A stretch of 64,000 bases of DNA, taken from the NCBI RefSeq assembly GCF_030814655.1, contig NZ_JAUSVK010000001.1, forward strand, positions 4,533,001-4,597,000. Direction: 5' to 3'. Positions 1 through 64,000 of the stretch are shown piece after piece. The translations under genes were made by a program, and so were the position numbers. The stretch comes from Labrys monachus (GTDB lineage Bacteria; Pseudomonadota; Alphaproteobacteria; Rhizobiales; Labraceae). Position 1 is the first letter of the stretch; each line of letters begins with the position of its first letter. The notes beneath the pieces are model-generated. The model worked only from the letters and a program-made list of their open reading frames with translations, was not told where the DNA came from and made no database searches.

Positions 1-657
1 GTGCGTGACGAAGAGGACGGTCATGCGCTGGCGCTGCGAGAGTTCCAGCAGCTCCATGTTGAGCCGGTCGCGGGTGATCTGGTCGAGCGCGCCGAAAGGC
101 TCGTCCATCAGCAGCACCTTCGGCGCCGTCGACATGGCGCGCGCGATCGAGGCGCGCTGGCGCATGCCGCCCGAGAGCTGGCGCGGATAGGCCCGCTCGA
201 AGCCGGCAAGGCCGACGAGGCGGATCAGCTCCAGCGCCCGCTTCTCGCGCTCGGCGTGGCGCACGCCCTGCAGCTCCAGCGGCAGCATCACATTCGCCAG
301 GATGGTGCGCCATTCGAGCAAAGCGGAATCCTGGAACACGAAGCCGATGTCGCGCCGCAGGCGGGCCGCCTTCGGGCTCTGTCCCGCGACCGTCGCCCGG
401 CCGGACGAGGGCGCGAGGAGATCGGCGGCGACACGCAGGAGCGTGCTCTTGCCGCAGCCCGACGGGCCGACCAGCGAGACGAATTCGCCCTCGGCGAGGG
501 TGAGCGAAACATCGTCGAGGGCGAGCACGTCGCCATGCCCGCCGGTCGCCTTGAACTTCACGCCGACCGATTGGAAATCGACCAGCACCGGCGAGGCGGT
601 CGCGGCGATCTTCGGGTCGGGCGCTTGCTGGGTCTGTGTCATGGCTGGCTGCATCAT
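1..657 (-). CDS. NitT/TauT-type ABC transporter ATP-binding protein (3' end cut by window)
   Basis: This is the nucleotide-binding subunit of an ABC importer of the nitrate/sulfonate/taurine/thiamin-precursor class; it energises import at the cytoplasmic face. The 219 visible codons hold Walker A GPSGCGKST (about residues 64-72), the Q-loop (FQDS, about 108-111), signature LSGGMRQRAS (161-170) and Walker B VLLMDEPFGALD (181-192). The window ends exactly on the H-loop histidine, so roughly 40 C-terminal residues are missing. The ATG at 657 overlaps the TGA of the upstream aldehyde dehydrogenase (ATGA), implying coupling; an in-frame ATG at 642 is the alternative. The partner permease and binding protein must lie outside the window. 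The family is certain, the substrate unknown. Confidence 0.9.
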   Translation of the reverse strand, partial: MMQPAMTQTQQAPDPKIAATASPVLVDFQSVGVKFKATGGHGDVLALDDVSLTLAEGEFVSLVGPSGCGKSTLLRVAADLLAPSSGRATVAGQSPKAARLRRDIGFVFQDSALLEWRTILANVMLPLELQGVRHAEREKRALELIRLVGLAGFERAYPRQLSGGMRQRASIARAMSTAPKVLLMDEPFGALDQITRDRLNMELLELSQRQRMTVLFVTH

Positions 658-2177
658 CCGTAGCGCTGGCCTCCGCCGAACCAGTCGTCGAATTTCGGCG
701 CCGTGCGCACGACGACGCTGCGCTTGCGCTGGTAGCTCTTGAGCGCATCCCAGCCGTTTTCCTTGCCGTAGCCGCTGTTGGCGTAGCCGCCCCAGATCGA
801 GCGCGGATCGTTCTTGTGGTGATCGTTGATCCAGACGATTCCGGCCCTGACGGCCCCCGCGACGCGATGGGCCCGGGCGACATTGCCGGTCCATACGGCA
901 GCGCCGAGGGCGAAGGGCGTGTCGTTGGCGAGCCGCAGCGCCTGCTCCTCCGTCTCGAACCGGCTCACCGCCGCCACGGGACCGAAGACCTCCTCGCGGA
1001 AGAGCGACATGGCCGGCGTCACATCGGCGAGAATCGTCGGCTCGACGAAATTGCCGCGGTCGAAAGGCGCGGCGAGATCCGGCCTGGCGCCGCCGCAGAC
1101 GAGGCGCGCGCCCTGCGCCACGGCCTCGGCGGCAAAGGCCAGGCAGCGATCGCGCGATAACGGCGTGATGACCGGCCCCATGTCGGTCTCGGCCAGGGCG
1201 GGATCGCCGACCCGCAGGGCCTCCGCGCGACGGGCGAAAGCCGCCAGGAAAGCGTCATGGATATCGGAGGCGACGAGAAAGCGGCTGGCGGAAACGCAGG
1301 TCTGGCCCGCGGCCACGAAGGCCGAGAACACGGCGGCGGCCGCCGCCTCCTCGACATCCGCATCCTCGAAGACGAGGACGGGCGTCTTTCCGCCCAGTTC
1401 CAGCGTGCAGGGGACGAGACGCTGGGCCGCCGCCGCGGCAACGATGCGGCCGGTGGCGGTGCCGCCGGTGAGGTCGATATGCTGCACCTGCGGCGACGCG
1501 CAGAGCAGCGCCCCCGTGCGGCCGTCGCCGGTCACGACATTCACGAGCCCTTCCGGCAGGCCGGCCTCCGTCGCCCATTGCGCCAGCAGGAGCGGCGTCA
1601 CCGGCGCGAGCTCCGACGGCTTGACGACCACCGCATTGCCGGCGGCCAGCGCGGCCGCGAGCTTCTTCACCAGGATGAGGATGGGATGGTTCCACGGCGT
1701 CAGCAGCGCACAGACGCCGTGGGGCTCATAGGCGGTATAGGTGAGGAAGCCGCCCCGAACCCGGTTGGATTCGCCTTCGAGCCCGGCCGCGATGCCGCCG
1801 AAATAGTCGAGCCATTCCGGGATCCTGCCCATCTGGGCCCGCATTTCGCGAATGGGCCGCCCGGTGATCGCGGCCTCCAGTTCGGCCAGCTCCGGCATTT
1901 TCCGGCGCAGGCAGTCGGCAAGGGCGCGCAGATGCCGCCCGCGGTCGAGCGGATCGACGAACCTCCAGCGTTCGGACGCCGCCTGGGCCGCGTTCGTCGC
2001 CGAGGCGACGTCGGCCTCGTCGGCGATCGGCACGGTGCCGAGCCCGGCCCCGGTCGCCGGGCTGACGACGGAGAGCCGCCCCTCGCCCGCCGCCTTCCGC
2101 CAGGCGCCGCCATAATGGATGTGCCCGTCCGGCCATGCCGCACCGGGCGGCTCAGGGATGGCGTCTGCGTGCTGCAT
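654..2177 (-). CDS. NAD(P)-dependent aldehyde dehydrogenase
   Basis: A 507-residue member of the aldehyde dehydrogenase superfamily, oxidising an aldehyde to the acid with NAD(P)+ in the cytoplasm. Visible motifs in order: PWNHP (161-165, oxyanion Asn163), KPSE (186-189), LTGGTATG (236-243), ELGGK with general base Glu260, GQTC with nucleophile Cys294, and EEVFGPVAAV. The chosen ATG at 2177 follows AGGAG with a 6-nt gap; an open frame extends 11 codons further upstream without such a site. It is co-transcribed with the NitT/TauT ATPase and divergent from a GntR regulator, so its aldehyde may come from an imported compound. Betaine-aldehyde-dehydrogenase-like overall, but the substrate cannot be read off. 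Confidence 0.9.
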   Translation of the reverse strand: MQHADAIPEPPGAAWPDGHIHYGGAWRKAAGEGRLSVVSPATGAGLGTVPIADEADVASATNAAQAASERWRFVDPLDRGRHLRALADCLRRKMPELAELEAAITGRPIREMRAQMGRIPEWLDYFGGIAAGLEGESNRVRGGFLTYTAYEPHGVCALLTPWNHPILILVKKLAAALAAGNAVVVKPSELAPVTPLLLAQWATEAGLPEGLVNVVTGDGRTGALLCASPQVQHIDLTGGTATGRIVAAAAAQRLVPCTLELGGKTPVLVFEDADVEEAAAAAVFSAFVAAGQTCVSASRFLVASDIHDAFLAAFARRAEALRVGDPALAETDMGPVITPLSRDRCLAFAAEAVAQGARLVCGGARPDLAAPFDRGNFVEPTILADVTPAMSLFREEVFGPVAAVSRFETEEQALRLANDTPFALGAAVWTGNVARAHRVAGAVRAGIVWINDHHKNDPRSIWGGYANSGYGKENGWDALKSYQRKRSVVVRTAPKFDDWFGGGQRYG

Positions 2178-2494
2178 CGAGAACTCCTGCCCTTCGCCCG
2201 GGCGCCGCAACGCGTCGACCGCAGCGAAGTGACATGGAGGCTATACCGAGTGCCCGTCGCGCCTCAATATGCCGGGAGCACAAATTCGGTGCACCAAAGG
2301 CCTATATTTTGTACACCAATATCGCTCCCGGTTATGCGACAACCATGGCTTCTGTGGACACAACCCGCTTTGCGATGTGCCGAGAAGACTTGTCTCGTTG
2401 CGAAACGAGCAGGGGCGTTGTAACGGCGCGGGGTGGTAGTCTGGCTTACGGCAACGCCGCCCGGTGCATCCGGCTGAAGCAGCGAGGTAGATGA
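2178..2494. promoter_or_regulatory. Divergent promoter region with two GTRCACCAA repeats
   Basis: This 317-bp gap separates the divergent aldehyde dehydrogenase and GntR genes. An AT-richer core at about 2280-2330 carries two direct copies of GT(G/A)CACCAA at 2289-2297 and 2311-2319, 22 bp apart (two helical turns). Each is embedded in a partly palindromic GTGCAC or GTACAC core, resembling the TNGT..ACNA sites of FadR-type GntR regulators. They are good candidates for the operator of the adjacent regulator, inferred from position and symmetry only. I see no gene or RNA element in the rest of the gap. Confidence 0.4.
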
Positions 2495-3298
2495 ATGAGC
2501 GAGGCCGATCACGCCACGCCGACGGCGGCCAAGCGCTCCGGCAAGGACGCGCGCGCCTCGCAGCCGGCCGCGCAGGCGATGACATCGCCTGGCGCCTCGC
2601 CGAATGCGACGGGTCGCGGCGCCGCGTCCCGATCCGCCGCCAGCCACGCCAACGAGATCGTCGCGAAGCTTGAGGCGGAGATCCTGCAGGGCCGGCTGCC
2701 GCCGGGCACCAAGCTCGACGAGCGCGCCCTGGCCGAGCGCTTCGGCGTCTCGCGCACGCCCGTCCGCGAAGCGCTCCATCGCCTGTCGGCGAGCGGGCTG
2801 GTCGGCCTCGGCGGCCGGCAGGGCGCGCAGATCGTGCGCCTCCAGGTCAGCGATCTCCTCGACGCCTTCTTCGTGGTCGCGGAGCTCGAGGGAATGGCCG
2901 CCCGGCTGGCGGCCCGCCGCATCCGTCCCGAAGAGCGCGAGGTGCTTCGCGCCCTGCACGAGGAATGCGCCCGCCATTGCGCGGATGGCGACGAGGAGGC
3001 CTTCTTCCTCGCCAATACGGATTTTCACAGCGCCATCATCAAGGCGAGCCGCAACCGCATCCTGCAGGACCAGCTTCGCAACGCGCGTCTGCTGGTCGCC
3101 CCCTATCGCTATTACGCGACCTTCCGCCCGGGCCGGATGGTGTCCTCCATTCCCGAACACGAAGAAATCATGACGGCCATCTTCCAGGGAGACGGGGCCA
3201 AGGCGGCTTCGCTGATGTCGGCCCATGTCAATCTGCTCGGAGACAATCTGAGCGACGTCCTCCATATCCTGGAAAGCCACACCCAGGCGGCCGACTGA
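2495..3298 (+). CDS. GntR-family transcriptional regulator (FadR/FCD subfamily)
   Basis: A 267-residue DNA-binding regulator. The winged helix-turn-helix spans about 52-115 (recognition segment ERFGVSRTPVREALHRL). An all-helical FCD effector domain follows (about 121-250) with metal/ligand-type acidic and His positions (NTDFHSAI, PEHEEI, SAHVNLL). The first 50 residues are a Ser/Ala/Pro-rich, probably disordered tail, longer than the usual few residues before the HTH. The ATG at 2495 has GAGG at 2483-2486. It is divergent from the aldehyde dehydrogenase operon, which it likely represses in response to a small organic acid; the ligand is unknown. Confidence 0.92.
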   Translation: MSEADHATPTAAKRSGKDARASQPAAQAMTSPGASPNATGRGAASRSAASHANEIVAKLEAEILQGRLPPGTKLDERALAERFGVSRTPVREALHRLSASGLVGLGGRQGAQIVRLQVSDLLDAFFVVAELEGMAARLAARRIRPEEREVLRALHEECARHCADGDEEAFFLANTDFHSAIIKASRNRILQDQLRNARLLVAPYRYYATFRPGRMVSSIPEHEEIMTAIFQGDGAKAASLMSAHVNLLGDNLSDVLHILESHTQAAD

Positions 3299-3428
3299 GC
3301 TTCGATCGTCCAGCCGGAAAACCGCCGGCGCGACGCGCCGCCCTCGCCCGGGGTCCTCATCGATGAGGCCGGCTTCCTCTCCCTTTGCAGGGCTCGAACG
3401 AACGCCGCGAGCGGTGCCGCCCGCCCGT

Positions 3429-4241
3429 TCAGGCCGTGCCGGCGGCGATCTTGAACGCGATGGGGACGGAGAGCCGGGACCCTCCATAGGCGGCGGCCTT
3501 CGCCGCCGCGGCACGGCGGAAGCGCTCGCGCTCCTCCTCGCCGAGGCCGGCGATGATCGTGCCCAGACGTGCGAAGCTGTTCCGCGCCAGGGACCAGAGC
3601 GCGTCGAAGTCGGGCAGATCGTGGATGTCCGCATGGCCGACGATCGAGACGTCACGAAAGCCGGCGTCCGCGAACGCGGCGCGGAGGACGTCGTCATCGG
3701 AAAAATGGAAGGCACCCGGCCCCGGCGGCAGGCTGTCCGGGATGGGAATGCCCTCCTCCTGCAGCACCTCGAAGAACAGCCCGTTGATGCGCGAGCGGGC
3801 CGGCCCCTCCCACCACGACACTGCGAGGCGTCCCCCAGGGGCGAGGACGCGCGCGAACTCCGCGAAGGCCTTTTCGGGCGCGGGAAAATGGCCGATGCCG
3901 AAATTGCAGAGGACGACGTCGAACGAGCCGTCGCCGAAGGGCAAGGCCTCGGCGTCGGCGACGCGGAAGGCCGCCTGCGGGTGGAGGTTCGCCGCGAGCT
4001 CGACCATGCGGGGCGAAAGATCGACGCCCGTCGCCACCGCGCCGAGCCCGGCCGCCCTGGCCGCCAGCAGCCCCGGCCCGGTCGCGACGTCGAGCACGCG
4101 GTCTCCCGCCCCGACGGCGGCACCGGTCAGGAGGAAAGGATGGGCCCGTTCCGTCACCGGGGTGAAGGCGGCGTGGTAGCCGGGCGCGATGCGGTCGTGG
4201 ACCGCCCGCTCGAAATCGGTGAACGCGCTCGACCTGTTCAT
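3429..4241 (-). CDS. Class I SAM-dependent methyltransferase
   Basis: A 270-residue Rossmann-type methyltransferase of the UbiE/Methyltransf_11 group. Counting from the GTG at 4250, motif I VLDVATGPG is near residues 52-60, the acidic residue ending strand 2 is Asp77 (GVDLSP), and the post-II segment SFDVVLCNFGI is near 109-119. These build the S-adenosylmethionine site; nothing identifies the methyl acceptor. I chose the ATG at 4241, preceded by AGGCGG at 8 nt; an in-frame GTG three codons upstream (4250) is also possible. It lies downstream of the LacI gene on the same strand, but two stable hairpins separate them, so it may be its own transcription unit. Confidence 0.85.
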   Translation of the reverse strand: MNRSSAFTDFERAVHDRIAPGYHAAFTPVTERAHPFLLTGAAVGAGDRVLDVATGPGLLAARAAGLGAVATGVDLSPRMVELAANLHPQAAFRVADAEALPFGDGSFDVVLCNFGIGHFPAPEKAFAEFARVLAPGGRLAVSWWEGPARSRINGLFFEVLQEEGIPIPDSLPPGPGAFHFSDDDVLRAAFADAGFRDVSIVGHADIHDLPDFDALWSLARNSFARLGTIIAGLGEEERERFRRAAAAKAAAYGGSRLSVPIAFKIAAGTA

Positions 4242-4428
4242 GGGAGGCACCGCCTGGCCGGGGTTGGGACATCCGCCCGCGCAAGGCCTTCGACACGCGG
4301 GCCGAACCGCGACAATGCAGCAACGGAGGCTGGAAACAAGCGGGGCATGGCAGAAAAGCGGCCCTGTCCCGCCGGCGCGGCCGGAACGCCATCAGGGAGC
4401 CGCACATGCGCCAGGCTCGCGGTCGGAG

Positions 4429-4500
4429 GGTCGATCACCGATCGACCTCTTCCTTTCCGGCAGACGTAGCGGCTCCAAGACGGGCGATCGGTGATCGCCC
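4429..4500 (-). terminator. Pair of mutually inverted hairpins downstream of the LacI gene
   Basis: GGGCGATC-GGT-GATCGCCC (4482-4500, 8-bp stem) lies 8 nt after the LacI stop. GGTCGAT-CACCG-ATCGACC (4429-4447, 7-bp stem) lies 34 bp further on. Their cores, CGATCGGTGATCG (4485-4497) and CGATCACCGATCG (4432-4444), are exact reverse complements, so the two could also pair with each other. On the minus strand the first hairpin is followed only by a short TCTT, so termination is plausible but not textbook. Confidence 0.45.
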
Positions 4501-4508
4501 CTCCATCG

Positions 4509-5540
4509 TCACGCCCTGCCCGGCGGCTTCGCCGCTCTCGGCGCGGCCACGGAGCGGCGGATGACGAGTTCGACGGGCAGGTGCTCGACCGTCGCCTTGG
4601 TCGATTTCTTGTTCAGGCCGGCGATGAGCAAGGCCATGCCCCGCTGTCCCATGGCATCCACCGGCAGGCGGATGCTGGTGAGGGGCGGGCTGAGAAGATG
4701 GAAGGGCGCGACGTCGTCGCCGCCGATCAGCGACATGTCCTCGGGCACCCGCACGCCCCTCTCCTGCAGCAATTCGATCGCGCCGATGGCGATCTCGTCG
4801 CTGGCGAAGATCAGCGCCGTGGTTCCGTCGCTCCTGTCGAGCAGCGCCTGCGCGGCCCGGCGGCCATGGCCGGGCGAATATTCGCCATAGAGGAGAGCCG
4901 TCAGTTCGGCCTCCACCCCGGATTCGGCGACGGCCTTCCGGCATCCGGCCAGCCGGTCGCGCGAACTCATCATGTGTTCGGGCCCGGAGAGGATGGCGAT
5001 CCGCCGATGGCCGGCCTCGATCAAGTGCTTCGTCGCGAGATAGCCGGCCTGGGCGTTGTCGCTGAAGATCTTGGCGCCGCGCGCGCCCTCGATGTCCTCG
5101 TCGAGGATCACCACCCGCCGATTGGTCTGGTTGATGAGGTCCGCCAGCGACCCGTCATTGGGATGGTTGGTCACGAAGATCAGGCCGTCGAGATAGTTGG
5201 TCGCCAGCCGGCGCAGATATTCCTGCTCGCGATCCCGGCGATTGAGGGTGACGCACAGGAGCAGGGCCAGGCCGCGCTTATGGGCCGCCTGCTCGACCGA
5301 CGCGGCGAGCTTGGCGAAATAGGGATTGCCGATGTCGGGAATGACCAGGCCGACGGTATCCGAGCGCCCGCGGCTCAGGCTGCGGGCGTGGGGATTGGGC
5401 TGGTAGCCGAGTTCGCGGACCGCGTCCTCGATCATCGCCACGGTATCGTCGGGCAGTTTGATGCGCCCGTTGAGGTGGCGCGAGACGGCGGTCACCGAGA
5501 GACCGGCAAGCCGTGCAACGTCGATCAGCCGAGCCGCCAC
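4509..5540 (-). CDS. LacI-family transcriptional regulator
   Basis: A 343-residue sugar-type repressor. The N-terminal LacI helix-turn-helix (LIDVARLAGLSVTAVSRHLNG, about 5-25) and hinge (about 47-60) precede a periplasmic-binding-protein-like effector domain beginning VGLVIPDIGNPYFAKL. The GTG start at 5540 follows GAGG/GAGGGG. It belongs to a minus-strand series with the PhyH and BtpA genes. A LacI-type operator sits about 1.9 kb upstream in the btpA/rbsB divergent promoter, so it probably controls both the btpA-phyH-lacI unit and the opposite ribose-type ABC operon. The effector is presumably the imported sugar-like molecule or a derivative. Confidence 0.93.
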   Translation of the reverse strand: MAARLIDVARLAGLSVTAVSRHLNGRIKLPDDTVAMIEDAVRELGYQPNPHARSLSRGRSDTVGLVIPDIGNPYFAKLAASVEQAAHKRGLALLLCVTLNRRDREQEYLRRLATNYLDGLIFVTNHPNDGSLADLINQTNRRVVILDEDIEGARGAKIFSDNAQAGYLATKHLIEAGHRRIAILSGPEHMMSSRDRLAGCRKAVAESGVEAELTALLYGEYSPGHGRRAAQALLDRSDGTTALIFASDEIAIGAIELLQERGVRVPEDMSLIGGDDVAPFHLLSPPLTSIRLPVDAMGQRGMALLIAGLNKKSTKATVEHLPVELVIRRSVAAPRAAKPPGRA

Positions 5541-5700
5541 GTCCCCTCACCTCGACCAAAGCGTGCGGCGCAATCCCACTTCGGGCCCATCGCTCCCGCC
5601 GCCTCCGGTCCTCGGGACGAATTCCTGAAGGGGAGCCAGCCCGGCCTCGCGGCGAAGCCGGCGGGCTTGCGCCCGGCCCGGCTCCCGGGAGCGGCTTGCT

Positions 5701-6546
5701 TCAGGCCTCGGCCCGTTCGGAGAGTTGCTCATTGCCATGCGTGAGCCGGTCTATCCGATAGGGGAGATTCGGTACAGGCTCGCCCACGACCTCCGCACCG
5801 CCGCGGAGAAAGGGCATCGCATTGCCCCACAGCATCGTCTTGTCCGCGGTGAGGACGGGCTCGGGCGAATATTGCGCGATATAGGCGCGGCGCAGCCGCG
5901 GCGTGAGATTGGCGCCGCTCGAATGCATGGTCAGGCTGCTGAACACCGCGAGCGTGCCGGCCTTGGCGATCACCGGCACGCCCTTGGCGGGGCCGAAATA
6001 GCCGACCCAGTCATTCGAGGGCGGATCGAATTCGTGGCGGACCCAGGTCCTGATGCCGGCCTCGCTGGTCGGCAGGATGTAGATGGTGCCGTTCTCCTCG
6101 GTGACGTCGTCCAGGGGGCACCAGACGGTGATGTAGGGCTTATGGTCGATGTCGCCGTCGACGGCATTGACGTAGCCGGAGTCCTGGTGCCAGGCGAGCT
6201 TCATGCCGCCCTCGGCCCCCTTCACGACGAAGCCGTCGAAGAAGAGGTAGGCATCCGGCCCGACCAGCGCCTCGCACACCTTCTTCAGCACCTCGCCGAA
6301 CAGATAAGAGCCGAGGCCCGGCCTGTCCCGGACCGCGAAGGCGGCGTGATAGCGCTTGTTGCGATGGGTGATGCCGAGTTGGTCGACGCCGAGCCTGTCC
6401 ATCTTCTCATCCTCGCGGCGGACGAAATAGGCGCACTCGTTCCTGAGCATCTCGATCAGTTCGGCCGGGACGGCATTCTCGAAGAGGACATATCCCTCCT
6501 GGCGGAAATGCCGGGCCTGCTCGTCGGTGACTTCGAAACCATCCAT
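5701..6546 (-). CDS. Phytanoyl-CoA dioxygenase (PhyH) family protein
   Basis: A 281-residue Fe(II)/2-oxoglutarate-dependent oxygenase. The facial triad is visible as His120-x-Asp122 (WHQDSGY) and His208 (SLTMHSSG), with Arg219 suited to bind the 2-oxoglutarate C5 carboxylate. Such enzymes hydroxylate or oxidatively cleave a small substrate using O2. The ATG at 6546 has a strong GGAGGAG. It lies between the btpA and lacI genes on the same strand, so it probably acts on the compound imported by the divergent ABC system. Many bacterial PhyH proteins act on substrates unrelated to phytanate, so the name is only a family label. Confidence 0.9.
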   Translation of the reverse strand: MDGFEVTDEQARHFRQEGYVLFENAVPAELIEMLRNECAYFVRREDEKMDRLGVDQLGITHRNKRYHAAFAVRDRPGLGSYLFGEVLKKVCEALVGPDAYLFFDGFVVKGAEGGMKLAWHQDSGYVNAVDGDIDHKPYITVWCPLDDVTEENGTIYILPTSEAGIRTWVRHEFDPPSNDWVGYFGPAKGVPVIAKAGTLAVFSSLTMHSSGANLTPRLRRAYIAQYSPEPVLTADKTMLWGNAMPFLRGGAEVVGEPVPNLPYRIDRLTHGNEQLSERAEA

Positions 6547-6601
6547 GGATCTGCTCCTCCTCGGACAAGCCGTTGCGGACGCGGCACGCCGGCCCCCGAA
6601 C

Positions 6602-7444
6602 CTATGCGCGCAACGCTGCGACCTGCCGCATGAACGCCGACACCTTGGCCTGGTCGACGGGGTCCCACCACACGCCGCCGGCCTTCAGGAAGCTGCCGAT
6701 GATGACGCCGTCGGCATGCCTGAAGATGCCCTCGATATTGCCGTCGGTGACGCCGCTCCCGACCAGCAGGGCCAGCCCGGTCGACCGCCCGATCATCGCG
6801 AGCTCGTCGAAATCGACCGGATCGCCCGTGCGCTGCCCGGTCGCGATCACGGCGTCGGCGCCGAAGAATTCGACGTCCCGGGTCAGTTCGGCGACCGAAC
6901 GGTCCGCCACGATGGCATGCGCCCCGTGCTTCACATGGGTGTCGGCGAAGATCATCACGTCCTTGGCGCCGATCGCGGCGCGGTAGCGCAGGACCCTGGC
7001 CGCCTCACCCTCGATGAAGCCCTCATTGGCGACATAGGCGTTCGCCCACTGGTTGACCCGCACGAACGCCGCGCCCGCCGCCTTGGCCACCGCAAGGGCC
7101 GGAATGGCGGCATTGGCGAGCACGTTGATGCCGATGGGAACGTCGAAGGCGCGCCGCACCCTTTCCGTCACCACCGCCATGGCGGCGGCCGTCTCGGGAC
7201 CGATCTCGCCGGGCTTGAGGAAGGGGATGTCGCCATGGTTCTCGATGATGAGCCCGTCGATGCCGCCGCGGACATAGGCCTCCGCATCGCGCAGGGCGCG
7301 ATCATAGACGGGCTCGACCGGGCCGCCCTCGAAGCCGGGCGCGCCCGGAAAGGCGGGACAGTGAACCACGCCGATCGCAACTTTCGTCTTTCCAAACGCT
7401 CGAAGAATAGCGTTCCCCCGATTTTGCGATATCGACAGACTCAT
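6602..7444 (-). CDS. BtpA/SgcQ family TIM-barrel protein
   Basis: A 280-residue member of the BtpA family (COG0434), recognised by its opening strand VAIGVVHCPAFPGAP, the YVRGGIDGLIIENHGDIPF segment and the C-terminal LLVGSGVTDGNIEGIF. It is predicted to be a TIM barrel. Cyanobacterial BtpA affects photosystem I, whereas SgcQ-type relatives sit in sugar or nucleoside operons; the reaction is not established. The ATG at 7444 follows GAGG at 6 nt; an in-frame ATG nine codons upstream lacks a site and falls toward the operator. It is first gene of the minus-strand unit, divergent from the rbs-like operon. Confidence 0.85.
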   Translation of the reverse strand: MSLSISQNRGNAILRAFGKTKVAIGVVHCPAFPGAPGFEGGPVEPVYDRALRDAEAYVRGGIDGLIIENHGDIPFLKPGEIGPETAAAMAVVTERVRRAFDVPIGINVLANAAIPALAVAKAAGAAFVRVNQWANAYVANEGFIEGEAARVLRYRAAIGAKDVMIFADTHVKHGAHAIVADRSVAELTRDVEFFGADAVIATGQRTGDPVDFDELAMIGRSTGLALLVGSGVTDGNIEGIFRHADGVIIGSFLKAGGVWWDPVDQAKVSAFMRQVAALRA

Positions 7445-7474
7445 GGCAGTCCTCAAAATTGATAAAGGCATTTA

Positions 7475-7512
7475 GTAAAACGCTTTACAAAACGAGTCAA
7501 TGTCGAAAATAT
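7475..7512. promoter_or_regulatory. LacI-type operator overlapping divergent promoters
   Basis: GTAAAACGCTTTAC at 7475-7488 is symmetric at 12 of 14 positions around a central CG, the hallmark of LacI-family operators. For rightward transcription TTTACA (7484-7489) spaced 17 bp from AAATAT (7507-7512) fits a promoter whose -35 lies inside the operator. On the minus strand TTGTAA/TTTATC can be read across the same site. Occupancy would therefore repress both the ABC operon and the btpA unit. Assignment to the LacI protein at 4509-5540 rests on proximity and symmetry. Confidence 0.65.
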
Positions 7513-7606
7513 TCGCAAGTTGCTCCATTTTTGGCCTTGATATCGAATTTTCGGTGTGTCCACCCTTAGTCAGCTCAAGGTTTGGCTTTGATCCGGGAGG
7601 TTGATC

Positions 7607-8569
7607 ATGAAACGCACGCCTGTGAAACGTATATTTGCGAGGAGCGCCTTGCTGAGACGGGCATGCCTCGTGCTCCTCGGCGCCGCGGGTCTGGCGGGCC
7701 ATGCCGGCGCGGCATCGGCGGCCGACCGGCCGACGATCTGCTACGTCACCTTCAGCCTGCAGGTCGAATATTTCCAGCTGGGCGTCGGCGGCGCCAAGAA
7801 GGCTGCGCAGGAACTCGGCGCCGACCTCATCGTGCATGATCCGCAGGCCGATACCGGCAAGCAGGTCAGCGACTTCGAGGACTGCATCGCCCGCAAGGCG
7901 AGCGCCATCATCATCGACCCCATCGAATCGACGGCGCTCGCCGGTCCCATCGAGGAGGCCGGCAAGGCGGGCATTCCGATTGCAGCGCTCGATACGCCGA
8001 TCAAGAGCCCCTATGTCGTCGTGCAGCTCGGCATTCCGCAGTTCGACGCCTCGCGCGAATTCGGCCAGTTCGTTTCCGGCTACATCATCGGCAAGATGGG
8101 CGGCACCGCCAAGATCGGCGTCATGCTCGCCTCCTCCGAAGTGCAGCTGGCGCGGCGGGACGGCTTCCTCGAAGCCCTCAAGGACGTCCCCCACGCCACC
8201 GTCGTCGCCACCGGCGACGGGCGCAACATCCTGGAACAGGCGCAGGCCGCCGCCGAGAACATGCTGACGGCCCATCCCGAGATCAACGTGATCTACGCCA
8301 CCGGCGACCCGCAGCTGCAGGGCGCCCTGGCCGCCGCCCAGTCCCAGGGACGGCAGATCGCGTTCTTCGGGTGGGACGACGTGCCCGAACCCTTCGTCAA
8401 GCCGCTGCAGGACGGCCGGATCATCGGCTTCGTCATGCAGAAGCCCCAGGTCGGCGGCGAGATGGCCGTGCGCTTCCTCATGCAGAAGCTGAAGGGCGAG
8501 CCGATCCCGGCGCGCTACACCTATAATCCGACCATCATCACGCACGACAATCTCGAACAGAACCGCTGA
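7607..8569 (+). CDS. Ribose-type sugar ABC transporter substrate-binding protein
   Basis: A 320-residue periplasmic binding protein of the RbsB/Peripla_BP_4 family. A basic N-terminus and hydrophobic stretch end at ASA-AD (about residue 38), a signal peptidase I-type site. The mature domain has repeats typical of the fold (IIIDPIESTAL, IYATGDPQLQGALAAA, FFGWDDVPEPFVKPLQDGRI). The ATG at 7607 follows GGGAGG at 6 nt; a TTG two codons upstream is less likely. It is first gene of a five-gene operon with permease, ATPase, PfkB kinase and TenA-type protein, and likely repressed by the LacI regulator. The ligand is probably a sugar, nucleoside or pyrimidine-like molecule. Confidence 0.92.
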   Translation: MKRTPVKRIFARSALLRRACLVLLGAAGLAGHAGAASAADRPTICYVTFSLQVEYFQLGVGGAKKAAQELGADLIVHDPQADTGKQVSDFEDCIARKASAIIIDPIESTALAGPIEEAGKAGIPIAALDTPIKSPYVVVQLGIPQFDASREFGQFVSGYIIGKMGGTAKIGVMLASSEVQLARRDGFLEALKDVPHATVVATGDGRNILEQAQAAAENMLTAHPEINVIYATGDPQLQGALAAAQSQGRQIAFFGWDDVPEPFVKPLQDGRIIGFVMQKPQVGGEMAVRFLMQKLKGEPIPARYTYNPTIITHDNLEQNR

Positions 8570-8580
8570 TCGCCCGGCGT

Positions 8581-8602
8581 GCCGCCGGCCCTGGCCGGCG
8601 GC
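8581..8602 (+). terminator. Intercistronic stem-loop after the binding-protein gene
   Basis: GCCGCCGGCC (8581-8590) and GGCCGGCGGC (8593-8602) are perfect complements, folding into a 9-bp stem with a CCTG tetraloop 11 nt after the binding-protein stop. No T-run follows, so it more likely protects the upstream message 3' end or attenuates than terminates fully. Such loops commonly raise binding protein over permease in ABC operons. Confidence 0.6.
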
Positions 8603-8652
8603 ATCCGCGGCAAGGCGCAGCTCGCCTCGTGCAATTCTTCGAAGGCATATCG

Positions 8653-9690
8653 ATGGAAGCGAAGGCCTATCAAGCAACCAAACCGGATCGGGCCGCGGCC
8701 CGGCCGTCAGGCCTCGACCTCAGGGCCCGGCGCTTCGCCGTGTGGGCGGTCCGCTACGGCACCTTCATCGGGCTGGTGATCTGGCTGGTCGCCATGTCCT
8801 TCTCCTCGGACTATTTCCTCACCGGCCTCAACCTCCTCAACGTCGCCAAGCAGACGTCGCCGATCATCGTCATGGGCGTGGGCGCGACCTTCGTGATGGC
8901 GACGGGCGGCATCGACCTCTCGGTCGGCTCGATCGTCGCGCTGGTCTCCTGCCTGGCGACCGCCTGGCTCGCCGACGGCGTTCCCCCCGGCCTGGCGATC
9001 CTGGGCGTGCTCGGCGTCGGCGCCGGCCTCGGCGTGATCAACGGCTTCCTGGTCCGGCTCGGCATTCCCCCGTTCATCGCCACGCTCGCCGGCCTCGTCT
9101 CCATCCGGGGCCTCGCCTTCGTCTACAGCAACGGCTACGCCAAGCCGATCACCGATCCGTTCGTCCTGTGGATCGGGCGAGGCAGCCTCGCCGGCGTCGA
9201 CGTGCCGATCCTGATCGCCGCCGTCGTCGCGGCGGTCGGCATGTTCGCGCTCAACCGCACCCAGTTCGGCATCCATGCCCTCGCGCTCGGCGGGCGCGAG
9301 GAAGCGGCGCGCGTCATGGGGCTTCCGAACGGCCGGCTGAAGATCCTCGTCTACGCGATCTCGGGCGGGCTCGCGGCGCTGGGCGGCATCATCGTCGCGG
9401 CGCGGCTTTCCAACGGCTCGCCCAATGCCGGCATCGGACTGGAACTCGACGTGATATCGGCGGTGGTGCTGGGCGGCACCAGCCTGTTCGGCGGCTCGGC
9501 GACCGTGCTGGGGACCATCGTCGGGGCCCTGTTCATCAGCTTCATCCGCAACGGGCTGAACCTGCTCGACGTCAATCCCTACTGGGTCCAGGTCGTCACC
9601 GGCATCGTGCTCGTCGCGGCCGTCCTACTCAACACCATCATGAACAAACGCGTGGAACAATGGGCGCGGATTTCCGCGAGCGACGAATGA
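8653..9690 (+). CDS. Ribose-type ABC transporter permease
   Basis: A 345-residue inner-membrane permease of the RbsC/BPD_transp_2 family. It has about eight to ten hydrophobic segments and the characteristic GATFVMATGGIDLSVGSIVAL and VVLGGTSLFGGSATVLGT loops. It forms the translocation path for the substrate delivered by the upstream binding protein. The ATG at 8653 follows GAAGG; an in-frame GTG at 8629 would lie just past the stem-loop and has no good ribosome site. Its TGA overlaps the ATG of the ATPase gene (ATGA at 9687-9690), so the two are translationally coupled. Confidence 0.92.
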   Translation: MEAKAYQATKPDRAAARPSGLDLRARRFAVWAVRYGTFIGLVIWLVAMSFSSDYFLTGLNLLNVAKQTSPIIVMGVGATFVMATGGIDLSVGSIVALVSCLATAWLADGVPPGLAILGVLGVGAGLGVINGFLVRLGIPPFIATLAGLVSIRGLAFVYSNGYAKPITDPFVLWIGRGSLAGVDVPILIAAVVAAVGMFALNRTQFGIHALALGGREEAARVMGLPNGRLKILVYAISGGLAALGGIIVAARLSNGSPNAGIGLELDVISAVVLGGTSLFGGSATVLGTIVGALFISFIRNGLNLLDVNPYWVQVVTGIVLVAAVLLNTIMNKRVEQWARISASDE

Positions 9691-10469
9691 CGACGCCTCT
9701 CATCCGGATGGAGAACATCTCCAAGAATTTCGGCGCCGTCCGCGCCTTGTCGCATGTCGGCCTCAGCGTCGGCCCGGGCGAGGTTCTCGGCCTCGTCGGC
9801 GACAATGCGGCCGGCAAGTCGACCTTGATGAAGGTGCTGAGCGGCGCCCACCGGCCGGACGGCGGCACGATCGAGGTCAACGGCGCCGCCGTCGCCTTTC
9901 ACGGCCCCCATGACGCCCGCGCGGCCGGCATCGAGATGATCTACCAGGACTACGCCCTGGTGCCGGCGCTGACGGTGACGCAGAACATCTTCCTCGGCCG
10001 CGAGGTCCTGAGCGCCGTGCCCTTCCTGCGCATCCTGCAGCGGCGGCGGATGGACCAGCGCGCCAAGGCGCTCTTCACCAGCCTCGGCCTGCGGGTCCCC
10101 TCCGTCTCCAGCCCGGTCCGGGAGCTCTCCGGCGGCCAGCAGCAGGCGGTCGCCATCGCCCGCGCCATCGGCTTCGACGCCAAGCTCGTCATCATGGACG
10201 AACCCACCGCCAATCTCGGCGCCCCCGCCATCGCCAAGGTTCGGGACACCATCGCCCGGCTCAAGCAGCAGGGGGTGGCGGTCATCCTGATCAGCCACCG
10301 GCTCGAGGACGTCTTCGCAGTGGGGGACCGCTTCGTCGTCATGAAGCACGGCCACGTCATCGCCACGCGCGACGTCGGCGACACCGACGCCGACGAGATC
10401 GTCAGGATGATCGTTTCCGGCACCGACGTCCGGAAGGCGAAGGCCGACCCGTCGGGCGTTGGAACGTGA
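9687..10469 (+). CDS. Single-domain ribose-type ABC transporter ATPase
   Basis: A 260-residue ATPase with one nucleotide-binding domain: Walker A GDNAAGKST, Q-loop IYQDYAL, signature LSGGQQQAVAIARA and Walker B LVIMDEPTANLG. Classical RbsA has two fused domains of about 500 residues. This half-size version must act as a homodimer, a recognised variant among alphaproteobacterial sugar importers. The usual DNGAGKST loop reads DNAAGKST. It starts inside the permease stop and ends one base before the kinase ATG. Confidence 0.92.
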   Translation: MTTPLIRMENISKNFGAVRALSHVGLSVGPGEVLGLVGDNAAGKSTLMKVLSGAHRPDGGTIEVNGAAVAFHGPHDARAAGIEMIYQDYALVPALTVTQNIFLGREVLSAVPFLRILQRRRMDQRAKALFTSLGLRVPSVSSPVRELSGGQQQAVAIARAIGFDAKLVIMDEPTANLGAPAIAKVRDTIARLKQQGVAVILISHRLEDVFAVGDRFVVMKHGHVIATRDVGDTDADEIVRMIVSGTDVRKAKADPSGVGT

Positions 10470-10470
10470 C

Positions 10471-11376
10471 ATGAAGGTCATCGTCGTCGGCAATTGCACG
10501 GTGGACCTGTCCTTCGCCGTTCCGAGCCTGCCCCGCATCGGCGAGACCGTCCTCGCCGACGGGAAGACCGTCGATCTCGGCGGCAAGGGCGCCAACCAGG
10601 CCGTGGTCGCCTCGCGCTTCGGCGTCGAGAGCCTGCTGGCCGCCCCGATCGGCCTCGACCGCGACGGCGACTGGGCCTGCGAGCGCCTGGCGGCGGAGGG
10701 CCTGTCGCCGGCCGCGCTGCTGCGCGTCGAGGCACCCACCGACCAATCGGTGATCTGGGTCTCCGCCGACGGCGAGAACAGCATCGTCAGCACCCATGGG
10801 GCGGCGCGCGAGGCGAGCCCGGCCTGGGCCGAGGAGACCCTCCGGCGCCATGCCGCGCCCGGCGACATCCTGCTCATGCAGGGCAATCTCACGGTGGAGA
10901 CGACGCGGGCCGCCCTCGCCGCCGGCCGCCGGGCCGGCATGACGACGATGCTCAATCCCGCGCCGATCCAGCCCGGCTACGAGGCGCTGCTGCCGCTCGT
11001 CGACGTCGCCGTGCTCAACCGGATCGAGGCGACGGTCTTCGGCCGGCATGACGATCCGCTGGCGGGCGGCGCCTCGCTCCGGGCCGCCGGCGTGCCGCGC
11101 GTGATCGTGACGCTGGGCGCGGACGGCGCCGTGCTGATGGAGGAAGGCGGCGCCACGCGAGTGCCGGCGCCCCCCGTCGAGGCGATCGACGCCGTCGGGG
11201 CCGGCGATACCCTGTGCGGGGCGCTCGCCGCCGCGCTGACGCGGGGCGCCTCCTTCCGGGACGCGCTCGCCCTCGCCGTCGAGGCCGCCTCGCTCACCGT
11301 GACCCGCAAGGGCACGCAGACCTCCTTTCCAACCAGGGCCGAATGTGCGGCCCTCTGCGAGAAACATGCATGCTAG
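10471..11376 (+). CDS. PfkB-family (ribokinase-like) kinase
   Basis: A 301-residue cytoplasmic kinase of the ribokinase superfamily. It carries the N-terminal GGKGANQA signature (37-44) and the C-terminal anion-hole motif VGAGDT with catalytic base Asp246. The family phosphorylates a hydroxymethyl group on sugars, nucleosides or hydroxymethylpyrimidine (HMP). The ATG at 10471 is one base past the ATPase stop, and the stop (TAG at 11374-11376) lies inside the next gene. Position after a ribose-type importer suggests it traps the imported molecule; the TenA-type neighbour makes a pyrimidine or nucleoside substrate worth considering alongside ribose. Confidence 0.9.
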   Translation: MKVIVVGNCTVDLSFAVPSLPRIGETVLADGKTVDLGGKGANQAVVASRFGVESLLAAPIGLDRDGDWACERLAAEGLSPAALLRVEAPTDQSVIWVSADGENSIVSTHGAAREASPAWAEETLRRHAAPGDILLMQGNLTVETTRAALAAGRRAGMTTMLNPAPIQPGYEALLPLVDVAVLNRIEATVFGRHDDPLAGGASLRAAGVPRVIVTLGADGAVLMEEGGATRVPAPPVEAIDAVGAGDTLCGALAAALTRGASFRDALALAVEAASLTVTRKGTQTSFPTRAECAALCEKHAC

Positions 11377-12032
11377 AACAGCTTCTTTCCGATGAGATCC
11401 TGCAGGCGAACGCCGATGTCTGGGAGGCTATGCAGCATCACCGCTTCGTGGCGGACATCGAGGCGGACCGGCTCGATCCCGCCGTGTTTCGCCGCTACCT
11501 CGTCTATGAGAACGCCTTCGTCGAGACGGCGATCTCGATCTTCGGCCATCTCCTGGTCAAATCGCCGGGCCTCGCCGAGCAGCACAAGCTCATCCAGGTG
11601 CTGAAGGCCCTGTCCGAGGAACAGATCGCCTATTTCCGCGAGACCTTCGAAGCGCTCGGCATCCCCTATGCCGATCCGGCGACACTCGACCTGCCGATGC
11701 CGGTGCTGTCCTTCCAGCAGGGCATGCTCTCCTTCGCCGCCCATGGCGCCTATGTCGACGGCGTCGCGGCGATGTTCGCGGCGGAATGGATGTATTGGCA
11801 CTGGAGCCGGCGCGTCATCGCGCAGCCGATCTCGGAGCCGGTTCTGCGCCGCTGGGTCGCGCTCCACACCGACGAAGCCTTCGCCGCGCAGGCCCGATGG
11901 CTCAAGGACCAGCTCGATGCCGCCGGCCGCAGCCTCGACAAGGCGGCGCGCAAGCGCATTTCGAAGGTGTTCCGGAACGCCCTCAAATTCGAGATCGATT
12001 TCCACTCGGCGCCCTATTCGGCGGCGCCCTGA
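11370..12032 (+). CDS. TenA/PqqC-superfamily protein, TenA_E-like (no cysteine)
   Basis: A 220-residue all-helical TenA-family protein. TenA enzymes hydrolyse aminopyrimidine breakdown products of thiamin to recover HMP. The whole sequence has no cysteine, so the classical TenA_C nucleophile is absent. Glu139 (AAEWMYWHW) lies in the equivalent segment, and Glu208 (ALKFEIDFHSAPY) matches the C-terminal acidic residue of the family. This places it with the TenA_E type. The ATG at 11370 overlaps the kinase stop by 7 nt. Co-expression with an importer and a PfkB kinase supports salvage of a pyrimidine-like compound, by inference only. Confidence 0.8.
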   Translation: MLEQLLSDEILQANADVWEAMQHHRFVADIEADRLDPAVFRRYLVYENAFVETAISIFGHLLVKSPGLAEQHKLIQVLKALSEEQIAYFRETFEALGIPYADPATLDLPMPVLSFQQGMLSFAAHGAYVDGVAAMFAAEWMYWHWSRRVIAQPISEPVLRRWVALHTDEAFAAQARWLKDQLDAAGRSLDKAARKRISKVFRNALKFEIDFHSAPYSAAP

Positions 12033-12167
12033 CGGGGATCGGGGGGGCCGGAGCCCGAAACCCTCCCGACGGCCGCCGCGCGCGCCTGCTTCCGCCTGCC
12101 ACGGAACCAAAGCCGCCCTCGCCTCATTCGACCACGACACCCCCTCGTCGAATTTGGAGCGATCGTC

Positions 12168-12458
12168 ATGAAGGCAGGATCCTGGCTCGTCGTCGCAATT
12201 CTGGCCGCCGCACCGTTTGCGACGGCCGTTGCCGCGCAGGAAAAGAACGCCCCGTCTTCGCCGTCCGCCCCCTGCCAGGCCGATCCCGGCAACGGGACGC
12301 AGGCGCCGGCGCAGAACACGGACAAGATCACCCGCTGCGACGGCGTTCTCAAGCCGCCGTCGACGATGGACCACGGGATGGAAAAGCAGCCTCCCCGGCA
12401 GGGCGACACGCCCGTCATCCGCCCGGAGGACGTGCCGCCGCAGCAGGCACCCCAATAG
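12168..12458 (+). CDS. Small secreted Pro-rich protein, unknown function
   Basis: A 96-residue protein with a clear signal peptide (hydrophobic AAPFATAVAAQ, likely cleavage after AVA or AAQ near residue 23). The short hydrophilic mature part is rich in Pro, Gln and Asp with two cysteines (PCQAD and TRCDG) that could form a disulfide. The tail pattern MEKQPP..GDTPVIRPEDVPP recalls short periplasmic proteins common in Rhizobiales, none with a known role. It has its own 135-bp upstream region and is convergent, by one base, with the next gene. Confidence 0.65.
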   Translation: MKAGSWLVVAILAAAPFATAVAAQEKNAPSSPSAPCQADPGNGTQAPAQNTDKITRCDGVLKPPSTMDHGMEKQPPRQGDTPVIRPEDVPPQQAPQ

Positions 12459-12459
12459 G

Positions 12460-12774
12460 TCAGGGGGCGGTCTCGACGCCTGTCTGAAGAAGAGCAGCGG
12501 CGATCGCCTCGCCCTCCTCCCCCGTCGTACCGGCCGGCATCTGCTTCTGCGCGCGGCCATACCAGTAGCGTGCGTTCGACAGGTCGCCCTCGACCCGGTG
12601 AAGCCAGGCATGCACCCAGGCGCTGTCCTGGTCGCTCCCGGCCTGGACGATCTCGTGCGCCGAGTCCCATTCCCCCCGCAGCCCATGCCAGATGGCGCGG
12701 AGCGGCGCCGTCATCGGCGCGGGCGGCTCCTCGAATCGCAGACTGGCGAGGAAATTTGCAGCGCGGTCCTTCAT
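12460..12774 (-). CDS. Conserved hypothetical protein, about 100 residues
   Basis: A 104-residue cytoplasmic protein without a signal peptide. The core APLRAIWHGLRGEWDSAHE, then WVHAWLHRVEGD and LSNARYWYGRAQ, looks TPR/SEL1-like: paired amphipathic helices rich in Trp, His and Tyr. I recognise the pattern from short alphaproteobacterial hypotheticals but know no function. The ATG at 12774 follows GGAGG at 5 nt, strong support that it is translated. It is monocistronic and convergent with the secreted-protein gene. Confidence 0.75.
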   Translation of the reverse strand: MKDRAANFLASLRFEEPPAPMTAPLRAIWHGLRGEWDSAHEIVQAGSDQDSAWVHAWLHRVEGDLSNARYWYGRAQKQMPAGTTGEEGEAIAAALLQTGVETAP

Positions 12775-13082
12775 CGCAACCTCCGTCAGGAAAGCTCGGC
12801 CTCCGGGATGGATACGGGGGGCGGCCCCTGCCCCGCCGGTTCGCCGAGCGGATTCGTCCCTCGAATGCGATCGCCGCTGCCGGCATGCCGGCCCATCCCG
12901 GCCAATATTCTATCAGGAAACACGGCGTCTTCCAGGAGGCGGCGGGCAATCCGGCCGGGCGACCGACATCGCACCGGATATCGGAATTCGTGATATCGCG
13001 TAATCTAATTTCCGATTTTACAATAGGATGACGGCTTGCAACTCTAGGTTCGAGACGTATGCGAGAGGGAGACGGCCACACC
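12775..13082 (+). promoter_or_regulatory. Upstream region of the pxpA operon with inverted repeat
   Basis: This roughly 300-bp gap holds no gene that I can support. Its right end (about 12975-13025) is sharply AT-rich and contains ATCGGAA (12980-12986) and TTCCGAT (13010-13016), a perfect 7-bp inverted repeat over a 23-bp spacer, with GATATC twice between and around them (12977, 12992). This is the likely core promoter and operator of the carboxylase operon. No dedicated regulator gene is adjacent, so the binding protein is unknown. Confidence 0.35.
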
Positions 13083-13823
13083 ATGGTGCTCATCAATTGC
13101 GACATGGGCGAAAGCTTCGGCATCTGGCGCCTGGGCGACGATGCCGGCATCATGCCCTCCATCCATATCGCGAATGTGGCCTGCGGCTTCCACGGCTCCG
13201 ACTTCAATCACATGCGCACGACGGTCCGGCTGGCCAAGAGCCACGGTGTGCGGGTGGGCGCGCATCCCTCGCTTCCCGACCTCCAGGGCTTTGGCCGGCG
13301 CGAGATGAAGATCGGCCGCGAAGAGCTCGCCAATTGCCTGATCTACCAGATCGGCGCCCTCAAGGGCTTTCTCGACGCCGAGGGCATGACGCTCAACCAC
13401 ATCAAGCCGCATGGCTCGCTCTACGGCATGGCGGCGCGCCAGCCCGATATCGCCCATGCGATCTGCGATGCCGCCGACATCTTCAAGGTGCCGCTGATCG
13501 GCATGATCGACACGCTGCACGCCACCGTCTATCCCGAACGCGGCCACGCCTTCATTCCCGAATTCTACGCCGATCTCGATTATGCCGATGACGGCGCGCT
13601 GATCATCACCCGCGAGCATCCGCCCGTCGATCCCGACCTTGCCGCCCGGCGCTGCCTGCGCGCCATCCGCGAGGGGCTGGTCAGCTCGACCGGCGGCAGG
13701 GACATCCGCGTCCGGGCGGATACGATCTGCATCCATTCCGATACGCCGGGCGCTGACCAGGTGGCCAGAGTTTTGCATGAGACATTGCTAGCGGAAGGCA
13801 TATCATCCGCGCCCACGCATTGA
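13083..13823 (+). CDS. pxpA: LamB/YcsF family, 5-oxoprolinase subunit A-like
   Basis: A 246-residue TIM-barrel-like hydrolase. It opens with the family motif NCDMGESFG and continues with ANVACGFHGSD and GAHPSLPDLQGFGRREM. PxpA with PxpB and PxpC forms the widespread ATP-dependent bacterial 5-oxoprolinase. In this operon the B and C homologues are accompanied by biotin carboxylase and carrier, so the substrate may be carboxylated first. The ATG at 13083 follows AGGGAG at about 10 nt; an in-frame ATG at 13059 is the alternative. The next gene begins 32 bp after the stop. Confidence 0.88.
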   Translation: MVLINCDMGESFGIWRLGDDAGIMPSIHIANVACGFHGSDFNHMRTTVRLAKSHGVRVGAHPSLPDLQGFGRREMKIGREELANCLIYQIGALKGFLDAEGMTLNHIKPHGSLYGMAARQPDIAHAICDAADIFKVPLIGMIDTLHATVYPERGHAFIPEFYADLDYADDGALIITREHPPVDPDLAARRCLRAIREGLVSSTGGRDIRVRADTICIHSDTPGADQVARVLHETLLAEGISSAPTH

Positions 13824-13855
13824 AGCGACCGGCACCTCAACCGAAACAGGCAAAA

Positions 13856-14101
13856 ATGGCCATCAAGACCATCCAGGCTCCCCTTCCAGGAACCTTCTAC
13901 CGCTCTTCCGCCCCGGACAAGCCCCCCTTCAAGACCGAAGGGGACAAAGTGGCGGCCGGCGACACCATCGGCCTCATCGAGGTGATGAAGACCTTCTCCC
14001 CCGTGGTCGCCGAGGAAGCCGGCACCCTCGTCGCCTTCCATGTCGACAATGAGGATGCCGTCATGGCCGGCCAGCCGCTCTACGATCTCGACGAAGGCTG
14101 A
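13856..14101 (+). CDS. Biotin carboxyl carrier protein, stand-alone domain
   Basis: An 81-residue biotinyl domain with the attachment motif EVMK; Lys45 would be biotinylated by biotin ligase. It lacks the long Ala/Pro-rich linker of AccB (about 150 residues), so it is the bare swinging domain. The ATG at 13856 is preceded by a weak CAGG; an upstream TTG at 13820 overlapping the pxpA stop would add 12 residues. It sits 2 bp before the biotin carboxylase gene, matching a dedicated carrier for that enzyme rather than fatty-acid acetyl-CoA carboxylase. Confidence 0.9.
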   Translation: MAIKTIQAPLPGTFYRSSAPDKPPFKTEGDKVAAGDTIGLIEVMKTFSPVVAEEAGTLVAFHVDNEDAVMAGQPLYDLDEG

Positions 14102-14103
14102 CC

Positions 14104-15495
14104 ATGACGATCCGCAGGATCTTCGTCGCCAATCGCGGAGAGATCGCCGTCCGCATCATCAGGGCCGCCAGGGAATTGGGGATCGGCACCGTCCAGGCCT
14201 ACAGCGCGGCGGACCGGGACATGCTCGCCGTCCGCCTCGCCGACACCGCGGTGCCGGTCGGTCCGGCCCATGCCAAGAAATCCTACCTCAACAAGGACGC
14301 CATGCTGAAGGCGGCCATCGAGCATGGCTGCGACGCGGTGCATCCGGGCTACGGCTTCCTGTCGGAGAATGCGGACTTCGCCGGCATGGTCGAGGACGCG
14401 GGCCTCGTCTTCATCGGTCCGAAGGCGGAGACCATCCGCGCCATGGGCGACAAGGCGACCGCCCGCATCATGGCGGCCCGGGCCGGCGTACCGACGGTGC
14501 CGGGCAGCGAGGGCCGCATCGAGGACCCCGGCGAGGCCCTGCGCATCGCCGAATCCATCGGCTATCCCGTGATGATCAAGGCCTCGGCCGGCGGCGGCGG
14601 GCGCGGCATCCGCGTCGCCGCCTCGCCCGCCGATCTCGATCGGCTCATTCCCCAGGCGAGCGCCGAGGCGCTGGCCGCCTTCGGCGACGGCGGCCTCTAT
14701 CTCGAGCGCTTCGTGCCGCGCGCCCGCCATGTCGAGGTGCAGATCCTCGGCGACGGCGAGAACGTCATCCATGCCTATGAGCGCGAATGCTCGCTGCAGC
14801 GCCATCGCCAGAAGGTATGGGAGGAGGCGCCCGCCGCCTGCCTGTCCCCCGCCGTCCGCGAGGAGCTCTGCGCGTCGGCGGTGCGGCTGGCCAAATCCGT
14901 GTCCTATCGCGGCGCCGGCACGCTGGAATATCTCTACGACGCCGATCGCGGCGACTTCTTCTTCATCGAGATGAACACCCGCATCCAGGTCGAGCATCCG
15001 GTGTCGGAGATGATCACCGGCATCGATCTCGTCCGCGAGATGATCCGCGTGGCGGGCGGGGAGAAGCTGTCGCTCTCCCAGGATCAGGTCCGCCTCGGCG
15101 GCCACGCCATCGAGGTGCGCATCAACGCCGAGGACCCGGCGATGGGGTTCAGGCCGGCGCCGGGCACCATCTCCGCGCTCTCCGTGCCCGGCGGCATGGG
15201 CGTGCGCTTCGACACCATGCTCTATCAGGGCTACAGCGTGCCGCCCTTCTACGATTCCCTGCTCGGCAAGCTGATCGTCTGGGACACCGACCGCCCCGCC
15301 GCCCTCCGGCGCCTGGCGCGGGCGCTGGACGAATTGAAGGTCGAGGGCGTGCCGACCACGGCGGCGCTGCATCGCGCGCTCGCCGGCGATCCGCAGATCC
15401 AGGCCGGCGACGTGCATACCCGCTGGCTGGAAGGCTGGCTCGAAACAAATCCGCTGACGCCCGAACAGGGTTCCCCCCTGCCCCTCACTGCCTGA
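14104..15495 (+). CDS. Biotin carboxylase subunit
   Basis: A 463-residue ATP-grasp enzyme that carboxylates the biotin of its carrier using ATP and bicarbonate. Visible: HPGYGFLSEN (80-89), the glycine-rich ATP loop KASAGGGGRG (159-168), and EMNTRIQVEHP with Glu289 and the bicarbonate/biotin-site Arg293. Length matches single-domain AccC (about 450). Unlike housekeeping accBC, it is embedded between pxpA/BCCP and pxpB/pxpC. In urea carboxylase the same modules are one chain, which suggests the KipI/KipA-like pair is its carboxyltransferase. Confidence 0.93.
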   Translation: MTIRRIFVANRGEIAVRIIRAARELGIGTVQAYSAADRDMLAVRLADTAVPVGPAHAKKSYLNKDAMLKAAIEHGCDAVHPGYGFLSENADFAGMVEDAGLVFIGPKAETIRAMGDKATARIMAARAGVPTVPGSEGRIEDPGEALRIAESIGYPVMIKASAGGGGRGIRVAASPADLDRLIPQASAEALAAFGDGGLYLERFVPRARHVEVQILGDGENVIHAYERECSLQRHRQKVWEEAPAACLSPAVREELCASAVRLAKSVSYRGAGTLEYLYDADRGDFFFIEMNTRIQVEHPVSEMITGIDLVREMIRVAGGEKLSLSQDQVRLGGHAIEVRINAEDPAMGFRPAPGTISALSVPGGMGVRFDTMLYQGYSVPPFYDSLLGKLIVWDTDRPAALRRLARALDELKVEGVPTTAALHRALAGDPQIQAGDVHTRWLEGWLETNPLTPEQGSPLPLTA

Positions 15496-15510
15496 AGGAA
15501 AGCTCGATCG

Positions 15511-16377
15511 ATGCGGTATTCGTTCGGAGGCGACGAACATATCTTCGTCGAGGTCGACTCGGAGATGTCCCTCGAGGCCTTCTTCAAGAGCCTCTCGATG
15601 ACCAATGCGGTGCGTGAGAGCCGCATCAGGGGCGTGACGGAGATCTGTCCCGCCAACGCCTCCTTCCAGATCAAGTTCGACCCGGACGTGATCGCCCCCG
15701 ACGACATGATGCGGGAGATCCAGGCCCTGGAGGGCGCAGCCGATGCCGGCGACGGCCGGCTCAAGACCCGCATCGTCGAAATCCCCGTGTTCTACGGCGA
15801 TCCCTGGACCCACGAGACGCTGATGCGCTTTCGCGAGCGCCACCAGGATCCGAACGGGACCGACCTGGACTACGCCGCCCGCGTCAACGGCTATGGCGGA
15901 GCGCAGGCCTTCATCGCCGCCCATTCCGGCTCGCCCTGGTTCGTCTCGATGGTCGGCTTCGTCGCCGGCCTGCCCTTCATGTACCAGATGGTGGAGCGCG
16001 CAAAGCAGATCGAGGTGCCGAAATATCTGCGTCCGCGCACCGACACGCCGCGCCTCACCGTCGGCCATGGCGGCTGCTTCGGCTGCATCTATTCGGTGCG
16101 CGGGGCCGGCGGCTACCAGATGTTCGGCATCACGCCGATGCCGATCTACGATCCCCGCCAGGAGATCAGCTATCTCCGCGACTTCATGATCTTCTTCAAG
16201 CCGGGCGACATCGTGAAGTTCAAGCCGGTCGGCCGGGAGGAATACGACGCCGATGTCGAAGCCGTCGACACCGGGCGGTTCACACCGCTGATCCGGGAGG
16301 TGGATTTCTCCCTCGAAGCGTTCCAGGCCGATCCTGCCGCCACCAACGACCGGCTTTTGAAGGTGCTCCATGGCTGA
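15511..16377 (+). CDS. pxpB: 5-oxoprolinase subunit B-like (KipI/AHS1) carboxyltransferase-domain protein
   Basis: A 288-residue member of the carboxyltransferase domain subdomain C/D family, longer than classical KipI/PxpB (about 220-240). An N-terminal alpha/beta part with IVEIPVFYGDPWTHETL is followed by VGHGGCFGCIYSVRGAGGYQMFGITPMPIYDP-type glycine-rich core. It pairs with the downstream PxpC homologue to form the cyclophilin-like heterodimer that binds the acceptor. The ATG at 15511 is 15 bp after the biotin carboxylase stop with GGAA upstream, and its 3' end overlaps the next gene by 8 bp. This variant probably belongs to the biotin-linked branch of the family. Confidence 0.82.
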   Translation: MRYSFGGDEHIFVEVDSEMSLEAFFKSLSMTNAVRESRIRGVTEICPANASFQIKFDPDVIAPDDMMREIQALEGAADAGDGRLKTRIVEIPVFYGDPWTHETLMRFRERHQDPNGTDLDYAARVNGYGGAQAFIAAHSGSPWFVSMVGFVAGLPFMYQMVERAKQIEVPKYLRPRTDTPRLTVGHGGCFGCIYSVRGAGGYQMFGITPMPIYDPRQEISYLRDFMIFFKPGDIVKFKPVGREEYDADVEAVDTGRFTPLIREVDFSLEAFQADPAATNDRLLKVLHG

Positions 16378-17359
16378 GGGGAAGGCTGCCGTGCTCGAAA
16401 TCGTCAAACCGGGTCTCTCCACCACCGTGCAGGACCTCGGCCGCCCGGGCTATTACCATCTCGGCATTCCCTTGTCGGGCGCCATGGACCGCCAGGCCCT
16501 GATCGCAGCCAATCTGCTGGTCGGCAACGACAAGGGCGATGCGGCGCTCGAAGCCGTGTTCATGGGGCCGGAGATCCGCTTCCTGTCCGACGCCCTCGTC
16601 GCGGTGACGGGCGCCGAGCTGCCGCCCAAGGTCGATGGCATGGAGCAGCCGACCTGGACCTCCTTCCCGGTCAAGGCCGGACAGGTGCTGTCCTTCGGCT
16701 TTCTCAAGAGTGGCGCGCGCGCCTATATCGCCGTCGCCGGCGGCATCGACGTGCCTGTGGTGCTCGGCTCGCGCTCCACCTACACGCTGGGGGCGCTGGG
16801 CGGCCATGAAGGCCGGGCGCTGAAGGCCGGCGACCTGCTGCCGACGGGCCCCGCGCGGCCCGCCCCCGCCGGCCGCAGCGTTCCAGCCGATCTCCGCCGC
16901 ATGCCGGCCACGCCGGGCGTCCTGCGCGTGCTGCCGGGGCTCTACTGGCATCGCATCACCGAGGCGGCCGGGGTGCGCTTCTTCGAGGACAGCTGGAAGG
17001 TGGCGCCCGAAGCGGACCGGATCGGCTATCGCTTCCGCGGCGGCCGGCCGCTCGAATTCGTGCCGCGGGAGCAGCCTTTCGGAGCGGGATCCGATCCGTC
17101 CAACATCGTGGACAGCTGCTATCCCTATGGCTCGGTCCAGGTGCCCGGCGGCACCGAACCGATCGTGCTGCACCGGGATGCCGTCTCGGGCGGCGGCTAT
17201 TTCATGATCGGCACCGTGATCTCCGCCGACATGGACCTCATCGGCCAGCTGCAGCCGCACCAGACGGCCCGCTTCGAGGCGGTCGACATGGCCCAGGCCC
17301 TGGAAGCGCGGCGGCAGAGCGGCGAGCAGCTCAAAAAATTGGCGGAGATCCTGACGTGA
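16370..17359 (+). CDS. pxpC: 5-oxoprolinase subunit C-like (KipA/AHS2) protein
   Basis: A 329-residue biotin-dependent carboxyltransferase-domain protein with the family opening LEIVKPGLSTTVQDLGRPGY and the GVPLSGAMD-like segment GIPLSGAMDRQALIAANLLVGN. With PxpB it makes the acceptor-binding half of 5-oxoprolinase or of urea carboxylase. The ATG at 16370 overlaps the pxpB stop by 8 bp, so the two subunits are coupled and probably equimolar. It is the last gene of the five-gene set; a 191-bp gap follows, with no clear terminator seen. Confidence 0.9.
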   Translation: MAEGKAAVLEIVKPGLSTTVQDLGRPGYYHLGIPLSGAMDRQALIAANLLVGNDKGDAALEAVFMGPEIRFLSDALVAVTGAELPPKVDGMEQPTWTSFPVKAGQVLSFGFLKSGARAYIAVAGGIDVPVVLGSRSTYTLGALGGHEGRALKAGDLLPTGPARPAPAGRSVPADLRRMPATPGVLRVLPGLYWHRITEAAGVRFFEDSWKVAPEADRIGYRFRGGRPLEFVPREQPFGAGSDPSNIVDSCYPYGSVQVPGGTEPIVLHRDAVSGGGYFMIGTVISADMDLIGQLQPHQTARFEAVDMAQALEARRQSGEQLKKLAEILT

Positions 17360-17550
17360 CGCCAAACGAGGCAGACCGCGACCGGGATTGCACGCTGGCG
17401 CAAGACTCCGTGCACGCACCGACAAGAACCGGCTGCCGCAAGGACGTTTACTGCGATAGTCTCGATGGCCGTCCGCTCGCGGGCAGACGTCAAGGGCCGA
17501 CGAAACGGCAAACGTAAAGATGCCGGCAGGTATCGAATCCCGGAGGCACC

Positions 17551-18519
17551 ATGTGCGTCGCGTGTTATGTCGACGAGGCGATGAAGCAGAAGATCATCGC
17601 CTATAATGCCGAGTTCCACGAAGTCACCCGCAGCCCCTATGGGCGGGACGACGAGATCGGCATGCTCAATCTCATCGACGCGCAGTCGCGCTCCGCGATC
17701 GTGAGCCGGGCGGATGCCTCCAAGGTGTTCGACCTCTCGGTCGACCATTTCGTCGGCATGCCCGGCTGGTTCGGCGCGGGCGACCAGCCCTATCAGATCT
17801 GGATGACCCATACGCCGGCGGGAGAGGTCGTCGCCAACACCATGGGCGTCAGCCTCGAAGCCAACATGCTGGTGGGCTATTCCGGCGACAGCATCTCGAT
17901 GTACACCCATTGCGGGACCCACATCGACACGTTCAACCACTTCGGATATCGCGGCAAGATCTTCAACGAGTTCACCGAGAAGGAGCATCTCGGCAGCCGC
18001 GCATGGGACAGATGCGGCGCCGAGAAACATCCGCCGATCTTCGCGCGCGGCGTGCTGCTCGACGTCGCCGCCCTGCACGGCGTCAGCGTGCTGCCGCCGA
18101 GCCACGCCATCGGCGAGGACGACATCAAGGCCTGCCTGAAGCGGCAGGACCTCGCGCTGCGGCCGGGCGACGTCGTGCTGCTGCGCACCGGCCAGATGAC
18201 GCTCTGGCCCGACATGGCCTTCGTCAGGAATACGCCCGGCCTCAATCGCCAGGGCGCCGAATTCCTGGCCAAGCACGGCGCCATCATGATCGGCGCCGAC
18301 AACCTCACGCTGGAGCAGACGCCGGCGGCCGAACCGCTGAACTTCTTCCCGGTCCATACCTATCTGCTCGCCGAAGCCGGGATTCCGATCCTGGAGATGG
18401 CGAATCTGGAGGAACTCGCCGCCGAGGGCGTGCATGAATTCGCCTTCTTCGGCGCCTGCATCAAGCTGCGCGGCGCGACGGGCGCGCCGATGCGCCCGGT
18501 TGCGATGCCGCTGCGGTGA
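17551..18519 (+). CDS. Cyclase-family metal-dependent hydrolase (KynB-like)
   Basis: A 322-residue protein of the cyclase family, which includes kynurenine formamidase and isatin hydrolase; these open amide or lactam bonds using metal. The metal motif HCGTHIDTFNHF gives His120, His124, Asp126 and His130. The N-terminus is extended by about 50 residues relative to the 210-residue KynB. The ATG at 17551 has GGAGG four bases upstream. Position between the PxpA/biotin operon and the hydantoinase pair supports action on a cyclic or acylated amide; the substrate is not defined. Confidence 0.88.
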   Translation: MCVACYVDEAMKQKIIAYNAEFHEVTRSPYGRDDEIGMLNLIDAQSRSAIVSRADASKVFDLSVDHFVGMPGWFGAGDQPYQIWMTHTPAGEVVANTMGVSLEANMLVGYSGDSISMYTHCGTHIDTFNHFGYRGKIFNEFTEKEHLGSRAWDRCGAEKHPPIFARGVLLDVAALHGVSVLPPSHAIGEDDIKACLKRQDLALRPGDVVLLRTGQMTLWPDMAFVRNTPGLNRQGAEFLAKHGAIMIGADNLTLEQTPAAEPLNFFPVHTYLLAEAGIPILEMANLEELAAEGVHEFAFFGACIKLRGATGAPMRPVAMPLR

Positions 18520-18525
18520 GGGATG

Positions 18526-18581
18526 CGTCCAGCCGCAACAAGCTGCGCGCTGGACGACAAGCGGCCTGAACGCTGAGGCCG
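18526..18581 (+). terminator. Tandem hairpins downstream of the cyclase gene
   Basis: CGTCCAGC (18526-18533) pairs with GCTGGACG (18549-18556), an 8-bp stem over 15 nt. CGGCCT (18562-18567) pairs with AGGCCG (18576-18581), a 6-bp stem followed by TTGAATAAG. Both begin within 45 bp of the cyclase stop and precede a new regulator gene, so they plausibly end the upstream transcript. Confidence 0.45.
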
Positions 18582-18723
18582 TTGAATAAGGGGAATGCAG
18601 GACAAGGGTGCGCCAGCCGCCCATCCTGCGGAGACGATGGCACGGCCGGCAAAGGCGCCTGCGAGGACGGGAACCCTCCAGGGCGCAGACTCTTTGCGGG
18701 CCGGAAAAAACGGGAGCATCGGA

Positions 18724-19713
18724 ATGCGAGTCCATTATTCGACCGCGCAGGCCGCTCCGGCGGCACGCAAGCGCTATTGGGATGAGGCCATCTCGCAGAC
18801 ATATTTTCCTCTCGAGCTCGGCTTTCGCAGCGGGCCGAGTTTCTCGGGCGATCTCGACGTATGGTCGCTCGGAAACCTGTCGATTTCGCGCAACCTCTCC
18901 GACGGGCTGATCTATCGCCGCCATCAGCGCCATCTCCTGCACGAGCGCGAGGAAAGCTACCTCATCACGGTGCCGGAGCTGTCGGAGATCAGCTTCGCCC
19001 AGGATGGCAAGGAAGTGCGCTGCCGGCCGGGCGCCTTCCTGGTCGAGCGCAGCCACCTGCCCTATGAATTCAGCTATGTCGAGCCGAACGCCCTGTGGGT
19101 GCTGAAGGTGCCGAGCGCGACGCTGCGGGCACGGGTCGGCCAGCCCGAGCGCCTCGCCTCGCTCAGCTTCGATTCGACCCGCGGCGTCGGCGCTCTCTTC
19201 GTCGACATGATCCGCAACACCGCGCCACGCCTCGACGAGATGAGCGACGCGGCGCGCGAGATCTCCGGCAAGCATCTGGTCGATCTCCTCGCCCTCTCGA
19301 TCGAAGGGGACGAGCGCGTGCTGGCGGGGGCGGCATCCTCGGTCCAGAGCGCCCACCTGCATCGGGTCGAGCGCTTCATCCGCACCCATCTCGCCGCCAG
19401 CGACCTGTCTCCCCGCAGCGTCGCGGAAGGCTGCGGCATCTCGATCCGCTATTTGCATCAGCTCTTCGCCACGCAGGGCACGACGGTGTGCGGCTGGATC
19501 CGCTGCCAGCGCCTGCTGATGTGCGACGAGGCGCTGCGGGAGATCGGCGGACGCAGATCCATATCCGAAATCGCCTACCAATGGGGATTCAGCGACCACG
19601 CCCAGTTCAGCCGGCACTACAAGGCGCATTTCGGCCGTACGCCGAGCGAGGCGCGGGAGGCCGCCCGGCAGGCGGCCCTCGCGGCGGAGACCATGACCAT
19701 GCCGGTCGGCTGA
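18724..19713 (+). CDS. AraC-family transcriptional regulator
   Basis: A 329-residue regulator. An N-terminal cupin-like AraC_binding_2 domain (about 40-190) precedes a C-terminal double helix-turn-helix (about 220-318). HTH 1 is near LSPRSVAEGCGISIRYLHQLF; HTH 2 is ISEIAYQWGFSDHAQFSRHYKAHFGRTPSEAR. The ATG at 18724 follows GGGAG; an open frame runs about 43 codons upstream with no supporting site. It lies directly upstream of, and in the same direction as, the HyuA/HyuB pair, which it probably activates; the inducer is presumably the cyclic amide substrate. Confidence 0.92.
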   Translation: MRVHYSTAQAAPAARKRYWDEAISQTYFPLELGFRSGPSFSGDLDVWSLGNLSISRNLSDGLIYRRHQRHLLHEREESYLITVPELSEISFAQDGKEVRCRPGAFLVERSHLPYEFSYVEPNALWVLKVPSATLRARVGQPERLASLSFDSTRGVGALFVDMIRNTAPRLDEMSDAAREISGKHLVDLLALSIEGDERVLAGAASSVQSAHLHRVERFIRTHLAASDLSPRSVAEGCGISIRYLHQLFATQGTTVCGWIRCQRLLMCDEALREIGGRRSISEIAYQWGFSDHAQFSRHYKAHFGRTPSEAREAARQAALAAETMTMPVG

Positions 19714-19809
19714 TCCCGCCGGCACTTTTCGGAACAGACAGTCAAAAAACCCGATTTCCGGGCATGGCGGAGCCTTGCCCGCGGACGGACCGGAACAGGA
19801 GACCATTCC

Positions 19810-21837
19810 TTGCAAAACCTGCGCGTAGCCGTGGATGTCGGCGGGACGTTCACCGACATCTGCATCATGGACGAGACCACCGGCCTGATCCGGATCGAGA
19901 AGACGGCGTCCTCCAAGGATCCGATCGACGGCATCATGGCCGGGGTCTCCAAGGCGGCGATCGACCTCGGCAAGGTGGCCCTGTTTTCCCACGGCACCAC
20001 GGTGGCGACCAATGCCCTGATCACGCGGCGGCTGCCGCGCACTGCCATGGTCTGCACCAAGGGCTTTCGCGACGTCATCGAGATCCGCCGCGCCAACAAG
20101 GAAGACCTGTGGGACACCTATAAGGACGTCGTCCGTCCCTATGTGCCGCGGCGGGACCGCCTGGTCGTCGAGGAACGCATCGATGCCCAGGGCGCCGTCG
20201 TCACGCCTCTCGACGAGGACGGAGCGCGCGCGGTCGCCCGCATCCTGAAGCGGCGCAACGTGGCGGCCGTCGCCGTCTGCTTCATGAACGCCTATATGAA
20301 CGGGGCCAATGAGCGCCGCATGAAGGCGATCCTCGAGGAGGAAATGCCGGACGTGCCGATCTCGATCTCCTCGGGCGTCCTGCCGGAGATCTTCGAGCAT
20401 GAGCGGTTCTCCACCACCGTGGTCAATGCGGCGCTGAGCCCGGTGGTGGTCGACTACACCACCCGCCTCGGCGAGCGGCTCAAGCAGGAGGGCTATACCC
20501 GCGATCTCCTCCTGCTGCACACCGGCGGCGGCGTGATGACGCCGAACAGCGTCAAGGATTTCGCCGCCCGCCTCGCCGGGTCCGGCATTGCGGCGGGCGC
20601 CATCGCCAGCCGCCACATCGCCATGCTCTGCGGCTTCCGCAATTCGATCGGCCTCGACATGGGCGGCACCTCCACCGACGTCTCGCTGGCCTATGACGGA
20701 CAGTCGCGCGTCACCAAGGACTGGTATATCGAGTTCGGCTATCCCATCCGCTTCTCCTCGATCGAAGTGCTCACCATCGGCGCAGGCGGCGGCTCGCTGG
20801 CCTGGACCGACGAGGCCGGCTCGCTGCGCAACGGCCCCCAGTCGGCGGGCGCCCATCCGGGGCCGGCCTGCTACGGCAACGGCAACCGGCAGGCGACCAA
20901 CACCGACGCCAATGTCGTGCTCGGCCGGCTCGGCACGAGCCTGGCCGGCGGCAAGATCATGCTCGATCCCGTCCTCGCGGCCGAATCGGTGGACGAGAGC
21001 GTCGCCAAGCCGTTCGGGCTGACGCGGGAAGCCGCCGCGGATGCCATCATCCGCGTCGCCAACGCCAACATGTCGGACGCGGTGCGGCTGATCTCGATCA
21101 GCCGCGGCTACGACCCCCGGGATTTCGCACTGGTCGCCTTCGGCGGCGCCGGCGCCCTGCACGGCGTGGCGATCGCGAGGGACCTCGCCATTCCCGCCGT
21201 GATCGTGCCGCCCAATCCGGGCGTCACCTCGGCGCTGGGCTGCCTGCTCGTCGACGTGCAGCACGATTTCTCGGAAAGCTACATCGCCAGCGCCCACGAT
21301 GCCGATCCGGCCGCGATGGAGGCTGAATTCGGCCGCCTGGAAAAGGACGCCCTCGAACGCCTCGCCCATGAGGGCATCGCGCCCGCCGACATCGTGCTGC
21401 AGCGCACCATCGACATGATGTACCAAGGCCAGTGGCGCTCGCTCGCGGTGCCGGCCCCCGCCCCGATCGGTGCCATGGCCGACCTGATCGAGGCCTTCCA
21501 CCGCCAGCACGAGCGCGAATATAATTTCCGCCGCGACGAGGCCCCGGTCGGACTGTTCCGCCTCAATCTCAAGGCGATCGGCGTGGTGCCGAAAGCCGAG
21601 CTCGCGGTGCACCAGCCGACCGGCGTCATCCCGCTGCCGACGAGCCGGCGTCCGGTCTGGTTCGACGCCGGCGCGGCCGTCGACACCCCCGTCTATGAGC
21701 GCTCCGACCTTCCGGCCGGCTTCAGCCTGGCCGGCCCGGCCGTGGTCGAGCAGGTCGATTCCACCGTCGTCATCCCGCCGGGAACGACGGCCGAAGTCGA
21801 CAAATACCTCAACATCATCATCCGCGTGAAGGATTGA
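19810..21837 (+). CDS. hyuA: Hydantoinase/oxoprolinase HyuA-type subunit (copy 1)
   Basis: A 675-residue ATP-dependent subunit of the hydantoinase A/oxoprolinase family. These phosphorylate a carbonyl or enol oxygen to drive ring opening or carboxylation. Actin-like phosphate motifs are visible: VDVGGTFTD (8-16), SHGTTVATNAL, LDMGGTSTDVSL and IGAGGGSLAW, plus GPACYGNG. The start is a TTG at 19810 with AGGAG eight bases before it; no in-frame ATG with a site lies closer. HyuB follows after 5 bp. Substrate could be a hydantoin, 5-oxoproline, lactam or ketone (acetone/acetophenone carboxylase relatives); sequence alone does not choose. Confidence 0.92.
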   Translation: MQNLRVAVDVGGTFTDICIMDETTGLIRIEKTASSKDPIDGIMAGVSKAAIDLGKVALFSHGTTVATNALITRRLPRTAMVCTKGFRDVIEIRRANKEDLWDTYKDVVRPYVPRRDRLVVEERIDAQGAVVTPLDEDGARAVARILKRRNVAAVAVCFMNAYMNGANERRMKAILEEEMPDVPISISSGVLPEIFEHERFSTTVVNAALSPVVVDYTTRLGERLKQEGYTRDLLLLHTGGGVMTPNSVKDFAARLAGSGIAAGAIASRHIAMLCGFRNSIGLDMGGTSTDVSLAYDGQSRVTKDWYIEFGYPIRFSSIEVLTIGAGGGSLAWTDEAGSLRNGPQSAGAHPGPACYGNGNRQATNTDANVVLGRLGTSLAGGKIMLDPVLAAESVDESVAKPFGLTREAAADAIIRVANANMSDAVRLISISRGYDPRDFALVAFGGAGALHGVAIARDLAIPAVIVPPNPGVTSALGCLLVDVQHDFSESYIASAHDADPAAMEAEFGRLEKDALERLAHEGIAPADIVLQRTIDMMYQGQWRSLAVPAPAPIGAMADLIEAFHRQHEREYNFRRDEAPVGLFRLNLKAIGVVPKAELAVHQPTGVIPLPTSRRPVWFDAGAAVDTPVYERSDLPAGFSLAGPAVVEQVDSTVVIPPGTTAEVDKYLNIIIRVKD

Positions 21838-21842
21838 CCCCG

Positions 21843-23843
21843 ATGGTCGCCAAACCCTCCCTCGATCCCGTCACCTTCGAGGTCCTGAAGAACTCCTTCA
21901 TCACCAGCGTCGACCAGATGGGCGAGCAGATCCTGCGCACCTGCTATTCCTTCGTCATCTACAACCGCGACTTCTCCAGCGCCCTGCACGATGCCGACGG
22001 CAATTCGGCGGCCCAGGGCAACCAGGACATCGCGGTGCATGTCGGCACGCTGCATTTCACCTGCAAGGACGTGATGCGCGCCTTCGAAGGCGACATGCAT
22101 CCCGGCGACGTCTACGCCATCAACGATCCCTATGCCGGCGGCACGCATTTCTCGGATGTGCGCCTGATCCGTCCGATCTTCTCCGACGGCAGGATCATCG
22201 CCTTCAGCCAGTCCAACGGCCATTGGTCGGATGTCGGCGGCAGCGTGCCCGGCTCCTTCGACGTGTCGGCGCGCGACATGTTCAAGGAGGGGCTGCGCAT
22301 CACCCCGGTGCGCCTCTTCGACAAGGGGCGCTTCTGCAAGGACGTCGCGCATCTCATCGCCTCGAACACCCGCGATCCCGCCTCCATCATCGGCGACATC
22401 CATGCCCAGGCCCAGGCCACGCTGGTGTGCGAACGGGAGATCCTGCGCCTCGTCGGCAAATATGGCCGCGAGACCGTACAGACCGGCCTGGCGGAGGTGC
22501 AGGACTATGTCGAGCGCGCCATGCGCCAGCGCATCGCCGCCTTGCCGGACGGGGAGTGGGAGACACAGGACTTCATCGACCGCGATCCCGCCGGCAAGGA
22601 GGGCCTGATCCCGATCAAGGTCAAGCTCACCATCAAGGGCGACAAGGTGATCTACGACTTCACCGGCAGCCATCCGACCATCGGCTCGATCTACAACTCC
22701 GCCTTCGGCGCCACCTTCTCGGCGGTCGCCGCGGGCATGAAGACCTTCTTCCCCGATCTGCCGCTCAACAGCGGCTTCTACCGCGTCTTCGAGATCATCG
22801 CGCCGGAAGGCAGCATCGTCGATGCCAAATGGCCGGTCGCCGTCACGGGTTTTCTCATGCCGTTCGAGAAGATCATGAATGCGATCTACGAGATCTGGTC
22901 GAAGATCCTGCCCCACCGCGCCATCGCCTGCGCCTTCAACCTCGAATATCTGCTCACCGGCGGGCTGGACGCCAGGCGCCCGGAAAAGCCGATCTTCATG
23001 TTCTATGACTGGCTTCCCGGCGGCTGGGGCGGACGCAACGGCAAGGATGGCTGCAACGTCACCACGGCCTGCTTCGGCACCGGCCTGATGGCCCAGCCCG
23101 TCGAAGGCCAGGAGCGGGCCAATCCCATCCTGACCACCGAATTCGAGATCCTCACCGACTCGGCCGGTCCCGGCAAATGGCGCGGCGGCGCCGGCGTGCG
23201 CAAGACGTCGCTGATGCTCGAGGCCGAGAAGACGGTGATCTCCTATATCTGCGACCGCGAGCGGGCCGTGGTCTGGGGCATCGAAGGCGGCCTGCCCTCA
23301 ATCCCGCACGGCCTTACCCTGCATCGGGCCGGCCGCGACAAGCCGGATTGGCTGGGCGCGACCTTCTCGGACGTGCCGCTCGGCGAGGGGGACATCTTCA
23401 GCCGTCCGACCGCCGGCGGCGGCGGCTTCGGCGATCCGCTCGAACGCGATCCGGCGCTGGTGCTGGAAGACGTCATCGACGGCTATGTCTCGGTCGGGCG
23501 GGCCGCCATGGATTACGGCGTCGTGATCCGGCCGATCGATCCCGACATCTGCGAATACGAGATCGACGAAGCGGCGACCCGGGCCGAACGCGAATCGATC
23601 GCCCGCCAGCGCAGCGGCTGGCTGGCCACCGACCCGGAGGAGGTCGCGGCGGCCTATCGCGCCGGCTCGATCGACAGGCTCGACGTGGTGCGCCGCTACG
23701 CCGTCGTGCTGGACTGGGACGACGGCACCCTGCTGCCGACCTCGACCGCCCAGTTCCGCGAGATGTTCCACAAGCGCTCGGCCGCCAAATGGCGCCCCAG
23801 CGAGGCCGCCGGCGAGGCCCCGCTGCCGTCCGCGGCGTCATGA
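21843..23843 (+). CDS. hyuB: Hydantoinase HyuB-type subunit (copy 1), extended C-terminus
   Basis: A 666-residue hydantoinase B/oxoprolinase catalytic partner. Family motifs: NRDFSSALHDADGN, NDPYAGGTHFSDV, QSNGHWSDVGG (His/Asp metal or substrate site) and GGGGFGDP near the usual end. About 130 residues follow GGGGFGDP, including RRYAVVLDWDDGTLLPTST, longer than in copy 2 (562 residues). Such tails occur in carboxylase-like members. The ATG at 21843 follows GAAGGA. It forms a heteromer with the adjacent HyuA; a strong hairpin follows 31 bp downstream. Confidence 0.92.
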   Translation: MVAKPSLDPVTFEVLKNSFITSVDQMGEQILRTCYSFVIYNRDFSSALHDADGNSAAQGNQDIAVHVGTLHFTCKDVMRAFEGDMHPGDVYAINDPYAGGTHFSDVRLIRPIFSDGRIIAFSQSNGHWSDVGGSVPGSFDVSARDMFKEGLRITPVRLFDKGRFCKDVAHLIASNTRDPASIIGDIHAQAQATLVCEREILRLVGKYGRETVQTGLAEVQDYVERAMRQRIAALPDGEWETQDFIDRDPAGKEGLIPIKVKLTIKGDKVIYDFTGSHPTIGSIYNSAFGATFSAVAAGMKTFFPDLPLNSGFYRVFEIIAPEGSIVDAKWPVAVTGFLMPFEKIMNAIYEIWSKILPHRAIACAFNLEYLLTGGLDARRPEKPIFMFYDWLPGGWGGRNGKDGCNVTTACFGTGLMAQPVEGQERANPILTTEFEILTDSAGPGKWRGGAGVRKTSLMLEAEKTVISYICDRERAVVWGIEGGLPSIPHGLTLHRAGRDKPDWLGATFSDVPLGEGDIFSRPTAGGGGFGDPLERDPALVLEDVIDGYVSVGRAAMDYGVVIRPIDPDICEYEIDEAATRAERESIARQRSGWLATDPEEVAAAYRAGSIDRLDVVRRYAVVLDWDDGTLLPTSTAQFREMFHKRSAAKWRPSEAAGEAPLPSAAS

Positions 23844-23874
23844 GAAGCGGGCGCCTCCCGCCCGCCGGCGCCTC

Positions 23875-23899
23875 GGCGGACGCATGCCGTGCGTCCGCC
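23875..23899 (+). terminator. Strong hairpin after hyuB copy 1
   Basis: GGCGGACGCA (23875-23884) and TGCGTCCGCC (23890-23899) form a perfect 10-bp GC-rich stem with loop TGCCG, 31 nt past the hyuB stop. Only CCGATCTTCC follows, not a clean T-run, so termination efficiency is uncertain. Its place between hyuB and a separately promoted GntR gene fits a transcript end. Confidence 0.55.
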
Positions 23900-24172
23900 C
23901 CGATCTTCCCGCAGCGGCTCGCGGGGGCGCCCGGCGTCGGGACGCGCCGGCAGGGAGGGCCCAGGCGCCGACGCGCTGGCACGGCGGCTAATTTTTGCCC
24001 CGGCCGCCCAGCGCTTGAGCGGGACCGTGCACAAAGTTTCCGCAGACAAGCTGTTGACTTACTAGGCGCTTTTTATAATCTGTCCACAGTCTGCAATATA
24101 CGAAGTCTTGCCCGATCGCCTGGCCCGCCATGCCTTCGAGCTGTTCTGGAAGTCGCCGGAAAGGTACGGTTC
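23900..24172 (+). promoter_or_regulatory. Promoter region of the second GntR gene
   Basis: Together with the hairpin this fills a 329-bp gap without a gene. An abrupt AT-rich island near 24054-24100 contains TTGACT (24054-24059) and TATAAT (24074-24079). Their 14-bp spacing is short; TAATCT at 24076 gives 16 bp. CTGTCCACAG (24080-24089) is an imperfect palindrome with CTGT/ACAG arms just downstream, a possible GntR autoregulatory operator. The part from 23900 to about 24040 shows nothing recognisable. Confidence 0.4.
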
Positions 24173-24916
24173 ATGGCCTTGTCGACGGGCAGACCTGCCG
24201 CACCACGCCTGATCGAAACACCGAGCCTGTCCGATCAGGTGCGCAATATCCTCCTGGAGGCGCTGACCTCGGGCCAGTTGCGCCCGGGCGACCGCATCAA
24301 CGAGGCGGAGCTTGCCCGTGCGCTCGGCATCAGCCGCAACCCGATACGGGAAGCGGTCTCGGGCCTGGCGCAGCGCGGTTTCCTCGTCTCGGCACCGCGC
24401 CGGGGCCATTTCCTGCGGCACTTCACGCCGCAGGACGTGAACGACGTGTTTTCGTTCCGCATCTGCGTGGAGTCCTTCGCCATCCGGCAAGCCGTGCCGC
24501 TGATGACGCCGGGCGACCACGAGGACCTGCGGGGCATCGTCGAGCGGATGATCGCGGCGGCTCACGCCAAGCGGTTGTCGGACCTGCGCGAGGAGGACAT
24601 GGCCCTTCACCGGCGCATCTGCGAATTCTCGCGCAACCGCCAGACGGTGCGCGCCCATGAAGGCATCGACACCGAGGTGCAGATGCTGATCGCCTTCGTC
24701 GACCTGGACCACGAGACGCCGATCGAAACGGCGCTGGCCCATGTCCCGATCGTGGAAGCGATGGCGACGGGCGATATCGGCCGTTCCGTCGGGGCCATGG
24801 AAGACCATCTGAGGGCCACGTGGGACCATGTCCTCGAGGTCTACGGACAACTGGGCATCGGCGCCCCTGGACGGATGCCGCGCCCCGAGGCTGTACCAGC
24901 CGAAGGTATCGGCTGA
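24173..24916 (+). CDS. GntR-family transcriptional regulator (FCD subfamily)
   Basis: A 247-residue regulator: winged HTH at about 17-80 (NEAELARALGISRNPIREAVSGL), then an FCD helical effector domain (FSFRICVESFAIRQA, EEDMALHRRICEFS, ALAHVPIVEAMATGD). One usual FCD metal histidine is visible in DMALHRRI. The ATG at 24173 follows GGAAAGG at about 8 nt. It lies between the first hydantoinase pair and the Liv-type transport operon in the same direction, so it could regulate either or both. Confidence 0.92.
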   Translation: MALSTGRPAAPRLIETPSLSDQVRNILLEALTSGQLRPGDRINEAELARALGISRNPIREAVSGLAQRGFLVSAPRRGHFLRHFTPQDVNDVFSFRICVESFAIRQAVPLMTPGDHEDLRGIVERMIAAAHAKRLSDLREEDMALHRRICEFSRNRQTVRAHEGIDTEVQMLIAFVDLDHETPIETALAHVPIVEAMATGDIGRSVGAMEDHLRATWDHVLEVYGQLGIGAPGRMPRPEAVPAEGIG

Positions 24917-24975
24917 CGACAGGTAGGTAATCTTCGCTGCGTCGCTCTTAGAACATCACCGCCGGGAATGCGCAT

Positions 24976-25170
24976 ATGAAGTTCGCCAAGAACAGAATGT
25001 ATATCGAGAGCTACACCAAATGCCCGAATTGCGGAATTCTGATCTATGAGAAGCCCGTCAATCCAAGCCCCGACCCCGTAATCCAGGGGGGCAAGACCTA
25101 TTGCTCCGCCTGGTGCGTGGAATGGGAGCAAGGGCGCAACAAAAGACGGCTGGCCGAGGCTTCCGCCTGA
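24976..25170 (+). CDS. 64-residue zinc-ribbon-like protein, unknown function
   Basis: A 64-residue hydrophilic protein with four cysteines arranged C16-x2-C19 and C43-x3-C47, suited to bind one zinc. The central segment is acidic/Pro-rich and the C-terminus basic (NKRRLAEA). The ATG at 24976 follows CGGGA at about 9 nt. It lies alone between the GntR gene and the Liv binding-protein gene. I do not recognise a named family. Acetone carboxylase, a relative of HyuA/HyuB, has a small zinc-binding third subunit, so a comparable accessory role is one inference; a regulatory zinc finger is another. Confidence 0.6.
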   Translation: MKFAKNRMYIESYTKCPNCGILIYEKPVNPSPDPVIQGGKTYCSAWCVEWEQGRNKRRLAEASA

Positions 25171-25348
25171 GGCGGCAGCAGCGAGCCGGACCGGTGATTT
25201 TCGACCATCCATGAACGAGCGGCGGCGCGGCGTGCGTGAGCATTTCCGCAAACGCCCGGGCTTTGCCCGGCCTCGGGGCCGGGAAGCCGAGACCTAGACA
25301 TCACGCAGGCCGCGATTGTGCGCCTGCGGCTTTCGGCAGGAGGGTACC

Positions 25349-26551
25349 TTGAAAGCAAGACTTCTCATCGGCGCGCTATTGAGCGGCGTCATCGCCTTCG
25401 GGGCGGTCCAGAAGGCCGCGGCCGCGGACGACGGCATCACCATCGGGATGGCGGTCGCCTTCTCCGGCTGGATGGAGGCCTATGACGGCGAGGCCACCAA
25501 AATGGCCCAGCTCTGGGTCGAGCAGACCAACGCCAAGGGCGGGCTTCTCGGCAAGCAGATCAAAGTGATCTCCGGCGACACCAAGACCGACCGGGTCGAG
25601 GGCGCCAAGGTCGGCAAGGCCCTCATCGACCAGGGCGCGAACCTGCTCCTGGTGTCGGCCGACTACGACTATGGCGCGCCCGCGGCGCTGCAGGCCCAGA
25701 AGGCCGGCGTGATCTCCACCTTCCTCGGCGCATCGGATCCCAAGGCCGGCGTGCTCGGCGTCGGGCCGCTCTCCTTCACGGCCAACAATGCCGGCCAGCT
25801 CGAAGGGGCCGTCATGGGAGACTGGGGCTACGAGAAGAAGGGCTTCCGCAAGGGCTACATGCTGCTCGACGAAACCATCGAGTACAACAAGTCCGTCTGC
25901 GCCGGCTATGAATGGATGTTTCCCAACAAGGGCGGCAAGATCGTCGGCAAGGACACGTTCAAGGGCCTCGATCCGACCATCAACTCGCAGATCACCCGCC
26001 TGAGCGACGCGATCCGCACCGACGGCGTCGACAACATCATGCTGTGCTCCACCAATCCGGGCGCGGCCAGCTCCGTGCGCCAGCTGCGCGCGGCCGGCAT
26101 CACCCTGCCGATCATGAGCGCCACCGCCATGGACGGCACCTACTGGCTCAACTCGACGCCCGGCCTGAAGGACTTCTATTTGCCTGTGCAGGCGCTGACG
26201 GTGAACGACCCCCGGCCCGCCGTGAACGAGCTCACCGCCGCCTTCGCCAAGAAGTTCGGCAAGCCGCCGACGACGCAATATGCCTATCCGATCTATGCCT
26301 TCCTCGATCTGTGGGCCCAGGCGGTGACGAAGGCCGGCACGACCGACGGCGCGAAGGTCGTCGCCCTGCTCAACCAGAGCGACAAGGCGGCCACCATCCT
26401 CGGCCCGCGCACCTTCACGCCGAAACTGCATATCCAGATCGGCATGCCGATGACCGTCGTCTCCTATGCCGACGACAAGGAAGCCCCGGTCGAGGAGTGG
26501 ACCATCAAGGACACCATTCCCAATGAAGTGCTCTATCGCCTGAAGAAATGA
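25349..26551 (+). CDS. Branched-chain-amino-acid-type ABC substrate-binding protein (1)
   Basis: A 400-residue periplasmic binding protein of the LivK/Peripla_BP_6 family, with signal peptide LLIGALLSGVIAFGAVQKAA cleaved near AAA-DD (about residue 26). Mature motifs: TIGMAVAFSGWMEAYDGEATK at the start and GGLLGKQIKVISGDTKTD. The start is a TTG at 25349 placed 4 bases after AGGAGGG. Upstream in-frame codons from 25316 lack a site and would mask the signal peptide. It heads a transport operon followed by HyuA/HyuB pair 2, so its ligand is more likely an amide, lactam or amino acid derivative than plain leucine. Confidence 0.92.
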   Translation: MKARLLIGALLSGVIAFGAVQKAAAADDGITIGMAVAFSGWMEAYDGEATKMAQLWVEQTNAKGGLLGKQIKVISGDTKTDRVEGAKVGKALIDQGANLLLVSADYDYGAPAALQAQKAGVISTFLGASDPKAGVLGVGPLSFTANNAGQLEGAVMGDWGYEKKGFRKGYMLLDETIEYNKSVCAGYEWMFPNKGGKIVGKDTFKGLDPTINSQITRLSDAIRTDGVDNIMLCSTNPGAASSVRQLRAAGITLPIMSATAMDGTYWLNSTPGLKDFYLPVQALTVNDPRPAVNELTAAFAKKFGKPPTTQYAYPIYAFLDLWAQAVTKAGTTDGAKVVALLNQSDKAATILGPRTFTPKLHIQIGMPMTVVSYADDKEAPVEEWTIKDTIPNEVLYRLKK

Positions 26552-26559
26552 GATCCGTC

Positions 26560-26590
26560 GCTGGCCGGGAAACCGGCCAGCTCCTTTCCT
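26560..26590 (+). terminator. GAAA-tetraloop stem-loop after the Liv binding-protein gene
   Basis: GCTGGCCGG (26560-26568), GAAA loop (26569-26572) and CCGGCCAGC (26573-26581) form a perfect 9-bp stem with a GNRA tetraloop, followed by TCCTTTCCT. It begins 9 nt after the binding-protein stop. Since transporter genes follow in the same direction 18 bp later, it probably acts as partial terminator or message stabiliser, raising binding protein over membrane components. Confidence 0.7.
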
Positions 26591-26608
26591 GACACGGGGA
26601 CCGGCACG

Positions 26609-27381
<773 letters not shown>

Positions 27382-27385
<4 letters not shown>

Positions 27386-28137
27386 TGGGCAGACTGGTCG
27401 AAGTCGACGATATCCATGTGCGCTACGGCGACCTCGTCGCCCTGCGCGGCGTGTCGCTCGCGGTCGAGGAAGGCGAGGTCGTCTGCATCATCGGCCCGAA
27501 CGGGGCCGGCAAATCGACCACGCTCGCGGCCATCGCCGGGGGGGTGACGCCCGAGGCCGGCGCCATCCGCATCGACGGGCGCAGCATCCTCGGCCAGCGG
27601 CCGGAGCAGATCGCCCGGCTCGGCCTGTCGCTGGTGCCCGAGGGGCGGCACATCTTCGGCACGCTCACGGTCGACGAGAACCTTCGCATCGGCGGCTATA
27701 TCCAGCGCGACCGCACCGCCGCCAAGGCGGATCTCGAGCGGCTGCTGGAGCTCTTCCCCCGGCTCGCCGAAAGGCTGCATTATCCCGCCGGCCGCCTGTC
27801 CGGCGGCGAGCAGCAGATGCTGGCGGTGGCGAGGGCAGTGATGACGCGCCCGCGCCTCCTCCTGGTCGACGAGCCGTCGCTGGGCCTGGCGCCCAAGATC
27901 ATCGACCAGATCTACGAGATCCTGCTCGACCTGCGCCAACGCGCGAAGCTGACGCTGCTGATCAACGAACAGAGTTCCAACCGCATCCTCAAGCATGCCG
28001 ACCGCATCTATGTGCTGCGGGGCGGAAGCATGCAGCTGGAAGGCCGCGCCGCCGACCTGCAGGACGGCGAGGCCATCCGCCACGCCTATTTCGGCTTCGG
28101 CAACGGCCATTCCGCCCGCAAGGAGACCCACGCATGA
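27382..28137 (+). CDS. Liv-type ABC transporter ATPase, LivF-like (1)
   Basis: A 251-residue ATPase with Walker A GPNGAGKST, signature LSGGEQQMLAVARA and Walker B LLLVDEPSLGLAP, all canonical. It pairs with the upstream LivG-like protein whose signature is degenerate. An ATG at 27382 overlaps the LivG stop; the next codon (27385) is also ATG. Its own stop overlaps the LivH ATG at 28134, continuing the coupled operon. Confidence 0.93.
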
Positions 28138-29048
28138 TCCAATTCCTGCAAAATCTCATCGACGCGATCAGCCTGGGCAGCATCTACGCGCTGGTGGCGC
28201 TGGGCATCGGCCTCCTCTTCGGCATCCTCCGGCTGATCAACTTCGCCCATGGCGACTTCATCACCATCGGCTGCTACGCGCTGATCGTGCCGTCGGCCGA
28301 CGTGACGGCCCGCCTGCTGATCGGCGCCTGGCCCTGGCCGGTGATGATCCCCATGATCTGCCTGATCGTGGTCATCGTGGCGCTGATGACCGACGTGCTG
28401 GTGTTCCGGCCCTTGCGGCGAACCTCCTCCCCCACGCTGATGATCGCCTCCTTCGCGGTGAGCTACATCATCCAGAACGGCGTGCTGATGGCCTATGGCT
28501 CGCGTCCCAAGGCGGTCGACCTGTGGAGCGGCGCCAACACGCAGGTGATGATCGGCATCCTGCGCGTTCCCATGCTCCAGCTCATCACGCTGGTGGTCAC
28601 GCTGGTGCTGATGGTGGCGATCTCGCTCTTCCTGAAGAAGACTTCCTATGGCGTGCAGATGCGGGCCGCGGCGGAGGATTTCCGCATGGCCCAGTATCTC
28701 GGCGTGCGCGGCAATGTGGTGATCGGCATCGCCTTCGCCATCAGCGGCATCCTCGCCGGCGTCGTGTCGCTGCTCTACACCACGCAATCGGGCTCGCTCA
28801 GCTATACGATGGGCGTGCCGCTCGCCCTCTTCGCCTTCGTGGCGGTGGTCGTCGGCGGCATGGGAAGCCTCGTCGGCGCGGTGGTCGGCGGCTTCACCAT
28901 CGGCTTCATCGTCACCATGCTGCAGGCCTATCTTCCGCCGGACCTCAGGGCCTTCCGCGACGCCTTCGCCTTCGCCTTCGTCATCCTCGTCCTGCTGATA
29001 CGGCCCGCCGGCATCGTCCCGGCGCGCAGTTCCTTCGAACGCGTCTGA
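28134..29048 (+). CDS. Liv-type ABC transporter permease, LivH-like (1)
   Basis: A 304-residue inner-membrane permease of the BPD_transp_2/LivH group. It opens with the family motif ALVALGIGLLFGILRLINFAHGDF and has about eight hydrophobic segments and the VVVGGMGSLVGAVVGG loop near the C-terminus. It forms the translocation channel with the LivM-like protein. It overlaps livF by 4 bp (ATGA) and is separated from livM by 20 bp containing GAGAGGGAG as ribosome site. Confidence 0.93.
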   Translation: MIQFLQNLIDAISLGSIYALVALGIGLLFGILRLINFAHGDFITIGCYALIVPSADVTARLLIGAWPWPVMIPMICLIVVIVALMTDVLVFRPLRRTSSPTLMIASFAVSYIIQNGVLMAYGSRPKAVDLWSGANTQVMIGILRVPMLQLITLVVTLVLMVAISLFLKKTSYGVQMRAAAEDFRMAQYLGVRGNVVIGIAFAISGILAGVVSLLYTTQSGSLSYTMGVPLALFAFVAVVVGGMGSLVGAVVGGFTIGFIVTMLQAYLPPDLRAFRDAFAFAFVILVLLIRPAGIVPARSSFERV

Positions 29049-29068
29049 GGCGAGAGGGAGCACCGACA

Positions 29069-30145
29069 ATGCGGAACTTCATCGCCCGCCATCAAGCGCC
29101 GTTCCTGCTGATGGTCCTCCTCGGCCTGATCGCCGGGGCCACCTTCCTCTCCGCCAATGACAGCCTGAGCGTGACGCTGACGGAGATGTTCATCCGCGTC
29201 ATCGTCGTCGTCGGCCTCTATGTCTTCATCGGCAATTCCGGCATCATCTCCTTCGGCCAGATCGGGTTCATGTGCATCGGCGCCTATGCCGCGGCCTGGG
29301 CGACGGCGGACCCATCCTTCAAGCAGATCATGCTGTCGGGCCTGCCGACATTCCTGCAGGACAATCAATATCCCTTCCTCGTCGCCATCGCCGGATCGCT
29401 GGTGCTGCCGGCCGTGGCCGCCCTCTGCCTGGGCGCGGCCATCATGCGCCTGTCCGGGACGGCCGCCTCGATCGCGACCTTCGCCTTCCTCATCATCGTC
29501 AACAGCGTCTATTCGAACTGGGATTCGGTGACGGCGGGGGTCAGCTCGATCATCGGCATTCCCACCGTGGTCGGGCCGTGGACCGCCTATGCGTTCGCCG
29601 CCCTGGCGATCCTCCTCGCCTACCTGTTCCAGATCTCGCGCTTCGGGCTGATGCTGCGGGCCTCGCGGGACGATGAGGTCGCGGCCCGGGCCTCGGCGGT
29701 GAAGATCCTGCGCATGCGCCTCGCCGCCTTCGTGCTGAGCGCCGCGCTGGTCGGCGTCGGCGGCGGGCTCTACGCCCAGTTCCTCGGCATCCTCACGGTC
29801 GATCCCTTCTATCTCGACCTCTCCTTCATCACCATCGCCATGCTGGTGGTCGGCGGCATGTTCAGCCTCACCGGCGCGGTGACCGGCGTCGTCGCGGTGA
29901 CCGCGGTCGTCGAGTTCCTGCGCTTTCTCGAACGCGGCGTGACGATCGGCGGCAGCACGCTGGCGCTGCCGCAGGGCAGCCAGGAAATCGGCCTCGGCAT
30001 CGTCATGGCCCTCATCCTGATCTTTCGGCCGACCGGGCTCAGCCGCGGCCGCGAGATCGCCATCGTCACGGCCGGTGTGCCCAAGGGCGCATCGGCGCCC
30101 GACACCCCGGCGCTTTCCGCCGAACCCCAGAGAGCGGCGAGGTGA
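29069..30145 (+). CDS. Liv-type ABC transporter permease, LivM-like (1)
   Basis: A 358-residue permease. It carries the LivM signature FIGNSGIISFGQIGFMCIGAYAAAWA and, near the end, VGGMFSLTGAVTGVV followed by RPTGLSRGREI. The ATG at 29069 follows GAGGGAGCACCGACA. The C-terminal 30 residues are hydrophilic and Ala/Pro-rich. The stop lies in a GTGA overlap with a possible GTG of the next gene, so the importer and the aminotransferase are co-expressed. Confidence 0.92.
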   Translation: MRNFIARHQAPFLLMVLLGLIAGATFLSANDSLSVTLTEMFIRVIVVVGLYVFIGNSGIISFGQIGFMCIGAYAAAWATADPSFKQIMLSGLPTFLQDNQYPFLVAIAGSLVLPAVAALCLGAAIMRLSGTAASIATFAFLIIVNSVYSNWDSVTAGVSSIIGIPTVVGPWTAYAFAALAILLAYLFQISRFGLMLRASRDDEVAARASAVKILRMRLAAFVLSAALVGVGGGLYAQFLGILTVDPFYLDLSFITIAMLVVGGMFSLTGAVTGVVAVTAVVEFLRFLERGVTIGGSTLALPQGSQEIGLGIVMALILIFRPTGLSRGREIAIVTAGVPKGASAPDTPALSAEPQRAAR

Positions 30146-30150
30146 CGGCC

Positions 30151-31089
30151 ATGACGACGCCAACCCCCTCTCCCTATGCCGCCGGGGCGGCCTATATAGA
30201 CGGGCGCTACATGCCGGTCTCGCAAGCCGCGATACCGATCACCGACTGGGGCTATCGCCGCTCCGACGTGACCTATGACGTGGTCAGCGTCTGGCAGGGC
30301 AATTTCTTCCGGCTCGACGATCACATCGCCCGCTTCCGGGCGTCGATGAACGCCTTTCGCTTCCAGCCGCGGGAAAGCGACGAGGAGATCAAGGCGATCC
30401 TGCATCGCTGCGTGGCCCTGGCGGGCCTGCGCGACGCCTATATCGCCATGGATTGCCTGCGCGGACGCCCGCCGGCCGGCGTGCCCTATCATCCGGCCTA
30501 TGCGCGCAACTACATCACCGCCTTCGCCGTGCCGTGGATCTCGCTGCTCAACCCCGAGGTGATGGCGCGCGGCGCCCATCTCGTCGTGGCCGAGGCCGTG
30601 CGCATTCCCGCCCGATCCGTCGATCCCACCGCCAAGAACTTCCACTGGGCCGATCTGACGCGCGGCCAGTTCGAGGCGCATGACCGCGGCGCCGATTTCT
30701 GCGTGCTGCTGGCGGAGGACGGCACCGTCACCGAGGGGCCGGGCTTCAACATCTTCGTCGTCTCGGACGGCCGGATCGCCACGCCGTCGAGCGGCGTCCT
30801 CGAAGGCATCACCCGCCGCTCCGTCATCGAGCTATGCGGCCATCTCGGCCTGCCGATCGAGGTGCGGCCCGTGTCCGTCGACGAATTGCGCGATGCCGAC
30901 GAGATCTTCCTGTCGACGACGGCGGGCGGCGTCATGCCGGCCTCGCGCATCGACGGACGCATCATGGGCAATGACCGGCCCGGCCCGATCTCGAGCCGGG
31001 TGCAGGACGCCTTCTGGTCGCGTCGCGCCGAGGGGTGGCACGCCACGCCGGTCGACTATGCCGCGGCCGAAACAGCGACATCATCCTGA
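30151..31089 (+). CDS. Class IV aminotransferase (branched-chain / D-amino acid type)
   Basis: A 312-residue fold-type IV PLP enzyme. Catalytic Lys162 sits in DPTAKNFHWADL, Glu195 in TEGPGFNIFVV contacts the pyridine nitrogen, and EGITRRSVIEL and STTAGGVMP form the phosphate and substrate region. It transfers an amino group between an amino acid (branched-chain L or D form) and a keto acid in the cytoplasm. The ATG at 30151 has GGCGAGG at about 8 nt; the GTG at 30142 overlaps the livM stop. Located between importer and HyuA/HyuB pair 2, it may deaminate the ring-opened product. Confidence 0.9.
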   Translation: MTTPTPSPYAAGAAYIDGRYMPVSQAAIPITDWGYRRSDVTYDVVSVWQGNFFRLDDHIARFRASMNAFRFQPRESDEEIKAILHRCVALAGLRDAYIAMDCLRGRPPAGVPYHPAYARNYITAFAVPWISLLNPEVMARGAHLVVAEAVRIPARSVDPTAKNFHWADLTRGQFEAHDRGADFCVLLAEDGTVTEGPGFNIFVVSDGRIATPSSGVLEGITRRSVIELCGHLGLPIEVRPVSVDELRDADEIFLSTTAGGVMPASRIDGRIMGNDRPGPISSRVQDAFWSRRAEGWHATPVDYAAAETATSS

Positions 31090-31138
31090 ACCCGAGGGCC
31101 TCGCGGCCCCGCACAACAAACTGCAAGAGGAACCGGCC

Positions 31139-33157
<2,019 letters not shown>

Positions 33158-33179
33158 CCCGCCCGAAGGAGTTCTTGAG

Positions 33180-34868
33180 ATGGATATGGTTTCCCTGAAC
33201 ATCGTCGGCGGCATCCTGGTCTCGATCTGCCGGGACATGGGCGTGACGCTGATGCGCACCTCCTATTCGACGATCTTTTCCGAATCGCTCGACTTCACCT
33301 GCGGTCTCGCCCTGCCGACGGGCGAGCTGGTGGCGACCGGCGATTTCTGCCCGTCGATGATCGGCGGCATGCCGCTGCTGCTGCGCTCCTGCGTGCAGGA
33401 GATCGCGCTGGAGGACCTGGAGGAAGGCGACGTCATCCTCCACAACGATCCCTATCGCGGCGGACTGCACACCCCCGAGCATACCTTCTTCAAGCCGGTC
33501 TTCGTCGACGGCACGCTCATCGGCTTCGCGGTCGCCATCGGCCATGTCTGCGAAGTGGGCGGCATGGCGCCGGCGGGCTTCGCCGGCGAGGCGACGGAGG
33601 TGTTCCACGAAGGGCTGCGGGTGCCGCCGGTGAAGATCAAGCGCGCCGGCAAGGATGTCGACGACATCTGGCGGCTGCTGTTGGCGAACGTTCGCACACC
33701 GCGTTACAATTACGGCGATTTCCGCGCGCTGATCGCCTCGATCGACCTCGGCGAGCGGCGCATGGCCGACCTCGCCCGCAAGCACGGCGTCGAATCTTTC
33801 CGCGAGAACGTCATGGCGCTGATGGACTATTCGGAACGTCGCATGCGGGCGGAGATCGAGAAGATCCCGGACGGGCGCTACCGTTTCGAAGACTGCATGG
33901 AAGACGACGGCATCGAGGACAAGGTCTACACCATCCGCGCCGAAGTGACGGTGTCGGGCAGCGACCTCATCGTCGACTATCACGGCTCCTCGCCCCAGGC
34001 CAAGGGACCCATCAACGGCACGCTCGGCGTGGCGCACGGCGCCGCCTACAATGCCGTCCTGCAGCTCACCGATTCCACCATTCCGAAGAATTCGGGCTGC
34101 TTCCGGCCGATCCGGGTCCTCGCGGAGCCGGGATCGGTGGTCAACGTCAACTTTCCCGGCCCCTCGGTGGGCGGCAACACCGAGACGCATTGCCGTATCG
34201 CCAATGTGGTGATGGGAGCGCTCGCCCCCGGCCTGAAGGAGCGCTCCGCCGCCACCGACGGCGCCAGCCACAGCAATTTCCTCTTCGGCGGCACCGACAA
34301 CCAGACCGGCGAGTTCTTCTGCTGCTACGACCTCACCCCCGTGGGCTGGGGCGGGCGCAGCTTCGCCGACGGCAACGACGCGGTCGGCGGCATCAACGGC
34401 AATTGCCCGCACATCCCGGTCGAGGTGTTCGAATATCGCTTCCCCTGGCATGTCGAGGAATTCAAGCTCGTCGACGGCTCGGGCGGCCCCGGCACCTTCC
34501 GGGGCGGCCTCTCTCTCTCCAAGACCGTGCGCTGCACCGATACCGAGATGACGTTCAGCTATATGAGCGACCGCCAGAAGGTCAGCCCGTGGGGCATCCA
34601 CGGCGGCCATGAGGGCGGACGCGCCGAGCTCTTCATGAAGCGCAACGGTAGCGACGACTGGCTGACGATCACCCAGGCCTTCAACAAGGTCTCGCCGAGC
34701 AAATTCGCCAATGTCCCGATCAAGCCCGGCGACAGGATCAAGATCTCGTCGCCGGCCGGCGGCGGCTGGGGCCCCCCGGAAGAGCGGGATCCGGCGCTGG
34801 TGAAGGAAGACCTGCTCGACGGTTTCATCACGCCCGAACAGGCGCGGACGGTCTACGCCGCCCGCTGA
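33180..34868 (+). CDS. hyuB: Hydantoinase HyuB-type subunit (copy 2)
   Basis: A 562-residue HyuB homologue of the usual length. It shows family segments GVTLMRTSYSTIFSES, HNDPYRGGLHTPEHTF, AIGHVCEVGGMAP (His and acidic metal/substrate residues), NFLFGGTDNQTGEF and the terminal SPAGGGWGPPEERDP. It works with the preceding HyuA in ATP-driven opening or carboxylation of a cyclic amide or ketone. The ATG at 33180 follows AAGGAG at 8 nt. A terminator-like hairpin lies 8 bp past the stop. Confidence 0.92.
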   Translation: MDMVSLNIVGGILVSICRDMGVTLMRTSYSTIFSESLDFTCGLALPTGELVATGDFCPSMIGGMPLLLRSCVQEIALEDLEEGDVILHNDPYRGGLHTPEHTFFKPVFVDGTLIGFAVAIGHVCEVGGMAPAGFAGEATEVFHEGLRVPPVKIKRAGKDVDDIWRLLLANVRTPRYNYGDFRALIASIDLGERRMADLARKHGVESFRENVMALMDYSERRMRAEIEKIPDGRYRFEDCMEDDGIEDKVYTIRAEVTVSGSDLIVDYHGSSPQAKGPINGTLGVAHGAAYNAVLQLTDSTIPKNSGCFRPIRVLAEPGSVVNVNFPGPSVGGNTETHCRIANVVMGALAPGLKERSAATDGASHSNFLFGGTDNQTGEFFCCYDLTPVGWGGRSFADGNDAVGGINGNCPHIPVEVFEYRFPWHVEEFKLVDGSGGPGTFRGGLSLSKTVRCTDTEMTFSYMSDRQKVSPWGIHGGHEGGRAELFMKRNGSDDWLTITQAFNKVSPSKFANVPIKPGDRIKISSPAGGGWGPPEERDPALVKEDLLDGFITPEQARTVYAAR

Positions 34869-34876
34869 ACCGCACC

Positions 34877-34897
34877 GCCGGGCGCTTTACGCCCGGC
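34877..34897 (+). terminator. Hairpin after hyuB copy 2
   Basis: GCCGGGCG (34877-34884), loop CTTTA, CGCCCGGC (34890-34897): a perfect 8-bp GC stem 8 nt after the stop codon, followed by CCCTCCCCGTT. Without a T-run it is either a weak or Rho-assisted end or a processing element ahead of the aminotransferase gene. Confidence 0.5.
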
Positions 34898-34964
34898 CCC
34901 TCCCCGTTCGACGGCCGATGTCTCCGACGCCGGCCGTCCATCCGTTTTCAGGAAAGCTCCTCCG

Positions 34965-36350
34965 ATGACCGTTCTGCCCAATTCGCTGCATGCGCGCGAC
35001 ATCGCCTATCAGATCCATCCCTATACCAATATGCGCCGGCATGAGCGCAACGGCCCGATCGTGATCGAGCGGGGGTCGGGCATCCATGTCTATGACGACC
35101 AGGGGCGCGAATATATCGAGGGGCTGGCCGGGCTGTGGAGCGTCGCCGTCGGCTTCGGCGAGAGCCGGCTGGTGGAAGCGGCGGCGCGGCAGATGGCCAA
35201 GCTTCCCTACTACCATACCTTCACGCATAAATCGAACGAGCCCTCGATCGAGCTCGCCGAGAAGCTGGCGACGATGACGCCGGACGGGCTCGACCATGTC
35301 TTCTTCACCAATTCGGGCTCGGAAGCCAACGACACCGTCGTCAAGCTCGCCTGGTACTACAACAACGCCCTCGGCCGGCCGGAGAAGAAGAAGTTCATCG
35401 CCCGCAACGGCGGCTATCACGGCATCACCATCGCCTCGGGCAGTCTGACCGGCCTGCAGGTGAACCAGCGCGGCTTCGACCTGCCGCTGCCCTTCGTCAA
35501 GCATGTGACCTGCCCGCATCATTACCGCTTCGCCGAGGCGGGCGAGAGCGAGGAGGCCTTCGCCGACCGCCTCGCCGCCGAGCTGGAGGCCACCATCCTC
35601 GCCGAGGGCCCGGAGACGGTGGCCGCCTTCATCGGCGAGCCGCTGATGGGCGCCGGCGGCGTGCTGGTGCCGCCGCGCACCTATTGGGAGAAGGTCCAGG
35701 CCGTCTGCCGCCGCCACGACGTGCTGGTGGTGGCGGACGAGGTCATCAACGGCTTCGGGCGCCTCGGCACTTTGTTCGCCTGCGAGCATTTCGGCATCCA
35801 GCCGGACATGCTGGTGGTGTCCAAGCAGATCACCTCCTCCTACCAGCCGCTGGCCGCCGTCGTCGTCAGCGACGCCATCTACCAGGCCATCGCCGACCAG
35901 AGCGAGCGGCTCGGCACCTTCGGCCACGGCTTCACCGCCAGCGGCCATCCGGTGGCGACCGCCGTCGGCCTCGAAAACCTCGCCATCATCGAGGAACGCG
36001 GCCTGGTGGCGAATGCCGCCAAGGTCGGTGCCCATCTGCAGGCCCGCCTGCGCGCCTTCGCCGACCATCCGCTCGTCGGCGAAGTGCGCGGCGTCGGCCT
36101 CATCGCCGCGGTCGAACTGGTGGCCGACAAGGCCAGCAAGGCCAAGTTCGATCCCCCCGGCAAGGTCGGCTTCCGCTTCTTCGAGAAGGCGCATGAGCAT
36201 GGCCTCATCATCCGCGCCATCCAGGATTCGATCGCCTTCTGCCCGCCCCTCATCATCACCGAAGCCCAGGTCGACGAGATGATCGACCGCTTCGCCCGCA
36301 CCCTCGAGGATATCCAGGCCTGGATCGCCGCAGGCATGCCTGCCGTCTGA
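34965..36350 (+). CDS. Class III (omega-type) aminotransferase
   Basis: A 461-residue fold-type I PLP aminotransferase of the class III group that uses omega-amino acids or amines with pyruvate or 2-oxoglutarate. PLP contacts are visible in NSGSEANDT, NGGYHG, VVADEVINGFGRLG and Lys287 (VVSKQITSSYQPL). The ATG at 34965 follows AGGAAAGC. An opened lactam such as one from pyrrolidone or caprolactam would give an omega-amino acid, so this enzyme fits as the next step after HyuA/HyuB pair 2. That substrate chain is inference. Confidence 0.92.
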   Translation: MTVLPNSLHARDIAYQIHPYTNMRRHERNGPIVIERGSGIHVYDDQGREYIEGLAGLWSVAVGFGESRLVEAAARQMAKLPYYHTFTHKSNEPSIELAEKLATMTPDGLDHVFFTNSGSEANDTVVKLAWYYNNALGRPEKKKFIARNGGYHGITIASGSLTGLQVNQRGFDLPLPFVKHVTCPHHYRFAEAGESEEAFADRLAAELEATILAEGPETVAAFIGEPLMGAGGVLVPPRTYWEKVQAVCRRHDVLVVADEVINGFGRLGTLFACEHFGIQPDMLVVSKQITSSYQPLAAVVVSDAIYQAIADQSERLGTFGHGFTASGHPVATAVGLENLAIIEERGLVANAAKVGAHLQARLRAFADHPLVGEVRGVGLIAAVELVADKASKAKFDPPGKVGFRFFEKAHEHGLIIRAIQDSIAFCPPLIITEAQVDEMIDRFARTLEDIQAWIAAGMPAV

Positions 36351-36526
36351 GCAGGAGCGCGGCATATCCCCGCCGGGGTCCTGCCCACAGGCCCCCGAAG
36401 GCGGGCCATACATGCCTGTAGGGTTCGCATCGTCACCGGATGCGCGGACATCCCGTCCGTGCATCCGGGAGAAAGTCCGATCATCGTCGACTTGGATCCC
36501 GGACCTGGCGGGCGGGGCCTCGCGCT

Positions 36527-36679
36527 TCACATATAGGCGGCCATCTCGGAGATGACGCCGCAGGCTACCGCGAACAGGACGGCCGAGAGGGCGCAGATGC
36601 CCATCGCGACATAGAGCGCCGCGCCCGCGCCCAGCATGAGCGCCGCGGACAACAACGCCCGCCGGACGATCCTTGCCAT
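36527..36679 (-). CDS. Possible 50-residue membrane protein
   Basis: A short minus-strand frame: basic start MARIVRR, then an almost unbroken hydrophobic run (LLSAALMLGAGAALYVAMG, ALSAVLFAVACGVI) ending AAYM, enough for two membrane helices. The ATG at 36679 follows CGGAGCGCC. An in-frame ATG at 36709 would overlap the stop of the frame to its right. There is no recognised family; composition alone could arise by chance in GC-rich DNA. Confidence 0.4.
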   Translation of the reverse strand: MARIVRRALLSAALMLGAGAALYVAMGICALSAVLFAVACGVISEMAAYM

Positions 36680-36705
36680 GGCGCTCCGGTCCGGATCGGG
36701 CGAAA

Positions 36706-37062
36706 TCATGGCCCTGCGACCTCTTTCACCGTCTCCGCCGGGCCGGCGCCGGCATGTCCTCGATACGGCGCGGGCGGCGGCGATCGCCGCGGCGCCCGGG
36801 CGCGATGCAGTCCTCCCCGGATGCCATCATCGGCCGAGGAACGGCGGCGCGCCTTGCCGAAGGCATCGCCCGTTCCCGCTCCCTCCCGACGCCCGGGAGA
36901 CCGGTGAGGGAGCTGCACGCCTCCCGCCGAGCATGCCTCGTCGCGCAACACCACCTCCCCCGAGACATCATCCTTGGTCCACACGAGGATCCAACGGGTC
37001 GACGGCAGGAGCGTCCAGCCGAGCCCTCGCCGCTCGAGAAAATTGCGATTCCACCGCATCAC
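36706..37062 (-). CDS. Doubtful 118-residue frame, possibly a decayed gene
   Basis: The first 45 codons read like a real protein (ERRGLGWTLLPSTRWILVW then KDDVSGEVVLRDEACS), but the remainder is low-complexity Arg/Ala/Pro/Gly typical of a shadow frame. This suggests a short gene, a frameshift near 36925, or chance. No convincing ribosome site precedes the ATG at 37062. Its TGA overlaps the upstream ATG of the small membrane frame. No family is recognised. Confidence 0.22.
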   Translation of the reverse strand: MMRWNRNFLERRGLGWTLLPSTRWILVWTKDDVSGEVVLRDEACSAGGVQLPHRSPGRREGAGTGDAFGKARRRSSADDGIRGGLHRARAPRRSPPPAPYRGHAGAGPAETVKEVAGP

Positions 37063-37341
37063 AATTTTTCTCTAACCCATTGTCTTGACGCCTTTTCTCA
37101 ATCGAAAAGCCGAAACAACTCTTCTGGAGAATGCTCTCGCCGCGACCGGCCCTGCCGTTCCAGCCGAAAAAACCCGAAATCCGGAGGGAAACCGTTCCGC
37201 CTGCGGGATCATATCCTCCAGGACTGCCCGACATCCTCCGGTTTTACTGCATCGCTGCAACGGACAACTTTCGTCCGCACCCTTTCGCCCAAACGACAGC
37301 GTTCGCCAAAGTCTTCATGGCGCCGACACCATTTCGATATG
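37063..37341. other. Non-coding stretch upstream of the XRE-hyf operator
   Basis: This 279-bp stretch lies between the doubtful minus-strand frame and the operator array. It has lower GC than its surroundings and no frame with a ribosome site or recognisable sequence on either strand. I saw no repeat or RNA fold beyond scattered A/T-rich runs. Confidence 0.4.
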
Positions 37342-37427
37342 GAGACATCACAAAACTGATGTCTCAGATATCATGTCTTGACTTTAACACCTCTTAATGT
37401 ATATTGCAACGTGTAGACTTCATGTCT
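37342..37427. promoter_or_regulatory. ATGTCT operator array of the XRE-hyf operon
   Basis: GAGACATCA (37342-37350) and TGATGTCTC (37357-37365) are a perfect 9-bp inverted repeat over a 6-bp spacer. Further ATGTCT copies occur at 37373-37378 (touching the -35) and 37422-37427, the last paired with AGAC at 37415-37418. Four half-sites thus flank and overlap the promoter of the XRE gene. This is the arrangement expected of an autoregulated XRE repressor, which presumably binds ATGTCT. Confidence 0.65.
37378..37405 (+). promoter_or_regulatory. Promoter of the XRE-hyf operon
   Basis: TTGACT (37378-37383) and TATATT (37400-37405) are spaced by 16 bp, close to the sigma-70 consensus. Transcription would start near 37411-37413, placing the AGAC..ATGTCT operator at about +3 to +15. 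It is the only strong promoter seen ahead of the hyf genes, so the whole seven-gene unit probably depends on it. Confidence 0.6.
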
Positions 37428-37449
37428 GATGGCTGAGAGAGAATCGACC

Positions 37450-37758
37450 GTGATAACTTCTCCGCAGCTGCGCGCCGCACGGGCGCTCCTCGGCATCGAC
37501 CAGCGCAAGCTTGCCGAATTGTCCGGTCTTTCTGTGCCGACGATCCAGCGCATGGAAGCCAGCGAAGGCATCATCCGCGGCAATGTCGATTCCCTGATGA
37601 AGCTCGTCGGGGCGCTCGATCTCGCCGGCGTCGAACTGATCGCGGAAGGCGCGTCCAGCCAGGTCGGCGGCCGTGGCGTCCGGCTGAAGGCCGAGCACGA
37701 TCCCGCCAGGCTCGGCGACGGCACAGAGGCCAGACAGGGGATAAGGAGCGCGGCGTGA
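37450..37758 (+). CDS. XRE-family helix-turn-helix regulator
   Basis: A 102-residue Cro/C1-type protein. The HTH occupies the first 55 residues (QLRAARALLGIDQRKLAEL, SGLSVPTIQRMEAS); the remainder is a short tail without a separate effector domain. The GTG at 37450 gives the typical start MITSPQLRAARALLG; an ATG at 37429 adds seven residues but abuts the operator and has no ribosome site. Its TGA overlaps the GTG of hyfB (GTGA), so regulator and complex are coupled. It most likely autoregulates through the ATGTCT array. Confidence 0.88.
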   Translation: MITSPQLRAARALLGIDQRKLAELSGLSVPTIQRMEASEGIIRGNVDSLMKLVGALDLAGVELIAEGASSQVGGRGVRLKAEHDPARLGDGTEARQGIRSAA

Positions 37759-39770
37759 ACCTGGATGTCGCAGTTCTTCTGTGCGGCGTCGCCGCGCTCC
37801 TGGGAACTAGCGTGCTGGCCATCGCGGTCAGCCGGCACCGCTCCGCGACACGCCTCGTCTATAGCGCGACCCTCGGCATTTCCGCCGTCCTGCTGGCGCT
37901 CGCCGTCGGCCATCTCGCCACCGATGCGACCGCCACGTCGACGGTTGCGCTGCCGCTCGGCCTACCCTGGATCGGGGCCCGTTTCCACCTCGACGCGCTC
38001 GCCACCTTCTTCCTCGTCGTCGTCAATCTCGGGGGCGCCGCGTCCAGTCTCTACGGGCTCGGCTACGGTCTCCACGAATCCGCGCCGCACCGGGTGCTGC
38101 CGTTCTTTCCGGCGTTCCTCGCCGGCATGAACCTCGTGCTCCTGGCGGACGATGCCTTCACCTTCCTGCTCTCCTGGGAGTTCATGTCCCTCGCCTCGTG
38201 GCTGCTCGTCATGGCGCACCACCGGGACCAGGACAACAGGCGGGCGGGCTACATCTATCTGGTCATGGCCAGCTTCGGCACCTTCGCCCTGCTGCTCGCC
38301 TTCGGCCTGCTGTCCGGCTCGAGCGGGGATTATACGTTCGAGGCCATACGCGCCGGCGGCCCCACGCCGCTCGTCGCCGCGGCGGTGCTGGGGCTCATGC
38401 TCCTCGGCGCCGGATCGAAAGCCGGCCTCGTCCCCCTGCATGTCTGGCTGCCTCTCGCCCATCCCGCCGCGCCGAGCCATGTCTCCGCGCTGATGAGCGG
38501 CGTGATGACCAAGGTCGCCGTCTACGGCTTCATCCGGGTGGTGTTCGATCTCCTCGGACCGCCGAGCTGGTGGTCCGGCGTCGTCGTGCTGTTCTTCGGC
38601 GGCCTCACCGCGGTCCTCGGCATCCTGCACGCCCTGATGGAAAAGGACCTCAAGCGCCTCCTCGCCTACAGCACGATCGAGAACATCGGCATCATCTTCG
38701 TCAGTCTCGGCCTGGCGCTCGCCTTCGGGGCGAACGCCATGGGATGGGCGGCGGCGCTGGCCCTCACCGCGGCGCTCTTCCACGTCCTCAACCACGCCTT
38801 CTTCAAGAGCCTGCTCTTCTTCGGCGCCGGCGCCGTGCTGACGGCGACCGGCGAGCGCGACATGGAAAAGCTCGGCGGCCTCATCCATCGCATGCCATTG
38901 ACCAGCTTCGTCTTCCTCGTCGGCTGCGTGGCGATCTCGGCGCTCCCCCCGTTCAACGGGTTCGTCTCCGAATGGCTGGCCTTCCAGGCGGTGCTGCAGA
39001 GCCCCGACCTGCCGCAATGGGCGCTGAAGGTTATGGTGCCGGCCGTCGGCGGCCTCCTGGCGCTGTCGGCCGCCCTGGCCGCGGCCTGCTTCGTGAAGGC
39101 GTTCGGCATCACCTTCCTCGGCCGGCCGAGGAGCGCCGCCGTGGAGCGTGCGCAGGAGGTCGACCGCTGCTCGCTGGCGGCGATGTTCATCCTCGCAAGC
39201 CTCTGCCTGCTCGCCGGCATCCTGCCCGGCGTCGTCATCGACGGGCTTGCGCCGGTGACGCTTTCGCTCGTCGGCACCCGCATGCCGCCGCAGATGACGC
39301 AGCCCTGGCTGTCGATCGTGCCGATCGCCGAGAGCCGCAGTTCGTATAACGGCCTGCTGGTCTTCCTGTTCATCGCCGTCTCCGCATCGCTCGCCGCCTA
39401 TGCGATCCACCGCTTCGCCTCGCGGGCGCTGCGCCGCGGGCCGGCCTGGGGCTGCGGCTTTCAGGATATCGGGCCGTCCGGACAATACACGGCCGTCAGT
39501 TTCGCCCAGCCCCTCCGCCGCGTCTTCGCCTTCGCCTTTCGCGCAAGCGAAGAGGTGGACATGCCGGCGCCGGGCTCGACGGTGCCGGCACGCCTTACCG
39601 TCACGATGCATGATCTGGCCTGGGAGTGGCTCTATGTCCCGATCACGGACGCCGTCGACTACGCCATCGAGCGCCTCAACTATCTGCAGTTCCTGACGAT
39701 CCGCAGCTACCTGTCCCTCGTCTTCGTCTATCTCGTGGCCTTGCTTCTGGCGCTCACCCTATGGCCATGA
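37755..39770 (+). CDS. hyfB: HyfB-like proton-pumping antiporter subunit
   Basis: A 671-residue membrane protein of the NuoL/MrpA/HyfB family with about 14-16 helices. Key charged residues of the proton path are present: Glu in LLSWEFMSLASW, Lys in GAGSKAGLVPLHVWLPLAHP, and the LKRLLAYSTIENIGII helix. The C-terminal part resembles hydrogenase-4 subunit B (RRGPAWGCGFQDIGPSGQYT). The GTG start follows AAGGAG at 4 nt. It is first of six structural genes of a membrane complex and one of two antiporter-like subunits (with HyfF). Confidence 0.92.
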   Translation: MNLDVAVLLCGVAALLGTSVLAIAVSRHRSATRLVYSATLGISAVLLALAVGHLATDATATSTVALPLGLPWIGARFHLDALATFFLVVVNLGGAASSLYGLGYGLHESAPHRVLPFFPAFLAGMNLVLLADDAFTFLLSWEFMSLASWLLVMAHHRDQDNRRAGYIYLVMASFGTFALLLAFGLLSGSSGDYTFEAIRAGGPTPLVAAAVLGLMLLGAGSKAGLVPLHVWLPLAHPAAPSHVSALMSGVMTKVAVYGFIRVVFDLLGPPSWWSGVVVLFFGGLTAVLGILHALMEKDLKRLLAYSTIENIGIIFVSLGLALAFGANAMGWAAALALTAALFHVLNHAFFKSLLFFGAGAVLTATGERDMEKLGGLIHRMPLTSFVFLVGCVAISALPPFNGFVSEWLAFQAVLQSPDLPQWALKVMVPAVGGLLALSAALAAACFVKAFGITFLGRPRSAAVERAQEVDRCSLAAMFILASLCLLAGILPGVVIDGLAPVTLSLVGTRMPPQMTQPWLSIVPIAESRSSYNGLLVFLFIAVSASLAAYAIHRFASRALRRGPAWGCGFQDIGPSGQYTAVSFAQPLRRVFAFAFRASEEVDMPAPGSTVPARLTVTMHDLAWEWLYVPITDAVDYAIERLNYLQFLTIRSYLSLVFVYLVALLLALTLWP

Positions 39771-40717
39771 TCACCGAATTCGCGGTTCAAGGCGCGCAGA
39801 TGATGCTGGTGCTCCTGCTCGCGCCGCTTCTCACCGGCTTCGTGCGCAAGACGAAGGCCCGGCTGCTGCAGCGCCGCGGGCCTTCCCTCCTGCAGCCCTA
39901 TCGCGACCTCCTGCGCCTGATGCGCAAGGAGGTCGTGCTGGCGGACAACGCCTCGTGGCTGTTCCGCGTCAGCCCCTATCTGATCTTCGCCGCCACCTGG
40001 GTGGCCGCCGCGCTGATCCCGACCTTCGCCACCGGCCTCACCTTCAGCTGGACCGCCGATCTCATCGCCATCGTCGCGCTCCTGGGAAGCGCCCGCTTCT
40101 TCCTGGCGCTGGCGGGCATGGATGTCGGCACGAGCTTCGGGGGCATCGGCTCGAGCCGCGAGGTGATGATCGCCTCGCTGGCCGAGCCGGCCATGCTGCT
40201 GATCGTGTTCAGCCTCGCCCTCGTCGCCGGCGCGACCCAGCTCTCGACGATCGCCGCCTTCATGAACTCGCCGCAAGCCGGGCTCCGGGTCTCGCTCGGC
40301 ATGTCGCTCATCGCGCTCGTCATCGTGGCGATTGCCGAAAACGGGCGCATCCCCGTCGACAATCCGGCGACGCATCTGGAACTCACCATGGTCCACGAGG
40401 CCATGATCCTGGAATATTCGGGACGGCATCTGGCGATGATCGAGTTCGCCACCTTCCTGAAGCTGCTGCTCTACATGTCCCTGATTTCCTGCGTCTTCAT
40501 GCCCTGGGGGCTGGTGGCGCCGGGGAGCCCGCCGGCGCTCTATCTTGTCGGCGCCCTCGCCTATCTGGGTAAGCTTACTTTGGGCGGTTTCCTCCTCGCG
40601 GTCTTCGAGACGGCCATCGCCAAGATGCGCGTTTTCCGGGTGCCGGACTTCCTGGGGGTCGCGCTCATGCTGGCCCTGCTCGGCACGCTGCTGCTGTTCG
40701 TGTCGAGGAGCCTGTGA
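39767..40717 (+). CDS. hyfC: HyfC/NuoH-like membrane anchor subunit
   Basis: A 316-residue homologue of complex I subunit NuoH and HycD/HyfC, the anchor that links the peripheral redox arm to the antiporter subunits. Family segments: RRGPSLLQPYRDLLRLMRKE, GSSREVMIASLAEPAMLL and ENGRIPVDNPATHLELTMVHEAM. The last carries the conserved acidic residues of the quinone/proton coupling channel. The ATG at 39767 overlaps the hyfB stop (ATGA); an ATG two codons earlier (39761) is also possible. Confidence 0.93.
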   Translation: MITEFAVQGAQMMLVLLLAPLLTGFVRKTKARLLQRRGPSLLQPYRDLLRLMRKEVVLADNASWLFRVSPYLIFAATWVAAALIPTFATGLTFSWTADLIAIVALLGSARFFLALAGMDVGTSFGGIGSSREVMIASLAEPAMLLIVFSLALVAGATQLSTIAAFMNSPQAGLRVSLGMSLIALVIVAIAENGRIPVDNPATHLELTMVHEAMILEYSGRHLAMIEFATFLKLLLYMSLISCVFMPWGLVAPGSPPALYLVGALAYLGKLTLGGFLLAVFETAIAKMRVFRVPDFLGVALMLALLGTLLLFVSRSL

Positions 40718-41382
40718 TGAGCGGTGGCCTCACCTTCGACATCGCCCATCTGCTCGCCGGCGGCCTCGTTCTGGTCAGCCTGATGATGCTCTATCAGGAC
40801 CGCCTTTCCGCGCTGATCAACATGTTCGCGCTCCACTCCCTCGTCCTCGTGCTCTCCGTCGCCTGGCAGGCCTATATCCAGGACGCCCACCATCTCTACA
40901 TCACCGCGGCGATCGCCCTCGCGTTCAAGGCGATCGTCATTCCCGTAGGTCTGCACCGCATGGTCCAGCGCCTCGGCATTCATCGCGACATCGAGACCGC
41001 CGTCGGCATCGGTCCGACCATGCTCGCCGGCATCGGCCTGGTCACCCTGTCCCTCGTGCTGATGCTGCGGGTCACGCCCTATGCCGATCCGCTGGCCCGC
41101 GAGGACCTCGCCTTCGCGCTCTCCATCCTGCTGCTCGGGCTGCTGGTGATGGTCACCCGCCGCAACGCCGTCAGCCAGGCGATCGGCTTCATGTCGCTCG
41201 AGAACGGCCTGGTGCTCGCGGCGACGGGCGCCAAGGGGATGCCGCTCGTCGTCGAATTCAGCGTGGCGTTTTCGGTGCTGATCGCCTTCATCGTCATCGG
41301 GATCTTCCTGTTCCGCATCCGCGAGAGGTTCGACTCGGTCGATGTCGGCGCGCTCGACGACTATCGGGGAGAACATCGATGA
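40717..41382 (+). CDS. hyfE: HyfE-like membrane subunit
   Basis: A 221-residue, highly hydrophobic protein resembling hydrogenase-4 component E, which fuses NuoK-like features (about six to seven helices; FMSLENGLVLAATGAKGMP near the C-terminal end). It has no counterpart in the six-subunit formate hydrogenlyase core but occurs in Hyf and Ehr complexes. The ATG at 40717 follows GAGGAG and overlaps the hyfC stop by one base; its stop overlaps hyfF (ATGA). Confidence 0.9.
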   Translation: MSGGLTFDIAHLLAGGLVLVSLMMLYQDRLSALINMFALHSLVLVLSVAWQAYIQDAHHLYITAAIALAFKAIVIPVGLHRMVQRLGIHRDIETAVGIGPTMLAGIGLVTLSLVLMLRVTPYADPLAREDLAFALSILLLGLLVMVTRRNAVSQAIGFMSLENGLVLAATGAKGMPLVVEFSVAFSVLIAFIVIGIFLFRIRERFDSVDVGALDDYRGEHR

Positions 41383-42830
41383 CCGCATTCCCTCTCGATG
41401 CGGTGGCCGCCGTCCTGGCGATACCCGCGGCGGCCGTCGTGCCCCTGGCGCTGCTGCCGAACTACCGGCTGACGGCGCGCCTCAACGTCGCCGCGAGCCT
41501 GCTGACCTTCCTCGCCGCGCTGTCGCTGCTCGTCACGCCGCGGCCGGCGCCCGGGCCGTACCTCCTCGTCGACGATCTCAACATCGTCTTCATCGTGCTC
41601 AATACCTTCGTCGGTTTCACCACCAGCGTGTTCAGCGCCTCCTATATCGCGCATGAACTGGAAATCGGCCGGCTGACCGCGGCGAACCTGCGGTTCTACC
41701 ACGCCATGTACCAGGTCATGATGTTCGGCATGAACCTGGCGCTCGTGTCGAACAATATCGGCCTGATGTGGGTCGCGGTCGAGCTCGCCACGCTCAGCAC
41801 CGTGCTGATGGTCGGCCTCTACCGCACGCCCGAAGCCCTGGAAGCCGCCTGGAAATATTTCATCCTCGGCAGCGTCGGCATCGCTTTCGCGCTCTTCGGC
41901 ACCATCCTCGTCTACATGGCGGCGCAGCCGGTGGTCCAGGACGGCGCGAGCGCCATGATCTGGACCGTGCTGGTCGGGCAGGCCGCCCGTTTCGACCCGG
42001 CCCTGCTCAACGTCGCCTTCGTCTTCCTGCTGCTCGGCTACGGCACGAAAGTCGGCCTGGCGCCCCTGCATGCATGGCTGCCGGACGCCCACGCCGAAGG
42101 GCCGACGCCGATCTCGGCGGTATTGTCGGGCCTGCTCCTCAACGTCGCCCTCTATGCGGTGCTCCGCTTCAAGATCCTGCTCGCCGCCAGCCCGAACGCA
42201 CTGGCGCCCGGACCGCTGATGATCGCGATGGGGCTCGCCTCCGTGATCTTCGCCGCCTTCATGCTCTACCGCCGCCAGGACATCAAACGCCTGTTCGCCT
42301 ATTCCTCGATCGAGCATATGGGCATCATCGTGTTCGCCTTCGGCATGGGAGGCCCGCTCGCCAATTTCGCCGGCCTGCTGCACATGGTCATGCACAGCCT
42401 GACCAAGGCGGCGATCTTCTTCGCCGTCGGCCATGTCGCGCAGGTCAAGGGCACGCAGAGGATCGCCGAGATCCGCGGCTTGACCGAGAGCCATCCCGGG
42501 CTCGGCTGGGCCTTCGTCGTCGGCGTCATCGCCATTGCCGGCCTGCCGCCGTTCGGCATCTTCATGAGCGAGTTCCTGGTGGTGAGCTCGACATTCGCCA
42601 GGCATCCCAGCCTCGCCGTCGCGCTGGTGTTCGGGCTGCTCGTCGCCTTCGGCGCCCTGCTGCTGCGCTTGACCGGCATCGCCTTCGGCGAGCCGCGCGG
42701 CAGCCTCGCGCCCGTCAAGGCGCCCTATCTGCCGATGTATGCGCATCTGGCCCTGGTGCTGGTTGCCGGCCTCTATCTGCCCCCGGCCGTGGTCGCCTGG
42801 TTCCAGCATGTCGCGAAACTCCTGGGGTGA
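41379..42830 (+). CDS. hyfF: HyfF-like proton-pumping antiporter subunit
   Basis: A 483-residue NuoM/NuoN/HyfF-type antiporter-like protein with about 13-14 helices. The conserved Glu (VAVELATLSTVLMV), Lys (GYGTKVGLAPLHAWLPDAHAE) and IKRLFAYSSIEHMGII helix are intact, implying a working proton channel. With HyfB it gives the complex two potential pumping modules, as in Hyf and unlike formate hydrogenlyase-1. The ATG at 41379 overlaps the hyfE stop; hyfG begins 5 bp after this gene. Confidence 0.93.
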   Translation: MTAFPLDAVAAVLAIPAAAVVPLALLPNYRLTARLNVAASLLTFLAALSLLVTPRPAPGPYLLVDDLNIVFIVLNTFVGFTTSVFSASYIAHELEIGRLTAANLRFYHAMYQVMMFGMNLALVSNNIGLMWVAVELATLSTVLMVGLYRTPEALEAAWKYFILGSVGIAFALFGTILVYMAAQPVVQDGASAMIWTVLVGQAARFDPALLNVAFVFLLLGYGTKVGLAPLHAWLPDAHAEGPTPISAVLSGLLLNVALYAVLRFKILLAASPNALAPGPLMIAMGLASVIFAAFMLYRRQDIKRLFAYSSIEHMGIIVFAFGMGGPLANFAGLLHMVMHSLTKAAIFFAVGHVAQVKGTQRIAEIRGLTESHPGLGWAFVVGVIAIAGLPPFGIFMSEFLVVSSTFARHPSLAVALVFGLLVAFGALLLRLTGIAFGEPRGSLAPVKAPYLPMYAHLALVLVAGLYLPPAVVAWFQHVAKLLG

Positions 42831-42835
42831 GGCGG

Positions 42836-44395
42836 ATGAAGCAAGGCACCCCCTCCACCCTGACGGACATCGCGGCGGCGGGCCGCCGCGCGGAGCACCA
42901 TGCGCCCTTCATCCGCGCCGCCGTGCCCACGGACAGTTGGAACCTTGCCGTCGAGCATCTCGCCGAGGGGCGCTTGACCCTGCTCGACCTCTGGGGCGAG
43001 GCGGGCGCCGTCCATATCGCCCTGCTCGACGAAGAGGCCGGCGAGGCCGCCGTCGCCAGCCTGGAATGCCCGGACGGGCGCTATCCCTCGGTCGGCCGGC
43101 GCCATCCGCCGGCGATCCGGCTCGAACGCGCGGCCGCCGACCTGTTCGGCCTCGTGCCGCAGGATACGCCCGATCCCAGGGCCTGGCTCGATCACGGCCA
43201 ATGGGGCTTCGTCCACCCGCTCGGGACACGGATGCCGGCCGCGGCGTCCCCTTACCACTTCCTTCCGGCGGAGGGCGGGAGCCTGCACCAGATCGCCGTG
43301 GGGCCGGTGCATGCGGGCATCATCGAGCCGGGCCATTTTCGCTTTACCGCCAGTGGCGAGACCATCGTCCGGCTGGAGGAGCGCCTCGGATACACCCATA
43401 AGGGCATCGAAGGCCTGATGGCCGGCGCCGGCATCGACCGCGCCGCCGGGCTGGCGGGCCGGACGTCGGGCGACAGCACCGTAGCCTATGCGTTCGCCTT
43501 CGCCCGCGCCGCCGAAGCGGCGCTGGGCATCGCGGTTCCCCCGCGTGCGGCCTGGCTTCGGGCATTGATGGCGGAGCTGGAGCGCCTCGCCAACCATCTC
43601 GGCGATATCGGCGCCGTCTGCAACGATGCCGCCTTCCCGCTCATGCTCGCCCATTGCGGCGTCCTGCGCGAGCGCGTGCTGCGGGCGAGCGACGCCGCCT
43701 TCGGCCATCGCCTGATGCGCGACCGCATCGTGCCGGGCGGAACCGCGGCAGACCTCGCGGAAGACGGAGCGGCCGCCATCCGCGCCCTGCTCGCGAACAT
43801 CAGGGCGCGCTTTCCCGCGCTGGTCAGGCTCTACGACAATACGGCATCGCTGCAGGACCGGACCGTCGGCACCGGCCGGCTGTCCACCGCGCTGGCCCGG
43901 CAATATGGCGCGGGCGGCTATGTCGGCCGGGCCTCCGGCCGGCGGTTCGACGCCCGGCGCGCCTTCGCCTGCCCGCCCTATGACGAACTCGCCTTCGACG
44001 TGCCGGTGCTGGCGGAAGGCGACGTGAATGCCCGCGTCTGGATCCGCATCCGGGAGGTCGAGCAGAGCCTGTCGCTGATCGAGCAGATCCTGCGAGGGCT
44101 GCCAGCAGGCCCGGTTCGCGCCGACGTGACGGCATCGGACGGGCCGCGCGAAGGAGCAGCGACGCGCGAAGGAGTAGCGACGCGCGAAGGCATGGCGATC
44201 GTCGAGGGATTTCGGGGCGACGTCCTCGTCTGGCTGCGCATCGCCGCAACCGGCCTCGTCGAGCGCTGCCGCCTGCGCGACCCCTCCTGGTTCCAATGGC
44301 CGCTTCTCGAAGCGGCCATCGAAGGCAACATCGTCGCCGACTTTCCCCTCTGCAACAAATCGTTCAACTGCTCCTATTCGGGCTGCGACCTCTGA
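42836..44395 (+). CDS. hyfG: HyfG-like large subunit lacking [NiFe] cysteine ligands
   Basis: A 519-residue fusion of a NuoC-like N-terminal domain (about 1-130) and a NuoD/hydrogenase large-subunit domain. The region after GYTHKGIEGLM, which in hydrogenases holds RxCGxC, reads RTSGDS (209-214) as in NuoD. The C-terminus has Cys506, Cys512 and Cys517 but no CX2C. Hence no [NiFe] site can form. An 18-bp tandem repeat inserts REGAAT-REGVAT-REGMAI near residues 438-454. It starts 5 bp after hyfF with AGGCGG-type site. Some databases mislabel such proteins as hydrogenase. Confidence 0.88.
   Translation: MKQGTPSTLTDIAAAGRRAEHHAPFIRAAVPTDSWNLAVEHLAEGRLTLLDLWGEAGAVHIALLDEEAGEAAVASLECPDGRYPSVGRRHPPAIRLERAAADLFGLVPQDTPDPRAWLDHGQWGFVHPLGTRMPAAASPYHFLPAEGGSLHQIAVGPVHAGIIEPGHFRFTASGETIVRLEERLGYTHKGIEGLMAGAGIDRAAGLAGRTSGDSTVAYAFAFARAAEAALGIAVPPRAAWLRALMAELERLANHLGDIGAVCNDAAFPLMLAHCGVLRERVLRASDAAFGHRLMRDRIVPGGTAADLAEDGAAAIRALLANIRARFPALVRLYDNTASLQDRTVGTGRLSTALARQYGAGGYVGRASGRRFDARRAFACPPYDELAFDVPVLAEGDVNARVWIRIREVEQSLSLIEQILRGLPAGPVRADVTASDGPREGAATREGVATREGMAIVEGFRGDVLVWLRIAATGLVERCRLRDPSWFQWPLLEAAIEGNIVADFPLCNKSFNCSYSGCDL
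44146..44196 (+). repeat. 18-bp in-frame tandem repeat inside hyfG
   Basis: GCGCGAAGGAGCAGCGAC (44146-44163) is followed by a copy with one change (44164-44181) and a partial third copy (44182-44196). Being 18 bp it keeps frame, encoding REGAAT, REGVAT, REGMAI in a linker before VEGFRGD. It looks like slippage and is probably length-variable between strains. Confidence 0.75.
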
Positions 44396-44496
44396 GAGGC
44401 TCTTCGATACCGTTCCGTCATCTCCGGCGAGCAAGGCGGGGACGGCAGACCTCCAGACGGCCAGCCTGCTGGAACGCATCGTGAGGATCGAGCGTC

Positions 44497-45030
44497 ATGC
44501 GAAGGCTCCTGTTCAAAAGCCTGATCCACTCCCCGCTCACCGAGCCCCGGCCGCCGGCGAGCAGCCTGGCAGTCGGCGAACTCGTCCACGCCCTCGACGG
44601 CGCCGCCCGCCGGAGGCTGGGCAGGAGCCTGGCGATCCGCGCCGTCGATGCGGGTTCCTGCAATGGCTGCGAACTCGAAATGAACGCGCTCGGCAATGCC
44701 TTCTACGATCTCGAACGCTTCGGCATCCGCTTCGTCGCCTCGCCGCGCCATGCCGACGTGCTTCTCGTCACCGGGCCGATGAGCCGGAACATGCGCGAGG
44801 CGGTGCGGCGCACCTATGACGCGACGCCCGATCCCAAATGGGTGGTCGCCCTCGGCGACTGCGCCCGCGACGGCGGGTGCTTCGCGGGAAGCTACGCCGT
44901 CATGGACGGCGTGTCGGCGGTGCTGCCGGTCGACCTCCACATCCCCGGCTGCCCGCCGCCGCCGGTCGAGATCCTGAAGGGGCTCCTGGCCCTGCTCGAA
45001 GGCGTGAACAGCAAAGCGGCGACGCCGTGA
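44497..45030 (+). CDS. hyfI: HyfI/NuoB-like small subunit with proximal [4Fe-4S] site
   Basis: A 177-residue homologue of NuoB and hydrogenase small subunits HycG/HyfI. Cysteines Cys55 and Cys58 (SCNGCE), Cys122 (GDCARDGGC, with Cys128 extra) and Cys152 (PGCPPPP) match the proximal/N2-type [4Fe-4S] ligands. So electron transfer in this subunit is intact although the partner HyfG has lost nickel. The gene is 101 bp after hyfG with GAGGATCGAGC before the ATG. No ferredoxin-like HyfH/NuoI gene lies beside it; it converges with an RpiR gene 12 bp away. Confidence 0.92.
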   Translation: MRRLLFKSLIHSPLTEPRPPASSLAVGELVHALDGAARRRLGRSLAIRAVDAGSCNGCELEMNALGNAFYDLERFGIRFVASPRHADVLLVTGPMSRNMREAVRRTYDATPDPKWVVALGDCARDGGCFAGSYAVMDGVSAVLPVDLHIPGCPPPPVEILKGLLALLEGVNSKAATP

Positions 45031-45042
45031 GGCCGCAGCACG

Positions 45043-45891
45043 CTATTCCTCGTCCTCGAGTTCCTCGTGAATCTCGGCGATGAGTTCGGAGCGCTGCGCC
45101 GAAGCCCGCCCCATGCGCTCGGCGGACGCCAGGGCGAGCAGGCGGAGCATCGACATCAGAACGGTATGCGAGGTCCCGGCCTGGTCGCCAGCCCCGTGGC
45201 AGGGCAGCACCACGCGGGCATAGCGGCGAGCCCAGGCGGATGATCCGATATCGGTGACGGCGACGATGGCCATGCGCGTGGTGCGGGCATAGTCGAGAAT
45301 CGGCCGGATAATGGTCGGGCGCGGCGCCACGCTGATCACCAGCAGGGCGTCGCCCGGGCCGGTCATCGCCAGATCCTCGCTCCAGGCGCCGGGCTGCGAG
45401 CCGATCAGCTGCACGTTCGGCCGCAAGCGCGCGAAGAGAAGCCGGGCATAGCGGGCGAGGCCCTCGTCGAGGCCCAACCCGAGCAGCCACAGGCGGGAAG
45501 CCTCCGTCAGAACATCGGCCGCCTCGTTCAGGCGATCCGAGCGCAGCGACTCGAAGCTGCGCGTGAGATTGGCCACCTCGATCTGCAGATGGGCCTCGAT
45601 CGAGCGCGCTCCGCGCACCTGCGTGACCTTGGCCGAGCGGCGCTCGAAAGGCGCGGTGCGGTTGCGCTCCTCGCGCGCCTGCAGGCGCACCTCGTTGAAA
45701 TCGCTGTAGCCAAGGCTGCGGAACAGCCGTGCCGCCGTCGCCTTGGAGACGCCGGCGAAATTCGCAAGCTCGGTGGCCGAATAGGTCAGGAGGTCATCCT
45801 GGCGGTCGAGCATCAGGGCCGCCAGCTTCTGCTCGCTGGGCGTGAGCTTCTCGAAGCGTTCCTGGATGCGGAGAGCGAGGCGCGTGGACAT
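45043..45891 (-). CDS. RpiR/MurR-family transcriptional regulator
   Basis: A 282-residue regulator. The N-terminal RpiR HTH (about 1-80; LTYSATELANFAGVSKATAARLFRSLGY) is followed by a SIS sugar-isomerase-like domain (about 120-260; LWLLGLGLDEGLARYARLL, GDALLVISVAPRPTIIRPILDYA). SIS domains sense phosphosugars, but members divergent from vitamin or amino acid genes are common. I chose the ATG at 45891; the frame is open 30 codons further but would swallow the promoter. It is divergent from the 5-formyl-THF cyclo-ligase-like gene and probably controls that operon through the TTTCA/TGAAA array. Confidence 0.9.
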   Translation of the reverse strand: MSTRLALRIQERFEKLTPSEQKLAALMLDRQDDLLTYSATELANFAGVSKATAARLFRSLGYSDFNEVRLQAREERNRTAPFERRSAKVTQVRGARSIEAHLQIEVANLTRSFESLRSDRLNEAADVLTEASRLWLLGLGLDEGLARYARLLFARLRPNVQLIGSQPGAWSEDLAMTGPGDALLVISVAPRPTIIRPILDYARTTRMAIVAVTDIGSSAWARRYARVVLPCHGAGDQAGTSHTVLMSMLRLLALASAERMGRASAQRSELIAEIHEELEDEE

Positions 45892-45975
45892 GCGGCAACC
45901 TAACCCGCAGCGGTTCGAGCGTCCACACTGCCTGCGATCGGTGCTGTGCCTGCCGATTCTTTGGGCGTGACAGCG

Positions 45976-46003
45976 TTTCACAACACTGAAATAATTGTTT
46001 CAG
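45976..46003. promoter_or_regulatory. RpiR-type operator: TTTCA/TGAAA array
   Basis: Three half-sites recur every 11 bp: TTTCA (45976-45980), TGAAA (45987-45991), TTTCA (45998-46002). The last two form CTGAAATAATTGTTTCAG (45986-46003), symmetric except at one base pair. It lies in the 152-bp divergent region between the RpiR gene and the cyclo-ligase-like gene, 40 bp before the latter's ATG. One-helical-turn spacing suggests cooperative dimers on one DNA face. Confidence 0.6.
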
Positions 46004-46043
46004 AGCTTGCAGAAAAAAGAAACGACCGTAACATAGGCAATCG

Positions 46044-46802
46044 ATGGCCACCTCCTCCGCCAGCGGCAACAAGATCATCCGGCAAAAGATATGGGCGAAG
46101 CTTGCCGACGTGGCGCTGCCCGATTCCCGCTTCCACACCAATTTCGCCGAGGTGATCCCGGACTTCCTCGGATCGGAAGCGGCGACCGACCGGGTCTGCG
46201 CCCTCGAGGCCTATCGCCGCTGCCGCTACGCCTTCGTCACGCCCGACAACGGGCTGGTGGAACTGCGCCGCCGCCTCATCGCGGCCGGCGTGCCGCTGGT
46301 GGTGTCGACCTACGGCATCTATCGCGGCTTCTACATCATCGAGCCCGGCAGCGTGCCGAAGGGGCACGAACTCTATGCCGCCTGGCTCGACGGGCTCGAA
46401 CATTTCGGCAGGCCGATCACCCTGGCCGAAGTCACCTCGCGGGGCCGCTTCGACCTCCTCGTCACCGGCGCCTCGGCCGTGTCGATGGAGGGCGTGCGCT
46501 TCGGCAAGGGCCACGGCTTCTTCGACCTCGAATGGGGCATGTTCACCGATGTGGGCATCGTCGACGAGGCAACGCCGGTGGTGGCCGTGGTGCATGATCT
46601 CCAGGTGGTGGAAGAAAGGCTGTTTCCGAGCCCAACCGACATCCTGGTCGACTGGATCGCCACGCCGACGCGGATGATCGAGGTCAAGCGGACCGCGAGG
46701 CGCCCGCGCGGCGTGCATTGGGACCTCCTCGACCCCAGGCAGATCGCTGCCACCCCTCCCCTCAAGGAATTGCAGACCATGCACGGCCTCAGCGGCGCCT
46801 GA
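46044..46802 (+). CDS. 5-formyltetrahydrofolate cyclo-ligase family protein (COG0212-type paralog)
   Basis: A 252-residue member of the 5-FCL/ThiN-unrelated paralog group, longer than true 5-FCL (about 180-200). The nucleotide/folate loop appears as GKGHGFFDLEWGM (154-166; true enzymes have GxGxGYYDR), and the C-terminus VDWIATPTRMIEV is typical of the paralogs. Comparative genomics in the literature ties this paralog clade to thiamin metabolism rather than folate. Here it is followed at 29 bp by an NMT1/THI5-type ABC importer, consistent with that link. Biochemical reaction unknown. Confidence 0.8.
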   Translation: MATSSASGNKIIRQKIWAKLADVALPDSRFHTNFAEVIPDFLGSEAATDRVCALEAYRRCRYAFVTPDNGLVELRRRLIAAGVPLVVSTYGIYRGFYIIEPGSVPKGHELYAAWLDGLEHFGRPITLAEVTSRGRFDLLVTGASAVSMEGVRFGKGHGFFDLEWGMFTDVGIVDEATPVVAVVHDLQVVEERLFPSPTDILVDWIATPTRMIEVKRTARRPRGVHWDLLDPRQIAATPPLKELQTMHGLSGA

Positions 46803-46831
46803 GGCGATCACCACCACACCGGAGGACTGCC

Positions 46832-47821
46832 ATGACCATCCTGAAGACCGCGATCGTCCGTCGCCGCACCGTGCTTTCGGCCGGCGCCGCCCTCGCCGCC
46901 GCGGCGATGTTTCCCCGTGCCGCCCACGCGGCGGCGCCGCTGACGCTGCAGGCGTCCTGGTCCAACGACGCCGAGTTCATGGGTTATTACATCGCCATGG
47001 ACAAGGGCTGGTACAAGGACGAAGGGCTGGAGCTGACCTATCTGCCGGGCGGCCCCGACGTCATTCCCGAGGCCTCGCTCGCCGCCGGCAAATGCGACGT
47101 GGCGCTGACCTCGCCCGACACCACCGTGCAGGCGATCACCGACCAGAACGCCAAGTTCAAGATCATCGGCACGCAGTACCAGAAGAATCCGCTCGGAGTC
47201 GTCTCGCTCGCCTCCAAGCCGATCACCTCGCCCAAGGACCTCATCGGCAAGACGCTGGCGGTGCCGCCGGTCAACGGCACCTCCGTCGACAGCATGCTGG
47301 CCCTCAACGGCATCGACAAGGCGAAGGTCACCATCGTGCCCTACGAGTACGATCCCACCCCGCTGATCAAGGGCGAGATCGACGCATCCATCGATTTCGT
47401 CACCAACGTGCCCTATACGATCAAGTCCACCAGCCAGAAGGACGCGGTGTCGTTCCTGCTCTATGATTTCGGCTTCACCATCACCAACGACACCGTCGTG
47501 GTGACGGAAGACACCCTGAAGACGAAGCGCAAGGAGCTGGTCTCCTTCCTGCGCGCCAGCCGCAGGGGCTGGGCCGAGAACCTCAAGGACCCCTCGGCCT
47601 ATCCTGCCACCTTCGCCGACAGCTATTTCAAGGGCACAGGGCGGACGATCGACAACGAGCTGTTCTACAACGCCGCGCAGAAGCCGCTGATCGACACGCC
47701 GGAGGGCATCTTCGCCCTGAGCGGGGAGACCATCGCCAAGACGATCGAAGCGCTCGGCCGCACCGGCATCAAGGCCCGCGCCGACATGTTCGACACCACG
47801 CTCCTCTCGGAAGTCGGATGA
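46832..47821 (+). CDS. NMT1/THI5-like ABC transporter substrate-binding protein
   Basis: A 329-residue periplasmic binding protein. The leader has a twin-arginine-like run (VRRRTVLSAGAALAAAA) and cleavage near AHA-AA, so export may be Tat or Sec. The mature protein begins LTLQASWSNDAEFMGYYIA and shows KGWYKDEGLELTYLPGGPD, the signature of the THI5/NMT1 group that binds thiamin pyrimidine precursors, though taurine and nitrate binders share the fold. The ATG at 46832 follows GGAGGACTGCC. Its TGA overlaps the ATPase ATG at 47818. Confidence 0.9.
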   Translation: MTILKTAIVRRRTVLSAGAALAAAAMFPRAAHAAAPLTLQASWSNDAEFMGYYIAMDKGWYKDEGLELTYLPGGPDVIPEASLAAGKCDVALTSPDTTVQAITDQNAKFKIIGTQYQKNPLGVVSLASKPITSPKDLIGKTLAVPPVNGTSVDSMLALNGIDKAKVTIVPYEYDPTPLIKGEIDASIDFVTNVPYTIKSTSQKDAVSFLLYDFGFTITNDTVVVTEDTLKTKRKELVSFLRASRRGWAENLKDPSAYPATFADSYFKGTGRTIDNELFYNAAQKPLIDTPEGIFALSGETIAKTIEALGRTGIKARADMFDTTLLSEVG

Positions 47822-48597
47822 GGCCGGCACGCGACGTCGTCGTCCGCGACCTCGACAAGACCTTCCGCCTGCGGGGGCAGGCTTTCACCGCGCTCGACAA
47901 GGTGTCGCTCGCCTGCCCCGCGGGCTCCTTCACCGCGCTGATCGGCCCCTCCGGCTGCGGCAAGTCGACCATCCTCCGGCTGGCGCTGGGGCTCGACCGC
48001 CCCGACCGGGGCAGCGTGACGATCGGCGGGGCGCCTCCCGCCGAGGCGATCCGGCGCGGGGAGACGGGCATCGCCTTCCAGGACCCGGCCCTGCTGCCCT
48101 GGCGTTCGGTCGAAGCCAATATCGCCCTGCCCCTCGACGTGCTCGGACAGCCGCGGCGCAAGGCCGCCGGCCGTATCGCGAACCTGATCGGCCTCGTCGG
48201 CCTCGGCGGCTTCGAGCGGGCCTTGCCCGGCGAACTGTCGGGTGGCATGCGCCAGCGCGTCGCCATCGCCCGCGCGCTGGTGACCGACCCGGCGGTGTTG
48301 TTCCTCGACGAGCCCTTCGGCGCGCTGGACCAGATCCTGCGCCGCCAGATGAACATCGAGCTGCAGCGCATCTGGCTCGAAAGCCACGCGACGACGCTGC
48401 TCGTCACCCACGGCATCGACGAGGCCGTCTTCCTAGCGGACCGCATCGCCGTGATGCACAGCCGTCCCGGCCGCATCGCCGGCATCGTCGAGGTGCCCTT
48501 CGCGCGGCCGCGCCTGCCCTCCCTCTTCACCGATCCGGCTTTCCACCGCCTCACCGACCAGGTGGCGGAAGCGCTGCACGGGACGCCCGTCGAATGA
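47818..48597 (+). CDS. NitT/TauT-type ABC transporter ATP-binding protein
   Basis: A 259-residue ATPase with Walker A GPSGCGKST, Q-loop AFQDPALLPWRS, signature LSGGMRQRVAIARA and Walker B VLFLDEPFGALD, and H-loop LLVTHGIDEA. It energises the importer formed with the adjacent binding protein and fused permease. ATGA overlaps at both ends (47818 and 48594) show tight coupling. It is clearly homologous to the truncated ATPase at the window start but from a different locus. Confidence 0.93.
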   Translation: MRPARDVVVRDLDKTFRLRGQAFTALDKVSLACPAGSFTALIGPSGCGKSTILRLALGLDRPDRGSVTIGGAPPAEAIRRGETGIAFQDPALLPWRSVEANIALPLDVLGQPRRKAAGRIANLIGLVGLGGFERALPGELSGGMRQRVAIARALVTDPAVLFLDEPFGALDQILRRQMNIELQRIWLESHATTLLVTHGIDEAVFLADRIAVMHSRPGRIAGIVEVPFARPRLPSLFTDPAFHRLTDQVAEALHGTPVE

Positions 48598-50147
48598 AGG
48601 CCTGGCAGCGAGATCTCGCCTGGATCGTCCTCGCCGTGCTCGTCTGGGAAATCCTCGGCCGATGGCAGCTGGTGGCGCAGGGGGCCCTGCCGGCGCCAAG
48701 CGCGATCGCGGCGCGCTGGTGGCTCGACCGGAGCGACTATCCCCCTCATATCGCGGCCACCGCCCTGTCCGCATCGCTCGGCTTCCTCGCCGGCAGCGCG
48801 GCGGCGATCGCCGCCGGCATCCTGTTCGCCCTGTCGCCGCTCGCCTCGCGGCTCGCCCGCGGCGTCAACATCGCCATCTTCGCCCTGCCGCCGATCGCCG
48901 TCGTGCCGATCCTGGTGCTCTGCCTCGACGGCATCGCGCCGCGGGTGGTGCTGGCGGCGCTCGGCTGCTACTTCCCGGTGATGACGGCGACGGTCCTCGG
49001 CCTGACGCAGATCGATCCGCGCGCGCTCGACCTGGTGCGCGCCTATGGCGGGGGCGCCGGCGCGGTGCTGCGCCTGATCCGCGCCCGCAGCGCGCTGCCG
49101 GTCATCCTGAGCGGCCTCAAGGTGGCCGCTCCCAATGCCGTGCTGGGCGCGATCCTCGCCGAGTTCGGCGGCGGCGGCCGCTACGGGCTCGGCGCCTATC
49201 TCATCGGTTCGCTCGGCCGGGCCGATCCGGCGAGGCTCTGGGGCATCGGCCTGTCGGCCACTGCCATGGCGGGCCTGGCCTATGCCCTCCTCGCCGTCCT
49301 GGCGCGCCGCGCCACCGGGCAGGCGCGCGCCGTCACCATCGCGGCGACGGCAAGCCCGGGCGAGGCGGCGGGGCCGGCCGATCCGCTGCTGCGCCTGCTC
49401 GTCCTCGCCGGGGCCGCCATCCTGCCGTTCCTGATCTGGGCCGGCCTGGTGGACGGCTTCCATTTGCCGGCCCTGATCGCCAAATCGCCGGCGGCGCTCG
49501 CCGACTATCTGATCACCGGGCCGAATGCGGCGTCCGTCCAGGCCCGTCTCCTCGCCGCGCTGGGTGAAACCATGCCGACGGTGCTGCTCGGACTGCTCGC
49601 CGGCCTCGCCTGCGCCTTCCTCCTCGCCCTTGCCGGCGAAGCCGCGCCCACCCTGTCGCGCCTCCTGCTGCCGACCGCGCTGGTGACTCAGACCATGCCC
49701 CTCGTGGCGCTGACGCCGCTCCTCGTCCTGCTGCTGGGGCGGGGCACCGCCGTCACCATCGCCATCACCGTCTCCGTGACCTTCTTTCCGGCCTATGTCG
49801 CCATCGCCCAGGGGCTCGCCCTCGTGCCGCGTGCGGCCCTCGATCTGCCTCGCGCCTATGGCGCGTCGTGGTGGCGACAGGTGCGCATCGTCTCGATTCC
49901 GGCGGCGCTGCCGCATCTGTTCGCCGCGGCCCGCCTCGGGGCGCCCCGCGCCCTGCTGGGGGTGATGATCGCCGAATGGCTCGCCACCGGGCGCGGCCTC
50001 GGCAATCTGCTCAACCAGGCGCGCGGCCGGCTCGACTACGGCATGATCTGGGCGGTGGCGCTCGTCTCGGTGCTGATCTCCGTCGCGCTCTACCAGCTGG
50101 TCGTCGCCGGCGAGCGCGTCACATTGAGGCGCTTCGGCGGGCGATAG
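48594..50147 (+). CDS. Fused double-domain NitT/TauT-type ABC permease
   Basis: A 517-residue membrane protein made of two BPD_transp_1 permease domains in tandem (about 1-245 and 265-517), joined by a short linker (RRATGQARAV..ASPGEAAGPADP). Each half has its own EAA-type cytoplasmic loop: DLVRAYGGGAGAVLRLI and DLPRAYGASWWRQVRIVSIP. Importers of this family normally use two copies of one 250-residue permease, so the fusion supplies both halves in a single chain and allows asymmetry. It is the last gene of the operon; its frame is intact. Confidence 0.88.
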   Translation: MKAWQRDLAWIVLAVLVWEILGRWQLVAQGALPAPSAIAARWWLDRSDYPPHIAATALSASLGFLAGSAAAIAAGILFALSPLASRLARGVNIAIFALPPIAVVPILVLCLDGIAPRVVLAALGCYFPVMTATVLGLTQIDPRALDLVRAYGGGAGAVLRLIRARSALPVILSGLKVAAPNAVLGAILAEFGGGGRYGLGAYLIGSLGRADPARLWGIGLSATAMAGLAYALLAVLARRATGQARAVTIAATASPGEAAGPADPLLRLLVLAGAAILPFLIWAGLVDGFHLPALIAKSPAALADYLITGPNAASVQARLLAALGETMPTVLLGLLAGLACAFLLALAGEAAPTLSRLLLPTALVTQTMPLVALTPLLVLLLGRGTAVTIAITVSVTFFPAYVAIAQGLALVPRAALDLPRAYGASWWRQVRIVSIPAALPHLFAAARLGAPRALLGVMIAEWLATGRGLGNLLNQARGRLDYGMIWAVALVSVLISVALYQLVVAGERVTLRRFGGR

Positions 50148-50200
50148 ACCGCCGGCCCGTCGTCGGGCTGCCCCCGGCCCCGCGAGACCGCATCGCGGCG

Positions 50201-51127
50201 CTACTGCCAGGCCGGGCTGGACCTGCCGCTGCCGCCCGGCAGCGGCGAGACGCCGGCGGCCGGCGAGCCCGGCAGCCCGTCGCAGCGACGGCGCGAGAAC
50301 AGGCTGGGCGTCATGCCCGTATAATTGGTGAAGGCGACGGTGAAGGCGCCGATGCTGCTGAACCCGACGGTCAGCGCGGTTTCGGTGACGCTGCTGTGCC
50401 TGTCCCTGAGCAGTTCCATCGCCTTGCTCATGCGCATCTCCGTCACGAAATCCCGCCAGCTGATGCCGAGCTCTTCCTTGAACCGGCGCCGGAGCGTCCG
50501 CTCCGACATGCCGGCGGCGGCGGCCGTCTCGGTGACGCTGGCCTTGTCGAGATGGTCGCGCGCATAAGCGATCGCCCGCTGCATATCCGGCACGTTGCCG
50601 AACGGCGTCCACAGCTTGCGCTCATTGCTGAACCATTCGGCGAACAGCCTGCCGACCGTGCGGAAGAAATCCTCGGCGAGGGGATCGGTGCGGTCGCGGT
50701 CGCGGCCCCAGCGATGGGCGAAGGAGATCATTTCGCTGGCGAGGGGCGACATCGCCACCGCCCAGCAGCCCTCATGGTGCCAATCGGCTTCCGCCGCCGT
50801 GAACTTGACCAGGGACAATTGGGTCGGAACCACGGCCGCCAGCCGGTAGGAGCGCTGCGGCGGTATGTAGACCATATGGCCGGCCGGAAGGGTCCATCGC
50901 CCGGAATGCCCCAGCAGCTTCGCCTCGCCCCTGTTGATGCAGACCAGCATGCCGCCGGCCTCTCCCTCGGAACTGGCATCGAAGGTGACGGGCCCCAGGC
51001 CGATGGCATGGGTCGGCGCATCGCCGTCGACGGCAAAGCGCTCGTCGCGCGGTCCGAGGACGAAGGCCTGCAGGCCGGCCGGATTGCCGGCCAGGGGACA
51101 TGTGCCCGGTGATTCCAAGGGTCGCAT
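50201..51127 (-). CDS. AraC-family transcriptional regulator with cupin domain
   Basis: A 308-residue regulator. The N-terminal cupin-like sensor (GGMLVCINRGEAKLLGHSGR, PAGHMVYIPPQRSYRL) precedes the AraC double HTH (about 175-280; SVTETAAAAGMSERTLRRRF and VTETALTVGFSSIGAFTVAF). A 25-residue Gly/Ser/Pro tail follows. The ATG at 51127 has GGAGGAAGCG. It diverges from the second ribose-type ABC operon (145-bp gap), which it very likely controls in response to the imported compound. Confidence 0.92.
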   Translation of the reverse strand: MRPLESPGTCPLAGNPAGLQAFVLGPRDERFAVDGDAPTHAIGLGPVTFDASSEGEAGGMLVCINRGEAKLLGHSGRWTLPAGHMVYIPPQRSYRLAAVVPTQLSLVKFTAAEADWHHEGCWAVAMSPLASEMISFAHRWGRDRDRTDPLAEDFFRTVGRLFAEWFSNERKLWTPFGNVPDMQRAIAYARDHLDKASVTETAAAAGMSERTLRRRFKEELGISWRDFVTEMRMSKAMELLRDRHSSVTETALTVGFSSIGAFTVAFTNYTGMTPSLFSRRRCDGLPGSPAAGVSPLPGGSGRSSPAWQ

Positions 51128-51272
51128 CGCTTCCTCCCATACGCATCCCGGATTGGCCGATTAAAGAAAAACAATGGCCCATTTCAGAATGCAGACACAT
51201 CGCTAGCGTGACATCGTGATGGAAGCAAGAGGCGACGTCGAAAGACGAGTCGCGTATCCGGGGAGGTTGCGA

Positions 51273-52829
51273 ATGCAGGATCGGCACGGCCTTGCCCCGG
51301 AAGGCGTAGTCACGCCCTCCTCCTCGTCTCCCGGCGGCGAGGCCATCTTTCATGTCCGGGGCATCGCCAAGCGCTTCGGCGGAACGACAGCGCTGCGCGA
51401 GGTCTCCTTTTCCGTCTCCAGGGGAGAGATCGTCGCTCTTCTCGGCGAGAACGGCGCGGGCAAGTCGACATTGATCAAGATCATGGCCGGCGTCTTCCGC
51501 GCCGATGCCGGCACCATGCTGTTCGGAGGCGAGACCGTCTCCGCCGCGGCGAAGGCCGGCCGGATCGCGTTCATCCACCAGGACCTCGGATTGATTCCCT
51601 GGATGACGGTGGCGGAGAACATGATGATGGGGACGGGCTATCCGCGCCGCGGCGGCCTCATCGACTGGCGCAAGGGCCGCGCACAAGCCAGGGAGGCGCT
51701 CGCCCTCGTCGGCGGCGACCTCGATCCCGACGACCGCGTCGCCACCCTGAGCCGGACCGAGAAATCCCTCGTCGCCATCGCCCGCGCCCTCGCCGGCAAG
51801 GCCGAGCTGATCGTCCTCGACGAGCCGACGGCGAGCCTGCCGCAATCGGAAGTCGACCGGCTGCACGATGTGCTGCGGGGGCTGCGCGGCCGCGGGGTCG
51901 GCATGATCTATGTCTCCCACCGCCTCGAAGAGGTCTATGCGCTGACCGATCGCGTCGTGATCCTGCGCGACGGTGCCGTGGTCGCCTGCCAGCGTACGGC
52001 GGATCTCGATGCGGACGAACTCGTTCGCCTGATCATCGGCAAGGCGCCCGACCAGGTCTTCGTCCGCCCGCCGGCGCGCAGCCACGGCCGCGATCTCCTG
52101 CGCCTCGAAGGCCTGTGCACCGGCGAGGCCGGGCCGCTCGACCTCGCGCTCGGCAAAGGCGAGATCGTCGGCCTCGTCGGCCTGCGCGGGGCGGGCCAGG
52201 ACCTCGTCGGCAAGACGCTCTTCGGCGTCGAAAAACCCCGCGCCGGACGGATGCTGCTGTCCGGAGAACACTTCCTGCCCCGCGATCCCTTCGCCGCCAT
52301 CGAGCAGGGCGTGCTGATGGTCGCCGGCGACCGCAACGCCGAATCGATCGCGCATGGCATGAACATCCGCGAAAACATGTTCCTCAATCCCGTGGCCGCG
52401 GGGCGGCCCCTGCTCAGCCCGCGGTCGAGGCCGTCCGAGGAGGCGGAGGCGCGGCAGCTGGGCGCCGCCGTCGGCCTCCGGCCCAACGCCCCCTCGGCCC
52501 TGATCGGGACCCTATCGGGCGGCAACCAGCAGAAGGTCGTGATGGCGCGCTGGATCCGCATCGGCGGCAGGCTGCTGATCCTCGAAGACCCGACCGCGGG
52601 GGTGGATGTCGGCGCCAAGGCGGAGATCTACCGCCTCCTCGGCGACGCCGTCGGCCGTGACCAGGGCGTGCTGCTCATCTCGACCGATTTCGAGGAAGTC
52701 ACGTCCATCTGCCACCGGGCCTATGTGTTCCGGTCCGGCCGCATCGTCGCCGAACTCGCGGGCGAGGCCCTGTCCATCGAGGCGCTGATGAATGCGGCCT
52801 CCCTGTCGCCGACGACGGCGGCGGCCTGA
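51273..52829 (+). CDS. Ribose-type ABC transporter ATPase, two NBDs (RbsA-like)
   Basis: A 518-residue protein with two nucleotide-binding domains, as in RbsA/MglA. Domain 1 is canonical: GENGAGKST (58-66) and IVLDEPTASLPQ. Domain 2 has the usual degenerate Walker A (GLRGAGQDL), a good signature LSGGNQQKVVMARW, and LLILEDPTAGVDVGAK, where the Walker B pair reads Glu-Asp rather than Asp-Glu. The ATG at 51273 follows GGGAGG at about 7 nt; a GTG/ATG at 51216/51219 without a site is rejected. It contrasts with the single-domain ATPase of the first rbs-like operon. Confidence 0.92.
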   Translation: MQDRHGLAPEGVVTPSSSSPGGEAIFHVRGIAKRFGGTTALREVSFSVSRGEIVALLGENGAGKSTLIKIMAGVFRADAGTMLFGGETVSAAAKAGRIAFIHQDLGLIPWMTVAENMMMGTGYPRRGGLIDWRKGRAQAREALALVGGDLDPDDRVATLSRTEKSLVAIARALAGKAELIVLDEPTASLPQSEVDRLHDVLRGLRGRGVGMIYVSHRLEEVYALTDRVVILRDGAVVACQRTADLDADELVRLIIGKAPDQVFVRPPARSHGRDLLRLEGLCTGEAGPLDLALGKGEIVGLVGLRGAGQDLVGKTLFGVEKPRAGRMLLSGEHFLPRDPFAAIEQGVLMVAGDRNAESIAHGMNIRENMFLNPVAAGRPLLSPRSRPSEEAEARQLGAAVGLRPNAPSALIGTLSGGNQQKVVMARWIRIGGRLLILEDPTAGVDVGAKAEIYRLLGDAVGRDQGVLLISTDFEEVTSICHRAYVFRSGRIVAELAGEALSIEALMNAASLSPTTAAA

Positions 52830-52920
52830 TCGACCGACCAAGAGAACGACAGAAGAGAACGAGGCGCCCGCGGCGCATGCCGCGGAGGGAGCCGCTTTGC
52901 GCAAACAAGGGAGAGGAGCC

Positions 52921-53973
52921 ATGGAATCCATCAGGTCGACCGCGCTCGAGCCGACGCGGCGGGAACTCGCCGTGCTACCGGCCTGGCAGCGCGCGGGGCG
53001 GATGGTGCCGGTCTACGGACTGCCGATCCTGACGATCCTGCTGATCGCCTTCTTCTCGGCGGTGCTGCCGCACACCTTTCCGACCCTCCTCAATTTGCGG
53101 TCGATCCTCGGCGACAAGTCGATCATCGCCCTGCTGGCGCTCGCCGCGATGATTCCGATGATGGCGGGCCGCATCGACCTGACGGTCGGCTACGGCATCG
53201 TCATGTGGCATGTCCTTGCCATCAGTCTCCAGACGCAGCTCGGCCTGAGCTGGCCGGCCGCCGTGCTCGTCGTCCTGCTGCTCGGCACGGCGCTCGGCCT
53301 CCTCAACGGGCTCCTCGTCGAGATCGCGCAGATCGACTCCTTCATCGCGACCTTGGGCACCGGCACCGTCCTCTACGCCCTCGCGCTCTGGCACACCGGC
53401 GGACGCCAGGTCGTCGGCTCGCTGCCGGCCGGCTTCACCGAACTCTACACGGCCAGTTTCCTCGGCATCCCCGTGGCGGCCATCTATGTGCTGGCGATCA
53501 GCATCGTCCTGTGGATCTTCGCCGACTATCTGCCGGCCGGGCGCATGCTCTATGCCATCGGCGCCAACCAGCGCGCCGCCTCGCTCAACGGCATCCGCAC
53601 CCGCCGATTCGTCATCGGCGCCTTCGTCGCATCCGGCGCGATCGGCGCCTTCGCCGGGGTGGTGCTCGCCGCCAAGCTCCGCATCGGCCAGGCCAGCGTC
53701 GGCCTCGAATTCCTCCTCCCGGCCCTGGTCGGCGCCTTCCTCGGTTCCACCACCATCAAGCCGGGCCGCGTCAATGTCTGGGGCACGGTGATCGGGGTGA
53801 CCATCCTCGCCGTCGGGATTTCGGGCATCCAGCAATTCGGCGGCGCCTTCTACATCGAACCCCTCTTCAACGGCGCGACGCTGCTCGTCGCCATCGGCAT
53901 CGCCGGCTATGCGCAGCGCCGCCGTGCCGGCGAACGCGCCCTTCCGCGCCCCGCCCCCGTCAAGAATCCATAA
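52921..53973 (+). CDS. Ribose-type ABC transporter permease (2)
   Basis: A 350-residue RbsC-family permease with about nine hydrophobic segments. The family loop MIPMMAGRIDLTVGYGIVMW replaces the more common TGGIDLSVGS form, and LVGAFLGSTTIKPGRVNVWGT is the C-terminal signature. The ATG at 52921 follows GAGAGGAGCC. It is separated by 91 bp from the ATPase gene and 36 bp from the binding-protein gene. Confidence 0.92.
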   Translation: MESIRSTALEPTRRELAVLPAWQRAGRMVPVYGLPILTILLIAFFSAVLPHTFPTLLNLRSILGDKSIIALLALAAMIPMMAGRIDLTVGYGIVMWHVLAISLQTQLGLSWPAAVLVVLLLGTALGLLNGLLVEIAQIDSFIATLGTGTVLYALALWHTGGRQVVGSLPAGFTELYTASFLGIPVAAIYVLAISIVLWIFADYLPAGRMLYAIGANQRAASLNGIRTRRFVIGAFVASGAIGAFAGVVLAAKLRIGQASVGLEFLLPALVGAFLGSTTIKPGRVNVWGTVIGVTILAVGISGIQQFGGAFYIEPLFNGATLLVAIGIAGYAQRRRAGERALPRPAPVKNP

Positions 53974-54009
53974 CCAGACTGAACAGTCAAAAACAGGAGG
54001 AATATCCCG

Positions 54010-55119
54010 ATGACAAGGCAAACCACCATCGCCATGGCCGGCCTCGCTCTGGCCCTGCTGCCTCTCCACGCCGCCCGCTCGCAGGACGCCGGGGCCGAAG
54101 CGGCAAAGGCCTACGTCACCGCGATCTCGAAGCCGAATCCGCCCTGGACCGGCCCGACCGCCGGCCCGGCCGCGCAGAAGGGCAAGACCATCGTCTACGT
54201 CTCCGCCGACCAGCGCAACGGCGGCGCCCTCGGCGTCGGCGAAGGACTGCAGGAGGCGGGCGCGGCGATCGGCTGGACGGTACGGGTGCTGGACGGACAG
54301 GGCACCGTGTCCGGACATTCCTCGGCCCTGCAGCAGGCGATGGCGCTCAAGCCGGACGGCATCGTACTCGGCACCGTCGACGCGAAGGAGCAGCAGGAGC
54401 TGATCGCGCAGGCGGTTTCCGCCGGGATCAAGGTCGTCGGCTGGCACTCGGTCACCAAGCCCGGCCCGTCCGAGGAATTCAAGCTCTTCGACAACATCGC
54501 CACCGATCCGCTCGACGTTGCCAAGGCCGCCGCCTCCTTCGCCGTGGCCGATTCCGACGGCAAGGCCGGCGTCGTCATCTTCACGGATTCGGCCTATGCC
54601 ATCGCCATCGCGAAGTCGGATGCGATGGCGGCGGTGGTCAAGGCCTGCGGCGGCTGCCGGCTGCTCGACGTCGAGGATACGCCCCTCGCCGATGCCAGCA
54701 CCCGCATGCCGCAGCTCACGACCGCGCTGCTACAGCGCTTCGGAGCGGACTGGACCTATTCGCTGAGCATCAACGACCTGACCTTCGACTTCATGTCCTC
54801 CTCGCTGATCTCGGCGGGCATCGCCGCTGACGGCCATCCCCGCAACATCTCGGCGGGCGACGGCAGCGAGGCCGCGTTCCAGCGCATCCGGAGCAATGCC
54901 TACCAGTCGGCGACGGTGGCCGAGCCGCTGCGGCTCCATGGCTGGCAGGCGGTGGACGAACTCAACCGAGCCTTCTCTGGCGCGCCCGCGTCCGGCTTCA
55001 GCGCGCCCGTCCATCTGGTGACCTCGGCCAATATCGGCTCCGACGGCGGCCCGAAGAACGCCTACGACCCCGACAACGGCTATCGCGACGTCTACCGCAA
55101 GATCTGGGGCGTCGAATAG
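54010..55119 (+). CDS. Ribose-type ABC transporter substrate-binding protein (2)
   Basis: A 369-residue periplasmic binding protein of the Peripla_BP_4 group. The signal peptide (MAGLALALLPLHAARS) is cleaved near ARS-QDA (about residue 24). The mature protein contains VYVSADQRNGGALGVGEGLQEAG and GIVLGTVDAKEQQELIAQAV, typical ligand-cleft segments. The ATG follows AGGAGG at about 8 nt, a strong site fitting high expression. It is followed after 48 bp by the deacetylase-family gene. Ligand unknown; sugar or a cyclic nitrogen compound are both possible given the neighbours. Confidence 0.92.
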   Translation: MTRQTTIAMAGLALALLPLHAARSQDAGAEAAKAYVTAISKPNPPWTGPTAGPAAQKGKTIVYVSADQRNGGALGVGEGLQEAGAAIGWTVRVLDGQGTVSGHSSALQQAMALKPDGIVLGTVDAKEQQELIAQAVSAGIKVVGWHSVTKPGPSEEFKLFDNIATDPLDVAKAAASFAVADSDGKAGVVIFTDSAYAIAIAKSDAMAAVVKACGGCRLLDVEDTPLADASTRMPQLTTALLQRFGADWTYSLSINDLTFDFMSSSLISAGIAADGHPRNISAGDGSEAAFQRIRSNAYQSATVAEPLRLHGWQAVDELNRAFSGAPASGFSAPVHLVTSANIGSDGGPKNAYDPDNGYRDVYRKIWGVE

Positions 55120-55167
55120 CCCGGCCGACGCCCCCCTCCTCATCCACCGACATCAAGGAAAACTCCC

Positions 55168-56085
55168 ATGACCACAGCGCATTGGCCCGACGGCATCCGC
55201 CTCGTGATCTCGATCTCGATGCAGATGGAAGCAGGCGGCGAAGCCCCCTACGGCCCCGGCGGCCCCTTCTCGGGGTTCATCGACATGGACCCCTCCTATC
55301 CCGACTTCCCGACCAAGTCCTGGTACAAATATGGCTATCGGGAGGGCATCCAGCGCATGCTCGACCTCTGGGACAAATTCGGCATCAAGGTGACCTCCCA
55401 CATGGTCGGCTCTGCCGTCGACAGGGCCCCCGAGATCGCCCGGGAGATCGTCGAGCGCGGCCACGAGGCCGCGGCCCATGGGCGCGACTGGGTGCAGCAA
55501 TATGATCTCGAATACGAGGCCGAGAGGAAGTTCATCCAGGACAATATCGACAGCGTGCGGCGGGCGACCGGGCAGACGCCGATCGGCTATAACGGCGCCG
55601 CGATGCGCGGCACCATCAACACGCTGAAGATCCTGCAGGATCTCGGCTTCCGCTATTTCATCGACGACGTCAGCCGCGACGAACCCTTCCTGATCAAGGT
55701 GCGCGACCGCGACATGGCGATCGTGCCCTACACGCTGAACCTCAACGACATCATCCAGTTCGAAGCCTATAAATTCTCCACCCTCGAATTCGAGCAGCAG
55801 CTCAAGGATGAATTCGACCAGCTCTACGAGGAAGCCGCGGTGCGCCGCCGCATGATGGCGATCTCGACGCATGACCGCATCCAGGGCCGGCCCTATCGCG
55901 TGCGCTCGCTCGGACGCTTCCTGGAGTATGCCGCCCGGCACAAGGGCGTGGCCTTCCTGCGCAAGGACCGCATCGCCGAGATCGTCTATGCCGATCCCGA
56001 TCCGCTGCGCGACGTCAACGAGCACGAGGCCTGGGCGGCGTGGGAGCGCGCCAACGGCCGGCAGAAGATCACGCCGGTGGCGTGA
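55168..56085 (+). CDS. Polysaccharide-deacetylase-family protein, PuuE/allantoinase-like
   Basis: A 305-residue NodB-homology protein. It lacks a signal peptide, and its N-terminal motif is VISISMQMEAGGEAPYG instead of the TFDDG of true polysaccharide deacetylases; this EAGGE form is that of cytoplasmic PuuE-type allantoinase relatives. The histidine pair is seen in RGHEAAAHGRDW, with STHDRIQGRP near the C-terminus. It probably hydrolyses a cyclic or acyl amide. The ATG at 55168 follows AAGGAAAA. It shares an operon with importer 2 and an FAD oxidase. Confidence 0.85.
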   Translation: MTTAHWPDGIRLVISISMQMEAGGEAPYGPGGPFSGFIDMDPSYPDFPTKSWYKYGYREGIQRMLDLWDKFGIKVTSHMVGSAVDRAPEIAREIVERGHEAAAHGRDWVQQYDLEYEAERKFIQDNIDSVRRATGQTPIGYNGAAMRGTINTLKILQDLGFRYFIDDVSRDEPFLIKVRDRDMAIVPYTLNLNDIIQFEAYKFSTLEFEQQLKDEFDQLYEEAAVRRRMMAISTHDRIQGRPYRVRSLGRFLEYAARHKGVAFLRKDRIAEIVYADPDPLRDVNEHEAWAAWERANGRQKITPVA

Positions 56086-56153
56086 CCTCCAGACCGCAGC
56101 AGGCAAGCGCCGGTCCGGCCGGCGTTCACGCGACGATGGCGAGGGAGGAATTC

Positions 56154-57365
56154 ATGAGCAGCTTCGATCTTGCCATCGTCGGGGGCGGCATCGTCGGCCT
56201 GGCGACGGCGCTGGCGGTGAGCGAGCGCTTTCCCGGCCTGTCGTTCGTCGTCATCGAGAAGGAGGCCGAGCTCGCGCTGCACCAGACCGGCCGCAACAGC
56301 GGCGTGATCCATGCCGGCGTCTACTACCAGCCGGGAAGCCTGAAGGCGCGGCTGTGCAAGGAAGGCGCCGCCGCGACGATCCGCTTCTGCCGCGACCACG
56401 GCCTCCCCTTCGAGCAATGCGGCAAGCTGCTGGTGGCGACCGACGATGTGGAGATGGCGCGCATGGCGGCGCTGCAGGAGCGCTGCCTGGCTAACGGTCT
56501 GGAGGTCGAGCGCCTCGACGCGGCGGAGCTGACGCGGCGGGAGGCGCATATAAGGGGGCTCGGCGCCCTCTTCGTGCCGGCCACCGGCATCGTCGATTAC
56601 GGCCGGGTGGCCCGCACAATGGCGGCGCTGGTCGCCGAACGGGGCGGCGCGATCATCACCGGCGCCGAGGTGCGCGCCATCCGCGAGGAGCCGGCGGGTG
56701 TGGTCATCGAGGCCGGCGGGCAGACCATCTGGGCGCGCCACATGATCGCCTGCGCCGGCGTGATGGCCGACCGCATCGCCGCCCTGTGCGGCCTCGATCT
56801 CGATTTCCGCATCGTGCCGTTTCGCGGCGAGTATTTCCGCCTGGGCAGCGACAAGGACGCGATCGTCCGCCACCTGATCTATCCCGTTCCCGATCCAGGC
56901 CTGCCCTTCCTCGGCGTCCATCTCACGCGCATGATCGGTGGCTATGTCACGGTCGGGCCGAACGCCGTCCTCGCCTTCGCGCGGGAGGGCTACCGCTTCG
57001 GCGACATCCGCCTGCGCGACATGCGGGAGATGATCGCCTATCCCGGCTTCAGGAAGGTGATACGAAGCAATTTCCGTTCCGGCGTGCTGGAAATGTGGAA
57101 TTCGCTGAGCAGACGGCGCTACCTGCAGCTGTGCCGGCGCTACTGCCCGGAGCTGACACTCGCCGATCTCGCCCCCTACCGGCCGGGCATCCGGGCCCAG
57201 GCGGTGCTGCGCGACGGCACGCTCGTGCATGATTTCCTCATCCGCGAGACCAGCCGCACCATCCATGTGTGCAACGCCCCCTCGCCCGCCGCGACGTCGG
57301 CCCTGCCGATCGGCAACGAGATCGTCGACCGCGCGGTCGCACGGTTCGGATGGCGGCAGGCCTGA
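56154..57365 (+). CDS. lhgO: FAD-dependent oxidase, L-2-hydroxyglutarate oxidase-like
   Basis: A 403-residue DAO-family flavoprotein. It opens with the Rossmann dinucleotide motif LAIVGGGIVGLATALAV and has LHQTGRNSGVIHAGVYYQPGSLKARLC, the segment diagnostic of LhgO. LhgO oxidises L-2-hydroxyglutarate to 2-oxoglutarate and passes electrons to the quinone pool. The ATG at 56154 follows GGGAGGAA. As part of the importer-2 operon it might instead oxidise another 2-hydroxy or amino acid; the LhgO match is by motif only. Confidence 0.85.
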   Translation: MSSFDLAIVGGGIVGLATALAVSERFPGLSFVVIEKEAELALHQTGRNSGVIHAGVYYQPGSLKARLCKEGAAATIRFCRDHGLPFEQCGKLLVATDDVEMARMAALQERCLANGLEVERLDAAELTRREAHIRGLGALFVPATGIVDYGRVARTMAALVAERGGAIITGAEVRAIREEPAGVVIEAGGQTIWARHMIACAGVMADRIAALCGLDLDFRIVPFRGEYFRLGSDKDAIVRHLIYPVPDPGLPFLGVHLTRMIGGYVTVGPNAVLAFAREGYRFGDIRLRDMREMIAYPGFRKVIRSNFRSGVLEMWNSLSRRRYLQLCRRYCPELTLADLAPYRPGIRAQAVLRDGTLVHDFLIRETSRTIHVCNAPSPAATSALPIGNEIVDRAVARFGWRQA

Positions 57366-57716
57366 GGCCGCAGGGCAGATCGCCGGCCGTCGAGCCGGTA
57401 TGTGAAGCTCACCCTTGCTTTCCGGCCTGCCGAGGCATCGCCCGGTCGGGCCCGCATGCGCCCTTGCGCGCGGCACCGGGGCAAAGGTCGACGGCCGCCC
57501 CGCGCGATGCACAATCCATCCCCTCCGTACGCGCATTTCACGGGCAGCCCGCCCGAATTTTGAGCATTGCGCGCCCATGCCGGAAAATCATGCAGGCAAA
57601 CTGGACGACCTCGAAGATGTGTGACATCATGCAATATATAGTATTGCTATGCGATACTTCTTCGACCAGTCTCATGCTGGGTCCCTCGCGGAAGGAACCA
57701 GCGATTGGAATTGCGT
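57366..57716 (+). promoter_or_regulatory. Intergenic region upstream of the IclR gene with palindromes
   Basis: This 351-bp gap has no supportable gene. Its right part becomes AT-rich and holds GATGT-GTG-ACATC (57616-57628) and GCAATATATAGTATTGC (57631-57647, 6-bp arms over 5 bp). AGTAT..ATACT (57640-57658) overlaps the latter. These are likely the promoter and operator of the IclR gene and the downstream M20/Liv operon. The left part (57366-57560) shows nothing recognisable. Confidence 0.4.
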
Positions 57717-58511
57717 ATGGAACGTTCGCCCCTCTTCATTCAGTCCTTCGACAAGGTCATGCGGGTGCTGGAAGCCTTCAGCCAGACGGAGCAATATCTC
57801 GGCCTCGGCGAGATCGTGGCCCTGACCGGCTTCGACAAGCCGCAGGCGCAGCGCTGCACCCACACGCTGGTGGAAACCGGCTATCTGGAAAAGCATCCGC
57901 AGACCGGGCGTTTCTGCCTCGGCAAGAAATGCCTCGACCTCAGCTTCCATTTCCTGCGCACCCACCCGCTGGTGACGGTGGCGACGCCCATCCTGCTGCA
58001 GCTGCGCCGGGATTGCGGGGAACGCACCAATCTCAGCCTCTTCGACGGCACCACGCTGGTCTATGTCATCCGCCTGCACGGCAAGCGCGAATACCCGCAA
58101 TTCTCGACGCTGATGGGCCGCCGCATGGCTACCTTCTGCTCGGCCGGCGGCCGCGCCATGCTGGCGGCCCTGCCCGACGACGAGGTCCGCGCCATCCTCG
58201 CGCAATCGGACCTGAAGCCGATGACGGCGGATACGGTCACCGATCCCGAACGGATCATGGTCGAGATCGGCCGGACGCGGGCGCGCGGCTATGGCTTCGT
58301 CGTCAATGAGAGCGCGCCGAGCGAGGTCACCGTCGCCGCTGCGGTGCGCGATGCCGCCGGGCGGCCGGTCGCCGCCGTCCACATCGCCGGCAGCCTGACC
58401 AAATGGGAGCCCGGCGAGTATGAGAAGCGCTTCTCGCCCTTCGCCGTCGAGACGGCGCGGGCCCTCAGCCATGCCGGCGCCGGGCAGATCCAGATCGGCA
58501 GGGGCGTCTGA
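57717..58511 (+). CDS. IclR-family transcriptional regulator
   Basis: A 264-residue regulator: N-terminal winged HTH (about 8-70; LGLGEIVALTGFDKPQAQRCTHTL) and C-terminal IclR effector domain (about 85-255; LSLFDGTTLVYVIRLHGK, FCSAGGRAMLAALPDDE, GYGFVVNESAPSEVTVAAAV). The ATG at 57717 follows GGAA; a TTG at 57705 after AAGGAA is a close alternative. Its TGA overlaps the M20 peptidase ATG by one base, so it is in the operon it probably controls. Confidence 0.92.
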   Translation: MERSPLFIQSFDKVMRVLEAFSQTEQYLGLGEIVALTGFDKPQAQRCTHTLVETGYLEKHPQTGRFCLGKKCLDLSFHFLRTHPLVTVATPILLQLRRDCGERTNLSLFDGTTLVYVIRLHGKREYPQFSTLMGRRMATFCSAGGRAMLAALPDDEVRAILAQSDLKPMTADTVTDPERIMVEIGRTRARGYGFVVNESAPSEVTVAAAVRDAAGRPVAAVHIAGSLTKWEPGEYEKRFSPFAVETARALSHAGAGQIQIGRGV

Positions 58512-59794
58512 TGGCCGGCCTCGCCGCCGCCGAACGCCGGATCGTCGCCTGGCTCGCCGCCCGGGAAAGCGAGATGCTCTCGCTCCTCGCCGATATCGTC
58601 AACATCGACAGCGGCACGCGCCATGCCGACGGCGTCGGGGCGGTTGCGGCGCGCCTGCACGGCTTCTTCGCCGATCACGGCCTGTCCGGCGAGGCGATCG
58701 CCGGGCCTCCCTTCGGCAACGGCCTGAAAGTGCGGGTCGCCGGGGGCAACGGTCCCTCGGCCCTGCTCATGGGCCATCTCGATACCGTCTTTCCGGTCGG
58801 CGAGGCGGGGCGGCGGCCCTTCGGGCTCGCCGGCGGCCGCGCGGGCGGCCCCGGCGTCGCCGACATGAAGGCCGGCATCGTCATGAACGCCTTCGTGCTC
58901 GCCGCCTTCCAGGCCTGCGGCGGCCATGGCGGGCCGCTGACCGGCCTGTTCACCGGCGACGAGGAGGTCGGGTCGCCCGCCTATCGGCCGCTGATCGAAG
59001 CGGAAGCGGCGCAGGCCGACTTCGCCTTCAACGCCGAGCCGGGGCGGCCCTCCGGCAATGTCGTGGTCGAGCGCCGCGGCGGCGTGTTCATGCGCATGGC
59101 GATCAAGGGCAAGGCGGCGCATTCGGGCATCGATGTCCGCGCCGGCATCAGCGCGGTCGAGGAACTCTCGCACAAGGTGCTGGCGCTGCATGCGCTCACC
59201 GACGACCGCATCACCGTCAATGTCGGCGTCGTCTCCGGCGGCCAGTCCGTCAACACCACCGCGCCGGGCGCCGAGGCGCTGATCGACCTGCGCTATCCGC
59301 GCGCCGAGGACAGGGCCGGCATCATGGCGGCGATCGCGGCCATCGTCGAGCGCAGCTGGGTCCCCGGCTCCTCGGCCCGCCTCGACATCACCGGCGAATT
59401 CGTGCCGATGCCGCCGGACGCCGGCACCCGGGCGCTCTTCGAGCGCTACCGGCAGGCCGCCCGCGATCTCGGCTTCGAGGTCGGCGCGGAGGCGACGGGC
59501 GCCTGCGCCGATTCGGGCTTCGCGGCGGCAGCCGGCGCCACGACGCTGTGCGGCCTGGGGCCGGTCGGCGGCAATGCGCATTCGCCCGCCGAATATGTCG
59601 AGGCCGACACCGTCGTGCCCCGCGCGCAGGCGCTCGCGCTCACCATCCTGCGCCTCGATCCGGCCGAGACCCGCCGCGGCCGGGGAGCCGCCCGCACCAC
59701 TCTGCCTTCGCCCGACGGCGAGGGGAACGACCCCGCGCCGCCGGGGATCCACGCGGCCAACCATGGGGTAACCGACAATGAAAAAAAGCTCTGA
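58511..59794 (+). CDS. M20-family metallopeptidase (glutamate carboxypeptidase-like)
   Basis: A 427-residue zinc peptidase/amidase. Metal and catalytic residues: His89 and Asp91 (GHLDTVFP), bridging Asp118 (GVADMK), catalytic Glu151-Glu152 (TGDEEVGS), and a C-terminal His in GGNAHSPAEYV. A dimerisation domain lies in between (AAHSGIDVRAG). The 38-residue tail after LRLDPAE is low-complexity and runs 17 bp into the next gene, probably a lost stop. It likely frees an amino acid from a peptide or N-acyl conjugate imported by the adjacent Liv system. Confidence 0.92.
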   Translation: MAGLAAAERRIVAWLAARESEMLSLLADIVNIDSGTRHADGVGAVAARLHGFFADHGLSGEAIAGPPFGNGLKVRVAGGNGPSALLMGHLDTVFPVGEAGRRPFGLAGGRAGGPGVADMKAGIVMNAFVLAAFQACGGHGGPLTGLFTGDEEVGSPAYRPLIEAEAAQADFAFNAEPGRPSGNVVVERRGGVFMRMAIKGKAAHSGIDVRAGISAVEELSHKVLALHALTDDRITVNVGVVSGGQSVNTTAPGAEALIDLRYPRAEDRAGIMAAIAAIVERSWVPGSSARLDITGEFVPMPPDAGTRALFERYRQAARDLGFEVGAEATGACADSGFAAAAGATTLCGLGPVGGNAHSPAEYVEADTVVPRAQALALTILRLDPAETRRGRGAARTTLPSPDGEGNDPAPPGIHAANHGVTDNEKKL

Positions 59795-61133
59795 CCATCT
59801 CCCGGCCGCCAAGGCATTGCGGCGCTCGCTCCTGATGGGCGCGGCGCTGCTGGCAGGCTTCGCGGCAACCACCCCGGCGGCCTCCGCGGCCGAGAAGGCC
59901 GAACCGGCGCCGACCGTGGCCTCGCTCACCACCTGCACCGCGACCGCCGTCAAGACGATCAAGATCGGCGTGCTCGCGCCCTTCAGCGCCGGCGGCATGG
60001 CGGCCGACGCCAACGACATCTACAATGCCGCCACGCTCGCGGCCGACGAGCTCAACGCCGCCGGCGGCGTCTGCGGCAAGGATGCCCGCTACATCCTCAC
60101 CTTCGACAAGGGCGACACCGAAGGCCAGCGCTCCGACGCCGTGATCACGGCCGTGCGCCGCCTCACCAGCGCCTCCGATCTCCACCTCATCATCGCGCCG
60201 TATGCCAGCACCTCGAATTTCGAGATCAACCTGATGGCCAAGGCCAAGATGCCCTACATCATCTCGGGCGGGGCGGAAGCGACCAAGGGCATCATCTCCA
60301 AGAACCCGGCCGGCTTTCCGACCGTGTGGTCCCGCGTGCCGGACTATGGCGGCTACAGCACCGACCTGCCGCCTTTGCTCGACAAATATCTGAGCGAGGG
60401 CAAGCTCGCCGTGCCCGCCAAGACCGTCTACATCATCGGATCGGACGATCCCTACGGCACCACCATCGCCACCGGCCTCAAGGACAGCTTCGAGAAGGCC
60501 GGCTGGAAGGTGGTCGGCACCGAGACGGTCCCGTTCCAGAGCGTCACCGACTGGCGTACCCAGCTCGCCCATATCCGCGACGTGAAGCCCGGCGCCATCG
60601 TCGTCACCGAGTGGTCGCCCGCCAGCGACGCCACCTTCTTCAACCAGTTCATCGAGCAACCGACCGACTCCCTGCTCTTCCTGCAATACGCGCCGGTCAT
60701 TCCCGAATTCAACCAGATGACGCACAACAAGGCGACGGGCGTGATCTTCAACATGCTCGGCGGCGCCATCGATTCCCGGCCGGACACCAAGGACATCACC
60801 GCCAAATACACCGCCAAATTCGGGCCGGGCGGCTATTTCTCGGTGGCCGGCTACAATGACGTGCATCTCTACGCCCTGTGCATCGCCAAGGGCACCGATC
60901 CGGCCGACCACCTCGCCATGGGCGATTGCATCGGCAAGCTCGATGTCGACACCCCCTCCGGCCGCATCGCCTTCGACCCCAAGACGCACCTCGCCAAGCA
61001 GGGCGACGACTACATGCCGACGATCTTCTACCAGGTCGACGACAAGGGCGGAAAATACATCATCAGCCCGGATTTCGTGGCCCAGTCGCCGTTCAAGCAG
61101 CCCTATTGGATGACGACGAAGCCGAAGACCTGA
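59778..61133 (+). CDS. Branched-chain-amino-acid-type ABC substrate-binding protein (2)
   Basis: A 451-residue LivK-type binding protein, longer than usual (about 370-400). The signal peptide (RRSLLMGAALLAGFAATTPA) is cleaved near ASA-AE (about residue 38), followed by a linker with TTCTATAV before the first strand IKIGVLAPFSAGGMA. Cysteines in TTCTA and GGVCGKDA may form a disulfide. The ATG at 59778 lies inside the M20 gene, after GGGGTAA. The ATPase gene follows after 132 bp. Confidence 0.92.
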   Translation: MKKSSDHLPAAKALRRSLLMGAALLAGFAATTPAASAAEKAEPAPTVASLTTCTATAVKTIKIGVLAPFSAGGMAADANDIYNAATLAADELNAAGGVCGKDARYILTFDKGDTEGQRSDAVITAVRRLTSASDLHLIIAPYASTSNFEINLMAKAKMPYIISGGAEATKGIISKNPAGFPTVWSRVPDYGGYSTDLPPLLDKYLSEGKLAVPAKTVYIIGSDDPYGTTIATGLKDSFEKAGWKVVGTETVPFQSVTDWRTQLAHIRDVKPGAIVVTEWSPASDATFFNQFIEQPTDSLLFLQYAPVIPEFNQMTHNKATGVIFNMLGGAIDSRPDTKDITAKYTAKFGPGGYFSVAGYNDVHLYALCIAKGTDPADHLAMGDCIGKLDVDTPSGRIAFDPKTHLAKQGDDYMPTIFYQVDDKGGKYIISPDFVAQSPFKQPYWMTTKPKT

Positions 61134-61265
61134 CGGTCCGCCGGAAGCGGCGCGGGAAGCGGGATCCATGGGCGGGAGCGGTGCCCCCGTGACATGGATT
61201 GCCTTCCCTCGCTGCGCCCGCCGGGAATGACGAGACGGATGTCGAACACCTCGAAGGACCGATGG

Positions 61266-62033
61266 ATGGACGCGCGCAGCCCACAGCCCCTGCTGGAAGT
61301 CGAAGGGATCTGCCGGTCCTTCGGCGCGCTCGTCGCCGTCGACGACGTCTCGCTGCGGCTGGGGCCGCGGGAGATCCTCGGCATTGCCGGGCCCAACGGC
61401 GCCGGCAAGACCACCCTGTTCAACGTGATCACCGGCATTCCCTTCAAGGCCGACAAAGGCAGGATCACCTTCCGCGGCACCCGCATCGAGGCGATGGCGC
61501 CGCATCGCATCTTCCGCCTGGGGCTCGCCCGCACCTTCCAGAAGGAGACCTCCTTCGCCAACCTCACGGTCGAGCAGAATGTCAGGCTCGGCGCGGCCTT
61601 CGGCGCCGACCTGCGGGGCAAGGAGCTGGCGGCGGCCGTCGACCGCGCGCTGGAGCGGCTCGACCTCTCGGCCCGGCGGCGCGATCCGGCGGCCTCCCTC
61701 ACCGTCTACGGCACCAAGCGGCTGATGCTCGCCTCGGCGATCGTCACCAGGCCGCCCTTGCTGATGCTCGACGAACCGGCTTCGGGCCTCACGGCCAGCG
61801 AAGTGGCGGACCTGAAGTCGCTCATCCTCGGCTTCCGCGACGACGGCATGGCGATCCTCCTGATCGAGCACATCCTGCCGCTGCTGTTCGGCATCTCGGA
61901 ACGCGTGATGGTGATGGATTTCGGCCGCAAGCTCGTCGAGGGCACCCCGGCGGACGTGGCGCGCGACCAGCGCGTCATCGACGCCTATCTCGGCGGCCAG
62001 AGCGAGGGAGCGGCCGATGCGCTTGCAGGTTGA
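61266..62033 (+). CDS. Liv-type ABC transporter ATPase, LivG-like (2)
   Basis: A 255-residue ATPase: Walker A GPNGAGKTT, Q-loop TFQKETSF, Walker B LLMLDEPASGL and a switch His in LLIEHILPLLFG. The signature region reads SLTVYGTKRLMLASAI, divergent from the LivG norm LSYGQQRRLEIA. The ATG at 61266 follows AAGGA at 7 nt; upstream in-frame ATGs at 61194, 61227 and 61239 are weaker. It overlaps the LivF gene by 17 bp. Confidence 0.9.
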   Translation: MDARSPQPLLEVEGICRSFGALVAVDDVSLRLGPREILGIAGPNGAGKTTLFNVITGIPFKADKGRITFRGTRIEAMAPHRIFRLGLARTFQKETSFANLTVEQNVRLGAAFGADLRGKELAAAVDRALERLDLSARRRDPAASLTVYGTKRLMLASAIVTRPPLLMLDEPASGLTASEVADLKSLILGFRDDGMAILLIEHILPLLFGISERVMVMDFGRKLVEGTPADVARDQRVIDAYLGGQSEGAADALAG

Positions 62034-62727
62034 TGGCCTCAACGCCGGCTACGGCCGGGTCCAGGTGCTGCACGACATCTCGATCGTGGTCGACGGCCAG
62101 CGCGTCGGGCTGTTCGGCCCCAACGGCCATGGCAAGACCACGCTGCTGCGCACGCTTTCCGGGCTGATCAGGCCGAAGCTCGGTCGCGTCCGCTTCGGCG
62201 AGACCGACATCACCGGCCTGTCGCCGCAGGCCGTCGTCGCCGAGGGCCTGATCCATGTGCCGCAGGGCAGCACGCTGCTGCCGCGCATGAGCGTGATCGA
62301 GGCGCTGACGCTCGGCGCCTACGCCACGCGCGCCTGGCCGCAGCGGCGCCGGACGCTGGACGAGGTCTTCGCTCTCTTCCCGCGCCTCGCCGAGCGCCGG
62401 CACCAGCGCTGCAACACGCTCAGCGGCGGCGAGCGCCAGATGGCGGCGATCGGGGCCGGCCTGATGGGCTGCCCGAAATTGCTGATGCTCGACGAGCCGA
62501 CGCTGGGCCTCGCGCCCAAGCTGCGCAGCGAGCTCGCCAGGGCGATCCACGCCATCGCCGAGACCGGCGTCGGCCTGCTCGTCGTCGACCAGGACATCGA
62601 CATGCTGCTGGGCCTCTGCGACCGGCTCTATCTCATCGAACAGGGGCGCGTGGCCATGGATATCGCCGATCGGAGCCAGCTCCAGCACCAGGACGTGCTG
62701 AAGCGCTATTTCGGGAGCGCGGCCTGA
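62017..62727 (+). CDS. Liv-type ABC transporter ATPase, LivF-like (2)
   Basis: A 236-residue ATPase with Walker A GPNGHGKTT (the usual Ala is His), signature LSGGERQMAAIGAG and Walker B LLMLDEPTLGLAP. It heterodimerises with the LivG-like protein; as in the first Liv system the LivF signature is the better preserved. The ATG at 62017 follows GGGAGCGG within the livG gene. Its TGA shares a base with the LivH ATG at 62727. Confidence 0.92.
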   Translation: MRLQVDGLNAGYGRVQVLHDISIVVDGQRVGLFGPNGHGKTTLLRTLSGLIRPKLGRVRFGETDITGLSPQAVVAEGLIHVPQGSTLLPRMSVIEALTLGAYATRAWPQRRRTLDEVFALFPRLAERRHQRCNTLSGGERQMAAIGAGLMGCPKLLMLDEPTLGLAPKLRSELARAIHAIAETGVGLLVVDQDIDMLLGLCDRLYLIEQGRVAMDIADRSQLQHQDVLKRYFGSAA

Positions 62728-63590
62728 TGAGCGCCATCATCGTCAGCGGACTGGTGTCCGGGGCCCTCTACGCCCTCGTCGCCAGCGGCCTGTCCCTGGT
62801 CTGGGGCTCGCTCGGCGTCTTCAACTTCGCCCATGGCGTGCTGCTGATGGCCGGCGCCTATGTCGCCTGGTGGGTCTCGGCGCCCGACGGGCTCGGGCTC
62901 GGCCTGCCGGTCGGCATCCTCGCCAGCCTGACCTTCCTCATCGTCGCCGGCGCGATCTTCTATTTCCTGCTGGTCCGGCCCTGGGTCGGCAAGGCCAATG
63001 CCGAGCTCGCGGTGATCATGACGACGATCGCCGGCTCGATCTTCATGCAGAACCTGGTGCTGGAAGTGTTCGGCGGCCGCTTCAAGACCATAGACCAGTT
63101 GGTCGAGGGCACGGTCACCGTCGCCGGCACGCCGATCCAGGCGCAGAACCTCCTCACCATCATCCTGGCGCCGCTGCTGCTGGTCGGCCTCTGGCTGTTC
63201 CTGACGCGCAACCGCACCGGCCTCGCTATCCGCGCCGTCGCGCAGAACCAGGATGCGGCGCAGCTCTTCGGCATCAGCGTGCAGCGTGTCTACATCCTCA
63301 CCTTCGCGATGAGCGCCGTGCTCGCGGGCGTGGCGGGCATCCTGCTCGGCGGGCTGTTCAACATCAGCCCCGACATGGGCACCGATCCCCTGCTACGCGC
63401 CTTCGTGGTGGTGGTGTTCGGCGGGCTCGGCAGCCTGCCCGGCACCATCCTCGGCGCCTATGCCATCGGCCTGATCGAAGCCTTCGCCTCCTATTATATC
63501 GGCATCTACTGGACGCCCGTCGTGCTGTTCGCGGTGCTGATCGCTGTCCTGGTCGTCCGGCCGACCGGGCTGATGGGGCGCCCCGCATGA
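62727..63590 (+). CDS. Liv-type ABC transporter permease, LivH-like (2)
   Basis: A 287-residue permease with the LivH opening SGALYALVASGLSLVWGSL then VFNFAHGVLLMAGAYVAWW, about eight hydrophobic segments and VVVFGGLGSLPGTILGAY near the C-terminus. It overlaps livF by one base and livM by 4 bp (ATGA at 63587-63590). Confidence 0.93.
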   Translation: MSAIIVSGLVSGALYALVASGLSLVWGSLGVFNFAHGVLLMAGAYVAWWVSAPDGLGLGLPVGILASLTFLIVAGAIFYFLLVRPWVGKANAELAVIMTTIAGSIFMQNLVLEVFGGRFKTIDQLVEGTVTVAGTPIQAQNLLTIILAPLLLVGLWLFLTRNRTGLAIRAVAQNQDAAQLFGISVQRVYILTFAMSAVLAGVAGILLGGLFNISPDMGTDPLLRAFVVVVFGGLGSLPGTILGAYAIGLIEAFASYYIGIYWTPVVLFAVLIAVLVVRPTGLMGRPA

Positions 63591-64000
63591 TCCGCGACCG
63601 CTTCACCGCCTGGCGCATCCTCGGCGCCGTCCTCGTCCTGGCGGCGGCACTCGCCGCCCCGCAGGTGCTGACCAGCGCCGTCGCCCAGAACCTGGCGATC
63701 CTCTCGCTGCTCTATGCCGTCGTCGCCTCGAACTGGGACCTGACGCTCGGCTATGCCGGCATCTTCAACTTCGCCCATGTCGCCTTCTTCGGCATCGGCT
63801 CCTATGTCGCGGCGATCTCGACGCTGCAGTTCGACCTGCCGGTCTGGTGGGACCTGGTGCTGGCGGTCGCCGTGGTGATGGTGGTGGGGGCGATCGTCTC
63901 CGCCTTGGCGCTGCGGCTGCGCGGCATCTATGTGGCGCTGGTGACCTTCGCGCTCACCCAGCTCTGCGTCGCCCTCATCAACAGCCAGAAGGACCTCACC
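63587..64000 (+). CDS. Liv-type ABC transporter permease, LivM-like (2), truncated by window end
   Basis: The first 138 codons of a LivM-type permease: a hydrophobic start (MIRDRFTAWRILGAVLVLAA), then SNWDLTLGYAGIFNFAHVAFFGIGSYVAA, which is the LivM signature, and ALRLRGIYVALVTFALTQLC. The remaining roughly 180-220 residues lie beyond the window. It completes the second Liv importer with the preceding LivH, F, G and binding protein. Confidence 0.92.
   Translation, partial: MIRDRFTAWRILGAVLVLAAALAAPQVLTSAVAQNLAILSLLYAVVASNWDLTLGYAGIFNFAHVAFFGIGSYVAAISTLQFDLPVWWDLVLAVAVVMVVGAIVSALALRLRGIYVALVTFALTQLCVALINSQKDLT

Follow-up and report, generated by a model that had tools for sequence, protein, structure and literature searches.

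A five-gene cluster of Labrys monachus that may encode a biotin-dependent, ring-opening relative of urea carboxylase

The window analyzed here, a stretch of 64,000 nucleotides from Labrys monachus, contains five ORFs lying head to tail on the plus strand at positions 13083-17359, which encode, in order, PxpA, a lone biotin carrier, biotin carboxylase (BC), a long form of PxpB and PxpC (Table 1). ORFs, strand and Pfam domains all confirm this gene order, which had been given in a preliminary description of the DNA. Each ORF exceeds the Pfam cut-offs for one set of domains (LamB_YcsF, Biotin_lipoyl, Biotin_carb_N/CPSase_L_D2/Biotin_carb_C, CT_C_D and CT_A_B, respectively), the last two of which place a carboxyltransferase component in the same locus as BC and the carrier. 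An alternative in-frame ATG for pxpA is present at 13059. If a TTG start is used, the carrier is extended to 93 aa (13820-14101) and overlaps pxpA by 4 bases. The carrier and BC genes are separated by 2 bases and those of BC and PxpB by 15, and the genes for PxpB and PxpC overlap by 8.

Table 1 Features of the five-gene cluster and its recurrent companion genes.
Feature	Coordinates	Strand	Length and evidence
pxpA-like (LamB/YcsF) hydrolase subunit	13083..13823	+	246 aa; PF03746 280 bits; NF003814 257.8
Lone biotin carrier	13856..14101	+	81 aa from ATG; PF00364; NF005457
Predicted biotinyl lysine codon, Lys45 (IEVMKTF)	13988..13990	+	carrier, numbering of 81-aa form
BC, without its own carrier domain	14104..15495	+	463 aa; NF009471
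Long PxpB, carboxyltransferase subunit C/D, assigned by sequence to the urea-carboxylase kind	15511..16377	+	288 aa; PF02682; tree; 3va7 match
PxpB Lys171 codon, aligned to general-base Lys1605 of K. lactis urea amidolyase	16021..16023	+	alignment
PxpC, carboxyltransferase subunit A/B	16370..17359	+	329 aa; PF02626 302 bits; TIGR00724; tree
HyuA/HyuB (hydantoinase/oxoprolinase family) genes	19810..23843	+	recurrent companion, outside the enzyme

PxpA scores above the cut-off of its NF003814 subfamily (226 bits) and below the cut-off of each of four other PxpA models compared. Its residues Asp7, Glu10, His37, Asp40, His61, His106, Lys108, His110, His218 and Asp220 are identical in three classical PxpA proteins, one 120-aa PxpA row having been left out of the comparison. 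The carrier passes NF005457 (117 vs 87 bits) and BC passes NF009471 (756 vs 686 bits), both NCBIfam families named 'acetyl-CoA carboxylase', and the two proteins fall under the equivalog cut-offs for BCCP (TIGR00531, 66.8 vs 115.2) and AccC (TIGR00514, 608 vs 626.5). The preliminary description had taken Lys45 (81-aa form) as the biotin lysine, and the Met-Lys biotinylation motif is indeed present in all 102 carriers collected from long-PxpB loci. Ten BC positions that we take to be catalytic, from a list for E. coli BC, are kept in 103/103 full-length rows (three urea carboxylases among them); five rows shorter than 400 aa were dropped before this count.

The phylogenetic comparison that had been proposed for PxpB and PxpC places the window type on the side of urea carboxylase in both cases. 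In the PxpB tree (37 of the 108 long, 15 of the 16 urea-carboxylase and all 32 classical rows), long PxpB and urea carboxylase lie on one side of a branch and every classical row on the other (SH-aLRT 100). In the PxpC tree (37 long, 15 urea-carboxylase and 31 classical rows), PxpC from long-PxpB loci and urea carboxylase are split from all classical rows (SH-aLRT 95). Both trees are 'quick' ones, supported by SH-aLRT values only, in which several classical branches are long. The position aligned to Lys171 is Lys in 108/108 long PxpB and 16/16 urea carboxylases and Arg in 32/32 classical PxpB; the long rows include three (L087, L137 and L138) that are long by exclusion and in the trees group with urea carboxylase or close to it, and a fragment with Arg (L185) falls outside the three classes scored. 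In the portions of PMC5770610 consulted, the corresponding Lys1605 of K. lactis urea amidolyase is described as the general base, and the K1605A variant has a kcat of 0.095 of wild type.

Long PxpB also shares Lys-Tyr and Gly-Gly-Tyr motifs and a C-terminal extension with urea carboxylase. Unlike urea carboxylase, which has Asp and mostly Val at these positions, it carries Phe150 and His138, which are common to classical PxpB. The window PxpB scores 95 bits against urea carboxylase (TIGR02712) and 70.5 against the 5-oxoprolinase equivalog TIGR00370 (cut-off 145.55), both below cut-off. PxpC is likewise under its 5-oxoprolinase model (NF045499, 214.2 vs 500) and passes TIGR00724 (273 vs 230). 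The best structural match of an AlphaFold2 model of PxpB is K. lactis urea carboxylase (3va7, Z 17.6); model confidence is modest and low at 169-228, the segment that holds Lys171, so the model was used for the overall fold only. Judged by sequence, long PxpB belongs to the urea-carboxylase kind.

The cluster combines features of two known systems. Like urea carboxylase (TIGR02712; K. lactis urea carboxylase/amidolyase, PDB 3va7 and 5i8i), it includes BC, a biotin carrier and a CT_A_B/CT_C_D carboxyltransferase, but these reside on four separate chains rather than one, PxpA is added, and each chain scores far below the curated whole-protein cut-off of 1303.85 (BC 511, PxpB 95, PxpC 238 and carrier 23 bits). 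With PxpABC 5-oxoprolinase (Niehaus 2017, as cited in the sections of PMC13274462 and PMC13390462 consulted) it has in common the pxpA, pxpB, pxpC trio and a PxpA above the NF003814 cut-off. It differs in that the carrier and BC genes are inserted between pxpA and pxpB, that PxpB and PxpC are under the 5-oxoprolinase cut-offs, and that Lys171 replaces the classical Arg.

The five genes occur together more often than expected by chance. Among 80 related loci, which are the best 80 of 584 and hence biased to near relatives, 76 contain the complete set, and the remaining four are contigs of 3.3-8 kb. The order and strand of the window are found in 71 of the complete loci, and pxpA is reversed in the other 5; in total 77/80 loci have pxpA, and the three without it are short contigs. 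Of the 397 Pseudomonadota genomes in one draw, 21 encode long PxpB and 18 have a carrier match scoring ≥95 bits, all 18 among the 21. Carrier and long PxpB lie within 2.4 kb of each other in 17 of these 18 genomes, and contig ends divide the pair in one. The NF005457 cut-off itself is passed in 59/397 genomes; the 95-bit threshold was picked after viewing the list (the next lower score is 92.8), because the lower-scoring frames have the size of AccB. Two genomes (G198 and G290) have pxpA, long PxpB (Lys in both) and PxpC with no BC or carrier over the cut-offs of these families genome-wide; at least one lineage can thus do without dedicated biotin subunits. Another (G396) has BC, long PxpB, PxpC and a carrier-like ORF, with no pxpA within the 18 kb examined.

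We take PA0492 of Pseudomonas aeruginosa to be a LamB/YcsF protein and PA0495-PA0496 to be PxpB/PxpC, and PA0492-PA0496 is probably the same system as the window cluster. In the parts of PMC6249292 and PMC5521831 consulted, PA0493 is a 'probable biotin-requiring enzyme' and PA0494 a 'probable acyl-CoA carboxylase subunit' (55% identity to AccC); PA0493-PA0496 form an operon, the data given there are transcriptional only, and the function of PA0493 and PA0494 is given as unknown.

Neighboring genes were compared within 6 kb of 68 long-PxpB and 32 Arg-type loci, counts that are not corrected for kinship. A BC gene lies near 8/32 Arg-type loci, some of which adjoin biotin-carrier genes as well, so Lys versus Arg alone fails to separate biotin-linked from other sets, and we reject the rule that Lys means biotin and Arg no biotin. 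A PxpB/PxpC pair (MSMEG_0435-MSMEG_0436) is also bound to the long-chain acyl-CoA carboxylase of M. smegmatis (PDB 9yx5), where, going by the title and chain names of the entry, it contacts a complex with the BC-carrier subunit AccA3. That PxpB differs from the window protein in its classical length and its Arg at the aligned place, and AccA3 is shared, whereas the window set has a dedicated lone carrier and BC. Thus, the preliminary description overgeneralizes in stating that classical PxpABC uses no biotin. Its view of the cluster as a split urea carboxylase combined with PxpA is supported by the PxpB/PxpC phylogeny, the general-base Lys, the 3va7 match of the modest-confidence model and the composition of the locus, but without that sharp contrast.

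HyuA was found near 18/68 long-PxpB loci and 0/32 Arg-type loci, and the biotin importer BioY near 8/68 and 0/32 (Fisher p 0.052). Matches to GABA transaminase (3/68 vs 2/32, p 0.65) and molybdenum hydroxylase (3/68 vs 0/32, p 0.55) were also counted. GABA transaminase and succinate-semialdehyde dehydrogenase genes lie near long PxpB in L089, L091 and L126, which with the 6-kb counts is a hint only and does not establish 2-pyrrolidone as the substrate. Genes for a xanthine dehydrogenase-type molybdenum hydroxylase occur in nine long-PxpB loci, Thermomicrobium included (one partial gene only in L125). In the window itself, an omega-type aminotransferase gene lies 17.6 kb downstream of the cluster, and 11 kb upstream, on the opposite strand, is an aldehyde dehydrogenase gene. 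Upstream genes were rejected as parts of the cluster: a PfkB match recurs in 1/80 related loci, a PF04199 cyclase in 1/80 and a TenA-like gene in 0/80. Importers of the same broad class recur near related loci, and the window permease groups with TorT-type ones; the importer was nevertheless not counted as part of the cluster, its binding protein being only ~25% identical to those of relatives and separated from pxpA by an ORF on the minus strand (12460-12774) predicted only from codon bias.

Based on these observations, we favor, with somewhat better than even confidence, the reading that the five gene products form one ATP- and biotin-dependent enzyme that N-carboxylates a lactam-like substrate, after which PxpA opens the ring. 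In a step that consumes ATP and takes up bicarbonate, BC would carboxylate the biotin on carrier Lys45. Long PxpB and PxpC would act as a carboxyltransferase of the urea-carboxylase type, moving the carboxyl group to the amide nitrogen of a cyclic amide or ureide, with Lys171 of PxpB as the presumptive base. PxpA would then hydrolyze the activated N-carboxy ring, and the resulting carbamate would lose CO2 to give an amino acid, so that bicarbonate would serve as an activator with no net consumption. The predicted sequence of N-carboxylation and hydrolysis is chemically sensible. The HyuA/HyuB, aminotransferase and aldehyde dehydrogenase genes, together with GABA transaminase/succinate-semialdehyde dehydrogenase or molybdenum hydroxylase near other copies, hint weakly at lactams that open to omega-amino acids. 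5-Oxoproline is disfavored because the host has a second, separate pxpABC of Arg type. Strict coupling to the biotin subunits is opposed by the two genomes that lack them and by the BC genes near 8/32 Arg-type loci.

Three other readings were weighed. The substrate could instead be an open-chain urea, guanidine or ureide, with PxpA cleaving the carboxylated linear product much as allophanate hydrolase acts after urea carboxylase. The tree positions of PxpB and PxpC, the general-base lysine shared with urea carboxylase and the HyuA/HyuB (hydantoinase family) genes that often adjoin long-PxpB loci are consistent with this, but we consider it rather unlikely: PxpA matches its classical counterparts at the conserved Asp, Glu, His and Lys positions, Phe150 and His138 of PxpB are classical-like, and neither allophanate hydrolase nor urea-carboxylase-associated protein was found among 17 window proteins scanned, a subset of the window ORFs.

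Alternatively, PxpABC could be an ordinary biotin-free lactamase of the 5-oxoprolinase type while BC and the carrier belong to a different carboxylase, for example acetyl-CoA carboxylase, as the NCBIfam names of the two proteins and the two genomes without them would suggest. Several points make this improbable: (i) unlike acetyl-CoA carboxylase, the locus has no AccA/AccD-type (PF01039) partner, and none of the four PF01039 matches in the host genome lies within 314 kb of the cluster; (ii) three additional full-length BC are encoded elsewhere in the host genome, none of which reaches the cut-off of the window BC's family; (iii) PxpB belongs to the urea-carboxylase kind; and (iv) the carrier tracks long PxpB across the 397 genomes. 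Still less probable is a carboxylase that retains its product, adding CO2 to a substrate carbon or nitrogen, with PxpA acting elsewhere or as a structural subunit. The locus of G396 and the five with reversed pxpA among the 80 point that way, against which stand the presence of pxpA in all but short contigs and its conserved residues.

Literature searches found no functional study of the five-gene cluster, which is apparently a widespread, uncharacterized variant and not a new superfamily. We also put forward, as an idea about which we are more doubtful than the enzyme itself, that carboxylation as amide activation defines a widespread class in which biotin-delivered CO2 on the ring nitrogen opens lactams and is then returned, bicarbonate acting as a catalyst. 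Such enzymes would join urea-carboxylase carboxyl transfer to the substrate side and hydrolase of 5-oxoprolinase, and fused urea carboxylase may derive from such split sets. Long PxpB is encoded in about 5% of the sampled Pseudomonadota genomes (21/397), in most of them beside genes labeled 'acetyl-CoA carboxylase' and '5-oxoprolinase'; if the proposal is true, many such annotations would be wrong. Biotin-dependent carboxylases would gain a further kind of substrate, and the PxpA/B/C family would include both biotin-free and biotin-driven routes to the opening of cyclic amides, which could be compared within one genome.

The gene order set out in the preliminary description (pxpA, lone biotin carrier, biotin carboxylase (BC), long PxpB and PxpC) is borne out by five almost gapless ORFs in the window. 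All five proteins exceed their Pfam cut-offs. The carrier and BC also score above the cut-offs of NF005457 and NF009471, respectively, both of which are named 'acetyl-CoA carboxylase' in NCBIfam. PxpB matches the urea carboxylase model with 95 bits vs 70 bits for the 5-oxoprolinase PxpB model (cut-off 145.55), and PxpC falls below the cut-off of the 5-oxoprolinase model (214 vs 500).

The five genes are conserved as a set. Scanning genome contigs yielded at least 584 PxpB relatives, and among the best 80, which were fetched as loci, the complete set is present in 76, with the window's order and strand kept in 71 and pxpA reversed in 5; the four incomplete loci are contigs of 3.3-8 kb. Across 397 Pseudomonadota genomes, a long PxpB (E <= 1e-30) was found in 21 and a carrier match of at least 95 bits in 18, every one of them among the 21. 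Carrier and PxpB are at most 2.4 kb apart in 17 of these 18; in the other genome (G170), contig ends separate the carrier and the start of BC from the rest of the cluster. The three long-PxpB genomes without such a carrier match are G396, G198 and G290. In G396, BC and a 72-aa carrier-like ORF adjoin PxpB/PxpC, and no pxpA was found in the stretch fetched around them. Outside Pseudomonadota, a Thermomicrobium plasmid has the order carrier-PxpB-PxpC-PxpA-BioY with accC ~8 kb off, and a haloarchaeal (Natribaculum) plasmid carries PxpB, PxpC and carrier close together, with a BC homologue and pxpA elsewhere on the same plasmid.

On sequence comparison, the PxpB and PxpC of the cluster are of the urea-carboxylase kind. 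In a PxpB tree of 84 rows obtained by a quick search, 37 long and 15 urea carboxylase rows split from 32 classical rows (SH-aLRT 100), and 34 long rows form a single clade (SH-aLRT 100); the Thermomicrobium row groups with urea carboxylase (SH-aLRT 95), and the rows of G206 and G396 are placed apart. The PxpC tree (83 rows) is concordant, with long and urea carboxylase rows together (SH-aLRT 95) and the Thermomicrobium, G206 and G396 rows grouping with urea carboxylase at 98. The window's kind sides with urea carboxylase, away from the classical proteins, in both trees, in line with the split urea-carboxylase-like enzyme proposed earlier. Lys171 of the window PxpB is aligned to K1605 of K. lactis urea amidolyase, its general-base lysine according to a passage of PMC5770610. 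This position is Lys in 108/108 long and 16/16 urea carboxylase rows, and Arg in 32/32 classical rows. Lys171-Tyr172, Tyr202, an insert near 95-115 and a C-terminal extension are common to long PxpB and urea carboxylase and absent from classical PxpB. The AlphaFold2 model of the window PxpB (mean pLDDT 65.9, low at 169-228) has K. lactis urea carboxylase, 3va7, as its best structural match (Z 17.6, rmsd 3.0, 254 aligned), compared with M. smegmatis 3mml_B at Z 12.6 and 187 aligned. The window protein has the same general-base lysine as urea carboxylase, yet Phe150 where urea carboxylase has Asp; Phe150 and His138, the latter not shared by urea carboxylase, are common to long and most classical PxpB, from which the window protein differs in having Lys171 instead of Arg.

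The catalytic parts of the cluster look intact, judging from residue conservation. Lys45 of the carrier, the predicted biotin site, is Lys in 102/102 carriers, and ten BC positions, which we take to be catalytic after the list for E. coli BC, are conserved in 103/103 full-length rows (100 from long-PxpB loci and three urea carboxylases). In PxpA, D7, E10, H37, D40, H61, H106, K108, H110, H218 and D220 are identical in the three classical PxpA proteins compared, all of which have Gly in place of Ser219. Following the established chemistry of biotin carboxylases and urea carboxylase, BC would produce carboxybiotin, from which PxpB/PxpC would carboxylate a nitrogen; PxpA would hydrolyse the activated amide, and the resulting carbamate would decarboxylate.

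The L. monachus genome contains three PF02682 genes and three pxpA genes. Because a separate Arg-type pxpABC is present, 5-oxoproline probably has an enzyme already. BC above the NF009471 cut-off occurs only at the two Lys-type sets; three further full-length BC, below this cut-off, lie elsewhere. The window set has no PF01039 carboxyltransferase closer than 314 kb, so the BC and carrier of the cluster are without an acyl-CoA carboxyltransferase partner at the locus. In the second Lys-type set, diiron monooxygenase genes lie between pxpA and the carrier, an arrangement that suggests oxidation of a ring ahead of its opening; such an insertion was not seen in the other loci >9 kb searched. The monooxygenase has two PF02332 subunits, a Rieske protein and others.

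Features of the L. monachus genome (G000); unprefixed coordinates are window positions, and L numbers are fetched loci
Feature	Location	Strand	Remarks
pxpA (LamB/YcsF), lone biotin carrier, BC, 288-aa PxpB, 329-aa PxpC	13083-17359	+	five ORFs
TenA/PqqC-family protein	11358-12032		adjoins ribokinase-like PfkB gene and sugar-type ABC transporter; below curated thiaminase model cut-offs
Class IV aminotransferase, second HyuA/HyuB pair, class III aminotransferase	30142-36350		downstream of an importer of branched-chain type; resembles a catabolic island for lactams or hydantoins
ORFs resembling hydrogenase-4/formate-hydrogenlyase-type membrane complex subunits	37755-45030		by eye
Arg-type pxpABC	G000, 4.006 Mb		
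Second Lys-type set	G000, 0.18-0.20 Mb; G000:C1:182447-197000 (L142:14439-18001, L005:1-12700)		pxpA, soluble diiron monooxygenase, carrier-BC-PxpB-PxpC, TorT-type importer, 4-oxalocrotonate-tautomerase-like gene
Two tandem 359-aa ORFs, same sequence start	L142:7881-10108		starts 1148 bases apart; perhaps transposase copies (by eye)

Neighbours within 6 kb of PxpB, counted with kinship ignored at 68 dereplicated long vs 32 Arg-type loci, include BC (65/68 vs 8/32), LysR (50/68 vs 2/32), HyuA (18/68 vs 0/32, p 0.00055), a TorT-type binding protein (13/68 vs 0/32, p 0.008), BioY (8/68 vs 0/32, p 0.052), molybdenum hydroxylase (3/68 vs 0/32, p 0.55) and GABA transaminase matches (3/68 vs 2/32, p 0.65). 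Xanthine dehydrogenase-type molybdenum hydroxylase genes lie near the cluster at L051, L054, L065, L074, L083, L087, L128 and L129, at several of these on the same strand and with a TorT-type importer and BioY. The window belongs with Methylobacterium aquaticum to a group in which the cluster is followed by an AraC-like regulator, HyuA, HyuB, GntR and a branched-chain-type importer, the window's regulators and importer being assigned by eye and by similarity.

Several loci argue against strict coupling to biotin. Two genomes, G198 (L134) and G290 (L132), have pxpA, long PxpB and PxpC with Lys171 kept, and no carrier or BC above the cluster-family cut-offs was found in either whole genome; the trio offers a natural test of a possible role for AccB/AccC in trans. 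Five loci with Arg-type PxpB (L187-L191) have the order pxpA-PxpB-PxpC-BC and make up a separate clade (SH-aLRT 99 and 100). PxpB and PxpC are fused by open frame in 4/5, and an EAMKM motif lies near the end of the BC frame in 4/5 (three frames of 584-585 aa and one of 833 aa). At another three Arg-type loci, BC is no more than 6 kb from PxpB, and Arg-type PxpB may also be biotin-linked. PDB entry 9yx5, by its title, has MSMEG_0435-MSMEG_0436 bound to the long-chain acyl-CoA carboxylase complex of M. smegmatis. Taken with the Arg-type loci that have BC, this entry means that biotin linkage in the PxpB/PxpC family extends beyond the Lys-type clade and that the lysine does not mark such linkage cleanly. 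The earlier statement that classical PxpABC uses no biotin was too general, given BC at 8 of 32 Arg-type loci.

A passage of PMC6249292 gives PA0493 and PA0494 as of unknown function and treats the two as AccB/AccC-like; a passage of PMC3199775 describes two separate genes, each resembling one half of the urea-carboxylase carboxyltransferase, as without functional data as of 2011. Our literature search, with most subscription papers outside its scope, found no functional study of the cluster. The cluster belongs to a known superfamily and is an unusual combination of parts. Its hybrid PxpB pattern, pairing the urea-carboxylase lysine with classical-type F150 and H138, would fit a lactam substrate.
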